Assembly: GCF_011769525.1 (NCBI RefSeq)
Contig: NZ_CP050440.1
Span: 2,667,501-2,731,500 of the forward strand
Source: Tolypothrix sp. PCC 7910
GTDB lineage: Bacteria; Cyanobacteriota; Cyanobacteriia; Cyanobacteriales; Nostocaceae
Direction: 5' to 3'
DNA length: 64,000 nt
Shown: positions 1-64,000 of the stretch, in pieces
Layout: each line of letters begins with the position of its first letter
Position numbering within the stretch: the stretch's first letter is position 1
The notes under the pieces: model-generated
What the model was told of the DNA's origin: nothing
Database searches by the model: none
The model's input: the letters and a program-made list of their open reading frames with translations, nothing else
Translations under genes and position numbers: made by a program

Positions 1-3000
1 AGACGCAAACCAATAGGAATATTGTATAAAGCACTGTTCGGTTCTAGTTGGTCTAAAAACCACAAACGCTGTTGAGCAAATGACAGTGGTAACTCTGCAT
101 TGTTTGCTCTTGCTAAGATTGGCGGTGCAGAGAGTTCTATTTTTTGTTGCTGTAACTTATCAATTGCTTGGGCTAATTCTGCTAATGTAGCGGTAGCAAA
201 CAACTCACGCAATGGTAGCTCTACTTTAAAAGTGTTGCGAATGCGTGAAACTAATTGCGTTCCTAATAGGGAGTGTCCCCCTAATTCAAAAAAGTTATCA
301 GTAATGCTGACTTGCGCTACTTTGAGGACTTGCGACCAAATTTGTACTAACAGTTCTTCGATTGGGTTGCGTGGCGCAATATAGTTGTCTGTGCTGGCGA
401 TGTAAGAATCTGGTGCAGGTAAAGCACGACGGTTTACTTTACCACTAGGCGTAAGTGGTAGAGAATCCAGAAATACAAAAGCACTAGGTGTCATGTATTC
501 TGGGAGTTTTGCTTTTAAGTATTGTCGTAATTCGCTAATTGTAGGTGTAGAGTTTTGATTTGCGATCGCATAAGCAACTAAACGTTTATCACCAGGTGTA
601 TCTTCACGGGGAATCACGCAACAAGCTTGTATATCACTATGTTGGCTGAGTGCGGCTTCGATTTCACCCAACTCAATACGAAACCCACGTATTTTTACTT
701 GATTATCAATGCGCCCTAAGTATTCTATATTGCCATCTGGTAAATAACGAGCTAAATCACCAGTTTTATATAATTTTGAATGGTTGAAAGGATTCAGAAT
801 AAATCTATCCTGCGTCAACTCTGGACGGTTGAGGTAGCCTCTAGCCAAACAGATACCACCGATGTACAACTCTCCTGGTACACCGACGGGTACAGGCTGT
901 AAATATTTATCTAATATATAAATTTCTGTATTAGCAATTGGCTTACCAATCGGAGGAAGCAACGGCCAAGTTTCTACGGGATTAGTTAGTGTAAAAGTAG
1001 TAACTACATGGCTTTCCGATGGCCCATAATGATTGTGTAAAGTACAATCGCCAAGTTTACTGAACCATTGGGAAATTGCGGGAGTAATCTGCAACTGTTC
1101 CCCAGCCGTAATTACTTCTCGGAGATGACTAGCAAATATTTCACTATCAACAGCTACTTCCGCTAGTTGCTGTAAGGCGACAAAGGGAAGAAACAGTCTT
1201 TCAACAGCTTGTTCTTGGAGAAAACCTAATAAAGCCACAGCATCACGGCGCAATTCCTCTGTAATTAACAATAATGTGCCGCCAGAACACCAAGTAGAAA
1301 AGATTTCTTGAAAGGAGACATCAAAGCTGATGGGCGCAAATTGCAGTGTTTTTGCTCTATGAGAAATTGTAGTGTTTTGCAGTTGCCACAAAATCAGGTT
1401 GCAAAGGGGAAGCTGATTCATTGCTACACCCTTAGGCTTACCTGTAGAACCAGAGGTATAAATTACATAACCTAAGTTACTTGCTTGTACACCGGAGATG
1501 AGATTTTCCTGGCTCAACTGTGAAATTAATTGCCAGTCAGTATCTAAACAAATAAGTTGTGCTTGATGCTGGGGTAGTCTGTTAACAAGTGACTGCTGAG
1601 TCAGCAACACTGAAACTTGAGCATCTTCGAGCATAAAACTCAAGCGTTCAGGCGGGTATTCTGGGTCAAGTGGTAAGTATGCACCACCCGCTTTGAGAAT
1701 TCCCAAAAGTCCTACGACCATTTCTAAAGAACGTTCGACACATAACCCAACTAAAACATCAGGTTTCACGCCCAAAGATTTCAGAGAATGCGCCAGTTGG
1801 TTAGCGCGACAGTTCAATTCATGGTAAGTAAGTTTTTGATTGCCAAACTCTACCGCGACTGCATCAGGTGTACGCTGAACCTGTTCCTCAAATAACTGAT
1901 GGATACACTTATCTTTGGCATAGTCAGTTTGAGTATTGTTCCATTCAAGGAGTAACTTTTGTTTTTCGGGTTCTGTCAGCAGAGGTAATTGGGAAATTTG
2001 CTGCTGTGGGTTAGTAATCACCCCTTCCAGCAAGGTTTGCAAATGACCCGCCATCCGCTCGATAGTGGCTGCATCAAACAAATCAGTGTTGTATTGCCAC
2101 ACAGCCACTAGTCCTTGGCTAGTGTTCTGCATTAATAAAGTTAAATCAAACTTGGCGGTTGTCCGACCTGTAGCTAAGGGACTAACAGTTAAACCAGTTA
2201 ATTCTGCTTGAGATGTGACTCCATTCTGAAGAACAAACATTACCTGAAACAGTGGTGTATAGCTGAGGTCACGCTGTGGCTGCAAAACCTTAACCAACTC
2301 CTCAAAAGGTAAGTCTGGATGAGCATAGGCTTCTAGTGTCTGCTGGCGCACTCGATTCAGTAACTTTTTAAAAGTAGGATTACCTGATAAATCGGTGCGT
2401 AAAACTAAGGTATTGGCAAAATAACCAATTAATCTTTCAATTTCTATGCGATCGCGGTTGGCAATGGGCGTACCCACTACAATATCATCTGAGCCTGTAT
2501 AGCGATAAAGTAAGGTTACAAACGCTGTAAACAGGGTCATGTATAAAGTAGCTCCCTGTTGCCTGCTGAAATTAACTAGAGCTTGGCTCAAATCCTGGGG
2601 AATGTGTACATATTTCAGTGCGCCTTGGAAACTTTGAATCGCAGGTCTGGGTCTGTCTGTGGGTAATTCTAATAAGGTAGGAGCGTTTTTAAGTAGTTGC
2701 TGCCAGTAGTTTAGCTGTTTTTGCATAACCTCTGTTTGCAGCCATTTTCGTTGCCAAACCGCAAAATCAGCGTATTGAATTGGTAACTCAGGTAACTCTG
2801 GAGACGAATTATTACAGATAGCTGAGTAAATGGTTGCTAACTCTCGCATTAACAAGTCCATTGACCAACCATCAATAATGATGTGGTGTATTGTAATTAA
2901 CAATATATTTTCTGTATCCGTGAGTTGCAATACAGAAACTCGGATTAAAGGAGAATTAGCCAGGGCAAAGGGTTTGGTAGTTTCTGCTATCGCTAATTGC

Positions 3001-3506
3001 TGAGTTGCGATCGCTCTTTCACTCGCTGGTAAATTCGTTAAATCTAATACTGGTATACTTAAATTTAATTTGTCAGCAATTACCTGAACTGGCTGATCGT
3101 TGATGATGCGGAAGTTGGTACGTAAAGCTTCGTGGCGAGCGATAATTTGGTTGAGGCTTTGCTCTAGTGCCGTAATATTTAACTGACCGTGAAGTTGTAG
3201 AGCTAGTTGTTCGTTGTAGAAGGGGTTATCTGGTTCTAATTGGTTTAATAACCACAGTCTTTCTTGAGCAAAAGATAGGGGTAAGTTTTGAATGCGATCG
3301 CATTTAATTAAAGGTGAATCTGTGTGAGTGATAATCTCATTTTTCTGATGTAGTAATGAAATAAGTTCTGCTTTATTTTTAGCCAGAAAATCACGAGTTT
3401 CTGCTGTCAAAACTCCCTTGGGAGCATTAACACGCAACTGTTCACCATCAACCCATAATTTTACACCTTGCTTATTTAGGTCTGCTACCAATTGCTCAAT
3501 ATTCAC
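1..3506 (-). CDS. Nonribosomal peptide synthetase, TubC docking-C-A(Pro)-T-C..., 3' end outside window
   Basis: The gene is read leftward and is still open at base 1. I chose the GTG at 3506-3504 because an SD-like GGAGGT lies 9 nt upstream; the nearby ATG is out of frame. The first ~55 residues (starting NIEQLVADLNKQGVKLWVDG) resemble a TubC N-terminal docking domain. Next come a condensation domain with HHIIIDGW, an adenylation domain with YTSGSTGKPKG, a carrier motif LGGHSLL near + strand 310, and the start of a second condensation domain at the edge. Pocket residues read DVQFIAHVV plus the invariant Lys, which matches published proline / methylproline signatures. This module should accept the chain from the PKS upstream (stop at 3655) and add Pro or a Pro analogue. 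The Pro call is inference from the code. Confidence 0.93.
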   Translation of the reverse strand, partial: MNIEQLVADLNKQGVKLWVDGEQLRVNAPKGVLTAETRDFLAKNKAELISLLHQKNEIITHTDSPLIKCDRIQNLPLSFAQERLWLLNQLEPDNPFYNEQLALQLHGQLNITALEQSLNQIIARHEALRTNFRIINDQPVQVIADKLNLSIPVLDLTNLPASERAIATQQLAIAETTKPFALANSPLIRVSVLQLTDTENILLITIHHIIIDGWSMDLLMRELATIYSAICNNSSPELPELPIQYADFAVWQRKWLQTEVMQKQLNYWQQLLKNAPTLLELPTDRPRPAIQSFQGALKYVHIPQDLSQALVNFSRQQGATLYMTLFTAFVTLLYRYTGSDDIVVGTPIANRDRIEIERLIGYFANTLVLRTDLSGNPTFKKLLNRVRQQTLEAYAHPDLPFEELVKVLQPQRDLSYTPLFQVMFVLQNGVTSQAELTGLTVSPLATGRTTAKFDLTLLMQNTSQGLVAVWQYNTDLFDAATIERMAGHLQTLLEGVITNPQQQISQLPLLTEPEKQKLLLEWNNTQTDYAKDKCIHQLFEEQVQRTPDAVAVEFGNQKLTYHELNCRANQLAHSLKSLGVKPDVLVGLCVERSLEMVVGLLGILKAGGAYLPLDPEYPPERLSFMLEDAQVSVLLTQQSLVNRLPQHQAQLICLDTDWQLISQLSQENLISGVQASNLGYVIYTSGSTGKPKGVAMNQLPLCNLILWQLQNTTISHRAKTLQFAPISFDVSFQEIFSTWCSGGTLLLITEELRRDAVALLGFLQEQAVERLFLPFVALQQLAEVAVDSEIFASHLREVITAGEQLQITPAISQWFSKLGDCTLHNHYGPSESHVVTTFTLTNPVETWPLLPPIGKPIANTEIYILDKYLQPVPVGVPGELYIGGICLARGYLNRPELTQDRFILNPFNHSKLYKTGDLARYLPDGNIEYLGRIDNQVKIRGFRIELGEIEAALSQHSDIQACCVIPREDTPGDKRLVAYAIANQNSTPTISELRQYLKAKLPEYMTPSAFVFLDSLPLTPSGKVNRRALPAPDSYIASTDNYIAPRNPIEELLVQIWSQVLKVAQVSITDNFFELGGHSLLGTQLVSRIRNTFKVELPLRELFATATLAELAQAIDKLQQQKIELSAPPILARANNAELPLSFAQQRLWFLDQLEPNSALYNIPIGLR

Positions 3507-3607
3507 AGAAACATTACCTCCAACTCTTCACCTAATTTCTGACTTACAAAGTCATTCAGTAATAAAATTAATTCTTAATAATTTTAAGAAAATAAATCAT
3601 TCATCTT

Positions 3608-3634
3608 GTGGGGTGGGCATCTTGCCCGCCCCAA
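3608..3634. repeat. GC-rich dispersed hairpin between PKS and NRPS
   Basis: GGGGTGGGCA at 3610-3619 faces TGCCCGCCCC at 3623-3632 across a 3-nt loop, with one wobble pair. Hairpins of this composition are dispersed in many Nostocales genomes. It sits inside the 148-nt gap between the PKS stop and the NRPS start, so it may stabilise or attenuate the operon mRNA. There is no U-tract on the minus-strand side, so I do not call it a terminator. Confidence 0.6.
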
Positions 3635-3654
3635 TTTTTAGGCAATTTCAACCT

Positions 3655-6600
3655 TTAAATTGCAATCTCTTCTCTCTCAATTGCACTCGAATTGTTATCT
3701 AAGTTTATTTGCTCCTCCAGCCTCAATGCTATTTCAGCTATTGTGGGAGACTCAAATAAATTTGCCACAGATAATTGAATATCAAAAGCATTCCGCAATC
3801 GAGACATCGCTTGAACTGCTATTAATGAATCTCCTCCTAATTCAAAGAAGTTATCATGAATTCCTACCTGTTTCAGCCCTAATAACTCTTGCCAGATTTC
3901 CGCAATTTTATCTTCAATATCATTCCTGGGAGCTATATATGAGTTAGATAAATCAGGTCTTGAATGAAATGTAGATAAGCTAGCTTGCGGCTGTAATAAA
4001 CTCTGTGATTTTTGCTCAGTATCTTTTCGCTCAAAGTTGTTACTAAATGCTGTTTGCACAGAAGCTTGAGCCATAATAATTTGATGTTCAAAAGCTTCAC
4101 TTTGAGGAAAAGCAGCAACTTCAACAAAACCTTGAGCTTGTAATGCTTCAAACCATTGTTTTTCAGTAATAAAAGGCTGACCAGGGCTGCGTCTTTTATC
4201 ATTTAAAGGTTTTAGCAATAAACCCCAACTCATATCAAAATCGATTTTCGGCTGAGTTACTTCCCAGAGTAAAAGAAAGCCACCAGGAGCTAATAAAGAG
4301 CGTACATGATGAAGAGTTTTATCGATGTTTTGAGTTGCGTGTAAAACATTAGAAGCTATGATTACATCAAAGCTATATTTCTCAAAACCTTGCTCAGTAG
4401 GCGACTTATCTATGTCTAGTAATTGGTAGTCAATAAATGGATAGTCTTGAAACTTCTGTTGCGCTTGAGTTAAGAAACCGCTACCAATATCTGTAAAAGT
4501 ATAACTGGTTTGTTGCGCGGGTATAACAGGTAATATCGCTTGGGTAGACATACCAGTTCCCCCGCCGATTTCCAAAACTCTTAGGTGAACTGATGGCGGT
4601 AATAACTTAACCATCTGTGCCAAACTAGAACGCAAAATAGAGTTGTAATAAGCAACCAAAGGTGATTCTAAATGCGAACCGTTTTGCTTATCTTGGTAAA
4701 CCAATTCATCGAAAAACTCTAAGGGTTCTTGTTTCCCAACAACAACAGCAGCTAAATTTTCACCACAGCGTTGTACTAAATCTAAATCTATAGGAGTTGT
4801 AGCAGCAAATTTTTCTCTAACTTCTGCTAAATATTCATCAATAAAATCTGGTGAACATGGTGCAAAATTAGTAAATAAACCTTGCTGTTGCTGTAGTTGT
4901 CCTTGCTCTACTAATATTTGTAACCATCTAGAAAATAATTGTTGATAGCGGGGTATAATCTGACACTTTGCTATCAACTCTTCTCCAGAATACTTTTCAC
5001 TGCTATTACTAAAAGCCCCTAATTGCTGGAAAGCTATATTAATATAGGCTGTACATAAACTATCTAAGCACTGTTTATTTTCCTGATATATCACCTCATT
5101 GAGTTTTACATCTTTAGCATTGGCTTGTTTTTCACATGCTTTGATCAGCGATGTCCACAATTTTGCTGTTGGAGGTGCAATTTGCAATTGTCCCCAAGCC
5201 GTTTTTTGTGGTGGTTCAATCCAATAACGTTGACGTTCAAAGGGATAAGTTGGTAAGGGAATTCGATAATATTCATCTTGACTATAAAATCCCAACCAAT
5301 CTATCTTGACCCCAGCCAGCCAGAGTTGACCTAATGTAGTAAATAACACAGCTACATCAGATTGCTGATCTTGGGGATGGCGTACCGAATTTAAAATTGT
5401 ATGTGTTGCGGCTTTATCTGGATGTCTTTTAGCTAATGTCGTGAGTGTATGTCCTGGCCCTACTTCTAATAAAACTTGCTCCGGTGTTGCTAACAATTTC
5501 TCGATACCTTGAGCAAACAGCACTGTAGAACGCAGATGTTGTGCGTAGTAGTCAGGATTTGTGGCTTGACTAACTGTAATCCAAGTACCTGTGAGGTTGG
5601 AAATATAAGGAAGTTTTGGGGGATTTAAAGTAACTTTTTTGACTCGCTCTGCAAATGCCTCTAATATTGGTTCCATCATCTGAGAATGGAAAGCATGGGA
5701 AGTATGCAGACGGCGACATTCAATACTTTGAGCAGCTAGCTGATTTTGTAGAGCTTCGATTGCTGCTATAGAACCGGAAACTACACAATGTGAAGGTTGA
5801 TTAATCGCAGCCACAGAAAGCTCTGAGCCTAATAAGGATTTTACCTTTTCTACGGGCAAGGGAACAGAAAGCATTGCGCCAGTGGGAAGCTGCTGCATCA
5901 TCTGTCCGCGTGCTGCTACTAAAGATAAAGCATCTTCTAAGGAAAAAACTCCGGCGAGGGTTGCGGCTACATATTCGCCAATACTATGACCGATCGCAGC
6001 TTGTGGATTCACTCCCCAAGACTGCCATAATTTAGCTAGGGCATATTCAATAACAAAAATAGCAGGTTGCGCGATCGCAGTTTCTTGAAGTTGTTGTGAT
6101 GCTTCAGTAATTTTGTCATCGCTAGGGTAAAGGATATGGCGTAAATCTAACCCTAGTAGGGGTTTGAGAATTTCTGAGCAATAATCAACTTGTTCTTTGA
6201 ATACTATCTCTGTTTGATAAATTTCCCGCGCCATATTGACGTACTGAGAACCTTGACCGGGAAACATAAAGACCACAGACCGTTCTGTAATCTCTGTATA
6301 GTTAGTAACAACTTGTTTTGTCTCTAAGTTGCTCAGAGATTGAACAGCATCTTCTAAATTTTGGCAAATTAACATCCGCCGATGATTAAAACCCCGACGA
6401 CCACTATTGAGGGTATAAGCGACATCACCTAAATTTAGTTCTGGATGCTCTTTTAAATGCGTAATTAAATTATTTGTCGCCTTCTCCAGTGCATTTGCAG
6501 CCTTAGTCGACAGACACAAAAGTTGATAACTTCTCCTCTGCCCCTCTGCCCCTCTGCTCCCCTGCCCAAAAACAGGAGTTTCTTCCAAAATGACATGAGC

Positions 6601-7896
6601 ATTAGTCCCCCCCATACCAAAGGAACTAACCCCAGCACGGCGAGGAGTGTTATCTGTTTTCCATTCAGTTAGGGTTGTATTGACATAAAAAGGACTGTTA
6701 GCAAAATCAATTTTGGGATTAGGTGTCTCGAAGTGCAAGCTTGGAGGGAGCATTTTATGTTGCAGTGCTAACACCGTTTTAATTAAACCTGTCACACCTG
6801 CGGCTGTATCTAAATGTCCCAAGTTGGTTTTTACAGAACCAATAGCGCAGAAGCCTTTTTTATCGGTATTTTGCCGAAAAGCTTGAGTTAAAGCGGCAAT
6901 TTCGATGGGGTCTCCTAAAGGCGTAGCTGTACCATGCGCTTCGATGTAGGAAATTGTTTCGGCTTCTACACCAGCTACAGCTTGCGCTTCACCAATAACT
7001 GCGGCTTGACCGCTAACACTAGGCGCAGTGTAACCTACCTTCATTGCACCATCGTTATTGATAGCCGAGCCTTTAATGATGGCATGAATTTGGTCACGAT
7101 CTGCGATCGCATCCTGTAATCTTTTCAATACCACAATCGCCGCACCGCTACCGCCAATAGTGCCTTGTGCTTTAGCATCAAACGCACGGCAATGTCCATC
7201 AGGAGAAAGTATCATTTCCTCTTGATATAAATAGCCTTTGTTTTGAGGAATGCTGAGAGAAACTCCCCCAGCTAAAGCCATGTCACATTCACCATTTAAA
7301 AGGCTTTGACAAGCTAAGTGAACAGCAACTAAAGAAGTAGAACAAGCTGTTTGTACATTTATTGCTGGGCCAGTTAAGTTAAGCTTATAAGCAACTCTTG
7401 TGGGTAAAAAATCTTTATCGTTGGCAATTCCTAATTGTAGAGGGTCAAAGGTTTCTGATAATTGATGATGAGGATAAAGGTTATTCAGTAAATACCGATT
7501 CATCCCTACACCACCATAAACCCCAATTAAACCGTTGTATGTTTGTGGGTCATAGCCAGCTTTTTCTATAGCTTCCCAAGCTAATTCTAAAAATAGGCGT
7601 TGTTGTGGATCAATTAACTCGGCTTCTTTCGCACTATACCCAAAGAAATTAGCATCAAATAATTCAATATTTTCTAGAGCCGCACTAGCTTTTACATAAT
7701 GAGATTTATTTACTAAATCTGGGGAAACACCAGCATTAATTAATTCCTCATCTGTCAACTGAGAGATAGACTCTACGCCATCACGAAGATTCTGCCAAAA
7801 TTGGGCAATATCTTGTGCTCCTGGAAATCTCCCAGCAATAGAGATAATTGCAATTTCCGAATTATTAAATTCATTATTATTTAAATTTAAGCTCAT
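3655..7896 (-). CDS. Type I polyketide synthase module KS-AT-cMT-ACP
   Basis: A 1413-residue single-module PKS that extends the peptide by one C2 unit. KS: TACSTS with catalytic Cys at about residue 185, EAHGTATPLGDP near 320 and NLGHLD near 355. AT: GQGSQY near 540, GHSIGEYVAA near 630 and HAFH near 730; HAFH is the malonyl-CoA type of this motif. A methyltransferase domain follows at about 1080-1270 (VLEIGGGTG), then an ACP with LGGDSLIAVQ near 1365. I see no KR, DH, ER or TE, so the product should be an alpha-methyl beta-keto thioester. The ATG lies 2 nt after the upstream NRPS stop, so the two are co-translated. The acidic tail (SSAIEREEIAI) fits a partner for the TubC-type docking domain of the next protein. 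An in-frame CCCCTCTG-type repeat lies in the KS-AT linker. Confidence 0.96.
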   Translation of the reverse strand: MSLNLNNNEFNNSEIAIISIAGRFPGAQDIAQFWQNLRDGVESISQLTDEELINAGVSPDLVNKSHYVKASAALENIELFDANFFGYSAKEAELIDPQQRLFLELAWEAIEKAGYDPQTYNGLIGVYGGVGMNRYLLNNLYPHHQLSETFDPLQLGIANDKDFLPTRVAYKLNLTGPAINVQTACSTSLVAVHLACQSLLNGECDMALAGGVSLSIPQNKGYLYQEEMILSPDGHCRAFDAKAQGTIGGSGAAIVVLKRLQDAIADRDQIHAIIKGSAINNDGAMKVGYTAPSVSGQAAVIGEAQAVAGVEAETISYIEAHGTATPLGDPIEIAALTQAFRQNTDKKGFCAIGSVKTNLGHLDTAAGVTGLIKTVLALQHKMLPPSLHFETPNPKIDFANSPFYVNTTLTEWKTDNTPRRAGVSSFGMGGTNAHVILEETPVFGQGSRGAEGQRRSYQLLCLSTKAANALEKATNNLITHLKEHPELNLGDVAYTLNSGRRGFNHRRMLICQNLEDAVQSLSNLETKQVVTNYTEITERSVVFMFPGQGSQYVNMAREIYQTEIVFKEQVDYCSEILKPLLGLDLRHILYPSDDKITEASQQLQETAIAQPAIFVIEYALAKLWQSWGVNPQAAIGHSIGEYVAATLAGVFSLEDALSLVAARGQMMQQLPTGAMLSVPLPVEKVKSLLGSELSVAAINQPSHCVVSGSIAAIEALQNQLAAQSIECRRLHTSHAFHSQMMEPILEAFAERVKKVTLNPPKLPYISNLTGTWITVSQATNPDYYAQHLRSTVLFAQGIEKLLATPEQVLLEVGPGHTLTTLAKRHPDKAATHTILNSVRHPQDQQSDVAVLFTTLGQLWLAGVKIDWLGFYSQDEYYRIPLPTYPFERQRYWIEPPQKTAWGQLQIAPPTAKLWTSLIKACEKQANAKDVKLNEVIYQENKQCLDSLCTAYINIAFQQLGAFSNSSEKYSGEELIAKCQIIPRYQQLFSRWLQILVEQGQLQQQQGLFTNFAPCSPDFIDEYLAEVREKFAATTPIDLDLVQRCGENLAAVVVGKQEPLEFFDELVYQDKQNGSHLESPLVAYYNSILRSSLAQMVKLLPPSVHLRVLEIGGGTGMSTQAILPVIPAQQTSYTFTDIGSGFLTQAQQKFQDYPFIDYQLLDIDKSPTEQGFEKYSFDVIIASNVLHATQNIDKTLHHVRSLLAPGGFLLLWEVTQPKIDFDMSWGLLLKPLNDKRRSPGQPFITEKQWFEALQAQGFVEVAAFPQSEAFEHQIIMAQASVQTAFSNNFERKDTEQKSQSLLQPQASLSTFHSRPDLSNSYIAPRNDIEDKIAEIWQELLGLKQVGIHDNFFELGGDSLIAVQAMSRLRNAFDIQLSVANLFESPTIAEIALRLEEQINLDNNSSAIEREEIAI
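6533..6567. repeat. In-frame short tandem repeat in the KS-AT linker of the PKS
   Basis: CCTCTGCC-type units repeat about four times on the plus strand. They are translated as GQGSRGAEGQRRSYQ, between the end of the KS domain and the start of the KS-AT linker. The low-complexity stretch keeps the frame and interrupts no catalytic motif. Confidence 0.65.
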
Positions 7897-7898
7897 TT

Positions 7899-10800
7899 TT
7901 ACCTTTTTCTTTGCGAGCGATATTGTTGTCTTGACTGTAATCTTTGATTTTTTAAGGATTTTAATTCGCTATAAGCTTGTGTGCGGTTATGATTCTGCTT
8001 GGTTGTCTCTTCTTGGTTAATTTTATTATTTAAATATTGACTGAAACTATGGATAGTTGGGTAATTAAACATATCAACTATTGATAGTTCTATTCCAAAT
8101 TTTTCTTGCAACTGCTGATTAATGCTTACCAGTAATAAAGAATGACCCCCTAACTCAAAGAAATTATTGTAAATTCCTACCTTTTCTATTGCTAAAGCTT
8201 GTTGCCAAATGCCAGCAATGATATTTTCTATCTCTGTATTTGGCATGACATAATTTGATAATTCTTGATGTAAATCTGGGTTTGGTAAAGCGCGACGGTC
8301 TACTTTACCGTTAGGTGTCAAAGGTAAAGATTCAAGAATCACAAAAGCACTTGGTAACATATACCCAGGCAATTTATCAGCTAAAAATTGCCGCAATTCG
8401 CCTGTGGTGATTGTCACGTTCTTTTGTGTTCCTACATAGGCGACTAAACGCTTATTTCCCCCAGTTTCTTCACGAGGAATAACACAACATATCTGTACAT
8501 CATTATGTTGGCTGAGTGCTGCTTCAATTTCTCCCAATTCGATGCGGAAGCCACGAATTTTTACTTGATGGTCGATGCGTCCTAAATAGTCAATTGTGCC
8601 ATCTGGTAAATAACGCCCTAAATCCCCAGTTTTATATAATCTACTCCCTTCTGCCTTCTCAAATGGATTAGGAATAAATTTTTCTTGTGTCAAATCTGGA
8701 CGGTTGAGGTAGCCTCGCGCTAAACTTACACCGCCAATGTGTAATTCTCCTGGTACACCCACAGGTACGGGTTGTAAATACTCGTCTAAAATGTGGATTT
8801 GCGTATTTGCGATCGCTTTTCCAATAGTAATCTTCTCATCTTCAGTGCATTTTGCGATCGTTGCACAAACAGTTGCTTCCGTTGGGCCGTAGGCGTTAAA
8901 GAAGTTTCTACCAACAGACCATTGCTTGATTAGTTCTGGCGAACAAGCTTCTCCAGCGACAATGATTGTTTGCAGTGCTGGCAATTCGTCACTCGGCATA
9001 ACTGCTAATGCCGATGGTGGTAGAGTGACATGGGTAATGCTGTGTTTGCGTAATTGCTCAACTAATGGCTTTCCAGGGAGTAGAGAATCTTTTGTTCCTA
9101 AATACAGCATTCCACCTGAACCCAAAGCCATGATGATTTCCCAAATCGAAGCATCAAAACTAAAGGAAGCAAATTGAAGAATACGACTATCAGAATTTAC
9201 GCCAAAAGTTTGTATCTGAGCTTGAGCTAGGTTGCATAATCCCTTATGCTCAACCATCACACCTTTCGGTCTACCTGTTGAGCCGGAAGTGTAAATTAAA
9301 TTAGCTAAATTAAAGGCTCTAACTTCACTATTTAGGTTATCTTGATTGTTTTGGGCAATTTGTTCCCATACTTCATCCAAACAGACAAGATTTGCTTGAT
9401 ATTCGGGGAGCCTCTCAATAAGTCGCTGTTGAGTCAGCAGTACTGAAACTTGAGCATCTTCTAACATAAAGCGCAAACGCTCAGTTGGATATTCTGGGTC
9501 AAGTGGTAGGTATGCTCCTCCTGCTTTGAGAACCCCCAAAAGTCCCACTACCATTTCTAAAGAGCGTTCCACACAAATACCCACTAAAGTATCTGGTTTT
9601 ACACCCAAAGATTGCAAATAATCAGCTAATTGGTTAGCGCGAATATTTAACTGTTGATAAGTCAGTTTTTGTTCTGCAAATACTACTGCTACTGCATTGG
9701 GAGTCTGATTAACTCTTTCCTCAAACAACTGATGAATACATTTATATTGAGGATAATTTGCTTGTGTATCGTTCCATTCAATTAATAATTGATGTTGCTC
9801 ATGTTGTGTCAATAAAGGTAATTGTGCAATTTTCTGTTCTGGATTCGCAACAATACCTTCTAGCAAAGTCACAAAATGACCAGTCATACGCTCAATGGTG
9901 GACGCATCAAACAAATCAGTATTGTATTCCCACACACCCACTAAGCCTTGAGTCGTGTTTTCCATCGATAAGGCTAAATCAACCTTGGCCGTTTTAGTTT
10001 CTACTGGTAATGCACTAACAGTTAACCCAGCAAGCTCTAATTCTTGTACAGGTGCATTTTGTAGCATAAACACTACCTGGAACAGTGGTGTATGCCCCAA
10101 ATCCCTTTCCGGCTGCAATGCTTCCACGAGCATTTCAAACGGTAAATTCTGATGAGTGTATGCATCCATTGCTGTTTCTCGCACGCGAGTCAGCAATTCG
10201 CTAAAGCTGGGATTACCTGCTAAATTACTCCGCATAACTAATGTATTGACAAAAAAGCCAATTAACCCTTCTATCTCAGAGCGATCGCGATTTGCAATTG
10301 GTGTACCCACTAAAATATCTGACTGTCCTGTATAGCGGTAAAGCAAGGTATCATAAGCCGCCAACAGCGTCATAAACAGAGTACAGCCATGCTCTTGACT
10401 TAGTTTGACTAATTTATCAGTTAATTCAACTGACAAAGTAAACTCAAGATGTGCGCCAACAAATGTTTGTACAGCAGGTCTTGGTCTATCTGTAGGTAAC
10501 GCTAATAAAGCAGGTGCATTTGCTAATTGCTGTTCCCAATAAGAGAGTTGACTTTGCAACACATCACCTTGCAACCAATTTCTCTGCCAAATTGCAAAAT
10601 CTGCGTACTGAATTGTTAGTGGTACTAATGGTGATGGTTGTCCTTGAGAATAAGCGTTGTAAAGTTGTGCTAGTTCAGAGATAAACACGCTCATTGACCA
10701 ACCATCAGAGACAATGTGGTGCATACAGACTAACAAAATGTGTTCTGTCTCATTCAACGCCAGCAACGTTACTCTAATTAACGCTTCAGTAGCTAAATCG

Positions 10801-13800
10801 AAGGGTGCAATAGCTTGTTGTTGCGCTAACTGCTGCGTGGCTACTTCCTTTTGGGTTGCAGATAAAGCGTTGAAATCAACTATTGATATTATTCCCTGTT
10901 CCCTATTCCCTGTTCCCTGTTCCCTAATTATTTGTGTTGCTTGTCCATCGATTGTGGTGAAATTTGTGCGTAATACTTCGTGGCGATGAATTATTTCAAT
11001 TAAACTTTGTTCTAAAGCAGTTTGATTAAGATTACCCACCAGACGCAAAGCAACAGGAATATTGTATAAAGCACTGTGAGGCTCTAATTGGTCTAAAAAC
11101 CATAAACGCTGTTGAGCAAACGACAGTGGTAAATCTGCATTTTTCGCCCTTGGTAAAATTGGCGATGCAGATAGTTCTATATTTTGTTGCTGTAACTGCT
11201 CAATGGCTTGTGCTAACTCAGCTAATGTTGCAGTAGCAAATAACTCACGCAATGGTAGTTCTACTTTGAAAATGTTGCGAATGCGTGAAATCAATTGCGT
11301 TGCTAATAGCGAGTGTCCTCCTAGTTCAAAGAAATTATCAGCAATACCTACTGACTTTACTTTTAAGACTTGCGACCAAATTTGTACTAACAGTTCTTCG
11401 ATAGGGTTGCGTGGGGCAACATATTTGTCTAAGTTACTGCTGTATAATTCCGTTGCTAGTAAAACTTTGCGGTCTACTTTACCATTTGGAGTTAGCGGTA
11501 AAGACTCCAGTAATACAAAAGCGCTTGGAACCATGTAATCTGGTAGCTTTGCTTTCAAATATTGTCGAAGTTCACTAATTGTGGGTGTAGATTCCTGATT
11601 TGCTACCAAATAAGCAACTAGGCGTTGCTCGCCAAGATTATCTTCACGGCAAATCACGCAGCAAGATTGTATATCACTATGTTGGCTAAGTGCAGCTTCG
11701 ATTTCTCCTAACTCGATGCGGAAACCACGTATTTTTACTTGGTTATCGATGCGCCCCAAGTATTCTATATTGCCATCTGCTAAATAGCGTACTAAATCCC
11801 CAGTTTTATATAATTTTGAATTTTGTTCGCCCTTGGCGTTCCCGAAGGGTATTTTGAATTTTGAATTGTTGAACGGATTCGGAATAAATCTTTCCTGCGT
11901 CAACTCTGGACGGTTGAGGTAGCCTTTAGCTAATGAAGCACCACCAATGTACAACTCTCCTGGTACACCGATGGGTACGGGCTGTAAGTTTGAATCTAAA
12001 ATGTAGGTTTTTGTGTTGGCAATAGGGCGACCAATAGAAGGCGATGAGAGAGTATTTTGACCATGAGAAACTACTAACCCAGAGGTTGTAACTACAGTAT
12101 TCTCTGTAGGGCCATAATTATTCACAACCTCAAAAGGTATGAAAGCTGAGGGGTAATTATGCAGCTTATCCCCACCTACTAACATTGTTCGCAAAGCTGT
12201 ACTTTCATTCCATTTTAGAGACAGTAACTTCTCTGCAAGAGGTGTTGGTAAAAAACTGATTGTGATTTCATTTGATGTTAGCCAATTTTGTAAATCTATT
12301 GGCGAAAGAAGGGTTTCGGATGTTACCAAATAAATACTTGCGCCAGCAGTGAGGTAAGGCCACAATTCCCATACCGCAGCATCAAACGCTGTTCCTGCTA
12401 ACTGAGTAGCTTTGTCTAATGGCGTGATTTCAAAAGTACGTTGATGCCAGAAAATTAGATTGAGCAAACTCTCATGTTTAACGAGTACACCTTTTGGTTG
12501 ACCTGTAGATCCTGATGTATAAATTACATAAGCCAAGTTACTAACTTGTACATTAGTAATTGGATTATCTTGATTTAATTGAGAAATTTCTTGCCAATCA
12601 GTATCTAAACAAACCTTGTGTGCTTGATGTTCTGGTAGTTTGTTTATGAGTTTTGCTTGAGTCAATAAAACTGATAGCTGAGTGTCTTTTAGCATGAAGC
12701 GCAAACGCTCAGTTGGATACTCTAGATCGAGTGGTAAATATGCGCCACTCGCTTTGAGAATACCCAAAATTCCTACGACCATTTCTAATGAACGTTCTAC
12801 ACAAATACCTACCAAAGTATCTGGTGTAACACCCAAAGAACGCAAATAATGAGCTAACTGATTAGCGCGACAATTTAATTGCTGGTAAGTCAGTTGTTGA
12901 TTATCAAACACCACAGCCACAGCGTCCGGTGTGCGCTCAACTTGCTCCTCAAACAACTGATGGACAGACTTATCTAATGGATAATCTGCTTGAGTATTAT
13001 TCCATTCAACTAATAATTGATGTTGCTCAACTTCTGTCAGCAATGGTAATTGGGAAATCTGCGCTTCTGGATTCGCAACAATACCTTCCAGCAAGGTGAC
13101 AAAATGACCTGTCATGCGGTCAATTGTGGACGCATCAAACAAATCAGTGTTGTACTCCCACCACCCGACTAATCCTTGGGTAGTGTTCTCCATTAATAAA
13201 GTTAAATCAAACTTGGAAATTGTCGTTTCTACTATCAGTGGGTTGAAACTTAAGTTAGTCAACTCTACTGGAGACATCGGTGCATTTTCTAGCACAAACA
13301 TCACTTGAAATAGTGGTGTGTGAGCTAGATCCCGTTCTGGCTGTAATGCTTCTACCAGCATTTCAAACGGTAAATTTTGATGAGTGTATGCACCCATCGC
13401 CGTTTCTCGCACGCGATTGAGCAATTCGCTAAAGCTGGGATTACCTGCTAAATTGCTCCGCATGACTAAGGTATTGACAAAAAAGCCAATTAACCCTTCT
13501 ATTTCAGAGCGATCGCGGTTTGCAATTGGTGTACCCACCAAAATATCTGACTGTCCGGTGTAGCGGTAAAGCAAGGTATCATAAGCCGCTAACAGGGTCA
13601 TGAACAGGGTACAGCCTTGCTCTTGGCTGAGTTTGAGCAATTTCTCCGTTAAATCAACTGACAGCGTAAACTTTTGGCGAACTCCTGTGAATGTCTGTAC
13701 AGCAGGTCTGGGTCGGTCAGTTGGTAGAGATAATACAGTTGGTGCGTGTTTGAGTTGCTGTTGCCAATAGGAGAGTTGGCTCTGCAGTACATCCCCTTGC

Positions 13801-16800
13801 AACCATTGTCTTTGCCAAATCGCGAAATCTGCATACTGAATTGGCAATGGTGCTAAAAGTGACAGTTGTCCTTGAGAATAAGCGTTATACAGTGCTGTAA
13901 GTTCAGAGATAAACACACCCATTGACCAGCCATCAGAGACAACATGGTGCATAAATACTAACAAGATGTGTTCTGTATCATTCAGCACTACTAATGTTGC
14001 TCTAACTAATGCTTCAGTTGCTAAATCAAAGGGTTGAATTAGTTGTTTTTGCGCTAACTGCTGTGTGGCGATTTCTTGTTGTGTTGCGGGTAAATCCTGG
14101 AAGTCAACTATTGAGAATGTCCAATTGATTTGTGTTTGAATTACTTGTGTTGGCTGTCCATCAATAGTGATGAAGTTAGTGCGTAATGCTTCGTGGCGAT
14201 GAATAATTTCTTGTAAGCTTTGCTCTAAAGCTTCTTGATTTAGATTTCCTACTAAACGCAAAGCTGTAGGGATGTTGTAAAACGCACTATTCGGTTCTAA
14301 TTGGTCTAAAAACCACAATCGTTGTTGAGCAAATGAAAGTGGTAAATCTGCATTTTTTGCCCTTGGTAAAATTGGGGTTGCAGATATTTCTAAATCTTGT
14401 TGCTGTAATTGCTCAATGGCTCGTGCTAATTCGGCTAGGGTTGTAGTAGCAAATAATTCACGCAATGGTAGTTCTAATTTGAAGCTGGTACGAATGCGTG
14501 AAAGCAATTGGGTTGCTAGTAGAGAATGTCCTCCTAATTCAAAGAAGTTATCATCAATGCCGACTTGTTCTAATTTCAGCACTTGCGACCAAATTTGTGC
14601 TAACAGTTCTTCAATTGGGTTGCGTGGGGCGATATATTTTTTTGTGCTGGCGCTGTATGATTCCGGTGCGGGTAAGGCTTTGCGGTCTATCTTACCGTTA
14701 GATGTTAGAGGTAAAGACTCTAGCATTACAAAAGCACTAGGAACCATGTATTCTGGTAGCTTTGCTTTGAGGTATTGGCGCAATTCTGTAGCTGTGGGAG
14801 ATTTGGCGTTGCTTATTGGTGGGATGATATTTGTCTCACGCAGAGACGCAGAGGCGCAGAGAGTAGGAGTTTGAGAAATCAAATTTTTAGAAGATTTTTC
14901 TTTAGCTACTATGTAAGCAACTAAACGTTTATCTCCTGGTTCATCCTCGCGTACTAATACCACGCTTTCCCAAATATCAGGATGGGAAGCTAATAATGCT
15001 TCAATTTCTCCCAATTCGATGCGGAATCCGCGTATTTTTACTTGCTGGTCTATGCGTCCTAAATACTCTAAATCGCCATTGGGTAAATATCGCGCTAAAT
15101 CCCCAGTTTTATATAATTTTGAGTTGTTCCAAGGGTGAGAAATAAACCGTTCTGCGGTTAGTTGTTCTCGATTGAGATAACCACGAGTCACCCCAGCACC
15201 ACCAACGTACATTTCACCAGGAACGCCTATTGGTACTGGTTGTTGATATTCATCCAGCACATACACCTGTAAGTCGGGTATGGGACGACCGATAACGCTG
15301 GCTGTACTATGTAAATCAGCTTTGCTTAATGGACGATAGGTAACATGTACGGTGGTTTCTGTAATCCCGTACATATTCACTAATTGGGGTTTGATGTCTC
15401 CATGTCGCTCAAACCAAGGTTGTAAACTCTGGATTTCTAAGGCTTCTCCACCAAATATGACTAGGCGTAAGTTTAATTCCCCTGTTGTTACCCCTGAGTT
15501 TTCTGCTTGAATTAATTGGCGGAATGCTGAGGGTGTTTGATTGAGAATTGTAACTTTTTCAGTGACTAATAACTGATAGAAAGATTCAGGCGATCGCGTT
15601 ACTAAATATGGTACGATTACTAATCTCCCACCGTATAACAAAGCACCCCATATTTCCCAGACTGAGAAATCAAAGGCGTAGGAATGGAACATTGTCCACA
15701 CATCGTCTTGATTGAAATGATACCAATCATCTGTGGCGGCAAATAACCGCACGACATTGTAGTGGTTGACTAATGTCCCTTTGGGTTTACCTGTTGAACC
15801 GGATGTGTAGATGACGTAGGCTAAGTTTTCCCTTGTGGCGTTACTAACAGGATTTTCCTGACTTTCTCTAGAAATACTGTGCCAATCTCTATCTAAGCAG
15901 ACGACACGGGCATGATGCTCTGGTAAATCAGCTAGCAATTTCTCTTGAGTCAAAAGCACTGAAACTTTTGAATCATCAAGCATATATGATAAGCGGTCAG
16001 TGGGATAATCTGGGTCAAGTGGAACATAAGCACCACCAGCTTTGAGAATTCCCAGTAATCCTACCAGCATTTCTATTGAGCGTTCTACGCACAAACCTAC
16101 TAGAGTGTCTGCACCTACACCCAAGGATTGTAAGTAGCGTGCTAATTGGTTAGCGCGAGTATTTAATTGTTGGTACGTCAGTTTTTGCTTTTCGTATACT
16201 ACTGCTACAGCATCGGGTGTGCGTTGAACTTGTTCCTCAAATAACTGATGAATGCATTTATCAGCAGGATAATTCGCTTTTGTGTCGTTCCATTGAGTTA
16301 ATAACTGTTGTTGCTCAGGCTGTGTTAGCAATGGTAATTGCCAAATCTTTTCCTCTGGATTGCTGACAATTCTTTCTAGCAAAGTTTGCAAATGTCCAGC
16401 CATCCGAGTAATTGTAGCTGGCTCAAATAGGTCGGAATTATACTCTAAGCTTGCTGTCAGTCCTTGCTCAGTCTCGGTCATCAGCAAGGTAATATCAAAC
16501 TTAGCTGTGGGATTTTCTATTTCTAGCTGAGTCAGAGATAAACCAGGTAATTCCAATTTTCCTGGTGGTGTATTCAGCAATACAAACATTACCTGAAACA
16601 ATCGTGAGTAGTTCAGGTTTCTTTCTGGCTGTAAGGCTTCTACTACTTGCTCAAATGGTACATCTTGATGAGCATAGGCTTCTATTGCTACTTGGCGGAC
16701 TCTTTGCAGTAACTCCCAAAAAGTAGGATTACCAGAAACGTCAGTACGCAACACCAAAATATTGACGAAAAAGCCAATAAGAGACTCAATTTCGCTACGG

Positions 16801-17774
16801 TTACGGTTAGCGATGGGGGAACCGACGAGAATATCTTGTTGATTGCTGTAGCGCGATAACAAGATGACAAAGCCAGTCAGCAAAGTCATGAATAAGGTTG
16901 CGCCTGACTTTTCGCTAAGGCTTTTGAGTTTTTGAGTTAGCTGTTCATCTAGCCGAAAGTGCAGAATACTACCCCGATTTGTTTGTACAGGTGGACGTAC
17001 TCGGTCGGTGGGAAGTTCTAGCAGGGGAGGCGCGTCTGCTAATTGTCGCTTCCAATAGTTTAGTTGAGTGTCGGTTACTTGGCCTTGCAACCATTTTCTC
17101 TGCCAAACTGCAAAGTCTGCATACTGAATGGGTAGTTCTGGTAATGGAGAGGGTTTACCAGCAGCAAAAGCTGTGTACAAAGCTGTGAGTTCGCGCCAGA
17201 AAACACCTTCCGACCAACCATCAAAAGCAATGTGATGCACACTCAGAAGTAGCACATATTCATTTGACCCTAACTGCAATAGATAACAGCGTAACAGCGA
17301 ATTTTGCTCTAAATCAAAGGGTTGTTGAACTTCGTTTTTAATTAGTTGTAAAACTTGAGTTTCTTTTTCTTGTTGAGAAAGTTGCTGAAGATTAATTACA
17401 GGTAACTTCAAGTTAAAGCTGGGTGCAATAACTTGGACAGGTTGATTATCCGCAGCGAAAAACCTAGTCCGCAATGCTTCGTGGCGTTGGATAATTTCAT
17501 TAAAGCTACGCTCTAATGCAGAAATGTTGAGCAAACCCTGAAGACGAAAAGCAAAGGAGACGTTATAAGTAGAGCTATTTGGCTGCAATTGGTGGATGAA
17601 CCATAATCTTTCTTGAGAAAAAGACAATGGTAAATCGTCATCGCGCGATACAGGCTGCAAAATTGGCGCTTGATTTTGTAATTCTAGAATATTGGCGATC
17701 GCTTGCCAAATATCTTCTCCTGTTTTGGCTGATTTATTCAGTTCTAATGGGTTGATTTCCGCAGAGTAGCTCAT
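7899..17774 (-). CDS. Three-module nonribosomal peptide synthetase C-A(Thr)-T-C-A(Leu)-T-C-A(Phe)-T
   Basis: A 3291-residue synthetase. Module 1: C with HHIAFDGW, probably accepting the acyl starter; A with YTSGSTGKPKG and pocket DFWNIGMVH; T with LGGHSLLATQ. Module 2: C with HHVVSDGW; A pocket DAWFLGNVV; T. Module 3: C with HHIVSDGW; A pocket DAWTIAAVC; T with LGGHSLLLVS. With the invariant Lys these equal the classical Thr, Leu and Phe signatures; I aligned them by eye to GrsA. There is no epimerase, N-methyltransferase or TE, so L-residues are expected. The C-terminal tail is basic (SRQQYRSQRKR) and ends 2 nt before the PKS start. Start: ATG 61 nt after the carrier protein gene. Three dispersed-repeat insertions are carried in frame: in the C domain of module 3, in the A domain of module 2 and in the A domain of module 1. 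Confidence 0.97.
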   Translation of the reverse strand: MSYSAEINPLELNKSAKTGEDIWQAIANILELQNQAPILQPVSRDDDLPLSFSQERLWFIHQLQPNSSTYNVSFAFRLQGLLNISALERSFNEIIQRHEALRTRFFAADNQPVQVIAPSFNLKLPVINLQQLSQQEKETQVLQLIKNEVQQPFDLEQNSLLRCYLLQLGSNEYVLLLSVHHIAFDGWSEGVFWRELTALYTAFAAGKPSPLPELPIQYADFAVWQRKWLQGQVTDTQLNYWKRQLADAPPLLELPTDRVRPPVQTNRGSILHFRLDEQLTQKLKSLSEKSGATLFMTLLTGFVILLSRYSNQQDILVGSPIANRNRSEIESLIGFFVNILVLRTDVSGNPTFWELLQRVRQVAIEAYAHQDVPFEQVVEALQPERNLNYSRLFQVMFVLLNTPPGKLELPGLSLTQLEIENPTAKFDITLLMTETEQGLTASLEYNSDLFEPATITRMAGHLQTLLERIVSNPEEKIWQLPLLTQPEQQQLLTQWNDTKANYPADKCIHQLFEEQVQRTPDAVAVVYEKQKLTYQQLNTRANQLARYLQSLGVGADTLVGLCVERSIEMLVGLLGILKAGGAYVPLDPDYPTDRLSYMLDDSKVSVLLTQEKLLADLPEHHARVVCLDRDWHSISRESQENPVSNATRENLAYVIYTSGSTGKPKGTLVNHYNVVRLFAATDDWYHFNQDDVWTMFHSYAFDFSVWEIWGALLYGGRLVIVPYLVTRSPESFYQLLVTEKVTILNQTPSAFRQLIQAENSGVTTGELNLRLVIFGGEALEIQSLQPWFERHGDIKPQLVNMYGITETTVHVTYRPLSKADLHSTASVIGRPIPDLQVYVLDEYQQPVPIGVPGEMYVGGAGVTRGYLNREQLTAERFISHPWNNSKLYKTGDLARYLPNGDLEYLGRIDQQVKIRGFRIELGEIEALLASHPDIWESVVLVREDEPGDKRLVAYIVAKEKSSKNLISQTPTLCASASLRETNIIPPISNAKSPTATELRQYLKAKLPEYMVPSAFVMLESLPLTSNGKIDRKALPAPESYSASTKKYIAPRNPIEELLAQIWSQVLKLEQVGIDDNFFELGGHSLLATQLLSRIRTSFKLELPLRELFATTTLAELARAIEQLQQQDLEISATPILPRAKNADLPLSFAQQRLWFLDQLEPNSAFYNIPTALRLVGNLNQEALEQSLQEIIHRHEALRTNFITIDGQPTQVIQTQINWTFSIVDFQDLPATQQEIATQQLAQKQLIQPFDLATEALVRATLVVLNDTEHILLVFMHHVVSDGWSMGVFISELTALYNAYSQGQLSLLAPLPIQYADFAIWQRQWLQGDVLQSQLSYWQQQLKHAPTVLSLPTDRPRPAVQTFTGVRQKFTLSVDLTEKLLKLSQEQGCTLFMTLLAAYDTLLYRYTGQSDILVGTPIANRDRSEIEGLIGFFVNTLVMRSNLAGNPSFSELLNRVRETAMGAYTHQNLPFEMLVEALQPERDLAHTPLFQVMFVLENAPMSPVELTNLSFNPLIVETTISKFDLTLLMENTTQGLVGWWEYNTDLFDASTIDRMTGHFVTLLEGIVANPEAQISQLPLLTEVEQHQLLVEWNNTQADYPLDKSVHQLFEEQVERTPDAVAVVFDNQQLTYQQLNCRANQLAHYLRSLGVTPDTLVGICVERSLEMVVGILGILKASGAYLPLDLEYPTERLRFMLKDTQLSVLLTQAKLINKLPEHQAHKVCLDTDWQEISQLNQDNPITNVQVSNLAYVIYTSGSTGQPKGVLVKHESLLNLIFWHQRTFEITPLDKATQLAGTAFDAAVWELWPYLTAGASIYLVTSETLLSPIDLQNWLTSNEITISFLPTPLAEKLLSLKWNESTALRTMLVGGDKLHNYPSAFIPFEVVNNYGPTENTVVTTSGLVVSHGQNTLSSPSIGRPIANTKTYILDSNLQPVPIGVPGELYIGGASLAKGYLNRPELTQERFIPNPFNNSKFKIPFGNAKGEQNSKLYKTGDLVRYLADGNIEYLGRIDNQVKIRGFRIELGEIEAALSQHSDIQSCCVICREDNLGEQRLVAYLVANQESTPTISELRQYLKAKLPDYMVPSAFVLLESLPLTPNGKVDRKVLLATELYSSNLDKYVAPRNPIEELLVQIWSQVLKVKSVGIADNFFELGGHSLLATQLISRIRNIFKVELPLRELFATATLAELAQAIEQLQQQNIELSASPILPRAKNADLPLSFAQQRLWFLDQLEPHSALYNIPVALRLVGNLNQTALEQSLIEIIHRHEVLRTNFTTIDGQATQIIREQGTGNREQGIISIVDFNALSATQKEVATQQLAQQQAIAPFDLATEALIRVTLLALNETEHILLVCMHHIVSDGWSMSVFISELAQLYNAYSQGQPSPLVPLTIQYADFAIWQRNWLQGDVLQSQLSYWEQQLANAPALLALPTDRPRPAVQTFVGAHLEFTLSVELTDKLVKLSQEHGCTLFMTLLAAYDTLLYRYTGQSDILVGTPIANRDRSEIEGLIGFFVNTLVMRSNLAGNPSFSELLTRVRETAMDAYTHQNLPFEMLVEALQPERDLGHTPLFQVVFMLQNAPVQELELAGLTVSALPVETKTAKVDLALSMENTTQGLVGVWEYNTDLFDASTIERMTGHFVTLLEGIVANPEQKIAQLPLLTQHEQHQLLIEWNDTQANYPQYKCIHQLFEERVNQTPNAVAVVFAEQKLTYQQLNIRANQLADYLQSLGVKPDTLVGICVERSLEMVVGLLGVLKAGGAYLPLDPEYPTERLRFMLEDAQVSVLLTQQRLIERLPEYQANLVCLDEVWEQIAQNNQDNLNSEVRAFNLANLIYTSGSTGRPKGVMVEHKGLCNLAQAQIQTFGVNSDSRILQFASFSFDASIWEIIMALGSGGMLYLGTKDSLLPGKPLVEQLRKHSITHVTLPPSALAVMPSDELPALQTIIVAGEACSPELIKQWSVGRNFFNAYGPTEATVCATIAKCTEDEKITIGKAIANTQIHILDEYLQPVPVGVPGELHIGGVSLARGYLNRPDLTQEKFIPNPFEKAEGSRLYKTGDLGRYLPDGTIDYLGRIDHQVKIRGFRIELGEIEAALSQHNDVQICCVIPREETGGNKRLVAYVGTQKNVTITTGELRQFLADKLPGYMLPSAFVILESLPLTPNGKVDRRALPNPDLHQELSNYVMPNTEIENIIAGIWQQALAIEKVGIYNNFFELGGHSLLLVSINQQLQEKFGIELSIVDMFNYPTIHSFSQYLNNKINQEETTKQNHNRTQAYSELKSLKNQRLQSRQQYRSQRKR
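10889..10926. repeat. In-frame STRR (CCCTGTT/CCCTATT heptamers) in NRPS C domain 3
   Basis: Heptamers of the form TTCCCTG/TTCCCTA repeat about five times. The minus strand encodes REQGTGNREQG, inserted just before the IISIVDF segment. The equivalent point in the C domain of module 2 lacks the insert, which shows an in-frame repeat expansion in a surface loop. Confidence 0.75.
11826..11856. repeat. In-frame dispersed palindromic repeat in NRPS A domain 2
   Basis: A segment with CCCTTGGCG and CCCGAAGGG adds residues KIPFGNAKGEQNS between NPFNNSKF and KLYKTGDL. The other A domains in the protein go straight from NPF/NNS to KLYKTGDL. Segments of this kind are common as intergenic repeats in Nostoc-type genomes. 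Confidence 0.65.
14833..14864. repeat. In-frame CGCAGAGGCGCAGAG-type repeat in NRPS A domain 1
   Basis: A run of CGCAGAG units adds a stretch including TLCASASLRETN between the VAYIVAKEK segment and TELRQYLKAK near the end of the first A domain. The other A domains have only a few residues there. It is a repeat normally met between genes, here translated. Confidence 0.65.
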
Positions 17775-17835
17775 TTTAGTCTTCTGGCTTCAGGTCTTCA
17801 GGGATATGCAACAAAACAGCCGATGCTTAAAACTA

Positions 17836-18087
17836 TCAGCTTTGCTTGGTATTTATTAACTGCACAATCGTTTCTATGCTTTGGAAATTTTCTGCATTAA
17901 TATCATTAACTGCAAATCTAATCCCAAAATTACTCTGTAGTTTTAAAACAAGTGTCATAGCATTAACAGAATCTAGACCAAGGCTAAAAAGATTGCTAGA
18001 TTCTGACAAATCTTCTCTACTAATATTTGGTAATACACTTGAAACTATATTTTTAGTTTCTTCTGTAATTAAATCAATAGTTTTCAT
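17836..18087 (-). CDS. Stand-alone acyl carrier protein
   Basis: An 83-residue carrier protein with the phosphopantetheine site GLDSVNAM, Ser at about residue 40. It overlaps the stop of the acyl-AMP ligase by ATGA and precedes the NRPS start by 61 nt. It should receive the acyl group activated by that ligase and pass it to the first C domain of the NRPS. The role is inferred from order and family. Confidence 0.93.
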   Translation of the reverse strand: MKTIDLITEETKNIVSSVLPNISREDLSESSNLFSLGLDSVNAMTLVLKLQSNFGIRFAVNDINAENFQSIETIVQLINTKQS

Positions 18088-19622
18088 GATGTTATTCTAT
18101 CTGAGAAATTATCAATTAAATTTTTTCTTAAAACCTTACCTAGTGGACTTTTAGGAATTTCATTCCGAAATTCTATAACTTTTGGTACTTTAAAATCAGC
18201 TAACTTACCTTTGCAATAAGATAAAATCTCTTTCTCATCACAAATATCTTGGTTTTGAGGGACAATAACTGCTTTGATAATTTCTCCTGCATAGGAGCCT
18301 TTAATACCAACCACTACAGCTTCTTTAACTTGATTGTGAGTTATCAATATTTTTTCGATTTCTAACGGATCGACTTTATGTCCGCCTGTATCAATAAAGA
18401 TTTGTTTTCTCCCAGTAATATAAACCCGTCCAACTACATCTTTTTTGCCTAAATCACCAGTGAAAAACGTACCATTTTGAAATACCTGCTGATTTAGTTT
18501 TGGTTTATCACAATATCCTTTCGTTAATGCTGGACTTTTGATAACTATCTCCCCAATATTACCAAATGGTAGTTCTTTGCCAGCATCATCAATAATTTTA
18601 ATTTCAATATTTTTTAACGGACACCCTACAGAATTATAAGTGCTGGTTAAATCAGAATCGAGATTAATGGCGATAGAACCTGCTTCTGTACAACCATAAA
18701 GTTGTCGCACAGGAATATTAAACCTTTGCAAAAATTTATCAAAAATCTCTTTCGATAAAAAGTTACCTGCAGAAAAGCATAATTTTAGCGAGGAAACATC
18801 AACTTGATTATCATCTGGTGTTTCTGCAAGAGTATTAAAAATATAGGGAACAGCAGGTAAGATAGTAATCTGCTCTTTTTCTATCAGTTCTAAAACTCGC
18901 GCACGTCTAAATACAAATGGTACTTCAAGGGCTTTGCCTTGATTTGTAACTTGTTCTAAAATTACCAGAGTCGCGCCATTATTTAGAGCAGCTAATAAGC
19001 AATTACCTAGTCCATGTGCGTGATACAGTGGCACTAAACATAAAATATTATCTGCGGATGAGATATTAGTGGTTTGAGTAAAGTTGATAACTTCGTGATA
19101 TAAATTATTTTGGCTTCTACATACTCTTTTTGGTCTACCAGTAGAGCCAGAAGAATATTGATAAAGCACATCACCGTTAAAATTAGAGGTGTTTTCTGGA
19201 ATTATTGAGTGATTTACTTGATTGGTCAGTTTAATATCATTAATAACAATTAATTCTATTTTTTTATCTAACTTTGAGATAATTTTTCGACTAATATCTA
19301 CGCCATCACTATTAGTAATTATAGCCCGAGCGTTACTATCAATGATGTAGTAACGGAGTTCTTCCTCTTTAAGCAGGGGGTTGATTGGCAAAGCTATAGC
19401 ATTTATTTTAGCAATCGCGTAAAAGGCGATCGCAAACTCTGGAATGTTGGGTAAAACTAAGGCTACACAATCACCTTGGGCAATACCAGCAATGCTTAAG
19501 TCGTTACTTAAATCCTGGATACTACCATAAAGCTCTTGGTAGCTAATCCTGACATTACCGTAAGCGATCGCAGTTTTATGAGGATATTTTTTAACAACTT
19601 CTTCTAAGTTTTTATTTAACAT
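18084..19622 (-). CDS. Acyl-AMP ligase / adenylate-forming starter enzyme
   Basis: A 512-residue member of the ANL superfamily. The P-loop SSGSTGRPKR is at about 157-166, LYGCTEAG near 300, the TGDLG hinge aspartate near 395, and the C-terminal catalytic Lys in PLGKVLRK near 497. It lacks C and T domains and is coupled to a free carrier protein, so it most likely adenylates a carboxylic or fatty acid and loads it as the starter unit. The substrate cannot be read from the sequence. Its 5' side faces a 711-bp gap with iteron-like elements, so the operon promoter is probably there. A stand-alone CoA ligase is possible but less likely given the operon. Confidence 0.92.
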   Translation of the reverse strand: MLNKNLEEVVKKYPHKTAIAYGNVRISYQELYGSIQDLSNDLSIAGIAQGDCVALVLPNIPEFAIAFYAIAKINAIALPINPLLKEEELRYYIIDSNARAIITNSDGVDISRKIISKLDKKIELIVINDIKLTNQVNHSIIPENTSNFNGDVLYQYSSGSTGRPKRVCRSQNNLYHEVINFTQTTNISSADNILCLVPLYHAHGLGNCLLAALNNGATLVILEQVTNQGKALEVPFVFRRARVLELIEKEQITILPAVPYIFNTLAETPDDNQVDVSSLKLCFSAGNFLSKEIFDKFLQRFNIPVRQLYGCTEAGSIAINLDSDLTSTYNSVGCPLKNIEIKIIDDAGKELPFGNIGEIVIKSPALTKGYCDKPKLNQQVFQNGTFFTGDLGKKDVVGRVYITGRKQIFIDTGGHKVDPLEIEKILITHNQVKEAVVVGIKGSYAGEIIKAVIVPQNQDICDEKEILSYCKGKLADFKVPKVIEFRNEIPKSPLGKVLRKNLIDNFSDRITS

Positions 19623-19820
19623 TAGCTACCTCAAAAATATCAAAACCAGCAGTCTCGTAGGAAATCATTATTTTTGATAGCGACAATTGATAATTTTATA
19701 ATTTGAAGTTAATTTTTATTTTTTCTTTAAGTTGACTCATGGATTATCTCAGCTTTATCAACAGAACACAATACTAGTAAATATGTAAGATAATCGATGA
19801 AAAATAGTTAATTACGAATT

Positions 19821-19886
19821 TTAAGACAATTAAGGTAATTAAGTAGTCATTTAAGAAAATTAAGGAGACAGATAAGACAGTTAACC
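19821..19886 (-). promoter_or_regulatory. CTTAA iteron array (minus orientation)
   Basis: On the plus strand TTAAG recurs at 19821, 19830, 19839, about 19851 and 19860, so the spacing is mostly 9 bp. On the minus strand the array begins TTAACTGT then CTTATCTGT, as in the five plus-oriented elements. It lies about 200 bp upstream of the acyl-AMP ligase start and could be its operator. Confidence 0.55.
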
Positions 19887-19972
19887 AGATAGTGAAAATA
19901 TTTCAATAATTTTTTTAAAACAATCATTAAAAAATAATTAATAACTCTAATAGCTGTGCATAGAGGAATAGG

Positions 19973-20000
19973 CTTAAATGTCTTATCTGTCCTTGTATAT
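19973..20000 (+). promoter_or_regulatory. 9-bp iteron element, copy 1
   Basis: Three tandem 9-mers are present: CTTAAATGT, then CTTATCTGT, then CCTTGTATA. The same series recurs at four other intergenic sites to the right, always on the plus strand. Confidence 0.6.
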
Positions 20001-20267
20001 TAGCCAAACTACTAAGAGAATACTATGACTGTAAAAAGTGCTGCGACACACTTTAAGAGTCAGATATTAGCTATTAAAGTAAAAATCAATGGATATTGAG
20101 AATATAGCTCAGATTTCCAAGCGAGATGCCCAATTGAGAAACGTTAAGTCTCGTAATTCACAGTTTAATTAATAATTTCTGCCCTCGTCATCAATCCTTC
20201 AAAAGTGCTTTTGGAGGAGGTATTTTTCTTTGTTATACCAATTTGAAAAAAGAAGGCAACAATTGTA

Positions 20268-20292
20268 GGGGCATGGCAGTGCCATGTCCTCT
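20268..20292. repeat. Dispersed palindrome near the WD40 gene stop
   Basis: CATGGCA (20272-20278) and TGCCATG (20280-20286) form a stem around a single G, flanked by GGGG and TCCTC. It lies 42 bp beyond the stop of the minus-strand WD40 gene. Similar GGCAGTGCC palindromes are dispersed in cyanobacteria. It could aid termination but has no clear U-tract. Confidence 0.5.
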
Positions 20293-20333
20293 AGAATATT
20301 ATTAATGTGTCGCCAACATGATTTGATTTGCTA

Positions 20334-23300
20334 TTAGTTACACAAAGAGCGATCGCCTTTTTCCACTGCTGTGTTAGTTTTCAAATAGTCCTGCACCAAG
20401 TTACAGCCATAAGCTAGGGGATTGGTTTTGAGAATGCGGGGTAAATTCCAAATAATTAAGGTGTTATCATCACCCCCCGATGCTAAAAAAGTACCATCGC
20501 GGCTGATGGCGATTTTGCGAATGGCGGCGGTATGACCTTTTAAGGTAGTGATTTCTCTGCCATCTAACTGCCAAAGTTTGATGATTCCATCCACACTACC
20601 AGAAGCAATTATTTGGCTATCAGGACTAAATGCTACTCCCCAAATTGCACCGGTATGACCTTTAAATGTATGCAATAACTTACCATTTACTGTCCATAAC
20701 TTCACGGTATTATCACCACTGGCAGTAGCTACCATTTTACTGTCAGGACTAAAAGCCAATCTCCAGACAGATGCAGTATGTCCAACTAAGGTGGTGAGCA
20801 GCTTACCTTCTAATGTCCACAACTTTGCTGTACCATCAGCACTGGCGGTTGCTACCATTTTACCGTCGGGACTAAAAGCAACTTGCCAGATTTCCGCTTT
20901 ATGTCCTCGCAGAACCTGCGATTGAGTGCGATCGCGTTTCCAGATCTGAGCAATCTTTTCCACATTCGCAATCGCGATCGCTTTACCATTAGGACTTAAA
21001 GCCACGCCTGTGATCTTGCCGAGGGTATCTTTGTAAATAGCAACATTATTGTTCCTTCGGGATTCGCCAGTCGCTTGAGACAAAAAACCCGTCTTCAGCA
21101 CTGGCTCACTATTTAGCCACTTGATTTTTACCTGATTATTATCATCAGGAAGCGCAACTAGCTTGCCATCTTCGCTGAATAAAACCTCGAAAATGACATC
21201 TTTTTCCATCAAAGTTTTCAGCAATTTGCCTTCACGGCTCCACAATTTCGCCACGTTTTCGTGACTGGCTGTACCAATAATGGAACTGTCGGCGGTAATA
21301 GCTATTGACCAAATCCCCGCACTATGGGTAATTACACTCTTTTGAAAGGGATTTTGACTCTGCCAGAGTTTCACCAGGTTTTCTGCACCTGCTGAAGCAA
21401 TAAAGCTGCCATCAGGGCTGAAACTCACTCCCCAAATAGAAGCACTATGTCCTTTGAGGGTTTTCAGTTCTGTACCGTCAATATTCCAAAGTTTCATGGT
21501 TTTGTCGAGACTGGCACAGGCAATAGTCTGGCCATCAGGACTAAATGCTACTCCTGCAATCCCAGCTGTATGACCTTGCAGCGTTTTATCCAGGCGATAG
21601 CTGCCATTTCTGCTGTCTCGCCGCCAAAGTTTCACAGTTTTATCTTCACTTGCGGAAGCAATAGTTTGCCCGTCAGGACTAAAAGCTACTCCCTCAACCC
21701 AAGCTGTATGTCCTCGCAAAATTTGTAGCTGCTTGGGGTTTTGCCAACCTGTAGCATCTCGTTGCCAAAGTTTTACTGTCCCGTCTAAATTCGCTGCTGC
21801 CACAGTTTGACCATCGGGACTAAAAGCTACTCCCCAAAATCCCCGTTTGTAGCCTTGAAGTGTTTTTAACAGTTTCCCGTCTTGCTGCCAAAACCTAACT
21901 GTTCTATCCCAACCACCAGAGACAAGGAACTGACCATCAGGACTAAAGGCGACTCCCCAAACTGAAGCAGTATGACCTTTAAATGTTGTAGAAATGTGCC
22001 ACTGGCTATCTGTACCTTGTCGTTTCCACAATTTAATCGTACCATCTTCACTGGCTGAAGCTAGCATCTGACCATCAGGACTAAATTTGACAGATCTAAT
22101 TGCGCCTTGATGACCTGTGAGAGTAGTCAAGGCTGTACCATCACGCCGCCATAATTTGACTGTTTTATCTATACTGCCAGAAGCAATCAAAGAACTATCG
22201 GGACTAATATCTACGGACATTACAGGTGCTTGATGGCCAGAAAAACGATTGTATTCATCAGCGCCATAAACTGCTTGCTCCAATACATCATTCACCTGAT
22301 GCTCAATATCGGCGTTGGGTTTTTCTAGTTTTTGTAGTCTCTGTTGAGCTTTAATTGCAGCGACAAGCGCATCTAATCTGCGATTTGAGGCAAACATTCC
22401 TTCAGAAGCCGATATAAGTGCGCGAATTTCGCTGTTTTTGGCATCAGTTTCACTGTTTTGGGATTGGCAATACAAAATATATATTCCGCATCCCAACATC
22501 ATAGAAATTACTAACTTAATCAACAGACCAATTAACAGCAATCTTTGCACTTTAGCACTTTTTTTCTCCTGTGCTAGTCTGGCTTCTATTTCTTTGGCTC
22601 TAGCTGCTTCTAATGTGATTTGAATTTCCCTTTGTTCGTATTCTTGACTAGCAGCAAAAAATTTATAATCTAAATCGCTCAAACTTTTACCTATTGACCA
22701 GTTTTGAGCATCTTTTAAGGCTTTTCCCCGCAGCAGGCGTGACTCATCTTGATAATTTGATGCTATCCAAGCATTAAAGATTTGCGAGTAAGGACGCAGG
22801 TTGTCTAATTGTCTTTCTACCCATTCCCCATTAAACACATGGCGATAAATGGAATTTTTAATTTTGAGGTAGCCATTAGATTTCTCAACTAAGCCAGATA
22901 ACAATAGTTCTTTTTGTTCTCGACTATCATCAATTGCTACCGGAGGATTACCAGCCTCAGCTTGTAAAACTTGCTGATAAATGCCTAATAACCTGCCAGC
23001 ACGCTGTTCGTTATATAATAGGCGATCGCGAATTGTTCGTAGGTGTTCTGGATCGTCCTTGGCTTTCCATTGTTGGATGATCTGCTTTTTTACCAGTTGC
23101 TCAATCCAATACCCTTCTGTAGCTGGCGGTAAATCAATTTTGTTGTGCGGCGTTTCCTTTGCTATCTGCACAACTAACTGACAAAGTTTTTGTGTTAAAA
23201 AAGGTTGTCCAGCCGTCCAGTCAATAATTTTTTGTAATATTATTTGTGGCTGGCAAACAACTTTTTCTAATCCTTTAAGTAATGGGGTTGCTTCTTCTAG

Positions 23301-23924
23301 TTTAAAACCATATAACTCAATTGCTGTACCAATGTTAAAAGGTGTGCGGCGTTTATCAGCAATCAGATCGGATGGAGTTGCTACCCCAAATATTGCAAAT
23401 GCTAAACGTTGAAATTTTGGGTCGTGAGCACGTTGGTTATAACAATGACGAATCCAGGCAAAAAAGTCACTAACTGGAAAGCTCAAACTTAATAAACTAT
23501 CAATCTCATCAATAAAAATAAATGTGCGTTGACTTTCTTCTGGTGAAAGTAAAATATCTTCAACAAATTGATTTAGTTTCTGTACAGGTGAAAGACCTGC
23601 TTGCATTTCCCACCATTCTTTAAAATTGATTTTCTCAGCTAAATTTAAACCATAAAAAAGGCAAATAATGATTCCTTTATACCATTGTTCAGTCGTGGTA
23701 TCTTCACTACCCAAACGTGTGACATCTATATAAACGCAGCTATGACCTTCTTCGATCAAATGGTCTTTTGTGCGATGCAACAGAGATGATTTACCCATTT
23801 GGCGGGAATTAAAGATATAACAAAAATCACCAGCCTTTAAGCTGGTATAAAGCTGTTCGTCTGCCTGACGAATAACGTAGCTTGGATCGTTACTTGGCAA
23901 ACTACCGCCAACTTGGTATTTCAT
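20334..23924 (-). CDS. AAA-like ATPase with membrane segment and 14 WD40 repeats
   Basis: A 1196-residue multidomain protein. The N-terminal AAA-like domain (about 15-370) has a P-loop NSRQMGKSSLL and a Walker-B-like FIFIDEIDSLL. A coiled region with a hydrophobic segment (about 455-480, LLLIGLLIKLVISMMLG) probably anchors it in the membrane. From about residue 560 I count 14 WD40 repeats ending mostly in VKLW, with GH...FSPDG cores; repeats 9 and 10 are degenerate. Fourteen blades suggest two seven-bladed propellers. Such proteins are thought to be STAND-like signalling or scaffold ATPases; the ligand is unknown. The 711-bp upstream region carries iteron copy 2. Confidence 0.93.
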   Translation of the reverse strand: MKYQVGGSLPSNDPSYVIRQADEQLYTSLKAGDFCYIFNSRQMGKSSLLHRTKDHLIEEGHSCVYIDVTRLGSEDTTTEQWYKGIIICLFYGLNLAEKINFKEWWEMQAGLSPVQKLNQFVEDILLSPEESQRTFIFIDEIDSLLSLSFPVSDFFAWIRHCYNQRAHDPKFQRLAFAIFGVATPSDLIADKRRTPFNIGTAIELYGFKLEEATPLLKGLEKVVCQPQIILQKIIDWTAGQPFLTQKLCQLVVQIAKETPHNKIDLPPATEGYWIEQLVKKQIIQQWKAKDDPEHLRTIRDRLLYNEQRAGRLLGIYQQVLQAEAGNPPVAIDDSREQKELLLSGLVEKSNGYLKIKNSIYRHVFNGEWVERQLDNLRPYSQIFNAWIASNYQDESRLLRGKALKDAQNWSIGKSLSDLDYKFFAASQEYEQREIQITLEAARAKEIEARLAQEKKSAKVQRLLLIGLLIKLVISMMLGCGIYILYCQSQNSETDAKNSEIRALISASEGMFASNRRLDALVAAIKAQQRLQKLEKPNADIEHQVNDVLEQAVYGADEYNRFSGHQAPVMSVDISPDSSLIASGSIDKTVKLWRRDGTALTTLTGHQGAIRSVKFSPDGQMLASASEDGTIKLWKRQGTDSQWHISTTFKGHTASVWGVAFSPDGQFLVSGGWDRTVRFWQQDGKLLKTLQGYKRGFWGVAFSPDGQTVAAANLDGTVKLWQRDATGWQNPKQLQILRGHTAWVEGVAFSPDGQTIASASEDKTVKLWRRDSRNGSYRLDKTLQGHTAGIAGVAFSPDGQTIACASLDKTMKLWNIDGTELKTLKGHSASIWGVSFSPDGSFIASAGAENLVKLWQSQNPFQKSVITHSAGIWSIAITADSSIIGTASHENVAKLWSREGKLLKTLMEKDVIFEVLFSEDGKLVALPDDNNQVKIKWLNSEPVLKTGFLSQATGESRRNNNVAIYKDTLGKITGVALSPNGKAIAIANVEKIAQIWKRDRTQSQVLRGHKAEIWQVAFSPDGKMVATASADGTAKLWTLEGKLLTTLVGHTASVWRLAFSPDSKMVATASGDNTVKLWTVNGKLLHTFKGHTGAIWGVAFSPDSQIIASGSVDGIIKLWQLDGREITTLKGHTAAIRKIAISRDGTFLASGGDDNTLIIWNLPRILKTNPLAYGCNLVQDYLKTNTAVEKGDRSLCN

Positions 23925-24635
23925 ATCATATACATATTTTATCTTAAATATTAATGTTTTATGTCAGATATGCAATCTCACATAGAGAGAGTAACACAAC
24001 TTTTGGTTACTTGTAGATAACTTTTCGCGAATCCAATACCTGTACTTTACGCCTGTTTGCTATCCACTAGTCAAGAACTGACAATTACACATTGTTGATT
24101 TATTGTCAGTTGCGGTAGCTACTATGTAACTTTACAATTTTCCAATTTGATATCTTAACTGTCTTAAATTTCTGCTAAATTTTTAGCTTAAATAGCTTAA
24201 CTGTCCTTGTATTTTGGCAGCAGAAATAAGATTATAGTTACATGATTTGCCTACAGCTAATTAGCTGACATTTAGCAATTTAGTAAGTTGACAAAATTAT
24301 TATTTAGCTGTTTCCATAGACTCGGCATCTTGAAAAAGCTGAAGATATAGACTACTAAAAATACAGAGTCGGCAATATCAATCCAAAATCCAAAATTAAT
24401 AGATCTGGTAGCATCTATGTTTTTATAGTTTGCATCTTTCCTAAATTTTAGTGAATTGGTATACCTGAGAGATTGTCAATCTCAGATTGCTTTTCATAAA
24501 ATAGATAAGAGCAAAACTATCGTCAGCGATCAATGTGTAGCTCGAAAATTTCGGACTACACATTTGCAAAAGCCAAGATGATTTCAAAAACAAGTAGATT
24601 TACAAACCAAAAATCTGCTTGATTATGAAATTTGC
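23925..24635. other. Intergenic region between two AAA-like genes
   Basis: No gene is supported. It contains iteron copy 2 (about 24154-24214); the rest is AT-rich. It is the upstream region of the WD40 gene and the downstream region of the HTH/AAA-like gene. Confidence 0.7.
24154..24214 (+). promoter_or_regulatory. 9-bp iteron element, copy 2
   Basis: An upstream half CTTAACTGTCTTAAAT is followed after a short spacer by CTTAAATAG, then CTTAACTGT, then CCTTGTATT. The layout (two 9-mers, spacer, three 9-mers) is shared with copies 3, 4 and 5. Confidence 0.6.
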
Positions 24636-26003
24636 TTACGCACTTGTAGCTAACTGCTTGGCAAAATAATTGCGGTAGAGTTCACAACGCGGTACGATGC
24701 GATCGCCTTCAAAAGAAATTAATCCTAAACTTTCAAGTTTGTACGCATATACAGGGTCAAGAATTATACCTTTTTGTGCTGTGACTAACTCAGCATAAAT
24801 CTGAATCAGACCAGGATTGGCTTGCAGATTTACCCAATGTTGCCATAAATGATAACGGTAAATCCCACCGTTGGCGATCGCTTCAGCTATCAACTCATTT
24901 AAAGTCATACTTCCAGAAAGAAGATTAAACAAGGCTAGTTGTAGCAGTCCAGGGTGACCTCCTACCAAAGACATCAACTGCTTGAGTTCTTGGCTGGTCA
25001 ATTCTATACCGTATCGCCTAGCTAATTCTTCTACCTGCTGCACAGTAAATTCCCTAAGACGAATCGGTAATCCGATATTAAATGGAGAATGGTTAATATC
25101 TAAAGAAATGTACTGTTCTGTTGAGTAAACCACCACTAATCTCAATTTTCGCCAATGCTTACTTTGTCTTGCTTCATCGCACCAAGAACGCAATAAAGCA
25201 AAAAACTCCCGACCAAGCTGAGGATACTCAAAAAAGCGGTCAACTTCACTCAACACCAAAACTATTGGATTTTCACTCTGTTTTAGTAAATAATTTTGTA
25301 TATATAAACTACAACTTAATTTACAACCAATCTCATCATCCCATTTGTCATCAAGGTTGGTATCTGCGCCTAATTGTGTAGCTATTTGTAGACAAAGACA
25401 ACGCAACAACCTATTTAAGTCAGTTAAACACTGCTCATCAAGTTGGTCACAATTGATATTGACAGTATGGTATCCTTGCTTTTGAGCAAAGGCTAGCAGA
25501 CGCACTACCAAAGAGGTTTTCCCCATTTGTCTGGGCGAACGAATCCTGATTACACAACCACTTTGAGTAACTTCTCGATATACTTGTTCTTCTATAGGTG
25601 GACGTTCAATATATAAAGGAGAATCTAGGGGTACTGGTCTATCTGGATATGGCCAATAATTTTGTTCTTTTAGATGAGAACTCTCTGATAAAAGTTCTGA
25701 GATTTCTGCTTGATTTTCCTCCTCATCTTGTATAAAGCTATAATATTCATCCTGGAGGTCTAAATCAAAGGCATTAAAACATAATTTTAAAGTTTTTTGA
25801 TCTACACCTTTACTTAAAGACCACAAACGGCTAATAGTTCTAGGAGAAATATTGGTACGTTGCGAGAGTTTCTCTAGAGTAAAGCGATCCCCTTGATTTT
25901 CTACTATCTCACTAGAAATAATTGCTTCTTGTAATTGCTTGAGTCCCTTGGGAGTTAATACAACTCCTCTTTTTCTCTTAGTTCTATTTTGCTTCAATTC
26001 CAT
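24636..26003 (-). CDS. HTH-containing AAA-like ATPase
   Basis: About 455 residues if translation starts at the ATG at 26003; a TTG at 26036 would add 11. The first ~90 residues are basic and helical (LTPKGLKQLQEA, then LEKLSQRTNISPRTISRLWS) and look like a helix-turn-helix DNA-binding region. An AAA-like domain follows: P-loop SPRQMGKTSLV near 160 and a Walker-B-like VLVLSEVDRFF near 245. It shares the RQMGK(S/T)SL P-loop and overall build with the neighbouring WD40 protein but has no propeller. It may be a STAND-type transcription regulator. A perfect 17-bp inverted repeat lies about 145 bp upstream. Confidence 0.88.
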   Translation of the reverse strand: MELKQNRTKRKRGVVLTPKGLKQLQEAIISSEIVENQGDRFTLEKLSQRTNISPRTISRLWSLSKGVDQKTLKLCFNAFDLDLQDEYYSFIQDEEENQAEISELLSESSHLKEQNYWPYPDRPVPLDSPLYIERPPIEEQVYREVTQSGCVIRIRSPRQMGKTSLVVRLLAFAQKQGYHTVNINCDQLDEQCLTDLNRLLRCLCLQIATQLGADTNLDDKWDDEIGCKLSCSLYIQNYLLKQSENPIVLVLSEVDRFFEYPQLGREFFALLRSWCDEARQSKHWRKLRLVVVYSTEQYISLDINHSPFNIGLPIRLREFTVQQVEELARRYGIELTSQELKQLMSLVGGHPGLLQLALFNLLSGSMTLNELIAEAIANGGIYRYHLWQHWVNLQANPGLIQIYAELVTAQKGIILDPVYAYKLESLGLISFEGDRIVPRCELYRNYFAKQLATSA

Positions 26004-26147
26004 AGGTTGTGTACCAGAAGTTTTTGCCAAATACAAAATCTACTTGCTAAAGTAGCAATTAAGCTAAATTTTGCGAGCATTCAAGGAACACCAGTTTATT
26101 ATAATCCAATATACGTGCTAGGTATTTGGTATTTATAACGCTCATAT

Positions 26148-26192
26148 TAGGCAATAGTTATACAATTTTTTTTACTGTATAACTATTGCCTA
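26148..26192. promoter_or_regulatory. Perfect 17-bp inverted repeat with T-rich loop
   Basis: The left arm TAGGCAATAGTTATACA (26148-26164) is exactly complementary to the right arm (26176-26192). The 11-nt loop contains eight T. It lies 145 bp upstream of the HTH/AAA-like ATG. It could be a dimeric-regulator operator, a stable 5' UTR hairpin or the end of a small element; no T-tract follows the stem. Confidence 0.7.
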
Positions 26193-26738
26193 GGCTTGGG
26201 TTTAATTAATTAAACTGAGTATTAACATAATACTATACGCTTAATATTAATTAATAAGTAGGTAGAGAATATTCAATTTTGAATATTTTATAGGTCTTTA
26301 TTGAAGTAAATACACATAAAAATCTAGCTATAGCAGTACGCACAATTGTAATTTCGGTTTGTGCTAATATAAGAACTTTAAAGTACTAAAATTAAATTAT
26401 CTATCTTAAGATAGATGTAACATATAAAATTTATAATTAGCTATAAATTTTTAATAAAAACCCAACCATCTTGGTAAACTATCAAAATGATGTATTAGAT
26501 TTGGTGAAACAAACCCCTGATAAACACTGATAAATTTTGGTAAAAAGATTTGTGTTAATGCACCAAATTAGCTGTGTCAGTGTACCACTTAAGATTTACC
26601 TGATAAATGCTCTCTGAATACATTAAAAATGTAAATTTTGAAAAATTAACTAGGAATAATATAATTAAGTGAGTGTCAGGAAATTTAAATATTAATCATT
26701 TTAAATTATATTTTTTAAGAGTTGAATTGTGCAAAATC

Positions 26739-26803
26739 TGCTAACTGTCTTATCTGTCTACTAGCTGATTTGCTTAAATATCTTATCTTTCCTTGTACTA
26801 TCT
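26739..26803 (+). promoter_or_regulatory. 9-bp iteron element, copy 3
   Basis: CTAACTGT and CTTATCTGT, then a spacer, then CTTAAATAT, CTTATCTTT and CCTTGTACT, followed by ATCTTGAACTGGATACTAT. The tail ATCTnGAACTG is shared with copy 5. It lies about 330 bp upstream of the chorismate lyase-like start. Confidence 0.65.
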
Positions 26804-27133
26804 TGAACTGGATACTATACTGAAATAACAATGATCGCAGAAAATTAAGATAAGCGATCGCATTCCTAGGAGGAACGCAAACATCACTGCAACTTTCTGT
26901 ACCTGAATGATACAAGGCAATTTTTCCTCAATTTAAGAATTTGTTTGTATGTTGCAGACATATAGTAGACTGATCGTTAACAAATATATGGCGATAGCAT
27001 TTCCTATCAGCTTAATTGTAGTTATCTGACTATAAATTTTTTGGGCATACAACTCATATTTATCAGTCCCGAATTGCTAAATTTGGGTTTTAACCTCTAC
27101 ATAACTATTAGTTTTATATTTTTCATAAATTCA

Positions 27134-27739
27134 ATGACTGCAAAAATTTTTCAAGACACAGGATGGCACTATTTAACTCCTATTTGGCAAGGAGAAAGGG
27201 AAATAATTCAACAAGGTTTACCCCATAATAAGTTGGCTCCAACTTGGCAAATTCTACTGTTGGGAGATGGCTCACCAACCAGACATCTACAACTCCTCAC
27301 AGGTGAAAGAACAGAAGTAGATTTAATTGAGATGTCTAACGTAGGTATGGACTTGGACAATGCGCCAGAAGCAATCCAATTACTACCAGGGCCAAGAGTC
27401 CGGCGACAAGTATGGTTACGTACTGCTTCTGGACAGCGCTTAGCCTATGCAACTTCTTGGTGGCCAGCCAATTATGTCGATAAGCATTTGCAAAACCGAA
27501 AGATCCCAATTTGGTCTAGTTTATCTGGCCGACGTACAGAGTTGTATAGAGAAATTTGGGGAATTCATTATGGTAAATCGGCTTTTTTAGAATCAGCTTT
27601 TAATCACACAGGAGCTTTTTGGGGACGTTATTACTTATTTTGGCATCAAGGAAAACCTCTAACACTAATTTATGAAGTTTTCTCACCCTACTTAAAAAAG
27701 TACTTAGGCTCTGAGAGTATTGCTTCTCCATACATTTAA
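27134..27739 (+). CDS. Chorismate lyase-like protein (DUF98 family)
   Basis: 201 residues from the internal ATG at 27134 (MTAKIFQDTGWHYLTPIW). The 31 residues before it in the open frame are hydrophobic and AT-rich and unlikely to be translated. The central RRQVWLRTASGQRLAYATSWW and the later ELYREIWGIHYG match the DUF98 family. Its cyanobacterial member (sll1797 in Synechocystis) releases pyruvate from chorismate to give 4-hydroxybenzoate for plastoquinone. Whether this copy is the housekeeping enzyme or a paralogue cannot be told here. Confidence 0.85.
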   Translation: MTAKIFQDTGWHYLTPIWQGEREIIQQGLPHNKLAPTWQILLLGDGSPTRHLQLLTGERTEVDLIEMSNVGMDLDNAPEAIQLLPGPRVRRQVWLRTASGQRLAYATSWWPANYVDKHLQNRKIPIWSSLSGRRTELYREIWGIHYGKSAFLESAFNHTGAFWGRYYLFWHQGKPLTLIYEVFSPYLKKYLGSESIASPYI

Positions 27740-27845
27740 AAGTATGATTTTTATCTTAAAAAATTATTGTTGTTATTGCTGAAAGTAGCGTTACAAGTTC
27801 AAAAGGTAATTATTCTTGATGCAATTTTGAACATTAAAAATATAT

Positions 27846-29177
27846 ATGGAACCAGAATTTAACTTTTTCCAGCACTGGTATCCTCTGTCGCCAGTCGAAG
27901 ACTTAGATCCTCAGCGACCAACAGCAGTGAAACTTTTGGGGTTGCATTTAGTCATCTGGAAACCCAAATCATCTGAAACATTCCAAGTATTTTTAGATCA
28001 ATGTCCCCACCGCCTTGCTCCCCTAAGTGAAGGTCGCATCGATGAACAAACGGGGAATTTAATGTGTAGCTATCATGGTTGGCAATTTGATCGCCAAGGA
28101 ATTTGTACTCATGTTCCCCAAGCCGAAAATCTTGAACTTGTGATCAAGAATCAAAAAAAACTCTGTGCTACAGCACTACCAGTTCGTCAGCAACAAGATT
28201 TACTCTGGGTTTGGCCAGATACCAAATCAAACGAACAAGCTGCTAATACACCCTTACCTCTATCACCCAAAGTAGACGTAAGCAAAGGCTTTGTTTGGAC
28301 TTCTTATGTTCGTGATTTAGAGTATGACTGGCAAACTCTTATAGAAAATGTGGCAGATCCCAGTCATGTTCCTTTTTCTCATCATGGCGTACAGGGCGAT
28401 CGCAAAAAAGCAAGACCGATTGCATTTAAAATTGTGCAGTCAACTCCCAATTTGATTGAAGTGACTACAGAAGGACGTTTACAAAGAACAATCACTTTTG
28501 AACCACCTTGTCGCTTGGAATATACATTCAGTTTTGGCGATGACAGCAAACGGTTTGGATTTGTCAGCTACTGTATACCTGTGTCTCCAGGTAAGTCGAG
28601 AATTGTCATTCAATTTGCGCGTAACTTTGGCAAAACACTTTATCGCCTCATACCCCGTTGGTGGGATCATATCAGCGATCGCAATCTGGTTATTGATGGC
28701 GATATGGTTCTTCTAAAGCAACAAGAGTATTTTCTCCAACAAAGACAATTTACTGAAAGCTGGAAAACTGCCTATCAGCTACCTACAAGTGCAGACCGTT
28801 TAATAATTGAGTTTAGGAATTGGTTTGATCGCTATTGTCATGGACAGTTACCTTGGAGCCAACTAGAAATCAATGTTCCAGCACAAAGAAATCTCGCTAA
28901 TAATCGGCAACAAATCCTTGATCGCTATACACAACATACCCAACATTGTCGTAGCTGTCGAGAAGCACTTGTAGTTGTGCAACGCTTGCAAGCAGCGCTT
29001 TTAATCTACTTTGCTCTTACTATTTGCGCTGTTGCTCTCCTTCCCGATAAATTACAATTTCAGCTGGGTTTACCCTTAATTTTGATGGCATTATTAGGTT
29101 TAGGTGCTTACGCTTGGCTGAAATTCTGGCTGCGTCCCAGATTTTACTTTGTGGACTACATCCATGCAGACAGATAA
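27846..29177 (+). CDS. Rieske non-haem iron oxygenase, PaO/Tic55-like
   Basis: 443 residues. The Rieske cluster is formed by CPH (Cys53, His55) and CSYH (Cys74, His77). The mononuclear iron site is in ENVADPSHVPFSHHG at about 178-192. A CxxC (HCRSCR, near 378) and two C-terminal membrane helices (about 388-430) follow, the layout of the pheophorbide a oxygenase / PTC52 / Tic55 group. It probably oxidises a tetrapyrrole or other lipophilic substrate at the membrane. It lies 106 bp after the chorismate lyase-like gene, same strand, so may be co-transcribed. Confidence 0.9.
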   Translation: MEPEFNFFQHWYPLSPVEDLDPQRPTAVKLLGLHLVIWKPKSSETFQVFLDQCPHRLAPLSEGRIDEQTGNLMCSYHGWQFDRQGICTHVPQAENLELVIKNQKKLCATALPVRQQQDLLWVWPDTKSNEQAANTPLPLSPKVDVSKGFVWTSYVRDLEYDWQTLIENVADPSHVPFSHHGVQGDRKKARPIAFKIVQSTPNLIEVTTEGRLQRTITFEPPCRLEYTFSFGDDSKRFGFVSYCIPVSPGKSRIVIQFARNFGKTLYRLIPRWWDHISDRNLVIDGDMVLLKQQEYFLQQRQFTESWKTAYQLPTSADRLIIEFRNWFDRYCHGQLPWSQLEINVPAQRNLANNRQQILDRYTQHTQHCRSCREALVVVQRLQAALLIYFALTICAVALLPDKLQFQLGLPLILMALLGLGAYAWLKFWLRPRFYFVDYIHADR

Positions 29178-29388
29178 TGGTAACTGTCAGACCGCTAATA
29201 ATGCCATTTTTCGGGGACGATGGAAACAGCTTTGAAATTAATTCCCACGTTTCTTTTGTCAATCAGACCCTGCTCTTTGCAAATGTCTGTATACACCTAG
29301 TGAGCTTTTTAATACCACTTTAAAAAAAGTAAAAATACATATCTTTGTAATTCTATAGATAATTGGTGAATTGCAAAGATTTTTTAAT

Positions 29389-29404
29389 AGCTATGATCAT
29401 AGCT
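29389..29404. promoter_or_regulatory. 16-bp perfect palindrome AGCTATGATCATAGCT
   Basis: Self-complementary over 16 bp and centred on TGATCA, upstream of iteron copy 4 and the TerB-like gene. It could be an operator for a dimeric regulator. Confidence 0.45.
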
Positions 29405-29424
29405 TTCTACCTTGAAAACATTTT

Positions 29425-29474
29425 CTTAACTGTCTCAAGAATTTGCTTAAATGCCTTAACTGTCCTTGTATTCT
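29425..29474 (+). promoter_or_regulatory. 9-bp iteron element, copy 4
   Basis: CTTAACTGTCTCAAG, a spacer, then CTTAAATGC, CTTAACTGT and CCTTGTATT. It is about 170 bp upstream of the TerB-like start, in the same orientation. Confidence 0.65.
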
Positions 29475-29642
29475 CTCTGTGATGCTGAGAATATTCAAAG
29501 AAGTATATACCCAATAGTAATACCTCAGTAATTAGATGAGGTTTCTTAAGGGTAAACATTGAGTAGAACGCTGAATAACACTTTCATTTATAAATCGCTT
29601 CTACTAAATAGTAAATTGTCGAAAAAATTAAAGAGGTAACTA

Positions 29643-30134
29643 ATGAGCGCAGTTCAAGAAGTACTACCTGCTTCAGAGTTTCTAAAACAAAACTTAGGTA
29701 TTTCTGCAATTCCGGTTGAAGCATACCTTAACTACGGATATGCACTACTAGCTATTGCTGGAGCAGATGGAAAGGTTTCAGAAGCTGAATTAAATTGGTT
29801 AGTCAATCATCAGCGATTGGCTGGCGCTCCCGAAGAGGTAATAGAGAAATATAAATCCTTTGATTACAAAAATGCTGATTTAGAACAGTTATTAAGCAAA
29901 ATTTCAGTTGATGTTTCTACTTGGTCAAAATCAAGGTCACTGTTATATCATGCAATTCAAATGGCTAGTGCAGATGATGATTACTCAGTTGAAGAACAAA
30001 AAGCTGTAAAAAAAGCAGCAAAACTATTAAAAGTTGAAGATGATATTGCGCTTGCTATTAGTAGATTAGTACAAACAGAAGAGGCAGTGACTGCATTACG
30101 CAAAGCACTATTACAAACTGATGTTTTAGCTTAA
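29643..30134 (+). CDS. TerB-like protein
   Basis: 163 residues, mainly helical and acidic, preceded by AGAGGT 6 nt before the ATG. The pattern AIAGADGKVSEAELNWL and a second SADDDYSVEEQKAVKKAAKLL resemble the TerB fold, in which paired acidic segments bind a metal. TerB proteins are linked to tellurite resistance and membrane stress, but no other ter gene is near, so only the fold is claimed. Confidence 0.75.
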   Translation: MSAVQEVLPASEFLKQNLGISAIPVEAYLNYGYALLAIAGADGKVSEAELNWLVNHQRLAGAPEEVIEKYKSFDYKNADLEQLLSKISVDVSTWSKSRSLLYHAIQMASADDDYSVEEQKAVKKAAKLLKVEDDIALAISRLVQTEEAVTALRKALLQTDVLA

Positions 30135-30255
30135 TTAAAATGCTTTGTGTTACTCAAAAATTTTAGTATTTTAGGGGAATTTCAGTTAGCTAATAGGGTG
30201 TTATCGCTTAGTCCTAAACTATAAGCTAACTGAAGCTAGACAAATATAAGCAACC

Positions 30256-30310
30256 CCTCTTAAAACCTCTTTCCTGTAGGGAAGGGGTTTTAAACACCAA
30301 TTTTTTATTA
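30256..30310 (+). terminator. Probable rho-independent terminator after the TerB-like gene
   Basis: The arms TAAAACCTCTTTCC and GGGAAGGGGTTTTA (30261-30294) form an imperfect stem around a TGTA loop. A run of six T follows at 30301. It lies about 130 bp past the TerB-like stop. Confidence 0.6.
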
Positions 30311-30531
30311 AAAGTAGGAATACTGAAAACGTATATAAAAACCCATCATCTGCTTACTAAGGCAATCACACAAGGAATAAAAATAAAGTTTAGTATTACA
30401 GGAAATCAGTATAAGTTTATTGTCATTTATTACTAAGTAGGTTATCGCATTAATCCTATGATTTAGCAAAACATAAATTTTAAAATTAGCCAAAGACATA
30501 GCCACATTTTTTAAATATTGATAATCAAAAG

Positions 30532-32106
30532 ATGAATATACTAATTATCCTGGGTGAAGTCATTGCTTTAATAGTTATTTTCTTACTAATTAACTGGCTA
30601 ATTGGCATAATCTTCAAGCAGGTTGCCAAGGTTTCTTGGCTTCAAGGAAGAACTGCAAATATTACCTTCCTACGCCGGAGCCTCAGTCGAATTTTAATTC
30701 TGACTTCTGTAGTGCTATGTCTGGTGCTAATTATTATAAACGGAATGGTAATTTATCGAGGTGAAAATATACAGGAATTTCAACTGAATCTGATTCGCAG
30801 TCTTCCTACTCAATTTTGGCTCAATCTTTTGACAGCAAGTTTGAAAACTGTGAGTTTACTGCTGTTAGTTAAACTTAGTATTTCACCCTTAAATCGTAGT
30901 CTAGACTCGGTTTGTAACTACGCTAAAAGAGCCGATAATATCAAGGCTAATGATGAAAGCATTGAGGCTTTTTTCAAGGTATTAAAGAGAATTGTTACTT
31001 ATAGCATATGGATATCTGCCGCTATTTTATGTGCTAAATTTCTCTACCTCCCAGAAATTGTTTCTAAATACCTTTATATCGCTTTAAAAATATACATTAT
31101 TATTTCAGTTGGTTTACTCATTGTCAAAGCGGTTGCTACTATTGTTGATACTCTCGATGCCCTGAGCCTGAAATATTCTAATTCTAACAATTTACTACGT
31201 CTATACGAACGTTTACGTTATCTCATACCTCTGTTTAAAAAATGTTTGGAATATGTTCTGTATGTTGGCATAGTCAATCTCGTTGTTCCAGAAATAGAAC
31301 CTGTAGCTTGGATCAGTTCTTATACCCCTAGAATTGTACAAATTATAGGGGTTTACTTTCTGAGTAATGTTTTGATTGAAGTTACTTACTTTCTGTTAGA
31401 TGAATTCTACCTCAAAACTCAAGAGACTAATGAATCTCAGAGACAGAAACGGCTGACCTTAATTCCCTTAATGCGGAGTTTTGCTAAATATTTCGTCTAT
31501 TTTACTGCTGGGGTAACTATACTTAAGCTTCTGGGAATTGATCCAGCACCTATTTTAGCAGGTGCAGGAATTGTGGGTATAGCAGTTGGTTTAGGGGCGC
31601 AAAACCTGATTAATGATATAGTTTGTGGATTTTTAATTTTGTTTGAAAACTATTACTTAGTAGGTGATTATGTTGAAGTTGGGAAAGTAGAAGAGAGAAA
31701 TGTTGAGGGAATTGTCGAAGCAATTGAACTGCGAACCACTCACGTCCGCCATCCCGATGGACAATTGCAGATTATTCGGAATGGAGATATTGGCTCAATT
31801 ATTAATTACTCCAAGCAATATATATATGCAAGGGTGGAAGTTAGCGTTTCCTATGACTCTAATTTAGATCATGTATATAGAGTAGTTGACAAAGTAGGAC
31901 AGCAATTAAAAATGGAGGAACAGGATGTTTTAGAATCTACGCGAGTAGCTGGACTAGAACACTTTGGCGAAAATAATTTATTGCTGCTGACACTTACAAA
32001 AGTTAAGCCAGGAAAACACTTGCATATTCAGCGTGTGCTTCGCAAGATATTAAAAGATACTTTTAGCCAAGAAGAAATTGAAATTTGCGGTTTTTCTAAG
32101 AATTAA
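30532..32106 (+). CDS. MscS-family mechanosensitive ion channel
   Basis: 524 residues with several membrane helices: about 5-28, 50-75, 95-118, 152-175, 182-205, 268-290 and 318-345. The MscS pore signature is APILAGAGIVGIAVGLGAQ followed by NLINDIVCGFLILFENYYLVGDYV, then a beta-rich cytoplasmic domain. It should be an inner-membrane channel opening on osmotic downshift. The 398-bp gap before it has the TerB terminator and no further gene. Confidence 0.92.
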   Translation: MNILIILGEVIALIVIFLLINWLIGIIFKQVAKVSWLQGRTANITFLRRSLSRILILTSVVLCLVLIIINGMVIYRGENIQEFQLNLIRSLPTQFWLNLLTASLKTVSLLLLVKLSISPLNRSLDSVCNYAKRADNIKANDESIEAFFKVLKRIVTYSIWISAAILCAKFLYLPEIVSKYLYIALKIYIIISVGLLIVKAVATIVDTLDALSLKYSNSNNLLRLYERLRYLIPLFKKCLEYVLYVGIVNLVVPEIEPVAWISSYTPRIVQIIGVYFLSNVLIEVTYFLLDEFYLKTQETNESQRQKRLTLIPLMRSFAKYFVYFTAGVTILKLLGIDPAPILAGAGIVGIAVGLGAQNLINDIVCGFLILFENYYLVGDYVEVGKVEERNVEGIVEAIELRTTHVRHPDGQLQIIRNGDIGSIINYSKQYIYARVEVSVSYDSNLDHVYRVVDKVGQQLKMEEQDVLESTRVAGLEHFGENNLLLLTLTKVKPGKHLHIQRVLRKILKDTFSQEEIEICGFSKN

Positions 32107-32156
32107 TTATAGATAAGTAATATCATGTACGTTTGAATACTTATCATATCTGTGAA

Positions 32157-32236
32157 GGTTGGGAATGGGTAATGGGTAATAAAAATACAGTTTAACAATA
32201 ACCAATAACCAATAACCAATGAGCAATAACCAACCA
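32157..32236. repeat. STRR heptamer repeat, foldback type
   Basis: TGGGTAA units on the left (32163-32180) and CAATAAC units on the right (32194-32232) are roughly complementary and could fold. CAATAACC-type heptamers are a typical cyanobacterial STRR class. Confidence 0.7.
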
Positions 32237-32277
32237 TGTAGTCAGTCATTATTGTATTACGCTTTTCTAAGATTTGA

Positions 32278-32339
32278 TTAACTGTCATAACTGTCTTATA
32301 AATTATTTGCTTAACTGTCTTATCTTTCCTTGTACTATC
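32278..32339 (+). promoter_or_regulatory. 9-bp iteron element, copy 5
   Basis: TTAACTGTCATAACTGT and CTTATAAAT, then CTTAACTGT, CTTATCTTT and CCTTGTACT, followed by ATCTGGAACTG. This is the closest match to copy 3. It lies about 180 bp upstream of the truncated acyl-CoA ligase. Confidence 0.65.
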
Positions 32340-32516
32340 TGGAACTGAAAACTATGCTTAAAAGAGCAATAACAAGGACAACATAAACAATAGCATTCTT
32401 AAGAGCCAAGCAAATATCAATGCACATATAGGCAAAGTGTGCTGCCCTAAGTTTACTACACCGAGAAATACCAATTCTAGGCTGTCTTTTACTGTGTTTA
32501 CTCCATAAGCAATTCT

Positions 32517-32870
32517 ATGATCCGCAGTTCATATCCTGAAATTCATATTCCCCAACAGCTAATAACAGAATTTGTATTGCAACGAGTAGTAGAGTTAGCA
32601 GACAAAACTGCCTTGATTGCAGGAGATAGCGATCGCATTATCACTTATGGAGAATTAGCAGACTCAATTAGGCGAGTAGCCTCTGGTTTATATCTGCGTG
32701 GTTTCTCTAAGGGAGATGTTTTGGCGATTTATAGTCCTAATCTTCCTGAATATGCGATCGCTTTTCATGCTGTAGCAACTTTGGGTGGAATTATCACTAC
32801 AGTTAACCCATCCTACACAGCAGAAGAATTAATATATCAACTCAATGATGCTGGCGGAAGGGCACTAAGA
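32517..32870 (+). pseudogene. Truncated acyl-CoA / 4-coumarate-CoA ligase N-terminus
   Basis: The ORF (to the stop at 32885) encodes about 116 residues of a ligase N-terminus (DRIITYGELADSIRRVASGLYLRG, then SPNLPEYAIAFHAVATLGGIITTVNPSYTAEEL). Homology ends at LNDAGG and the rest is LRKRET and a stop. The P-loop and all catalytic motifs, normally after residue ~180, are missing. A GGGTGT/CACCCC foldback repeat begins right after the break, which suggests insertion or deletion there. Confidence 0.85.
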
Positions 32871-32888
32871 AAACGTGAAACCTAGTGA

Positions 32889-33030
32889 GGGCAGGGTGTG
32901 GCGCAACGGGTGTCGGGTGTAGGGAAAAATCAAAAAAATTAAAAACAAGTGCGAACATTAATAAACTTCTTTGCTACGCAACGCTATAATCGAACGCCAC
33001 TACACCCCACACCCTACACCCCACACCCAA
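32889..33030. repeat. Foldback element with GGGTGTAGGG / CCCTACACCC arms
   Basis: The left arm (about 32889-32922) has GGGTGT-rich units and the right arm (about 33000-33028) has CCCTACACCCCACACCC. The arms are largely complementary and flank about 75 bp of AT-rich DNA. It starts at the breakpoint of the truncated ligase, so it may be a non-autonomous insertion or repeat-mediated scar. Confidence 0.55.
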
Positions 33031-33037
33031 AAACCTT

Positions 33038-33130
33038 ATGAATATTGAATTTGCCGATAACAAGCGTGCCATTCCTTTTCTAACCTATTTCAAACAGAGG
33101 TCACGAGGAGAAATGTCAAATATTATTTAA
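33038..33130 (+). CDS. Small ORF, unknown (30 aa)
   Basis: ATG to TAA encodes MNIEFADNKRAIPFLTYFKQ and ten more residues. There is no SD and no recognised family. It could be a remnant of a gene broken with the adjacent ligase. Confidence 0.2.
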   Translation: MNIEFADNKRAIPFLTYFKQRSRGEMSNII

Positions 33131-33142
33131 CAAGCGTTAACC

Positions 33143-33376
33143 TTAAATTTCCGACTCCAGCACCCTCAACACTTTCTCCTCCAACCCCGTAAAATAAGCC
33201 CGCTTCAGCTTCCCCAACGATTCCAAAAACTTCTGCACTGATTCCTCAAGCCCACTGGAGTACACCCGTGAAATGCGATCGCAAATCTCCTGCATCTGCT
33301 GACAATCCTGCGCCTGAACTGCCCTAGAACGAGCTAGATAAAAAGCGATCGCCTGCCTCAATGGTTCATACCCCAT
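33143..33376 (-). CDS. Small hypothetical protein (77 aa)
   Basis: 77 residues, rich in charged helices, with an internal repeat: SGLEESVQKFLESLGKLKRA and TGLEEKVLRVLES. I do not recognise a family. Codon use is GC-rich compared with neighbours, with HIP1 sites. It is divergent from the ferritin-like gene. Confidence 0.45.
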   Translation of the reverse strand: MGYEPLRQAIAFYLARSRAVQAQDCQQMQEICDRISRVYSSGLEESVQKFLESLGKLKRAYFTGLEEKVLRVLESEI

Positions 33377-33509
33377 TGAATAAACCGTATAATCAAGTAC
33401 ACCTGCACGTGAGCGACAATGACGAGCTAATAACTTTTATAATTTTCCCAATCCCCAATCCCTCATGCTCAATGTTTACCATAAGAAGAAAGGTTAGCGG
33501 GAATCCCTC

Positions 33510-34256
33510 ATGAATTTGTTGACTTATGTGATGCATCTAGTAGGTTCTGGTGCTTTCGCCTACTACAGTGCTGCTCAGATCCGTGACTCTAAAACTCGCC
33601 CTAATATCCTGGCTGGGTTTCAGTTAGCAGAATCTGGTTCTGTGCCTTTTTTGACAGCACTCAGCGAACGTGCGGCAGCCGAGGGCGACACATGGTTAGC
33701 CCAAAAGCTCAAACAACACGCATCAGATGAAACTCGGCACGGTCAAATTTTCGCTCACGGCTTAAAACAACTCAATAAACAAGTTATCGATTGGAAGAGT
33801 CAACCCCAAACCACATCTACAGATAAATCACAACAGCAGCGTAGTCCATTTTTTGCCGCCTTCTTTGAAGGTTACACCCCAGAACAACTAAAACCTGCTG
33901 TGATTGACTGGAATGTATTCATGGGTAGCACTTACATTCTGGAGTTAGATGCTAGCAAAGACTTTCCTAGGATGGCAAAGGCATTACCCGATGATGAACC
34001 TATTGCTCGCAACTTGAAACTGGGCATTTTGAGTGTCGCCAAAGATGAAACTACTCATGCTGCTTATCTTTATGAAGCAATGACAAGGCGAATGTCTCTT
34101 ACCCAAGTACAAGAGCTTATAGATGAGTGGCGGACTCGCAAAGTCAACGCGACTTTTGCATTTGCTAGTAATCTGTTACAAGGCAAATCACCAAATCGTT
34201 CTCTAGTACAAGATAGTATGCCTTCACAAAAAGATTCTCAACTGATTGGAACGTAA
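33510..34256 (+). CDS. Ferritin-like diiron-fold protein
   Basis: 248 residues, all-helical. Candidate diiron ligands are the Glu in FQLAESGSVPFL (near 43), EtrH in HASDETRHGQIFA (near 73), a Glu in YILELDAS (near 147) and EttH in AKDETTHAAYLYEAM (near 183). This two-ExxH spacing is typical of ferritin-like oxygenase or storage proteins. The substrate is unknown. A strong hairpin follows. Confidence 0.75.
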   Translation: MNLLTYVMHLVGSGAFAYYSAAQIRDSKTRPNILAGFQLAESGSVPFLTALSERAAAEGDTWLAQKLKQHASDETRHGQIFAHGLKQLNKQVIDWKSQPQTTSTDKSQQQRSPFFAAFFEGYTPEQLKPAVIDWNVFMGSTYILELDASKDFPRMAKALPDDEPIARNLKLGILSVAKDETTHAAYLYEAMTRRMSLTQVQELIDEWRTRKVNATFAFASNLLQGKSPNRSLVQDSMPSQKDSQLIGT

Positions 34257-34302
34257 ATTCGACGGTTTATTTGGTGTCCATTTAGCTAGACATAAAAAAC
34301 CT

Positions 34303-34342
34303 CTCCCTGCCTTTAACTGAAGTTAAAGGCAGGGAAAAGTTT
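34303..34342 (+). terminator. Long perfect hairpin after the ferritin-like gene
   Basis: TCCCTGCCTTTAACT (34304-34318) is exactly complementary to AGTTAAAGGCAGGGA (34321-34335). The 15-bp arms are separated by only two bases, so the top pairs must open. AAAAGTTTAT follows. It works on either strand; an intrinsic terminator for the gene ending at 34256 is the simplest reading. Confidence 0.75.
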
Positions 34343-34584
34343 ATCGAATTTAACCCTCATTTGTCACTCTAAGCAGAGGAAAATACAAAATCGGGGTGAG
34401 TCAGGAATATAAAAAGTGGGGAAGTGAGCCGATAAACACTCTTATTGAAGTTTAGCAAATCCTAATAATAGTTGAGGAATAGGAAAAACTGTGAGCCAAG
34501 GCTGAATTAAGTTAAATTCTCTAATAATCTACTTAGATTTTTAACAGTGCTGTTTGCTCGTTCCACCGCATTAATATCCACAAT

Positions 34585-34995
34585 ATGAATATCAATCGAT
34601 TGCAAGAACTCAAGCAAAAACTGACTCATGACGCAGACTTGTCTAATATCTGGTTATTTTATATGGATCATTTTGCAGAGCATCCGGAATTTACTGATAT
34701 GGGTGAGCCTACCCATAATGAATATCTACATACTGTTATCCACAAAACTTGTCACCAAATGTTTGGCAGGGCAATAAAGATTACTGACTTTATATCGATT
34801 TACATTGCAAAGTATCATTTTTTTCATGGGCCTTTCCAGGCTGAACGGCGTATTGGGGGTGTGATTTATTTCGACGATATAAAAATTGGGTTAATAGCAG
34901 TGTCGGCAGATTATCCTCCTACCGATGCGGTTAAGTATTCACGTTTTTCTGAAGTGCTTCAATTGCCGACACATAATCGCAATGAGCTCAATTGA
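34585..34995 (+). CDS. Hypothetical protein (136 aa)
   Basis: 136 residues with no family I recognise. It looks soluble with a helical N-terminal half (HDADLSNIWLFYMDHFAEHPEF) and a beta-rich C-terminal half (RIGGVIYFDDIKIGLIAVSADYP). The 328-bp gap upstream holds the ferritin-like hairpin and AT-rich DNA only. It sits at the left edge of the accessory block. Confidence 0.55.
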   Translation: MNINRLQELKQKLTHDADLSNIWLFYMDHFAEHPEFTDMGEPTHNEYLHTVIHKTCHQMFGRAIKITDFISIYIAKYHFFHGPFQAERRIGGVIYFDDIKIGLIAVSADYPPTDAVKYSRFSEVLQLPTHNRNELN

Positions 34996-35045
34996 GATGA
35001 GGTAACGCAAAAGCACTCTCCAGAAATGCGAGCACGATTAAAATT

Positions 35046-35408
35046 TTAGATAGATTCGGACAACAAACCTGACATATCTAATACTCGCGCTGACCAAGCA
35101 CTAGCTTGCTCGGACATATTTCTGCGTTCACTCTCATCAGACCAAAGACTATCAAATTTTAATTTCCACCGTGCTATTTGAACTTGAATGTTGACTAATT
35201 CTTCGGCATATTCCGGTTCAATGTCTGCTGCTGTCCATTCGATAAAATACATAGTTTCATCTGCCACACTTGCAACTGCTTCCGGGTAAGCTGTGTTACA
35301 AAATGTTCTCAACCTGGCTAAATTAGAAGCTATATGTCCTAAGCGATTTGATGTATTTTCGCTTTGAAACCTTGCTTGTTTTTCATCTAATTTCTGGTTC
35401 ATAACCAC
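35046..35408 (-). CDS. Hypothetical protein of plasmid-like block (120 aa)
   Basis: 120 residues, acidic and helical (NRLGHIASNLARLRTF, then YFIEWTAADIEPEYAEELVNIQ). No function is recognised. Its start overlaps the frameshifted tail of the small gene at 35383-35683, so the two were probably an operon. Confidence 0.65.
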   Translation of the reverse strand: MVMNQKLDEKQARFQSENTSNRLGHIASNLARLRTFCNTAYPEAVASVADETMYFIEWTAADIEPEYAEELVNIQVQIARWKLKFDSLWSDESERRNMSEQASAWSARVLDMSGLLSESI

Positions 35409-35683
35409 CGATTAACTCCTGAGTGATTTGTTTAACACGTTCTTGAATTGCTGAGTCTTGAATTAGCATCGAGTGATTATTCTGACTGGGGCGAATGTTA
35501 ATAATTGATTCATAGGCGATCGCTCTGTTCTTCTGGGGCTAATTCTGGGACTTCAACAGCAGGAACATCGATGGTTACTACATCTTGATTGTCCTGGGAA
35601 AAGATATTTTGTGTGTTAACTGCTGGTTGTAAGTCACTGGAGGTAGAGGTGGCTTTTTTGCGCTTACGTGGTGGGATATTCAT
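35383..35683 (-). CDS. Small hypothetical protein, probably frameshifted
   Basis: An ATG at 35683 opens 57 codons (MNIPPRKRKKATSTSSDLQP..., ending EEQSDRL) to a TGA at 35512-35510. The +1 frame continues without stop as YESIINIRPSQNNHSMLIQD... to 35383, overlapping the next gene, as expected of a single protein of about 100 aa. The break is next to a HIP1 site (GCGATCGCC). The basic start and acidic middle suggest a small DNA-linked protein; the family is unknown. Confidence 0.45.
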
Positions 35684-35857
35684 GATTCCACCTCTTTTGG
35701 TTCAGTGGCATTTGCTCAATTCAATCGCAGATAGAGTTTAATTTTGATGTTATGAGCAATTACTGTTGGGCTTACCATTGATAACAATTAAAGTCTCAGT
35801 ACAGGAAGTTGGAGCATGACAGCTAACGCTCATCAACGTTTATATTGAGCTAATGTT

Positions 35858-36112
35858 TTATCCAACTTCTTGGGCTAAGGCAGCTTTCACTTCTGCATCA
35901 AAATCTACATTAAGAGCTTCAGAAAGTTTTCGCAAAGTTTCACGAGGTAAAGATTTTGCATCTTCGCTTTCAATACGGTAAAGGTTAGCAACACTCATAC
36001 CCGCTTGTGCTGCAACCCATGTTGGTGATAATCCTTTAGCCTCACGAATTTCTCTAATTCGTTTGCCCAACCCAGGTAGATCAACAGACAAAGTAACTTG
36101 CATTAAGTTCAT
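35858..36112 (-). CDS. XRE-family HTH regulator
   Basis: 84 residues with a Cro/CI helix-turn-helix: GLGKRIREIREAKGLSPTWV, then AAQAGMSVANLYRIE. It probably acts as a dimeric repressor of nearby accessory genes. It faces away from the plus-strand cluster starting at 36374, so the 261-bp gap is a likely shared control region. Confidence 0.85.
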   Translation of the reverse strand: MNLMQVTLSVDLPGLGKRIREIREAKGLSPTWVAAQAGMSVANLYRIESEDAKSLPRETLRKLSEALNVDFDAEVKAALAQEVG

Positions 36113-36373
36113 AAATTCACGCCTCCATTAATGTACTCAGATCATAGCGTTTCTTTCCTCACGTTTCAAGCATAACTTTTCTAGTCTCGCTTGACAAGTA
36201 ATACTATAAAATATAAGCTAAAAGTATTCGCAGCTACCGTCATAACCTAAAAAGCTCTTTTGATTGTTAATACTGCTGTGAATAAACAAAAACAAAGACG
36301 ACCGCGTTTCTTGGCCGGAGCAGCGATCGCCTTTTGCAAAACATCCACCATACTGATGGAGTACCAATAAATT

Positions 36374-37516
36374 ATGACCTATCTCAAATACAATCATCAA
36401 CAGCTGCGCCTGAAGTCCATAGCCCGGCTCAAGCAAATCTATTGTGAAGTCGGCGGCACAGTAGAGGTACTTGACAAGCAGTGCAAGGATGCTTGGATGA
36501 ATGCCATCGCTGAGTATCAGGCAATCAGGGTTGAGACAGCCGTTAATGCTGCCCCGGACGAACAAGCAATAGCTCAGGCCGAACTTGACCAGTACATTGC
36601 AGACCAAGCCGAAACCATAGCCCCACAACTGACCACAGTAGAAATCAACTGCTACCACTACGAAGTTTACGCACTCAAGCAACTGGTCGCTTACATTGCC
36701 TACGACTACGACGAATTTGTTACGCAACCTTGGGTAGTTATAGTGAATGGTGAAGAAAAATTCCGCCACCAAACCCAAGCTCAATGCTATCGCTATATCC
36801 AATGGCATCACAAAGTTAAGTCGGAAGAGGAAAAATGCTCTGAAGATAAAGTTGAAACTTCGCAGATAGAAGACGCAAGTAAATTACCTCCGACTTCCGA
36901 CTTCCGATTTCTGACTTCTTCAGTTGATGGAACACTTAACCCACAAACTGAAGTACCAGAAGCCCCAACAATTTTAGAAATCTCATTTTATGACCAAGAG
37001 GCATTTGTTGGGGATGAATTGGTAGCCAGCATTAGCTATGACCACGGCAATTACCAGAATTTGTACTGGCGGGTAATGATTAACAGTATTGAGATTTTCC
37101 GAGACATCAGTCCTGCTAGATGTCATAGCTACATCAAACAACAGTATCAGCAAGGCAAACTTCCATTGCAAGAGCAGCTAGAACCGGAAGAACCTTGGGT
37201 TACCGATAACGAAATCATGGCTGAGATTTTCAGCGCGTGTGAAAACTATGGGTTTGAAATGCTCAACGATGGCATTTACCAGAATGATGTAAAGCTTGGC
37301 GAAGTCGGATGCACTGACGGTCGCTGGTGGGTCATACGTGCAGCACAGGAAAATCAATGCATACCCTGTAACTCGGCAGCAGATGCTGTGCAGTCGTTGT
37401 CCGAGAGCGCAGCTGATGAATATTTGGGATATCGACTACTTGAACACCTCAGCCCTAGAGAATGGCGATCGCTTCTTTCTGGTACAGCCCAGGGTCAAAA
37501 ATTGGTAACAGCTTAA
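36374..37516 (+). CDS. Hypothetical protein with internal domain duplication (380 aa)
   Basis: 380 residues, no known family. Two copies of a ~55-residue unit are visible: YHYEVYALKQLVAYIAYDYD...VVIVNGEEKFR...QCYRYI near 95-150 and FYDQEAFVGDELVASISYDH...RVMINSIEIFR...RCHSYI near 205-262, joined by a low-complexity acidic linker. The C-terminus has a third, different domain. It is the first gene of the plus-strand accessory block. The minus ORF across its 5' half is a shadow. Confidence 0.7.
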   Translation: MTYLKYNHQQLRLKSIARLKQIYCEVGGTVEVLDKQCKDAWMNAIAEYQAIRVETAVNAAPDEQAIAQAELDQYIADQAETIAPQLTTVEINCYHYEVYALKQLVAYIAYDYDEFVTQPWVVIVNGEEKFRHQTQAQCYRYIQWHHKVKSEEEKCSEDKVETSQIEDASKLPPTSDFRFLTSSVDGTLNPQTEVPEAPTILEISFYDQEAFVGDELVASISYDHGNYQNLYWRVMINSIEIFRDISPARCHSYIKQQYQQGKLPLQEQLEPEEPWVTDNEIMAEIFSACENYGFEMLNDGIYQNDVKLGEVGCTDGRWWVIRAAQENQCIPCNSAADAVQSLSESAADEYLGYRLLEHLSPREWRSLLSGTAQGQKLVTA

Positions 37517-37627
37517 AGCCAACTGTGGGCAGCAATTTTCACTGCTGCTCACTCTAATTAACAAATTTAGATAGCGGTCTGGATGCAATACCGCTCCTTT
37601 ACCCTGCGTCAAAAATTGGGAGATAGT

Positions 37628-38131
37628 ATGGACGCAATTATAAAAAGCGAAAGTCACGACAGCTTATTTGACCAAATTAAACAGGTTGATACCGATGGTC
37701 AGGAGTATTGGCTGGCCCGTGAATTAATGCCTATTTTGGGATATCAGCAATGGCGGCGACTTGAAGATGCCATCTCTAGAGCTATCACTGCTTGTAAAAA
37801 CATTGGGCAGGAGTGCGAAAAACACTTTTTGCCATTGCCGGCCAAAAGTACTGGAGGTAGACCCAGAGACGATTTCAAGCTCAGTCGCTATGGTTGCTAC
37901 TTAACGGCAATGAATGGGGATTCCCGAAAACCAGAGATAGCTGCTGCACAAATTTACTTCGCGGTGAAAACTCGTGAAGCAGAGTTAGCCCCGCAAAATT
38001 CAGAACTACTTGCTCAACTATTGGAGAAATTTGAACAGCAGAACCAGGTAATCGAGGAACAAGGGAAAGCCATTGCCCAGCTGCAATCCCAAATCCAAAA
38101 CCTCCTGCCCCCATCTGCCGACTTCTTTTAA
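37628..38131 (+). CDS. DinD/BRO-N-like protein (antirepressor type)
   Basis: About 167 residues from the ATG at 37628; GGGAG precedes it. YWLARELMPILGYQQWRRLEDAI, AKSTGGRPRDDFKLSRYGCY and IAAAQIYFAVKTREAE match DinD / BRO-N-type proteins found on phages and plasmids. The C-terminal 40 residues form a coiled coil (LLEKFEQQNQVIEEQGKAIAQ). It is likely a DNA-binding or antirepressor-like protein. Its 3' end overlaps the AlkB-like gene. Confidence 0.8.
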   Translation: MDAIIKSESHDSLFDQIKQVDTDGQEYWLARELMPILGYQQWRRLEDAISRAITACKNIGQECEKHFLPLPAKSTGGRPRDDFKLSRYGCYLTAMNGDSRKPEIAAAQIYFAVKTREAELAPQNSELLAQLLEKFEQQNQVIEEQGKAIAQLQSQIQNLLPPSADFF

Positions 38132-38708
38132 TGAACCTACCCCAGTTTTACCAGTCACTTATTACCCAGAGTTTCTCAGCGAAGAAGAAGCTGGCGTGTT
38201 ATACCAGCACTGCTTAAAGCTGCAATGGCAACAGAATCAAATCAAAATGGTGGGTAAAACTTTACTTGTGCCCCGGCTGGAATGCATCTACGGTGACGAA
38301 GGTTGTGATTACCTGTACTCAAAAAGCGTCTTACTCAAACCCCTGCCTTGGACTGAAGCACTGGCACAGTTGAGGGACAGGATTACTGCTGTTACTGGCT
38401 ACAGCTTCCGTATCGTCATTGGCAACCAGTATATAAGTGGACAGGACAGCATAGGGTGGCACGCAGATAATGAGCAATCAATGGGGCTAAATCCAGCCAT
38501 CGCATCTGTAAGTTTGGGTGCGGAGCGGAAGTTTCAGATAAAGCCTATCGGGGGCAAGCCGACTGATTTCTGGCTAGAACATGGGAGTTTGCTGGTAATG
38601 CACCCTGGTTGTCAGTCCACGCACCTGCATCAAGTTCCCAAAACCAAGAAATTGGTTAGCACGAGAATTAACTTAACTTTTCGTCCGCATGTGGGAGGCA
38701 ACAAATGA
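38073..38708 (+). CDS. alkB: AlkB-like Fe(II)/2-oxoglutarate dioxygenase
   Basis: About 190-211 residues. Fe ligands are His and Asp in IGWHADNEQSMG and the distal His in STHLHQVPKT; 2-oxoglutarate should be held by Arg in STRINLTFR. These match the AlkB family that oxidatively demethylates alkylated DNA. No ATG or GTG is in frame near the start; TTG at 38073 overlaps the DinD-like gene by 59 nt, so coupled translation is likely. Phage and plasmid AlkB copies are known, which suits the accessory context. Confidence 0.85.
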   Translation: MPSCNPKSKTSCPHLPTSFNEPTPVLPVTYYPEFLSEEEAGVLYQHCLKLQWQQNQIKMVGKTLLVPRLECIYGDEGCDYLYSKSVLLKPLPWTEALAQLRDRITAVTGYSFRIVIGNQYISGQDSIGWHADNEQSMGLNPAIASVSLGAERKFQIKPIGGKPTDFWLEHGSLLVMHPGCQSTHLHQVPKTKKLVSTRINLTFRPHVGGNK

Positions 38709-39685
38709 GTACTGTTGTCTCTACCGAAAAAGCATCGGTGCTGGTGATATTGCGGCGAGAGTATCTGGACATTACTGGCAACTTCTGTGCTGCCAAGCTG
38801 ATTGAGTATTTCCGACACTGGACAAAGTGGAAGCTCAAAAATCATCGCACCCCTTGGGTTTACCAGCCACTCAAGCGAATTTACGCTGACCTAATGGGTG
38901 AACATAGTCTTCATGTCATTAGGAGTGCGATCGCACTGCTTGAGAGCATGGGTCTGATCGAGAAGCAGAAAAATCCTGGCAACGGGCAAGATAAAACTTG
39001 GCAGTATAAATTGCACGTTGATGTACTGGATAAACTATTGGAACACGGCAAGTGCAAAACTGAACATTCCAGATTCAATGCAGAACAATACCACAGATCC
39101 CATCCTGAAACTTCTAAGCCACAACAAAACACTGCTGTTGGGGAAGTAAAGGATGAAGGAGTAAAACAAAGCCAATATGAGCCAGTTCGCCAAGCACCAG
39201 AACCAGAGCAACCCCAAATTACTCACTTCGTTGATGAATTAGAACTGGATGACTCAACGGGAGAGATAGACCCTCATGATGACGAGTTTTCCGAGGCACA
39301 GGTCGAAGTCGTTTCAAATACGGATAAGCCTAGCAAGCACGAGATTGCAGAAATCTGCACTGAGTTGCGGCGGTTGCGGATTAACCCTGAACCTTGTTTG
39401 GGGGTGGTGAAAAAATATTGGGTGAATGTACAGGGGGCGATCGCACGAGTCAAGGAAGGAATTTATGAAGGCTGGTGTGATAATCCGACTGGGTTGTTTA
39501 TCAACAGTTGCAAGAGTGGAGCGAAGGGCAAGAATACAGTAACGAGCGATGTGAGTACTTGGTTTGAGTGGGCTAAGAAACAGAGGATTGTGCTTGCAAT
39601 GTCTTCTGGTGTGGTTTTTACACCGGATGGGGATGCGATAGAAATTGGGGAGATGATGCGGTTACATCCTCTGACTGTCACATGA
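38705..39685 (+). CDS. Winged-helix protein, replication/transfer-type, unknown
   Basis: 326 residues; the ATG overlaps the AlkB-like stop (ATGA). The N-terminus (FCAAKLIEYFRHWTKWKL, then RIYADLMGEHSLHVIRSAIA, LLESMGLIEKQ) looks like a winged helix common in cyanobacterial plasmid replication-linked proteins. The middle is acidic and low-complexity. The C-terminal 110 residues (CTELRRLRINPEPCLGVVKKYW) look like a separate helical domain. Function is inferred only. Confidence 0.65.
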   Translation: MSTVVSTEKASVLVILRREYLDITGNFCAAKLIEYFRHWTKWKLKNHRTPWVYQPLKRIYADLMGEHSLHVIRSAIALLESMGLIEKQKNPGNGQDKTWQYKLHVDVLDKLLEHGKCKTEHSRFNAEQYHRSHPETSKPQQNTAVGEVKDEGVKQSQYEPVRQAPEPEQPQITHFVDELELDDSTGEIDPHDDEFSEAQVEVVSNTDKPSKHEIAEICTELRRLRINPEPCLGVVKKYWVNVQGAIARVKEGIYEGWCDNPTGLFINSCKSGAKGKNTVTSDVSTWFEWAKKQRIVLAMSSGVVFTPDGDAIEIGEMMRLHPLTVT

Positions 39686-39803
39686 AAATTGAATACACGA
39701 GAAAGATTACATTCTCTTACAAATTTTCCACATAAAAAAATTACGTGTTACAACGCTGACTAGTGTAAATAGCAACAATTACCAATCGGCTATTAGAGGT
39801 CTA

Positions 39804-40358
39804 ATGAGATATCAGCGTGGTGTAACAATCTGGTTAACAGGTCTAAGTGGGGCAGGCAAAACTACTATCTGTGAAGTTGTAGCACAAGAATTACGGTCTC
39901 AAGAGTACAAAGTAGAAGTACTAGACGGTGACTTAGTGCGTCAAAACCTAACTAAAGGCTTGGGTTTTAGCAAGGCCGATCGAGATGAAAATATTCGACG
40001 TATTGGCTTTGTAGCGCAGCTTTTAACTAGAAATGATGTGATTGTATTGGTTTCGGCGATTTCTCCTTACCGTGAAATTAGACAAGAAGTACGCCAAGGC
40101 ATCGGCAATTTTCTTGAGGTTTATGTGAATGCACCTTTAGCAGTTTGCGAACAACGAGACATCAAAGGTCTATATAAAAAAGCTCGTGCTGGGGAAATTC
40201 AAAATTTCACTGGTATTGACGACCCCTATGAAGCACCACTTAATCCCGAAGTGAAATGTAACACTGTGCAAGAAACTGTTACAGAAAGCGCAACTAAGAT
40301 TTTACATAAACTGCAAGATTTAGGTTATATCCGAATGGCACTCAAATGTGTGAGTTGA
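39804..40358 (+). CDS. cysC: Adenylylsulfate (APS) kinase
   Basis: 184 residues, usual length for CysC. P-loop GLSGAGKTT at 13-21, DGDLVRQNLTKGLGFSKADRD near 46-65, FLEVYVNAPLAVCEQRD near 110 and the lid GLYKKARAGEIQNFTGIDDPYE near 130. It phosphorylates APS to PAPS, the donor for sulfotransferases. The two sulfotransferases downstream and the ABC exporter right after it suggest dedicated PAPS supply for surface glycan sulfation rather than assimilation. Confidence 0.95.
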   Translation: MRYQRGVTIWLTGLSGAGKTTICEVVAQELRSQEYKVEVLDGDLVRQNLTKGLGFSKADRDENIRRIGFVAQLLTRNDVIVLVSAISPYREIRQEVRQGIGNFLEVYVNAPLAVCEQRDIKGLYKKARAGEIQNFTGIDDPYEAPLNPEVKCNTVQETVTESATKILHKLQDLGYIRMALKCVS

Positions 40359-40408
40359 CAGCTTTGATGTAATTTATTTTTTGATTTAGGAGTAGCCAAA
40401 TTAGGATC

Positions 40409-41209
40409 TTGAAATTAAGATATGAAAAACCTAGATTGTTAAGCAATCTTTATAAATATCGACGCTATATCCAGTACAACGCTTGGTACGAACTGCGTTA
40501 CCGTTATGCTGGTACGAGCATGGGTATACTTTGGAATTTGATTAATCCTCTTTGTGAAATTCTAATTTATACAGTAGTCTTCTCTTTATTGTTTTCCAAA
40601 GGAGTACGAGGAAATTCCTATGCTTTATATATAACCACGGGAATTTTACCTTGGCGTACATTTGTCGAAACAATTTCTCAAGGTAGTAGTGCTTTTACAC
40701 AAAATTCTATCTATTTGAAGCGTTTAGCCATTCCTGCGGAGATTTTTGTGGCTAAAGTAGCTCTAACTTCTTTATTTTTGCTCTATATTTACTTGGGTTT
40801 AATTCTACCTATAAATATTATATTCGGAGAGCATATAGGATGGGGAGTTTTGTTTTTACCCATCCTTGCATTACTTTTCCAAGGACTAGCTTTCGGACTA
40901 GGATTGGCATTAGCTAATCTCCAAACTCTCTTTCCTGATATCAAGCAAATTTTACAGTTCCTACTACCCTTGTGGAGTTGGACAATGCCGATTTATTATC
41001 CAGATGCAATTATTCCGAAAAATATTTTACCCTGGCTTTACCTCAATCCTCCTTATGCTTTTATTGAATCGGCTCGGAGTTTGATTTTAGAAAATCAAAT
41101 GCCGGGTATCAATGTATGGGCAATTATGCTAGCTTGGATATGTTTTTTTATATGTGTGGGTGCTACCGTAAATCGCCAACTTCAAAATGAAGTTAGAGAT
41201 ACAATATGA
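40409..41209 (+). CDS. ABC-2 polysaccharide export permease (Wzm/RfbA-like)
   Basis: 266 residues starting at TTG 40409. The cytoplasmic segment YNAWYELRYRYAGTSMGILWNLINPL is the family hallmark, followed by six membrane helices (about 38-58, 70-90, 108-130, 145-168, 175-195, 232-252). Its stop overlaps the ATPase gene start (ATGA), so the two form one transporter exporting undecaprenyl-linked O-antigen- or teichoic-like polysaccharide. Confidence 0.93.
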   Translation: MKLRYEKPRLLSNLYKYRRYIQYNAWYELRYRYAGTSMGILWNLINPLCEILIYTVVFSLLFSKGVRGNSYALYITTGILPWRTFVETISQGSSAFTQNSIYLKRLAIPAEIFVAKVALTSLFLLYIYLGLILPINIIFGEHIGWGVLFLPILALLFQGLAFGLGLALANLQTLFPDIKQILQFLLPLWSWTMPIYYPDAIIPKNILPWLYLNPPYAFIESARSLILENQMPGINVWAIMLAWICFFICVGATVNRQLQNEVRDTI

Positions 41210-42564
41210 GTGATGATATTATTTTGCAGGTAGATAATATAAGTAAATGTTTTAAAATTTATGCTAATCCTTGGCATCGGACTAGGGAATGGGTCAGTTT
41301 TAGAAAGCGGAGTTATCATCAACCATTTTGGTCGCTGAAAAACGTTTCTTTTGAAGTACGGCGAGGTGAATTTTTAGGCATCATTGGAGAAAATGGTGCA
41401 GGTAAAAGTACTTTACTGAAAATTATTACTGGAGTGTTACAACCAACTTCAGGAATTTATCAGTTAAACGGTAAAGTTCTGTCGCTATTAGAGTTAGGAA
41501 CTGATTTCAATCTAGAAATGAGTGGACGAGAAAACGCAATTCGTAGTGCAGAACTATTAGGCTTTCCTACAGGGTATGTGCAAAATAGACTAGAAGATAT
41601 TGCTGATTTTTCTGAATTGGGAGAGTTTTTCAACCGACCAATGAAGTTATATTCATCGGGAATGAGGGCACGATTGGCTTTTTCTTTATTTGCTTTTTTA
41701 GAATGTGATGTTTTAATTTTAGATGAAGTTTTAGCAGTTGGTGATATTTTCTTTCAACAGAAATGTTATGCCCGTCTTGAAGAAATGAGAGCTAAACAAA
41801 TTACGATTATTTTAGTGACTCATCAATTAGCAGCAGTACAGCAATACTGTAATGAAGTAATTTTGCTACATCAAGGTGAGAAAATTTATCAAGGCGAACC
41901 TAAAGAAGGTATCTTAAAATATCATCAACTTAAAAGAAGATTGTTAAATAATCTTAGCCAAGCTATGCTTCAGGAAAAGATATCCGCACCGCTTATAGAA
42001 ACATCGAATGATTTTTTTTGGCCTGCTGATGAAGTTTTCATTCCTATTTCTTTTCCAAATACGAACTATGCTCAAATAACCCGTTATGCTATTTGTAATG
42101 CTAAGGGTGAAGCTACAGTTAATTTTTTGCAAGGCGAACAAGCTTACTTCTGTTGCGAATTTCGACTAAAGGAAAATATTGATGTCCCTCTTGTTGCAGT
42201 ACAGATTACGAATAAGTTTAATGTTATAGTTCACGCTAAGGCATCGCATCAGCATCGAGTTAGAGTTCCTTACCAAGTTAATCAAGGTGATTATATACGT
42301 TTTTGTCGTAGTATTACCCTGAGTATAGCTCCGGGTCAATATGTTCTTGGTTTTGCTTTAGGTGCAATACAAGCTAATGATTATGCTCGTTTAGATGAAA
42401 TACCCCAAGCAGAATTTAAGAACAGTATCAAGATTTGTGATGTTTATGAAAAGGTTGCTGCTTTTTTTGTTGCACCTCATTATTATCACAATCATCACTT
42501 CCATTTTGGATTATGTAATTTGCCGGGAGATGGGCAAATTCAAGTTATTGCAAATTCAAAGTAG
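41206..42564 (+). CDS. ABC polysaccharide export ATPase with carbohydrate-binding C-domain (Wzt-like)
   Basis: 452 residues. Walker A GENGAGKST at 61-69, Q-loop region ELGTDFNLEMSGREN, signature YSSGMRARLAF, Walker B VLILDEVLAVGD and switch His in LVTHQL. The ~180-residue C-terminal domain (from about 265) is beta-rich like Wzt-C, which reads the terminal modification of the glycan before export. It is the partner of the permease upstream. Confidence 0.94.
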   Translation: MSDDIILQVDNISKCFKIYANPWHRTREWVSFRKRSYHQPFWSLKNVSFEVRRGEFLGIIGENGAGKSTLLKIITGVLQPTSGIYQLNGKVLSLLELGTDFNLEMSGRENAIRSAELLGFPTGYVQNRLEDIADFSELGEFFNRPMKLYSSGMRARLAFSLFAFLECDVLILDEVLAVGDIFFQQKCYARLEEMRAKQITIILVTHQLAAVQQYCNEVILLHQGEKIYQGEPKEGILKYHQLKRRLLNNLSQAMLQEKISAPLIETSNDFFWPADEVFIPISFPNTNYAQITRYAICNAKGEATVNFLQGEQAYFCCEFRLKENIDVPLVAVQITNKFNVIVHAKASHQHRVRVPYQVNQGDYIRFCRSITLSIAPGQYVLGFALGAIQANDYARLDEIPQAEFKNSIKICDVYEKVAAFFVAPHYYHNHHFHFGLCNLPGDGQIQVIANSK

Positions 42565-42703
42565 TAATAAAATTAAGAAAGCGATCGCCAGATGGATTCA
42601 CTAAACACCCAGATCCCTGGAACAACGAAAATGTACAAAGTTTGCGGTTTACTAAGCTACAAGGGTTTGCGTAAAAGAGTGATCGCACCCTAAATTCATA
42701 AAT

Positions 42704-43270
42704 TCATTCAAACACAGGAGGCCATAATTCAGATATTGCTAACTCCCATCCTGGTAGTAACTCTGGTAGCGTCAGCACTCCACCATCTCGCAACACCTGC
42801 GGCTGTTGGTTGAGTCGGTAGACAGTCAGTGTCAACTGATCGGGATCGATCAAGATACCAATAGCTGTTCCCAAGCTCAAAAACATCTGGATTTTTGCTT
42901 CTAACTTATCAATTTGGTCTGTTTTCGACTTGACTTCCACCATTAAATCTGGAACTAATTCCACGAAATCACGTTGAGTTCGTTTTAAGCGATGAGCAAC
43001 CACAAAAGATACATCTGGAGCGCGGAGGTTTCTTTTTGTGGTATTGTCTGTGGCTCGGCGAGGCAAGATAAAACCAGCACTAGAACCAGTAACTCGCCCT
43101 AATCTGCGTGGTTCAACCCAATTCCATAGCTTGGCAGCAAATCGAATACTAATTTCGTCAGCTTCATAATCCGATGGACCCATAACAATAATGTTCCCTT
43201 CTACCAGTTCCATTTGCCAGTCTGGATGTTCTTGTTGGAGTTGCTCCAAATCCGCAATAGTAAGAGACAT
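42704..43270 (-). CDS. Uma2-family (DUF820) endonuclease-like protein
   Basis: 188 residues, typical Uma2 length: MSLTIADLEQLQQEHPDWQM, VEGNIIVMGPSDYEADEISI, RAPDVSFVVAHRL, PDLMVEVKSKTDQIDKLEAK. The PDV and E-V-K residues match the PD-(D/E)xK nuclease core. These genes are very abundant in cyanobacteria and their role is unclear. It points against the glycan genes. Confidence 0.92.
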   Translation of the reverse strand: MSLTIADLEQLQQEHPDWQMELVEGNIIVMGPSDYEADEISIRFAAKLWNWVEPRRLGRVTGSSAGFILPRRATDNTTKRNLRAPDVSFVVAHRLKRTQRDFVELVPDLMVEVKSKTDQIDKLEAKIQMFLSLGTAIGILIDPDQLTLTVYRLNQQPQVLRDGGVLTLPELLPGWELAISELWPPVFE

Positions 43271-43576
43271 AAGATAATCATGCTTTGCTTATACTAAGTT
43301 AGCGATCGCATCCGACACTGCACTCCACGCCTTCACTTCCAGCAATATAATCAGTAAAACCTTTACGTGGCGTGGATTTTAGCTGATGTTACGCTGAAAA
43401 CTATTGTAGGGTATTTTTTGGGCTTTGCACTTTACTACAATTTTGCGTAAAATCGTAGCGTTTTTCAACGCAGAGTTTATTTTATGCAATTTAGTACTTA
43501 ATTAACAAAAGTTACTTTTAATTTTAGATGAGTTGAATCAGCAATAGCAATCATGGAATGAGCAAAATTAATAACT
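43271..43576. other. Intergenic region before the first TPR-sulfotransferase
   Basis: Divergent promoter region between the Uma2 gene and the TPR-sulfotransferase. One HIP1 site and AT-rich DNA are present; no repeat or conserved motif was recognised. Confidence 0.5.
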
Positions 43577-45013
43577 ATGGAATATCAACTAAAAAAATTA
43601 GTAACTCATTATCGAAAAGCTCTACAGATAAAGCCTGACAACCTAGCTGTTTATCATCAAATAGCTGAACTTTATTATGAACAAGGAAACTTAGATAAAA
43701 CTCTCGAAGTCTGCCAAGAAGCTTTGCAAATTCAACCAGATTCAGCATTAGTGCTTATTGTCCTAAATAAGATGCTACAAACTCTAGGTTTTGAGGGAGA
43801 AGAAGTTACTGCCTTTCAAAATATTCCCAAAAATAAGTTATATTACGAAAGCCTTCATATACTGCTGTCACGTTCCCAGAAAGTGAAAACTTTTGCTGAT
43901 GCTAAGACATGGAAGGATGCTATGGTATTGGGATATCATTTAAAACTAAAAAAGCATTGGGATGAGGCAATTGCTGCTTACATGAAAGCAATTGAAATTG
44001 AACCATCTTTATCTTTATCTTATTTTGAGTTGAATTATATAATCTGCTACTGTACATCACTTGAACCCAAACAAATAGAGAGCATCATCACTTCCTATCA
44101 TCAAGTTATTAAAGCACGTATAACTCCGCCCTGTGCTTATGTTATATTAGGAGATATGCTAACCAAACAAGATAAAATAGCTGAGGCAATTACTGCCTAT
44201 AAAACTGCCATTAATCAAACGACATACTCTGACAACAAATATACAAATAAGTATATAGATTCTCATAAAATTAATGAAGTAAGCTTCCTAATTATAGGAA
44301 TTGGTAAATGTGGGACTTCTTCGCTTTATATCTATCTTTGCCAACATCCACAAATTCTTTCGTCCACTAAAAAAGAAGTACGTTTTTTTAATCAAAATTT
44401 TGACCTTGGACTTGATTGGTATCTAGCTCATTTTCCTCCTCTTCCTGTAGAAGGAGGTTTTTTAACGGGAGAAGCAACTCCTTGGTATCTTAGTAGCTAT
44501 GGAGTTGAAAAAAAAGTATTTGAGCTATTTCCCAATATCAAGCTGATTGCTATACTACGTAACCCAGTTACTAGAGCTATTTCTCATTACTATATGCATC
44601 TTAGAAGCATGAGAGAAAATCGCTCTTTAGAAGTAGCGATGACCTCCGAATTGGAAATCTTAAAAGGTATGGCAGACCCCACTCAGGTCAGTGAGAAATA
44701 CTGGCAAACAGAAAAGGGATATCTACAGTCTGGTTTATACTTCTATTTCTTAGAAAAATGGATGACTGTTTTTCCGAGAGAACAGTTTCTGATTTTGCGA
44801 AGTGAAGACCTTTCTAGTCAAACTGATAAAACGATGAAACAGGTTTATGAGTTTTTAGAAATACCTAATTACTCACTTTCAGGATATCCTAAGATTAATT
44901 CTGGCTATTATTCAGATATCAGCAACGAATTGCGCCAAAAATTATCTGATTTTTTTCTGCCACACAATCAGAAGTTAGAAGATTATTTAAGTAGAAAATT
45001 TAATTGGGAATAA
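43577..45013 (+). CDS. TPR-sulfotransferase fusion
   Basis: 478 residues. N-terminal ~215 residues are TPR-like (YRKALQIKPDNLAVYHQIAE, WDEAIAAYMKAIEIEPS). A PAPS-dependent sulfotransferase domain follows: 5'-phosphosulfate loop GIGKCGTSSLY near 237, FFNQNFDLGLDWYLAHFP near 270, 3'-phosphate site RNPVTRAISHYY near 325 and a C-terminal LSDFF.PHNQKLEDYL element. The fold and spacing match heparan-type sulfotransferases. It probably sulfates an extracellular glycan or lipid; the acceptor is unknown. Convergent with its paralogue. Confidence 0.92.
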   Translation: MEYQLKKLVTHYRKALQIKPDNLAVYHQIAELYYEQGNLDKTLEVCQEALQIQPDSALVLIVLNKMLQTLGFEGEEVTAFQNIPKNKLYYESLHILLSRSQKVKTFADAKTWKDAMVLGYHLKLKKHWDEAIAAYMKAIEIEPSLSLSYFELNYIICYCTSLEPKQIESIITSYHQVIKARITPPCAYVILGDMLTKQDKIAEAITAYKTAINQTTYSDNKYTNKYIDSHKINEVSFLIIGIGKCGTSSLYIYLCQHPQILSSTKKEVRFFNQNFDLGLDWYLAHFPPLPVEGGFLTGEATPWYLSSYGVEKKVFELFPNIKLIAILRNPVTRAISHYYMHLRSMRENRSLEVAMTSELEILKGMADPTQVSEKYWQTEKGYLQSGLYFYFLEKWMTVFPREQFLILRSEDLSSQTDKTMKQVYEFLEIPNYSLSGYPKINSGYYSDISNELRQKLSDFFLPHNQKLEDYLSRKFNWE

Positions 45014-45097
45014 TTACCTGGAAAATTCTATAACAGAATTTTCGTGATTAGTATCAGTTCTATTTTAGCTTTATATTTGTTTATGTATAATTTCGTC

Positions 45098-46324
45098 TTA
45101 ATCCCATTTAAAGCTCATCCCTAAATATTCCTCTAACTGCTGATTATAAGGACGGAAAAAATCTACTAACTGGCTGCGTAATTCATTGCTAATGGGAGGA
45201 TATGAACCAGGATTTGAATTGCGATATTCGCTCAGTTGAAAATGAGGTAATTTAAGGAAATCGTAAACTTGCTTCATAGTTACTGATGGATTATTGTACA
45301 AGTCTTCACTCTTGATAATTAAAATTTGTTCTTTAGGAAAAATATTTAGCCATTGTTTGATGTAATATATATATAAACTGCCTACTAAATGAGGCAACAA
45401 TATATCATCTATGTAATCATTTTGGGAATTCTTCTTAAGAATTGATGGTTCAAGTAATAATAAACTTGGCAAATTATGTAATCTAGTTAAAACTTTTTCT
45501 ATAGTATTAGTTGTACTACCTTGTATTAGTTTATAATGACCGTATGCTTGATGTTGATGATAATAAGAAGATATCGCTCTCTGTACTGGATGTCTTAAAA
45601 GAATTATCAGTTTTATATTAGGGAAGCAATCATATATTTTACTAGCTAGGCTAGTAAAATTAATGTATATAGGAGTGGCTTCACCAGTCAGATAATTTCT
45701 ACTGTCTAAAATAGCAGGAAAATGAGCTAGATACCAATCAAGACCTTGGTCTAAAAAATCTGTGAAAAAGCGAAGCGCTTTGTCAACGGCAGGTAGGATT
45801 TGAGGATGAGAGCTTAGATAGGAATAAAGGGAGGTAGTGCCAGATTTCATAAAACCCGTAATCAGAAAATCTGGCTGTCGTTTTTGATGATGATTCCAAT
45901 GCTTTTCTACTAGTTCGGGATAGGATAATAGTGTTTGTTTATAACTGGCAGTTTGGTAACAAGCTATTGCCTCCTCTATTTTGCCTTGCTGAGTTAGTAA
46001 GTTGCCCAAGACAGTATGAGCAAAATGAAAATTGGGTTGAAGCTGAGTTGACTGACGCAGGGTACTAATTCCTGCTTCTAATAAACTAGAATCGATTGTT
46101 TTTGGTAAGCAGTCTAATTTCAATAAACAGAATTTTAATTTCCAGTATGTTTGAAAATGACTTGGGTCAAATTGAATAGCTTTTATGTAGTGATAAATTG
46201 CCTGTTCAATTTTAGTTTGAATTTCATATGATTGTCCTAATTTCCTGTGAACAGCAGCGTTATCATATTTAATAACTAGAGCTTTTTGGTAATGAGAAAT
46301 TGACTTTTCTAGTTGGTCTATCAT
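45098..46324 (-). CDS. TPR-sulfotransferase fusion, paralogue 2
   Basis: 408 residues. TPR-like N-terminus (HYQKALVIKYDNAAVHRKLG) for ~130 residues, then a sulfotransferase domain: GFMKSGTTSLYSYL near 160, FFTDFLDQGLDWYLAHFP, 3'-phosphate motif RHPVQRAISSYYHQH near 235. The C-terminus ends in FFRPYNQQLEEYL. Tail-to-tail with the previous gene, 84 bp apart. Just upstream of its ATG lies a remnant matching the end of a TPR gene. Confidence 0.92.
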   Translation of the reverse strand: MIDQLEKSISHYQKALVIKYDNAAVHRKLGQSYEIQTKIEQAIYHYIKAIQFDPSHFQTYWKLKFCLLKLDCLPKTIDSSLLEAGISTLRQSTQLQPNFHFAHTVLGNLLTQQGKIEEAIACYQTASYKQTLLSYPELVEKHWNHHQKRQPDFLITGFMKSGTTSLYSYLSSHPQILPAVDKALRFFTDFLDQGLDWYLAHFPAILDSRNYLTGEATPIYINFTSLASKIYDCFPNIKLIILLRHPVQRAISSYYHQHQAYGHYKLIQGSTTNTIEKVLTRLHNLPSLLLLEPSILKKNSQNDYIDDILLPHLVGSLYIYYIKQWLNIFPKEQILIIKSEDLYNNPSVTMKQVYDFLKLPHFQLSEYRNSNPGSYPPISNELRSQLVDFFRPYNQQLEEYLGMSFKWD

Positions 46325-46390
46325 GTTTGGTAAATTCAGAAAATACTCAGTTGAAGCTGCAAGGTAAGAGGGTAAAAGACACTCATCAAA
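46325..46390 (-). pseudogene. Remnant of a TPR gene 3' end
   Basis: Reading left on the minus strand, FYPLTLQLQLSIF and a TGA parallel the endings CYRRALQFQPRIFGI and CYRRALQLQPRIF of the two UbiA-TPR genes. The DNA similarity includes the following AATTTACC. It shows that a third copy once ended here. Confidence 0.6.
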
Positions 46391-46852
46391 GTTCCTCTTC
46401 TATGCTTGGGAAAGGGATTTAGGATAAGGGCGAAGATTCATGCAAGAGGTTCTTTCGTACATAGCGTGTTAAATTTTTAAATAAAATCTATAAATTGCTT
46501 TATTCTCAAAGCTTACAGGCACTTATAGTCCTAATTTCAGTTGTATTGCCATTCTGAAGAGAATAACATCTGTTACACTTGTCCCGCAAGGGTTTCAAGC
46601 TTATTTTTCAACAAAATTAGCACCCTAAGTATGGAAGAACCAGCAGTGAGGAACGCCATTACCCCTACCCATTCCGCCAACTGAAAGTTTAGCAGGCTGT
46701 CATTGAGTCGGTTTCTGTGAAAATACGATCGCACGGAGCGCAGCGCCAAAAGCGATCGCGTCGGCATTTGCCTCAAGAAATCAATCGAAGAAATCTCAGT
46801 TCCGAAACTATCCATCATTCTTAAACGCTTCTAGTTGATTTGTCATCTTTGG
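46391..46852. repeat. Intergenic repeat shared with 53.28-53.44 kb
   Basis: The right part (about 46690-46852) matches 53287-53443: GCAGGCTGTCATTGAGTCGG, then TTTCTGTGAAAAT, two HIP1 sites flanking a variable core, TTTGCCTCAAGAAATC and CCATCATTCTTAAAC. On the minus strand it keeps the remnant start MTNQLEAFKN of a TPR gene, like the sulfotransferase start MIDQLEK. The left part holds nothing recognisable. Confidence 0.6.
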
Positions 46853-48607
46853 TTAAATTCCAAAAATTCTCGGTTGAAACTGCAAAGCGCGACGGTAACA
46901 GAGACTTGCTTCGTTAATCTGACCGCGTTCTGCTAAAATATCTCCCAAGTGTTTGTGCGATCGCGAGTCATCTGGATTTAACGCTATCGCACGTCGGTAA
47001 GCAGCGATCGCATCATCCCATTTCTGCTTTTTCTCTAAAACCTTTCCTAACTCCAAGTGGATTTCAAAGTTGTCTGGGTGAAATTGGAGGGCGGTTTGGG
47101 TTTGATTTTGGTGAAATTGAGATTCTGTTTGCGATTGTTGTAGTTGATTCTGAAGCTGTTCTAAGTAATTTTGGGTTTGATGAAGGCGAGAGTTCAATTG
47201 CGTTACTTCTGCTTGTACAGCATTCAATTGTGTTTGTAGGGATTGTAAGTTCTGTGGTTTACTTTGCAGGGATTGCACGAAGTTTTTTACTCGTTGTTCT
47301 ATACCTGGATAGAAAAGGATTGCTTGTAGCAAGAGCAATATTACAAACCATTTGTTTTGTAATGATAGAGTAGTTGCCAGAATCAGCGGCAATCCTACTT
47401 CGTAGAAGTCGTGAGGTACAACGTAGGATTTTTGAACGGGTGCTGGGTCGAAGGTAGATGTAGGGTCTAATTTGAAGAAGCTGATTTTTAATAGGAAATA
47501 GAAGATAGTGCAAACAAGAATTAAGGGCGTAGAGTTAGAGATAATTAGTATTACTAAACTGAGCAGCAGAAGTTCGAGCGGGAAGATAATGCGGCTCATC
47601 CAAAACCGAACTTTCTCGACATCAAATTCTGTCACAAGTGTGTTTACTCCGGATCTCAAATCATTGTATCGATCCCAAAGTTGGTGTAAGAGAATTCCTC
47701 GAACTCCAGCGAAAAATGACCATGCTGTTGCCGCGATCGCTAGCACTGTGCTTTGCAGTGGTGGTGAAGCAACCAAATGAGAAAAGGTTGTTGCCACAAA
47801 TAATGTAGGAATGGCGTGTGCGCCAGCCGCATCGCTAATGATTCCTAATATGCCTTTTTCCTTGAATCGAAAGGGAGGCGCGGAATATAAAGTGGGCAGT
47901 AGATAGTTAATGCCTAACAGCACTGTAGGTGAAGTGCCAAAGTTCATCACGATGGGCAATATAAATCCCAGCCCTGCCAAGACAAGGCAAAACAGAGCGC
48001 GTTGCCACGGTGAAAATTGAGTCATTGAGTTGCTTTTACCAACCTGTCGATCCCCTTCAATGTCAAAACTGTCGTTGATAATATGTCCGTAGGCTGCGAC
48101 ACACGCGATCGCAAATAGCAACGCAGATACAGTGAGAACCGATTGGAGGACATGGAGATCCAGTAAAAGAATTTCGGCATAAGCGATCGCTAGTAGAGGC
48201 GGAATTTTGTAGAGCCACCAGTCATGTGATCGAATGATTCTGAAAAACAGTAAAAGAGACTTCTTTTTCCCGCTATCAATCTCTTGCGCCTCACATACTT
48301 GGATTGTTTTTTCTTTCAGTTCTTGTTTTTCTCGATGTTCAGCACTAGCATCTAACAATTGATATCTGGCTAAAGCTTCTAGGCAAAATGCTGTTGTCAA
48401 CTCTGCGGAGCCATATATTGCTTTATCTGTATGACCACCATACAGAGGAATTCTTCTCCATGAACCATCAATCTGCTGAGTTTTGATTAAAAAGGTTATA
48501 GCTTTGCAAAAATCTGGTGAGTAATAGCCATAATTCAGCAAGGAACATATTGCCAAAGATGTTAATAGTTCATTGCCAAAAGAACCATCAGATTTTTGCA
48601 TATTCAA
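46853..48607 (-). CDS. UbiA-type prenyltransferase-TPR fusion (downstream part of a frameshifted gene)
   Basis: 584 residues from a TTG that is probably not a real start: the frame runs on upstream and matches the cyclase-like ORF at 48631-49284 after a one-base shift. Residues 1-~110 complete a prenyltransferase/squalene-cyclase repeat domain (KSDGSFGNELLTSLAICSLL, QQIDGSWRRIPLYGG). A UbiA domain (about 120-420) follows, with the first aspartate motif NDSFDIEGD at 178-186, LYSAPPFRFKEKG, DAAGAH and many helices. Then come a coiled coil and two to three TPRs. UbiA enzymes move prenyl groups onto aromatic, ring or sugar-phosphate acceptors at the membrane; the acceptor is not evident. About 517 bp (47101-47617) appear identical to the unit-2 gene. 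Confidence 0.85.
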   Translation of the reverse strand: MNMQKSDGSFGNELLTSLAICSLLNYGYYSPDFCKAITFLIKTQQIDGSWRRIPLYGGHTDKAIYGSAELTTAFCLEALARYQLLDASAEHREKQELKEKTIQVCEAQEIDSGKKKSLLLFFRIIRSHDWWLYKIPPLLAIAYAEILLLDLHVLQSVLTVSALLFAIACVAAYGHIINDSFDIEGDRQVGKSNSMTQFSPWQRALFCLVLAGLGFILPIVMNFGTSPTVLLGINYLLPTLYSAPPFRFKEKGILGIISDAAGAHAIPTLFVATTFSHLVASPPLQSTVLAIAATAWSFFAGVRGILLHQLWDRYNDLRSGVNTLVTEFDVEKVRFWMSRIIFPLELLLLSLVILIISNSTPLILVCTIFYFLLKISFFKLDPTSTFDPAPVQKSYVVPHDFYEVGLPLILATTLSLQNKWFVILLLLQAILFYPGIEQRVKNFVQSLQSKPQNLQSLQTQLNAVQAEVTQLNSRLHQTQNYLEQLQNQLQQSQTESQFHQNQTQTALQFHPDNFEIHLELGKVLEKKQKWDDAIAAYRRAIALNPDDSRSHKHLGDILAERGQINEASLCYRRALQFQPRIFGI

Positions 48608-48630
48608 GACTTTATTAACTATAAGTTTTT

Positions 48631-49284
48631 TTACATTTTTAAGAGAAAAACACCATTGTAGTATGCTTTTGAAAGCATATAGTAAAAGCTAAGTTCATGG
48701 TTATAAAATGGGGTAGAAGTAGCTTCTGTTTCTTTAAGTATTACTTGTACCAAATACTCAACCACTTTTTCAGTTTCTTTGATTTCACCTAGATAGAGTA
48801 GAACATTAGAGTTAACAAGACAGCAAATGTCATCCTCTTGGTTTATAATCCAAGAGTCATTTGAGTAAAGAACCTTTTTTCCGTCAACAGAAAGCAACCA
48901 CGTATTAAATATATTATTCTTGTTTCTATTATTTAAAATAATTTCTGTATTTTCTGGAAATGCAATGTTATTTATCTTGAGAATATGTGATATGCAGCAT
49001 ATGTCATCTAAGTCTGCTGGAATCATTCTGTCCTTCTCATTTTTTGATGACCAGTATCTCCATAGTCCTCCTTCTTCCATTTCATCAATCAGAAACTTTA
49101 ATCCCTGTTCTCGTAGCTTCTGGACTCTCTCATCTTCTTCTATAAAATTTAAAGAGTACAAGATAAGGGCGGTAGCAAAGGGAGAACTGTCAAAAGTCCA
49201 TTCTTCTACAATTTGCTCGAAGGAATCTTTATATCTGTTGCAAATTTCTGTTTTAAATTCTCCATAATCCAATTGGTTTTTCAA
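48631..49284 (-). CDS. Class-II terpene-cyclase-like alpha-toroid domain (upstream part of a frameshifted gene)
   Basis: 217 residues. DLDD at about residues 91-94, in PADLDDICC, resembles the DxDD acid motif of class II terpene / squalene-hopene cyclases; GGLWRYWSS resembles a QW repeat. The TTG start is doubtful: the same frame extends upstream through ISVNKGLDFLLKNQLDYGEF to a break at 49314-49317. At the other end it stops (FLLKM) at an A5 run (48636-48640 on +); one more A continues it as KNVKKLIVNKVLNMQKSDG into the UbiA part. It may be a true cyclase or an inactive toroid. Confidence 0.7.
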   Translation of the reverse strand: MKNQLDYGEFKTEICNRYKDSFEQIVEEWTFDSSPFATALILYSLNFIEEDERVQKLREQGLKFLIDEMEEGGLWRYWSSKNEKDRMIPADLDDICCISHILKINNIAFPENTEIILNNRNKNNIFNTWLLSVDGKKVLYSNDSWIINQEDDICCLVNSNVLLYLGEIKETEKVVEYLVQVILKETEATSTPFYNHELSFYYMLSKAYYNGVFLLKM

Positions 49285-49307
49285 TAAGAAATCTAAGCCT
49301 TTATTTA

Positions 49308-49388
49308 CGGATATTTTAGTTGGTTGCTATATTCATATACTCTTTTATCGTCCTCATCGTAAATCTCAAGTACATTCTGCTTGCCCAT
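49308..49388 (-). pseudogene. Leader fragment of the cyclase-UbiA gene, methyltransferase-like start
   Basis: An ATG at 49388 with AGGAG 7 nt upstream opens MGKQNVLEIYDEDDKRVYEY... and stops after about 26 codons. The first residues match MNKNDVLEIYDENYAQEYN, the start of the unit-2 methyltransferase. Adding one A in the A4 run (49314-49317 on +) joins it to TKISVNKGLDFLL and the toroid domain. This is therefore the likely true start of the composite gene. Confidence 0.6.
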
Positions 49389-50067
49389 AGGTTTCTCCTA
49401 GAATCATGCTCGGAGCAATCCTGCTCGTTCAAACTCTGCTATACAAGGGTTCCACCTTGCGTGAAGCAGTTGCCACCACAACTCTATACCAATTGCAGAA
49501 ATTAGGCGACAGATGTGCAAGAGTGGAGTGTTGCAGCTTGACTTTGTACTCGACATTCAGTACCTACACTGAAATTTTAGGGACACGCAGCAACCATTCT
49601 TAAATTAACTTTAGAAAATTACTTAATATGATGTAAGCGATTTGAGGGTGTTGAGAAGCGCGATATCCTGGTTGCCTGACACACCTACGTCAAACCTTTG
49701 ATTCTCGTAAAAGCCAAATTTCTCCAATACGGCAAGTCAAGGCTTTCAGCCAATCAAGCTATCCAAAAACGTGCTTGGATCTATGAATGGCAGAATGCAG
49801 ACATAGTAAGGCTTTGAGGTACTTGTATGAGGCAGTTAGCGCGATACTTTCGGTAAGTTAGTTTCGCTAACCCGTAAGATATTGATAAGGGTTAACATTG
49901 CTACAGTTGTTTGTTTTCTAAACTAAAATTAGGTAATTGTTTAGACGATTATATTTAGATTTTTTAATTTATGTGAATAAACGTTAAAAAGAAGTTCAAG
50001 CAATAATTCTCTTTGATTTTTACTCCAATTACTAAACAATCGTTCTTTACCTTAGAAAAGGCTGGTC
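49389..50067. other. Divergent promoter region of unit 1
   Basis: No intact gene. The part at about 49480-49590 (TATACCAATTGCAGAAATT ... CACTGAAATTTTAGGGACA) is similar to 55705-55810 in unit 2, so this control region was duplicated too. The part at about 49640-49820 looks like degenerate coding DNA that I could not assign. Confidence 0.55.
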
Positions 50068-50367
50068 ATGTATAACGTATTTTCGACAGCAGAGCTTCAA
50101 CAGGAACTAGAGCAGAATGGATATGTGGTGATTGATTTTCTTATTGAAAGTGAAGTACAAACCCTCCTCAACTTTTATCAAAGAAACTCTCTTCCAGAAG
50201 ATTTAGTAAAACATAGTGTATCTTTTAGCATACTTAGCTCTGATACTTCTTATAGGCAATTAGTTTCTTGTGAAATAAAAAATCTATTTGCTCCAAAATT
50301 AATAACTATATTTTCTGAATATAGAGGACTACTTTACAATTTTGCAACAAAAAAACGATCTGTATAG
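50068..50367 (+). CDS. PhyH-like dioxygenase N-terminus (frameshifted from the following CDS)
   Basis: 99 residues (MYNVFSTAELQQELEQNGYV, VIDFLIESEVQTLLNFYQ) that start a phytanoyl-CoA-hydroxylase-like domain. It ends in NFATKKRSV at an A7 run (50349-50355). Restoring one A gives NFATKKNDLYSAMSLHQDPP, in frame with the next ORF and colinear with the paralogue at 58043. Confidence 0.75.
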   Translation: MYNVFSTAELQQELEQNGYVVIDFLIESEVQTLLNFYQRNSLPEDLVKHSVSFSILSSDTSYRQLVSCEIKNLFAPKLITIFSEYRGLLYNFATKKRSV

Positions 50368-53263
50368 TGCAATGTCTTTACATCAAGATCCACCTTTAAT
50401 AAATAATACATTACTAAAAACTTTTGGAGTTTGGGTTCCACTCATAGATGTTAAGGAGCAGAACGGATGCCTTCAAGTTGTTAAAAGAAGCCACTTGCTT
50501 AATTCAAAAAACAGACCCTTTATTAGTATTAAAGAATTTAAATGTAGTCGTGAAGTTTTGACGAGCGTTCAGCAAAATTATCTCACCAGTATTCCTATGA
50601 AAGCAGGACAAGCACTGATATATGACAAACGCCTGTTTCACGGTTCGCCACCCAACTCAACAGCAGTTGAAAGAGTCGCTGCCATTTGTAGCCTCGTCCC
50701 TGAAAATATTTCAACCCATTTCTGTTACAGAGAATCCCCAAACTCCGACCAAATAGAAATATTTGAAGTAGACGATGAATTCTACAATACATACATCGGT
50801 GAAAAACCAGAAGGCGTTAAAAGTTTAGGCATCTCCGACTACGAAATCGAACCCCTAACCCCAGAAATCCTCATAGAAAAACTAGGAAAAAAAACTTCCT
50901 ATCCCAAACTCCCCCTATCAACCAATACCTCAATCAACTTCAACCCACAATTCCTAGAAAAACTCCCCCCATCCCCCCAAAAAATCGCTATCCTCGCCAC
51001 CAATGAATACGAAGGCATTTTCAGGAATGGGGGGATTGGCACTTACTACCAGACTTTGAGCCAGAAGCTGGCGGCAGAAGGTTGGTATGTGGTGTTGCTG
51101 CTTTGCCAGAGTCAACAGAAGTTTGGTGGGGATTCACATATCCCTGCACTCAAGCACATATTCTCAACCAGTGAATGCTTTGATGTCTTGAATCTACAGC
51201 CAATGCATCTAGCCATCCTATCTCAGTTCAAAGAGTGGGAATGGGTAGATTACGAGAACTATTGTGCCTTGTTTTTTGCTCAAGCGATCGCCTCTGCATT
51301 CAGTCGTTCATTTATCTACATTGAATTTCCAGAGACGCTAGGACTGGGATACTGTACAATTCAAGCTAAACGAGCAGGTGTTTTAGGAAAAAACTGTTCT
51401 ATTGCCGTCACCTTGCATAGCGGACAAGAGTGGCTTTATGAAGCTCATGGGAAGTACGCATCGCCTGTTGAAAGTTGGTATTTGCAGACTAGCCACTACG
51501 AACAATCTGCTTTTGAGCAGGCAGATTTAGCGTTCTTTCCCTCCTATTTCTTGAAAGCAAAAGTAGAAAGCTACGGTTGGAAAACAAACCATGCTTTACA
51601 CCTTCCTTACTTTATTCCTGAAATTGAACCCTTGCTGGAAAAACCAGAACCGTTGAGAGGGGATTTAAGGTTAGAGTTAAATCCTCACGGGATTCCAATA
51701 ATTTTCTTTGGACGGCTTGAAGAAAGAAAAGGATTGATGATGTTTATAGAAGCAATTAAATTATTGGATACTGACATTACTCAGAAAATTCAAATTATTT
51801 TCGTAGGCAAGACTGTTCAACTTCAGGTTGAGGAGCTTAAACATTTAGATAGCGAGCAGTACATTCGGCAGCAGTTAGACAATAACTACTCTTACAGTAT
51901 TATTTCTGACTTGTATAGCCAAGAAGCTATTGGGTTTATTAATCAGCTAAATCATCCTATTGTTTGTCTAACCAGTCATCAAGAAAACTTTCCCAATGCA
52001 GCGCTGGAGATGGGACAGTTGCCTGTTAATTTGGTAGTTTCAGATACTGGCGGGTTTCGAGAAGCGTTGAATCTGATTGAGCGCAAGCAAGGCATTCATT
52101 GGTTTACACCAAGCGATGCACGCTCTTTGATGCAAAGTCTCAAGATAGCAATCTCTACCTACTCAGAAACTCCATCGATTCCAAGCCAAGACTCAATTTA
52201 TAAGACGAATCAATTACTGCTGTTGCGGCGACTTAAATACTTAAACCTAGTAATTCGCCAGTCAAAAATTATTAATTCTAATAGTCGTAATGGTCAGCCA
52301 TCCTCTCAATCGTTGCAGAGATTAGTTGAGCTAGAAAAACCTCAAGATTACCTTTCAGAAGTAGATAAGGAATTGTTTCCTATAGCTTCTGATAAGTTAA
52401 GCATGTTGTCATTTGAGGAGCGCTCTTACCTTCAGAATTATACCAAGTATGAGTACACAGGAAGTGGAGAAATTGTAGATCTAGGGTGCTGGCTTGGCTC
52501 ATCAACTATTCCTTTAGCAATGGGACTAAATGATAATTCAAAAGTGGATTCAAAAGAAGAACGCATTCATGCTTATGATATTTTTGTTTGGGAACCATAC
52601 ATGAACAAACACCTGAATGATACTTCTCTAGAAGGAAAGTATCAAGATGGGGATAGCTTTGTTGAAGAGTTTATCGAGCGAATTCATCCTTGGAATCATC
52701 TAATTCAAGTTTATCCAGGCGATCTTAACCGAATTGGTTGGGACAAACATCCGATTGAATTTCTCTTTATTGATGCCATGAAGAGTTGGGAGTTAGCAAA
52801 CAGCATTCTCAGGAACTTTTTCCCATCATTAATTCCGGGACTATCGCTGGTGGTTCATCAAGACTTCGCTCATTTTTATGAAGTTTGGATTCACCTAATT
52901 ATGTATCGCTTACGAGATTATCTAGTCCCGCTTGAAGACCATCCTTTTCTTTATAGTTCAAAGGTGTTTCGATACATTAAGGCTATTCCAGAAGAATTAC
53001 TACAAAACTTTTATTCCTTAGCTTCTTTCTCAGAAGAGGAAGCTGAAGCGGCTTTCGATTATTCACTGGCTATAACGCCGAAGAGGATGAAATCGAATGT
53101 TGCAGCAGTCAAGGTAATGTATTTTATTCAAGTTGGCAATGTAGAACGAGCAAAACTAGAACTGAGCCAAGCTAGAGCGAAGTACGAGCGTTCAGAGTGG
53201 TCGGATTTGGTTGATGTTGAAGAATGGTTGGAGCGTGCTAACTGGTTCAAACAATATCGTTAG
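50342..53263 (+). CDS. PhyH-like dioxygenase - GT4 glycosyltransferase - SAM methyltransferase-like fusion
   Basis: 973 residues in this frame. Residues 1-~160 finish the PhyH-like fold: Fe ligands His and Asp of LHQDPP and the distal His in DKRLFHGSPPNS. A family-4-like glycosyltransferase follows (about 210-650): IGTYYQTLSQKL near 230, FFGRLEERKGL near 450, SHQENFPNAALEMGQLP near 545. The last ~270 residues have DLGCWLGSSTIP near 715 and FLFIDAMKSWE near 805, resembling class I methyltransferases acting on sugars. It probably builds or modifies a surface glycan in the cytoplasm. Confidence 0.85.
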   Translation: MQQKNDLYSAMSLHQDPPLINNTLLKTFGVWVPLIDVKEQNGCLQVVKRSHLLNSKNRPFISIKEFKCSREVLTSVQQNYLTSIPMKAGQALIYDKRLFHGSPPNSTAVERVAAICSLVPENISTHFCYRESPNSDQIEIFEVDDEFYNTYIGEKPEGVKSLGISDYEIEPLTPEILIEKLGKKTSYPKLPLSTNTSINFNPQFLEKLPPSPQKIAILATNEYEGIFRNGGIGTYYQTLSQKLAAEGWYVVLLLCQSQQKFGGDSHIPALKHIFSTSECFDVLNLQPMHLAILSQFKEWEWVDYENYCALFFAQAIASAFSRSFIYIEFPETLGLGYCTIQAKRAGVLGKNCSIAVTLHSGQEWLYEAHGKYASPVESWYLQTSHYEQSAFEQADLAFFPSYFLKAKVESYGWKTNHALHLPYFIPEIEPLLEKPEPLRGDLRLELNPHGIPIIFFGRLEERKGLMMFIEAIKLLDTDITQKIQIIFVGKTVQLQVEELKHLDSEQYIRQQLDNNYSYSIISDLYSQEAIGFINQLNHPIVCLTSHQENFPNAALEMGQLPVNLVVSDTGGFREALNLIERKQGIHWFTPSDARSLMQSLKIAISTYSETPSIPSQDSIYKTNQLLLLRRLKYLNLVIRQSKIINSNSRNGQPSSQSLQRLVELEKPQDYLSEVDKELFPIASDKLSMLSFEERSYLQNYTKYEYTGSGEIVDLGCWLGSSTIPLAMGLNDNSKVDSKEERIHAYDIFVWEPYMNKHLNDTSLEGKYQDGDSFVEEFIERIHPWNHLIQVYPGDLNRIGWDKHPIEFLFIDAMKSWELANSILRNFFPSLIPGLSLVVHQDFAHFYEVWIHLIMYRLRDYLVPLEDHPFLYSSKVFRYIKAIPEELLQNFYSLASFSEEEAEAAFDYSLAITPKRMKSNVAAVKVMYFIQVGNVERAKLELSQARAKYERSEWSDLVDVEEWLERANWFKQYR

Positions 53264-53286
53264 GTTAGTTGATGCTAGAAAATGAT

Positions 53287-53443
53287 GAAGCAGGCTGTCA
53301 TCGAGTCGGTTTCTGTGAAAATGCGATCGCCTTTGGCGCTTCACTCCGCGCGATCGCATCAGTATTTGCCTCAAGAAATCTCAGTTCCGAAACGAGCCAT
53401 CATTCTTAAACACTTCCAGTTGATTTGTTATTTTTGGTTAAAT
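53287..53443. repeat. Repeat matching 46.69-46.85 kb
   Basis: Same block as at 46690-46852, with HIP1 sites flanking a different core. It lies between the stop of the unit-1 glycosyltransferase fusion and the stop of the unit-2 UbiA gene, marking the junction of the segmental duplication. Confidence 0.6.
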
Positions 53444-55603
53444 TCAAAAAATTCTCGGTTGAAGCTGCAAAGCGCGACGGTAACAGAGACTTGCTTCGTT
53501 AAGCTGACCTTGTTCTGCTAAAATATCTCCTAAGTGTTTGTGCGATCGCGAGTCATCTGGATTTAACGCGATCGCACGTTGGTAAGCAGCGATCGCCTCA
53601 TCCCATTTCTGCTCTTTTTCTAAAGCCTTTCCTAACTCCAAGTGGATTTCAAAATTATCTGGGTGATATTGGAGTGCTGTTTGATTTTGGTGAAATTGAG
53701 ATTCTGTTTGCGATTGTTGTAGTTGATTCTGAAGCTGTTCTAAGTAATTTTGGGTTTGATGAAGGCGAGAGTTCAATTGCGTTACTTCTGCTTGTACAGC
53801 ATTCAATTGTGTTTGTAGGGATTGTAAGTTCTGTGGTTTACTTTGCAGGGATTGCACGAAGTTTTTTACTCGTTGTTCTATACCTGGATAGAAAAGGATT
53901 GCTTGTAGCAAGAGCAATATTACAAACCATTTGTTTTGTAATGATAGAGTAGTTGCCAGAATCAGCGGCAATCCTACTTCGTAGAAGTCGTGAGGTACAA
54001 CGTAGGATTTTTGAACGGGTGCTGGGTCGAAGGTAGATGTAGGGTCTAATTTGAAGAAGCTGATTTTTAATAGGAAATAGAAGATAGTGCAAACAAGAAT
54101 TAAGGGCGTAGAGTTAGAGATAATTAGTATTACTAAACTGAGCAGCAGAAGTTCGAGCGGGAAGATAATGCGGCTCATCCAAAACCGAACTTTCTCAACG
54201 CCAGATTCTGTAACTAGCGTTTTAACATCAGTTTGCAAATCGTTTTTCCTATCCCAAAGTTGATGCAGGAGAATTCCTCGGATTCCTGCACAAAATGACC
54301 ATGCTGTTGCCGCAATAGCCAGGATAATAGATTCTGGTTGTGGTGATGCACTCAAGTATAAAAAAGTGGTAACAACAAACAAAGTCGGGATGGCGTGCGC
54401 TCCTGCTGCATCGCTAATTACCCCCCATATACCCTTTTCTTTTAATCGCAAGGGAGGTGCAGAGTAAAGGGTTGGTAGCAGGTAGTTGATTGCTAGTAAT
54501 ATGATTGGCAATCTGCCGAAATTCATTAGAATTGGCAGCATAAAACCTGTGATTAAGAACGCTATGCAAAATAAAATGCGCTGTATTGATGAAAATCGAG
54601 CTATAGAATTTCTCTTGCCTGCTATCTGGTCTACTTCGATGTCGAAAATATCATTAACAATATGTCCATAAGCTGCTACACAAGATATGGAGAATAACAA
54701 AGCTGATATAGTTAATATTGATTGGATAGCGGGGAGACTCATCAAAATTATTTCCCCATAAGCAATAGCCAGTAAAGGCGGTATTTTATAAAGCCACCAG
54801 TTACCTCCTCGAATAATTTTGGAAAAAGATGAAAACAATCCTGTTGATCTGCTTTCACCCACCACTTCGGCTTCAAGGGTATGTTTTTGTTTTTTGGAGC
54901 GAGCAACTATGGCTTTTCTTTGACTTCCTTTAAATAAGGGATATTCAATAATTTCTACTTGCTCAAAGTGTTTTTTAAATAGAGCAAGCATATATTCTAG
55001 TTGTGGAGCTAAGAGATTTAGATGCTGTTTTCTCGACTCTTCATCGATCCAACTCCAAATTACTCCTTCAAACTGGTAAAAACCCCCACCTTCACCCATA
55101 TCTTTGCTGATGTAAGGAAGTTTTAGTTCACCAGTTCCTAACTCAGCAGGATCGCAAATTGGCAGAAAACAAACGCCTTGTTCAGATGTCCAACTTGCGA
55201 AGTTTTCAACGACTTTTTCTAGTTCTGACAACGACTCTACATAAGAGTAAGCCCACCACATACAGGACACCAGATCCCATTGTCCTTCCCACTGCGGACG
55301 TTTATCTCTATAGTCACCCTGAACAAATAAAGTATTTGGATTTCCTTGCTTGGCAAGCTTGAGCATTGCAGGCGAAATATCCAGTCCTGCTCTTTCTACA
55401 TTTGGAAAGCGACTTAGAAAGTAACCTGTACCACAGGAAACATCCAACCACTTTGCTTCTTTACCGATTTCGTTCAAAAGATTACTAATGACCTTCTGCT
55501 CAAAATCCGCATTCTTTTTCGACTTTTCATTCAGAAGAAACCTCTGATTATATTCTTGAGCGTAGTTTTCATCGTAGATTTCAAGTACATCATTTTTGTT
55601 CAT
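53444..55603 (-). CDS. SAM methyltransferase-UbiA prenyltransferase-TPR fusion
   Basis: 719 residues from the ATG at 55603, chosen because GGGAAAAG precedes it and unit 1 keeps the matching start; the open frame extends 20 codons further. Class I methyltransferase at 1-~245: WLDVSCGTGYFLSRF near 52, GLDISPAMLKLA near 72. UbiA at about 285-580 with NDIFDIEVD as first Asp motif and LYSAPPLRLKEKG. Then a coiled coil (LNAVQAEVTQLNSRL) and TPRs to the end (AIAAYQRAIALNPDDSRSHK). The C-terminal half shares about 517 bp (53680-54196) apparently identical to unit 1. Joining methyl and prenyl transfer suggests one lipid-linked acceptor. Confidence 0.9.
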   Translation of the reverse strand: MNKNDVLEIYDENYAQEYNQRFLLNEKSKKNADFEQKVISNLLNEIGKEAKWLDVSCGTGYFLSRFPNVERAGLDISPAMLKLAKQGNPNTLFVQGDYRDKRPQWEGQWDLVSCMWWAYSYVESLSELEKVVENFASWTSEQGVCFLPICDPAELGTGELKLPYISKDMGEGGGFYQFEGVIWSWIDEESRKQHLNLLAPQLEYMLALFKKHFEQVEIIEYPLFKGSQRKAIVARSKKQKHTLEAEVVGESRSTGLFSSFSKIIRGGNWWLYKIPPLLAIAYGEIILMSLPAIQSILTISALLFSISCVAAYGHIVNDIFDIEVDQIAGKRNSIARFSSIQRILFCIAFLITGFMLPILMNFGRLPIILLAINYLLPTLYSAPPLRLKEKGIWGVISDAAGAHAIPTLFVVTTFLYLSASPQPESIILAIAATAWSFCAGIRGILLHQLWDRKNDLQTDVKTLVTESGVEKVRFWMSRIIFPLELLLLSLVILIISNSTPLILVCTIFYFLLKISFFKLDPTSTFDPAPVQKSYVVPHDFYEVGLPLILATTLSLQNKWFVILLLLQAILFYPGIEQRVKNFVQSLQSKPQNLQSLQTQLNAVQAEVTQLNSRLHQTQNYLEQLQNQLQQSQTESQFHQNQTALQYHPDNFEIHLELGKALEKEQKWDEAIAAYQRAIALNPDDSRSHKHLGDILAEQGQLNEASLCYRRALQLQPRIF
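53680..54196 (-). repeat. Apparently identical duplicate tract (partner 47101-47617)
   Basis: By eye I find no difference over about 517 bp, while DNA on both sides is clearly diverged. It covers the end of the UbiA domain and the coiled coil. This is the pattern of recent gene conversion between paralogues. Confidence 0.8.
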
Positions 55604-55889
55604 AGTCTTTTCCCAAATAGCGGTATTGTAGCGATCATGTCCTGTTTTGCAATATCGCTGCACAAAATTTTTAGCTTTCTTTAATTGTTTGATACCGCAA
55701 GTTTATACCAATTGCAAAAATTCAAGTGACCGCTAGGTAAGTGCTGAGTATCAAAAGATGAGTTTTGCTACATACTCAGTATTTAGCATCTACGCTGAAC
55801 CCTCAGAAATGCGTAGAAATCAGTATTAAATTCATTTAAATAGAAAATAATTTAAGATTCTTTACAGAGTAGACAGTAATTTCACTGAG
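55604..55889. other. Upstream region of the unit-2 UbiA gene
   Basis: It resembles the unit-1 upstream region (TATACCAATTGCAAAAATT, then ATTTAGCATCTACGCTGAA). Nothing else was recognised; the IS4-like remnant starts at its right end. Confidence 0.5.
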
Positions 55890-56213
55890 AACACCTCTTA
55901 TTCTTATATTACTTCTGTTCTTGAACCACAGATTTTACCTCCTTACGTTGTTGCTGATTTATACCGTCATAGATGGAGAATTGAAGAGGCTTTCCACACG
56001 GTCAAACGATTACTAGGCTTATCTTATTTATGGACTGGTTCTATTAATGGTATTAAATTACAAGTTTGGGCTACTTGGCTATTTTATGCGGTATTAGTTG
56101 ACTTAGGTGACGCAGTTGCTGACGAATTATCTCTACCTTTTGACCGCATTTCTGTAGAGATGATTAGACACGTCCGGAATATGAATTGGGTACAAAAAAA
56201 TGGTAGAAAGTAA
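55890..56213 (+). pseudogene. IS4-type transposase C-terminal remnant
   Basis: About 100 codons without a start: VLEPQILPPYVVADLYRHRW, then RIEEAFHTVKRLLGLSYLWTGS, ending VQKNGRK and TAA. The Y..RW.IEE.F...KRLLG block is the C-terminal catalytic-Glu (YREK-like) region of IS4-family transposases. The N-terminal two thirds and left end are missing. Confidence 0.8.
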
Positions 56214-56241
56214 AATTGACCCTCTACCAAAATTTAATTAA

Positions 56242-57153
56242 ATGATTAGTATATTTGATTATATACAAAAGTATCCACGAAGAGCAAAGCAACTTTTGGG
56301 GATTAATTATGACCAATTTACTGACCTTGTAAACTATGCTAAAAACAGTCATGAAGAAGAACAACTCAAATTGGAACAGAAGAAAGTTAGAATACATCGT
56401 CGTGGAGGTGGACGCAAAGAATTATTATCCATCCCAGAACAAGTATGTTTGTGCTTGTTTTATCTGAGACAAATACCCACATTTGAAGTTTTAGGAATAA
56501 TGTTTGGTATATCAAAAACTTTATCTAATGATACTTTTCATTACTGGAGAAAAATATTACGTAAGATTCTCCCTTCTAGTTTAATAGAGCAAGTAGAAAA
56601 TAAAGAAGGAGATTTGCTCATTATACAAGAAATATTAACGAATTTTAAGTTGCTAGTTGATAGCGTAGAACAGCCTATAGATAGACCATCTGACAACGAA
56701 GAACAGAAAAAGTTCTTTTCGGGAAAGAAAAAACAGCATACTATAAAAAACCAGATAGTTTCCTTGCCAGAGGGAAAAGATATTATTGATGTTACAGTAG
56801 GCTCTCCAGGGCCAACAGCAGACATAAAATTATTTAGAGAGCAACAAACAAAATTTGATGAAAAACAAGAATTTACGGGAGATAAAGCGTATCAAGGTGG
56901 GAATAATATTACTACCCCTCATAAGAAGAAAAGAAAACAACAATTAAATGAACAACAAAAAGAAGAAAATAAAGCTCTATCAAGTAAGCGTATATTTGTT
57001 GAGCATTTAATACGTATTGTAAAAATTTTCCAAGTGGCATCACAAAGATTTAGATTAAATGCTGATGTTTATAATGAAATAGTTTTGTTAGTTTGTGGTC
57101 TAGTAAGACTGCGAATTGGCACTTTCGTATTACCGAATAGCGCCATAAATTAG
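56242..57153 (+). CDS. IS5-like / DDE_Tnp_4 transposase
   Basis: 303 residues, apparently full length. Helix-turn-helix-like QVCLCLFYLRQIPTFEVLGIMFGIS near 70-95. DDE candidates: Asp in LLVDSVEQPID near 139, Asp in TGDKAYQGG near 213 and Glu in RIFVEHLIRIVKIF near 250. It starts 29 bp after the IS4 remnant, in the divergent promoter region of unit 2. I could not identify its terminal inverted repeats. Confidence 0.88.
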   Translation: MISIFDYIQKYPRRAKQLLGINYDQFTDLVNYAKNSHEEEQLKLEQKKVRIHRRGGGRKELLSIPEQVCLCLFYLRQIPTFEVLGIMFGISKTLSNDTFHYWRKILRKILPSSLIEQVENKEGDLLIIQEILTNFKLLVDSVEQPIDRPSDNEEQKKFFSGKKKQHTIKNQIVSLPEGKDIIDVTVGSPGPTADIKLFREQQTKFDEKQEFTGDKAYQGGNNITTPHKKKRKQQLNEQQKEENKALSSKRIFVEHLIRIVKIFQVASQRFRLNADVYNEIVLLVCGLVRLRIGTFVLPNSAIN

Positions 57154-58042
57154 TATCAATTAAAAATTGTGTTTGCGTTAGGCAAGATTATGTATTTTTC
57201 TGCTCTAAACTATCAGTAACTATATCAAACACTTATTGTTCCATTGCAACAGAATCTGCAAGGACTGGTCTCAAAGCCTTGTAAATATAGGCTTGCGAGT
57301 TTTCGGACGGGTCTATTTATCGCGGACTTTATCATTTTAGTGTTGCCCATGACAAAGGCAAGGCTGATGATCCGATTAAATACTTTGCTGCAAAAGAGAA
57401 TCAAGATTTAGGAGTAGTCAAAGCCCTCCGAAAACCAGTCCCCAAGCTAAATTTGTCCCCTTTTTTCGCACCCCCTTGACAAATCTGCCATTTCCTTAAC
57501 CTCTCACAGGTGACTCTTTGTTTTCATTGCTGGAAGTGCGATCGCGATCGCGATCGCTCTAGCTTTTGCGTCCAACTATCACTCTTATTCTTCGCATTTT
57601 CTGATAGGCAATGCGAGCGCTCAATCAACTTCAGTATAATTACTTATTGTTCATCTTTCTAAGTTCGGATATTCTGATCGCCAGCTTGTTGTTTGGGCAA
57701 GTTTGCGATCGTATTGCACTACCATGAACCTGTTATCCGTATATTTCCTGACATTCACTATCAATCCATCAATACTCTTTCTCCAAGAGAGATAGTTGTT
57801 TTCGCTACCCTGGCGAAGATTAGCAAATATAAAGAAATACCTTTGAAATAGAGGTTTTGGGGAGTGAAAGTATAGAATATCAGGCATTTACTGCGTAACT
57901 TACTTCTGAGGTAGCCTACCTTACCTGAGTTCACAAGGATAATAGCTGTTTTAAAATCACCTAAGCAGCATCGTCAAAATTACGTAGTTAATTTTTGTAT
58001 TAATTTTTTTAATAAAAAACAGAATTATATAATTAAACGCTG
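57154..58042. other. Intergenic region with debris and triple HIP1
   Basis: A frame at about 57306-57480 (GSIYRGLYHFSVAHDKGKAD, then DPIKYFAAKENQDLG..., ending FFAPP and stop) looks like a fragment of a larger unidentified gene. Three overlapping HIP1 octamers lie at about 57540-57557. The last ~140 bp should include the unit-2 glycosyltransferase promoter. Confidence 0.5.
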
Positions 58043-58372
58043 ATGATTAAGCAAGAACTTGAAGAGAATGGGTATGCAGTCATAGATTTTCTTAGTCAAA
58101 CTGAAGTACAAAGTCTGCTCAACTTTGATAAAAACTCTCCTTTTCCTCAAAATCTATTAGCTGCGGGGATGACTTTTAGCATAAATACATCAGACTTAGC
58201 ATACCGAACGCTACTTACTCAGGAAGTAAAAAAGTATTTTGCTCAAAAATTAGCAATTTTATTTCCTGAATATAGAATAATGCTTTGTAATTTAGTTTTT
58301 AAAAGTCCTGACGTTTTATCTAGCGAAATGCCTCTAAATCAAGACCCATCTTTAGTAGAGAGACATTTCTAA
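58043..58372 (+). CDS. PhyH-like dioxygenase N-terminus, unit 2 (frameshifted)
   Basis: 109 residues (MIKQELEENGYAVIDFLSQT...), paralogous to 50068-50367. It ends PLNQDPSLVERHF and stop. Adding one T to TTT at 58366-58368 gives VERHFLKSFGVWCPLMDVDEQNG, exactly colinear with INNTLLKTFGVWVPLIDVKEQNG in unit 1. The iron-ligand His of HQD is Asn here (NQD), so the domain is probably inactive even if the frame is restored. Confidence 0.75.
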   Translation: MIKQELEENGYAVIDFLSQTEVQSLLNFDKNSPFPQNLLAAGMTFSINTSDLAYRTLLTQEVKKYFAQKLAILFPEYRIMLCNLVFKSPDVLSSEMPLNQDPSLVERHF

Positions 58373-58395
58373 AATCATTTGGAGTATGGTGTCCT

Positions 58396-61300
58396 TTGAT
58401 GGATGTAGATGAGCAAAATGGCTGTCTTCATATTGTCAAAAAAAGTCATTTACTCAATTCAAAACCAAGACCATTTTGGGCTTTTGACGGCTTTCCCTAC
58501 AGTCAAGATATTTTATCACTGATGCAACAAAAATATCTGATCAGTGTTCCCATGAAAGCCGGACAAGCACTGATATATGACAAGCGACTTTTTCATGGTT
58601 CGCCACCCAATACAACTACTTTTACAAGAATCGCAGCTATATGCAGCTTAGTTCCTCAAAATATCTTGACTCATTTTTGTTACAGAGAGTCACTAACCTC
58701 AAACAAGCTAGAAGTATTTGAGGTAGAGGATGAATTTTACGATCACTACACTGTCGGTCAAAAACCAGAAGGCGTGAAAAGTTTAGGTGTCTCTAATTAT
58801 GAAGTTGAACCAGTAACACCAGCACTACTTGTAGAAAAACTAGAAACACAAAATTTATATATGAAATCTCCTAATTCAATCAACTTTGAAATTAACTTTA
58901 AGCCGCAACTTTTAGAAAAACTTAACTCATCCCCTCAAAAAGTAGCAATCCTCGTCAGCAATGAATTTGAAGGATTTTCTCGAAATGGGGGAATAGGTAC
59001 TTATTACACAACCTTAAGTCAAAAACTAAAATCTGATGGCTGGTACGTCATTCTACTGCTTTGTCAAACTGAAACTGATTTTCAAGGAGAAGCCAGTTTT
59101 CCTAATGTAGATTGCGTCTTCTCTACTCATGAAATAGAACAGGTTTTAAATCTCCAACCTATTCATCATCAAATTTTATCTACAACTCAGCAAGATAAAA
59201 TCAGCAATAGCTTTGACTATGAGAATTTTTCTTGCCTATTCTTCACTCAAGCAGTTGTAAACACCTTCTCAGATGCAGTCATATATATAGAATTTCCTGA
59301 AATTTGGGGATTTGGCTACCGTACAATTCAAGCCAAACAAACTGGACTTTTAGGTAACAGTTGTCTAATTGGTGTCACTTCTCATGGTTCCTTTGAATGG
59401 TTGCGAGAAGTAAATAGCCAACACACTACAGAATTACCTCAATGGTTCTGGAAAGATTACCACTACGAACAATTCTCCTACGAAAACGCCGATATCACTT
59501 ATTTTCCTTCTTACTTCCTCAAATCAAAACTAGAAAGCTACGGCTGGAAAACCTCTCACGCCAAACATTTACCTTATTTTCTACCAATTCTAGAACTACC
59601 AATTACCAATCAAGAAATAATTCAGCTAGATTCTGCCAAAATCCCCCTCATCTTTTTTGGTCGTCTTGAAGAACGAAAAGGACTCTGCACTTTTATAGAA
59701 GCAATTAAATCATTAGAATCTACCTTAGTTAATAAAATTCAAATTATATTTATCGGTAAAATTATTCCCCTACAATCATCTCAATTCCAACATTTAAACA
59801 GTCAGGAATATATTCAACAACAACTGGGTAACTACTTTAATTACCACCTATTATATGATTTATCTAGTCAAGCAGCAATTCAATTCATCACCGCACTAAA
59901 ACAGCCAATTGTTTGCCTCACTAGCCTACAGGAAAACTTTCCGAATGCAGCGCTAGAAATGGGACAATTACCTGTGAGTTTAATTGTTTCAGATACAGGA
60001 GGATTTAGCGAAACCTTAAACTTAATTGAACGTGCTGATGGTGTGCGTTGGTTTGAAGCTGGAAATTTTCATGCCTTAACTCAAGCTATCATACAAGCCA
60101 TTCATAACTATCCAGAAAACCCATCCACTCCTCAACAAGATTTATTAGAAAAAATCAATCAACGCTTATTAAACCAGAAATTAGAATACATGAGCCAAGC
60201 CTTTATAGACGCAGCACCCAAAGCACCTCAAACTCCAAAAGTAACTATTGGAATTACCTGCTTACAACCAACTTTAACCTTATTAGAATGCTTAGAAAGC
60301 CTAGATAAACAAACTTATACTAACTTTGATGTCATTGTTTTATATATTTCCTCTTCAAGCAATGAAGTCATAGAAAATCTCATCATTCAAGCGCAAACCA
60401 AATATCCTAACTATAAATACTTAAGTACAGAAGCTAATAGAAGTTTAGGAGAAACTTATAACTACCTAGTAGATTTGGCAGATGGGGAATACTTTATCCA
60501 ATTTTCACCAGAACAAATAGCTTTACCATTGATGGTAGAAAAGCTAGTTACAGCAGCTTGGGAGGCTAATGCAGATATAGTGGTGTGTCCGCAAGCCACA
60601 ACTAAAGAAGGAGAAGCAGTAGAAACCCTTACTTTGATTGATGGCTGTTTGCTCAACCTGTTAGAATTTAACTACAATCGGGATATCTCTGCATTATTTT
60701 CCCTGAAACTGCTCAAAGAGTTCCCCTATTCGTCAGAAAGAGGATTGTTAGCACTCAATTGGCAGATTTTAGCAGCTGCGATCGCCACTGACAAACCCAT
60801 TGCTTACTATCCCTACCCTCTCTATCTCACTCACAGCCCTTCCCACACCATCATTACTCCAGCCAATCTTGCCAAAGAACGTTACTACCTACGTCAATAC
60901 TTATTCCAAATTGAGCCATCTAAGTGGAATCAGCGTCAACTCAATCTGCTGCTGACAGGTGTTGAACAACTCTTGCAATCAAAGCAGCAAGTATCCACCA
61001 ATATTCAACAATTATCTCCCCAGTCCCAAGCTTGGATGCTCACTGCACAGCAAATTCAAGACGAACTCACACATATACAATCTTGGAACCAACAACTACT
61101 AGCCGGAAAAGATTGGTTAGAAGCACAATGGCAATCTTGGATGCTGAAAGCACAAAAAGCAGAAGTCGAGGTAGAAAAAAGACAGCTTACCATCAACACA
61201 ATGCAAAGTAGTCGCTTTTGGCGACTCCGCAATAGTTGGATTAAATTCAAACAAAGATTAGGAGTCAAAAATGCCGATCGACTTCAGCTAGCATCGCAAG

Positions 61301-63564
61301 TTTATGCCGATTCTCGCATTCGTGATTTAGTGACTCTCATCGCCACTCGCAAAATTAAATACTTCCAAGCTGAACCTTCCCCAACTCCTGTCGTTTCGAT
61401 TATCTCTTCCTTTTTCAACGACTATCTATATTTTGAAACCACTTATCGCAGCATTATCAATCAAACCTTCCAAAACTGGGAATGGATTATTGTTGACGAC
61501 GCTTCAACTCATCCCGATGCAGTAGCATTCATTCAATCCTTACCAGAAAGAACCAAGAAAATTAGAATTAGTTTCCATACTACCAATCAAGGCGTAGCCG
61601 CAGGTAGAAATACTGCGATCGCCCAAGCGCAAGGTAAATATCTATTTTTTATCGATATGGACGACATTATCGACCCTACATACATCGAAAAATGCGTCCT
61701 CTTCCTAGAAACCCATCCAGAATTTTCCTTAGTTAACTCCTACGCCGTTGGCTTTCAAGCAGAAGAATATTGGTGGAATCGCGGCTTGAGTAAGCCTAGT
61801 GCATTTTTTGCCGCCAATCAAGTCACAGGTCGATTGCTTTATCGAAAATCAGACTTTAATCAACTGGGGGGATTCGATCCAGAAAAAAGCTTAAACCCCT
61901 ATGCAGATTGGGAACGGTGGTTGAAAGCAATATCCAATCACCAAAAAGGATGGACAATTCCAGAATACTTGGACTGCTATCGTCGTACCACTTCTGGGAT
62001 GCTTGCAACCTTTTTGCATAACAGTACAGAAGTCAAACGTGTCACTGAGTTAATCCAGTCTCGCTATCGGGACTTTTTTACTCATACCCCTCCCCAAGAT
62101 ATTTATCTCAACCGCCACTCTTTTGAATCTAACCAAATTCAGTTAAAAATTCCAGTTACAAACACCCTCACTCGCTACAATTTTGGGAAACGCATTCTAT
62201 TTTTCTTCCCTTTTCTAGAAGTTGGTGGATCTGACAAATTTAACTTAGATTTATTAACTTTATTAGAACAACGTGGTTACGACATTACTATCGCCACCAC
62301 CTTAAAATCCGAACATACTTGGCATCAACACTTCTACCAAATTACACCAGATATTTTTCACCTCCCCAACCTTTTAGATCGAGTTCACTGGTTAGCCTTT
62401 AGCCGCTACATTATTGAATCACGCCAAATTGATATTTTCGTTATTTCTAACTCCTACATCGCTTATTACTTCTTACCCCTACTTCGTGCCGAATTTCCTC
62501 AAGTTGCTTTTATTGACTATACCCACACCTGCGACCCTGGTTGGCGAGGTAACGGCTATCCTAGAGTTTCTTGTCAATTTAGTCGCTTCCTCGATTATCA
62601 GGTTGTTTCTTCTCAACATCTTGCCAAACTTTATCAAAGTATAAATCCCAAAATTAGTGCTAAGTTGAAAGTTTGCTATACCAGTATTGATACAAATAAA
62701 TGGCAACCAAATCTGCAAAAACGTAACGAACTCCGTTCTTGGTTGTGTGTATCAGAACAAACTGTTGTGATATTATTCCCTGCGAGAATAGTCGAGCAAA
62801 AACGTCCTTTATTTTTATTAGAAATTATTAAAGAATTAGAAAAAAAATCTCTTCAAATTTCACTAATTATTTTAGGAGAAGGTCATCTTCTCCCAGCCAT
62901 GAAAACCAAAATTAGTCAACTTGGTTTAGATTCGATTTGTCGAATTTTACCGACCGTTGACTCCGAACAAATGCTGAAATTTTACTCGGCTGCTGATATC
63001 TTTCTACTACCTTCAGAATACGAAGGAATTTCTCTGGCAACTTATGAAGCTATGTCAATGGAATTACCTGTAGTAGCCGCTGATGTTGGTGGACAAAAAG
63101 AATTAGTGACACCGGAAACTGGATTTTTGATAGCTAAAGGAAATAGTGATGCCGCAGAAGTACAAGAGTATGTCAATGTTTTGGTGGCACTCATTCAAGA
63201 CCCATCTTTACGCCGTCAAGTAGGAGTAGCTGCACGTCAGCGAGTTGGGGATTTATTTCCGTTAGATGCAATGGCCAAGCAGATGGAGATGATTTTTGCT
63301 GATGCTATTAAAGCACGCCAAATTCAACCCCAACCTGTAATTAATAGTCAAACAGAAACTGAAACTTTATTACTCGCACTTGAGTATATGCAAGAGACTG
63401 TTACAGAATCCCAGCCTCAATCAGATAGAGTGCAAATTTATAGTGAACCTACAACGAAACAACTCTTAATTTCTCTTTTAAGAAAGCTCAAAAAATATCA
63501 TACGCTTAAAGGCTTATTTTGGCTTTCAAGCAGATTCAGATACACAATCAAATCATTACTTTGA
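58396..63564 (+). CDS. Giant glycosyltransferase fusion: PhyH remainder-GT4-GT2-GT2-GT4
   Basis: 1722 residues. Residues 1-~130 finish the PhyH-like domain (DKRLFHGSPPNTT). First GT4-like domain about 170-610 (GGIGTYYTTLSQKL, FFGRLEERKGL, LQENFPNAALEMGQLP). First GT2-like domain about 615-830 (VTIGITCLQPTLTLLECLES). A helical coiled linker follows to about 980. Second GT2 about 1000-1240 (VSIISSFFNDYLYFETTYRS, IIVDDASTHPD, FIDMDDIIDPTY). Second GT4 about 1270-1640 (PARIVEQKRPLFLLE, LPSEYEGISLATYEAMSMELP). It could add several sugars in one polypeptide. The next GT starts 29 bp on. Confidence 0.9.
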   Translation: MMDVDEQNGCLHIVKKSHLLNSKPRPFWAFDGFPYSQDILSLMQQKYLISVPMKAGQALIYDKRLFHGSPPNTTTFTRIAAICSLVPQNILTHFCYRESLTSNKLEVFEVEDEFYDHYTVGQKPEGVKSLGVSNYEVEPVTPALLVEKLETQNLYMKSPNSINFEINFKPQLLEKLNSSPQKVAILVSNEFEGFSRNGGIGTYYTTLSQKLKSDGWYVILLLCQTETDFQGEASFPNVDCVFSTHEIEQVLNLQPIHHQILSTTQQDKISNSFDYENFSCLFFTQAVVNTFSDAVIYIEFPEIWGFGYRTIQAKQTGLLGNSCLIGVTSHGSFEWLREVNSQHTTELPQWFWKDYHYEQFSYENADITYFPSYFLKSKLESYGWKTSHAKHLPYFLPILELPITNQEIIQLDSAKIPLIFFGRLEERKGLCTFIEAIKSLESTLVNKIQIIFIGKIIPLQSSQFQHLNSQEYIQQQLGNYFNYHLLYDLSSQAAIQFITALKQPIVCLTSLQENFPNAALEMGQLPVSLIVSDTGGFSETLNLIERADGVRWFEAGNFHALTQAIIQAIHNYPENPSTPQQDLLEKINQRLLNQKLEYMSQAFIDAAPKAPQTPKVTIGITCLQPTLTLLECLESLDKQTYTNFDVIVLYISSSSNEVIENLIIQAQTKYPNYKYLSTEANRSLGETYNYLVDLADGEYFIQFSPEQIALPLMVEKLVTAAWEANADIVVCPQATTKEGEAVETLTLIDGCLLNLLEFNYNRDISALFSLKLLKEFPYSSERGLLALNWQILAAAIATDKPIAYYPYPLYLTHSPSHTIITPANLAKERYYLRQYLFQIEPSKWNQRQLNLLLTGVEQLLQSKQQVSTNIQQLSPQSQAWMLTAQQIQDELTHIQSWNQQLLAGKDWLEAQWQSWMLKAQKAEVEVEKRQLTINTMQSSRFWRLRNSWIKFKQRLGVKNADRLQLASQVYADSRIRDLVTLIATRKIKYFQAEPSPTPVVSIISSFFNDYLYFETTYRSIINQTFQNWEWIIVDDASTHPDAVAFIQSLPERTKKIRISFHTTNQGVAAGRNTAIAQAQGKYLFFIDMDDIIDPTYIEKCVLFLETHPEFSLVNSYAVGFQAEEYWWNRGLSKPSAFFAANQVTGRLLYRKSDFNQLGGFDPEKSLNPYADWERWLKAISNHQKGWTIPEYLDCYRRTTSGMLATFLHNSTEVKRVTELIQSRYRDFFTHTPPQDIYLNRHSFESNQIQLKIPVTNTLTRYNFGKRILFFFPFLEVGGSDKFNLDLLTLLEQRGYDITIATTLKSEHTWHQHFYQITPDIFHLPNLLDRVHWLAFSRYIIESRQIDIFVISNSYIAYYFLPLLRAEFPQVAFIDYTHTCDPGWRGNGYPRVSCQFSRFLDYQVVSSQHLAKLYQSINPKISAKLKVCYTSIDTNKWQPNLQKRNELRSWLCVSEQTVVILFPARIVEQKRPLFLLEIIKELEKKSLQISLIILGEGHLLPAMKTKISQLGLDSICRILPTVDSEQMLKFYSAADIFLLPSEYEGISLATYEAMSMELPVVAADVGGQKELVTPETGFLIAKGNSDAAEVQEYVNVLVALIQDPSLRRQVGVAARQRVGDLFPLDAMAKQMEMIFADAIKARQIQPQPVINSQTETETLLLALEYMQETVTESQPQSDRVQIYSEPTTKQLLISLLRKLKKYHTLKGLFWLSSRFRYTIKSLL

Positions 63565-63593
63565 ACTAATAGTTAATTTCAAAAACAGCTTCT

Positions 63594-64000
63594 ATGGCAA
63601 AAATTGCAATTATTTCTACAATGGGGGGGTATGCTTGGGGCGGCAGTGAATATCTGTGGGCGGCGATGGCTAAAGAAGCCTTAGCCGAAAAGCATGAAAT
63701 TTTAATTTCGGTTTATGATTGGTCAACTACTCATCCCTTAATGATAGAACTGCAACAACAAGGAGCTAAGATATTTCCTAGAAATCGGAAAAAACCTTTT
63801 TATAGAAAAATTATTCAAAAGCTGAGTCAAAGTTTATCATTTTTACGATTTTTATCAGTTAGCTTTTCTTATTATCCTATCTTTGAAAGTAATCCAGATA
63901 TTATTTATATCAGTTGTGGAAGTATTTATGAAATTATTTATGATTTCCCATTGCTACAATTATTAGAATTAAGTTCAATTAATTATGTAATTATTAATCA
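63594..64000 (+). CDS. Glycosyltransferase family 4-like protein, 3' end outside window
   Basis: The ATG at 63594 opens MAKIAIISTMGGYAWGGSEY, LWAAMAKEALAEKHEILISV... through base 64000 without stop. GG(Y/S)xxGGSExLW is the donor-side N-terminal loop of GT4 enzymes. It lies 29 bp after the giant glycosyltransferase, same operon. An unusual G7 run falls at about 63622-63628 near the start. Confidence 0.85.
   Translation, partial: MAKIAIISTMGGYAWGGSEYLWAAMAKEALAEKHEILISVYDWSTTHPLMIELQQQGAKIFPRNRKKPFYRKIIQKLSQSLSFLRFLSVSFSYYPIFESNPDIIYISCGSIYEIIYDFPLLQLLELSSINYVIIN

Follow-up and report, generated by a model that had tools for sequence, protein, structure and literature searches.

Among the described systems closest to the locus examined here are terpenoid pathways with a class II cyclase. 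The substrate that MstE cyclises in the merosterolic acid pathway of Scytonema is geranylgeranyl-dihydroxybenzoate, whose chain has been attached to the acceptor beforehand (PMC9401909 and the titles of PDB entries). The HAD-TCbeta drimenol synthase AsDMS yields a free alcohol, and the middle Asp of its DxDTT motif is essential (PMC9128629, in the sections available). MstE is a precedent for cyclising an acceptor-bound chain, and AsDMS for cyclising a free diphosphate. A further cyclase, AstC, forms no product when D271, T274, N324 or Y361 is changed, and the role of the acid is given to D273 (PMC13244436). HAD-TCbeta enzymes have been proposed to derive from a standalone TCbeta enzyme (PMC12365925, partial text).

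Prenyltransferases of the UbiA superfamily occur in other settings as well. In the tolypodiol cluster, UbiA lies amid MEP and quinone-type genes, and the accessible part of that account (PMC8073705) gives no sign of the architecture described below, so that the cluster was rejected as a match. For glycan export, the ABC pathway is named in the available part of PMC8205485.

The locus studied here is read as one copy, local and partly decayed, of a bacterial system that recurs and in which meroterpenoid-type chemistry is tied to a sulfated glycan cluster, a reading with a probability of roughly 0.5. The enzyme classes involved (UbiA, TCbeta, PhyH, methyltransferase, glycosyltransferase, sulfotransferase, APS kinase, and exporter) are well supported by sequence comparison; the order of steps, the acceptor, and the product are inferred.

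The window and its genes

The window is the whole stretch of 64,000 nucleotides analysed, from Tolypothrix sp. PCC 7910. It contains two units, each with a leftward and a rightward gene (Table 1). The initial annotation described the leftward genes as UbiA-coiled coil-TPR proteins with a variable amino-terminal domain, and the rightward genes as PhyH-GT4 proteins with a variable carboxyl-terminal domain. Pfam bears out these forms: UbiA and TPR domains in both left genes; PhyH together with GT4 in each right gene; and a SAM methyltransferase ahead of UbiA in unit 2. The unit 2 right gene continues with GT2 and GT4 domains, and the unit 1 right gene ends in a weak Methyltransf_24 match (E 3.5e-4, below the Pfam cut-off). 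The annotated neighbours were also found, with PAPS supply and exporter genes at 39804-42564 and sulfotransferase genes at 43577-46324; an ABC-2 permease and a Wzt_C-bearing ATPase together form a Wzm/Wzt-type pair (40409-42564, Pfam). The leftward and rightward open reading frames first described are present (46853-48607 and 53444-55663, minus; 50342-53263 and 58396-63564, plus), but three of the four genes are frame-broken and their open reading frames are incomplete.

Table 1. Positions, strands, and profile or other evidence for features of the window and for five fusion genes of related loci
Feature	Position	Strand	Evidence
APS kinase (PAPS supply)	39804-40358	+	Pfam APS_kinase E 8.6e-66
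ABC-2 permease, Wzm/Wzt-type exporter pair	40409-41209	+	Pfam ABC2_membrane E 2.9e-12
ABC ATPase with Wzt C-terminal domain	41206-42564	+	Pfam ABC_tran E 3.9e-21, Wzt_C E 3.2e-11
TPR-sulfotransferase	43577-45013	+	Pfam Sulfotransfer_1 E 1.9e-19 and TPR
TPR-sulfotransferase	45098-46324	-	Pfam Sulfotransfer_1 E 9.6e-19 and TPR
Unit 1 left gene, main piece: C-terminal end of TCbeta toroid, UbiA, coiled coil, TPR	46853-48607	-	Pfam UbiA E 1.6e-14, TPR
Unit 1 left gene, second piece, other frame: main TCbeta toroid with PADLDD	48631-49284	-	TOR profile 294 bits
Unit 1 left gene, N-terminal piece, third frame, 27 codons	49305-49388	-	
Unit 1 right gene, N-terminal PhyH part, frame break after	50068-50367	+	
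Unit 1 right gene, main piece: remaining PhyH (LHQD, FHGSPPN), GT4, methyltransferase-like domain	50342-53263	+	Pfam PhyH E 9.7e-15, Glycos_transf_1 E 8.7e-12
Unit 2 left gene, unbroken: SAM methyltransferase, UbiA, coiled coil, TPR	53444-55663	-	Pfam UbiA E 6.7e-15, TPR
Transposase-like remnant, unit 2 divergent gap	about 55872-56213		Named by eye
IS5-like transposase, unit 2 divergent gap	56242-57153	+	Pfam DDE_Tnp_4 E 1.5e-33; NCBIfam IS5 below cut-off
Unit 2 right gene, N-terminal PhyH part (LNQD), frame break after	58043-58372	+	
Unit 2 right gene, main piece: remaining PhyH, GT4, GT2, GT2, GT4	58396-63564	+	Pfam
P450-TCbeta fusion, about 720 aa, locus L029	7683-9845		
P450-TCbeta fusion, about 720 aa, locus L030	7690-9852		
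P450-TCbeta fusion, about 720 aa, locus L107	9132-11312		
P450-TCbeta fusion, about 720 aa, locus L108	9286-11439		
P450-TCbeta fusion, about 720 aa, locus L109	8303-10477		

Elsewhere in the window, NRPS/PKS genes at 3-19622 (minus strand) encode condensation-adenylation-PCP modules with a TubC docking domain, KS-AT-MT-ACP, a 3291-aa open reading frame, and a separate AMP-binding enzyme; they are probably a lipopeptide-type cluster. A chorismate pyruvate-lyase (Rv2949c-like; 27041-27739, plus strand), about 20 kb from the UbiA genes, would supply 4-hydroxybenzoate; in cyanobacteria it presumably serves plastoquinone. Overlapping open reading frames at 37583-38708, ahead of the APS kinase gene, encode a BRO-N domain protein and an AlkB-type 2OG-Fe(II) oxygenase.

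Frame breaks

The unit 1 left gene is divided into three pieces in three frames, all on the minus strand. Its toroid domain, which the initial annotation had described as the first part of the leftward gene, is split across frames: most of it lies in another frame (48631-49284), and the UbiA-bearing frame retains a TOR profile match at residues 15-121. The PhyH domain of each right gene is likewise divided. Only the methyltransferase-UbiA-TPR gene of unit 2 is unbroken.

Frameshift errors throughout the genome are an unlikely cause. Open reading frames average 309 aa and cover 0.75 of the sequence in seven stretches taken from elsewhere in this genome (G000), resembling three comparison genomes (G318, G170, and G184; means of 253-319 aa, coverage 0.73-0.78). 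With frame lengths normal elsewhere, the breaks are better explained by decay at this locus than by a fault in the sequencing as a whole; a local sequencing or assembly error is possible.

The toroid is a predicted terpene cyclase

The window toroid has no Pfam hit. Matches to SQHop_cyclase_C in its intact relatives are weak, although one exceeds the cut-off for that family. A P-x-D-x-D motif is invariant in 12 aligned relatives and is present in the window piece, and the relatives contain QW-like repeats. Among solved sequences, the best match of the TCbeta profile is AsDMS (E 7e-16 and 1e-14), followed by squalene-hopene cyclase (2e-5) and AstC (6e-4). The DxDD motif aligns on DLDTT (DxDTT) of AsDMS, and invariant residues N217 and Y251 of the relatives are candidate counterparts of AstC N324 and Y361, judged by spacing and by the AsDMS alignment. 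MstE is absent from the 29 solved sequences matched by the profile at E<=10.

A structural model was made for one relative, from the Chloroflexi locus L028 (pLDDT 67, pTM 0.74), and recovers the alpha-alpha barrel fold of the beta domain. Its top Foldseek rows are class II cyclases: 8pak, 6ij1 (an Actinoplanes protein), AsDMS, and MstE. The similarity is moderate (TMq 0.5-0.6, rmsd 5-8 A), and some glycosidase barrels appear at weaker E. The link between MstE and TCbeta is thus one of fold only. By sequence and modelled fold together, the toroid is a predicted single-domain class II terpene cyclase (TCbeta), in keeping with the terpene-cyclase-like DxDD toroid first proposed. (Pectate lyase, PF09492, scores above cut-off in two relatives, but the match spans about 30 residues only and was rejected.)

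UbiA and PhyH domains

Both window copies of UbiA, which score above the Pfam cut-off, keep the two aspartate motifs NDxxDxxxD and DRxND. The left genes are therefore well supported as encoding predicted UbiA-superfamily prenyltransferases; the prenyltransferase residues whose loss would have counted against this assignment are present in both. A model of the whole unit 2 left protein (mean pLDDT 54, pTM 0.41) is usable only for the UbiA and TPR parts, and its UbiA part resembles AfUbiA (Foldseek E 3e-6).

The two PhyH domains, each frame-broken, differ in one motif. Unit 1 retains LHQD and FHG; unit 2 reads LNQD, with Asn at the position of an iron-binding His. The unbroken GT2-type partner gene of another locus (L036, 13164-17975) likewise reads LNQD. 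Judged by this motif, the PhyH domain of the GT2-type partner gene is perhaps non-catalytic.

Origin of the two units

The initial annotation described a tandem duplicated module. The duplicated repeats themselves are real: near their 3' ends, the left genes share about 400 nt at 100% identity. The UbiA-coding stretch preceding this tract is only 59-80% identical, which marks the tract as a likely conversion tract, through which the 3' part was recently homogenised. In addition, the two UbiA-TPR genes carry a 58-nt repeat at their 3' ends (46849-46906 and 53434-53491), with a third copy (46326-46383) directly upstream of the start of a sulfotransferase gene; it is a trace of recombination between TPR genes.

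The duplicated control region stands in part. The two left genes have similar upstream DNA (49475-49629 versus 55694-55858; 0 of 200 shuffles were as good), whereas the two right genes do not (84 of 200 shuffles were as good).

Phylogeny rules out a plain tandem duplication of the divergent pair. A tree of 18 GT4 domains separates, with 100/100 support, nine followed by a methyltransferase-like domain (unit 1 included) from eight followed by GT2 (unit 2 included); one row carried neither label. The two types occur together in G318, G383, G219, G170, G143, and G156, so the window right genes form an old pair and, on this evidence, are two anciently distinct paralogues. In the UbiA tree, unit 1 groups not with unit 2 but with L026 and L027 (Stenomitos and a Leptolyngbyaceae MAG; 100/99). 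As judged from the alignments and tree, the left genes are copies that have diverged from each other, apart from a 3' part made alike by recent homogenisation.

Recurrence in cyanobacteria

Relatives of the window UbiA domains (E<=1e-20) occur in 18 of 388 genomes of the cyanobacterial order, and the PhyH-GT4 query matches 24 (E<=1e-60), in many cases over the GT4 part only. GT4 is present in 14 of the 18 genomes with UbiA versus 10 of the 370 without (Fisher p 3e-16, kinship ignored); 10 of the 24 GT4-bearing genomes therefore lack UbiA. A window-type GT4 lies within about 11 kb of UbiA, on the same contig, in 12 of the 18 UbiA genomes (G000 included). As for the other six, G142 and G152 contain only distant UbiA relatives, UbiA lies at a contig end in G137 and G194, and GT4 is located elsewhere in G133 and G184. 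A phylum-wide search matched 5 of 386 genomes, all already among the UbiA genomes of the order.

Neighbourhoods were counted for 18 loci of about 20 kb each, from 17 genomes; the window and L047-L049, with distant UbiA, were left out. These loci contain PhyH (13), sulfotransferase (14), GT4 (11), Wzm/Wzt (7), TCbeta (7), and left-type methyltransferase (10), each of which was found in 0 of 20 control stretches (drawn from four genomes, with score thresholds set by the analyst). The poorest loci are L034, L043, and L044; L044 has none of the counted features, and both it and L034 start at contig ends. Fusions of PhyH with GT4 adjoin UbiA in L031, L036, and L026 (the last cut by a contig end), so the arrangement recurs beyond the window. 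In L035, L037, L038, L040, L041, and L042, PhyH is fused to UbiA instead. (Beside the UbiA locus L032 of G318, a weak GDSL-like gene and a carbamoyltransferase gene at 10586-15000 are possible further glycan decorations.)

TCbeta matches occur in 11 of 388 genomes, G016 included. Among the ten whose neighbourhoods were read, eight have TCbeta beside or fused to UbiA, and two, G043 and G083, show no UbiA in the stretch read (about 20 kb). The weak TCbeta relatives of L110-L113 have no UbiA in the stretch read.

Exchange of domains

Many genomes combine these parts in differing ways, and the modular system first suggested emerges strengthened. Single proteins have the orders MT-UbiA-TPR, MT-UbiA-PhyH, PhyH-UbiA-TCbeta-TPR, TCbeta-UbiA, UbiA-TCbeta-PhyH-TPR-MT, and PhyH-UbiA-TCbeta-PhyH-TPR. 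On the UbiA tree the TCbeta label changes at least four times over well-supported branches, which indicates that the step beside UbiA was swapped repeatedly; one swap, between L039 (TCbeta) and L040 (methyltransferase), falls inside a single genus. G184 and G133 encode UbiA, TCbeta, and PhyH by neighbouring genes that are separate or almost so, and at a second locus UbiA lies between two TCbeta genes. It is plausible that the separate TCbeta genes are living relatives of the proposed standalone TCbeta enzyme, found beside their likely partner.

Other phyla

Related loci exist outside the cyanobacteria. In the Chloroflexi MAG locus L028, a run of genes starts with an ABC ATPase, whose Wzt_C match is weak, and goes on with UbiA, two P450s, TCbeta, three sulfotransferase-like genes (one above and two below the Pfam cut-off), and GT4; the gene ahead of the ATPase has no Pfam hit and scores only 40 bits to the window permease. 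TCbeta matches were found in 3 of 201 genomes of this phylum; in two of them (G715 and G867) they are weak, and no UbiA occurs in the stretch read. In the Flavobacteriales order (of G670), TCbeta occurs in 5 of 46 genomes. All five carry it fused behind a P450 domain and adjoining UbiA, and the stretches read also contain genes for PhyH, AsnB-like proteins, and an ABC exporter.

A model and its rivals

These observations suggest a general model. UbiA would shift a prenyl chain from its diphosphate onto an acceptor at the membrane, and TCbeta would then protonate the end of the chain and cyclise it. Where a methyltransferase takes the place of TCbeta, the chain would stay linear and gain a methyl group. 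PhyH (or P450, in other phyla) would hydroxylate; GT4 and GT2 enzymes, with the sulfotransferases, would assemble and sulfate the sugar part; and the ABC exporter would move the conjugate outside. The TPR tails may keep the enzymes together. The prenylated, possibly sulfated surface glycan of the initial annotation is inferred; where TCbeta occurs, "cyclised terpenoid" fits better than "prenylated".

Several features weaken this reading. TCbeta and exporter genes are each found in 7 of 18 cyanobacterial loci within about 20 kb; 10 of the 24 GT4 genomes lack UbiA, and weak TCbeta relatives occur without UbiA in the stretch read (L110-L113); three of the four window genes are broken, and the unit 2 PhyH has Asn for an iron-binding His. 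The frame breaks, together with normal frame lengths outside the locus, might instead mean that the window set is a decaying mosaic without function, held together by recombination between TPR-coding repeats. The transposase within the unit 2 gap, the identical 400-nt stretch next to diverged sequence, and the 58-nt repeat shared with a sulfotransferase gene would all suit such a mosaic, which is nevertheless very improbable: UbiA-bearing relatives in other genomes are open frames of up to 1573 aa, the window MT-UbiA-TPR gene is intact, and the broken frames may reflect a local assembly error.

Two other proposals concern the product. A small secreted terpenoid glycoside, saponin-like, would have sugar as decoration and not as scaffold: TCbeta would act at the outset, cyclising a prenyl diphosphate in the manner of drimenol synthase; UbiA would transfer the cyclised group or act as a UbiA-type terpene synthase; oxygenases would hydroxylate; and glycosyltransferases and sulfotransferases would decorate the terpene. 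AsDMS, the nearest solved sequence relative, does act on FPP, and P450s and PhyH beside UbiA and TCbeta suit terpene tailoring. Four or more GT domains, however, suit a polymer, as does Wzt_C in the ATPases of the window, L028, L036, and L045. Moreover, the stretch read contains neither UbiA nor TCbeta nor PhyH at some GT4/sulfotransferase loci (L114, L115, and L117, in G001, G320, and G223), which makes the terpene likelier as an addition to the glycan than as its scaffold and points to a glycan that exists independently of it. The glycoside seems unlikely. Alternatively, UbiA might make a special lipid carrier or membrane anchor that TCbeta and PhyH modify, the exported chain itself bearing no terpene. 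DPPR and DGGGP synthases make lipid precursors, known ABC pathways export lipid-linked glycans, and the solved UbiA folds closest to the low-confidence model are AfUbiA and archaeal DGGGP synthases. Fold likeness says little about the acceptor, however, and the comparison is one-sided, as no aromatic, ChlG, or MenA UbiA is among the matches listed; we also know of no precedent for a cyclised carrier lipid. This possibility seems quite unlikely.

A broader reading is offered tentatively and as rather doubtful: that at least three phyla make exported terpene-bearing polysaccharides, by means of UbiA and a terpene cyclase in a glycan cluster, and that cyanobacterial strains swap the domains of the scaffold proteins. 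If so, a terpene-carrying exported polysaccharide would add a class to the known surface glycoconjugates, and in cyanobacteria the terpene-tailoring step would be exchangeable by recombination between giant scaffold proteins. Methyl, acetyl, phosphate, and sulfate groups are among the decorations known from bacterial surface glycans; a genome-encoded terpene on a glycan would represent a different cell-surface chemistry and a route to terpene-sugar conjugates. The fusions tie UbiA, terpene cyclase, oxygenase, methyltransferase, and (via PhyH) glycosyltransferase to one pathway, independently of expression data.

Comparison with known systems

No described system with the same architecture was found in the open-access literature, most subscription journals being outside its scope. 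Within that literature, searches found neither UbiA combined with Wzt and sulfotransferase, nor UbiA combined with PhyH, sulfotransferase, glycosyltransferase, and terpene cyclase in cyanobacteria, nor a described prenylated or terpenoid polysaccharide.

The ebo operon offers a likeness in EboC, a UbiA-superfamily enzyme present in cyanobacteria, but it is a six-gene operon of other families, and EboC was compared by description only (PMC5133447, in its accessible part). Cyanobacterial clusters for sulfated exopolysaccharides (synechan, xss) similarly place sulfotransferases among many glycosyltransferases. Unlike the window, xss is of the Wzx/Wzy type, and the words UbiA, prenyl, and terpen are absent from its main text. 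AsDMS and AstC are among the closest solved TCbeta sequences, with DxDD falling on DxDTT; in the TCbeta domains described here, however, the fused or neighbouring partner is UbiA or P450, where those synthases have a HAD phosphatase. The merosterolic acid pathway shares a single-domain class II cyclase fold through MstE, although MstE does not match the TCbeta sequence profile at E<=10. To our knowledge, that pathway has no TPR fusion, glycosyltransferase, sulfotransferase, or Wzm/Wzt.

Each kind of enzyme is already known. The open-access literature yielded no counterpart for UbiA with a single-domain terpene cyclase within ABC-exported, often sulfated glycan clusters, nor for the exchangeable fused proteins. 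The UbiA-TCbeta loci would set the logic of meroterpenoid synthesis inside a glycan cluster.
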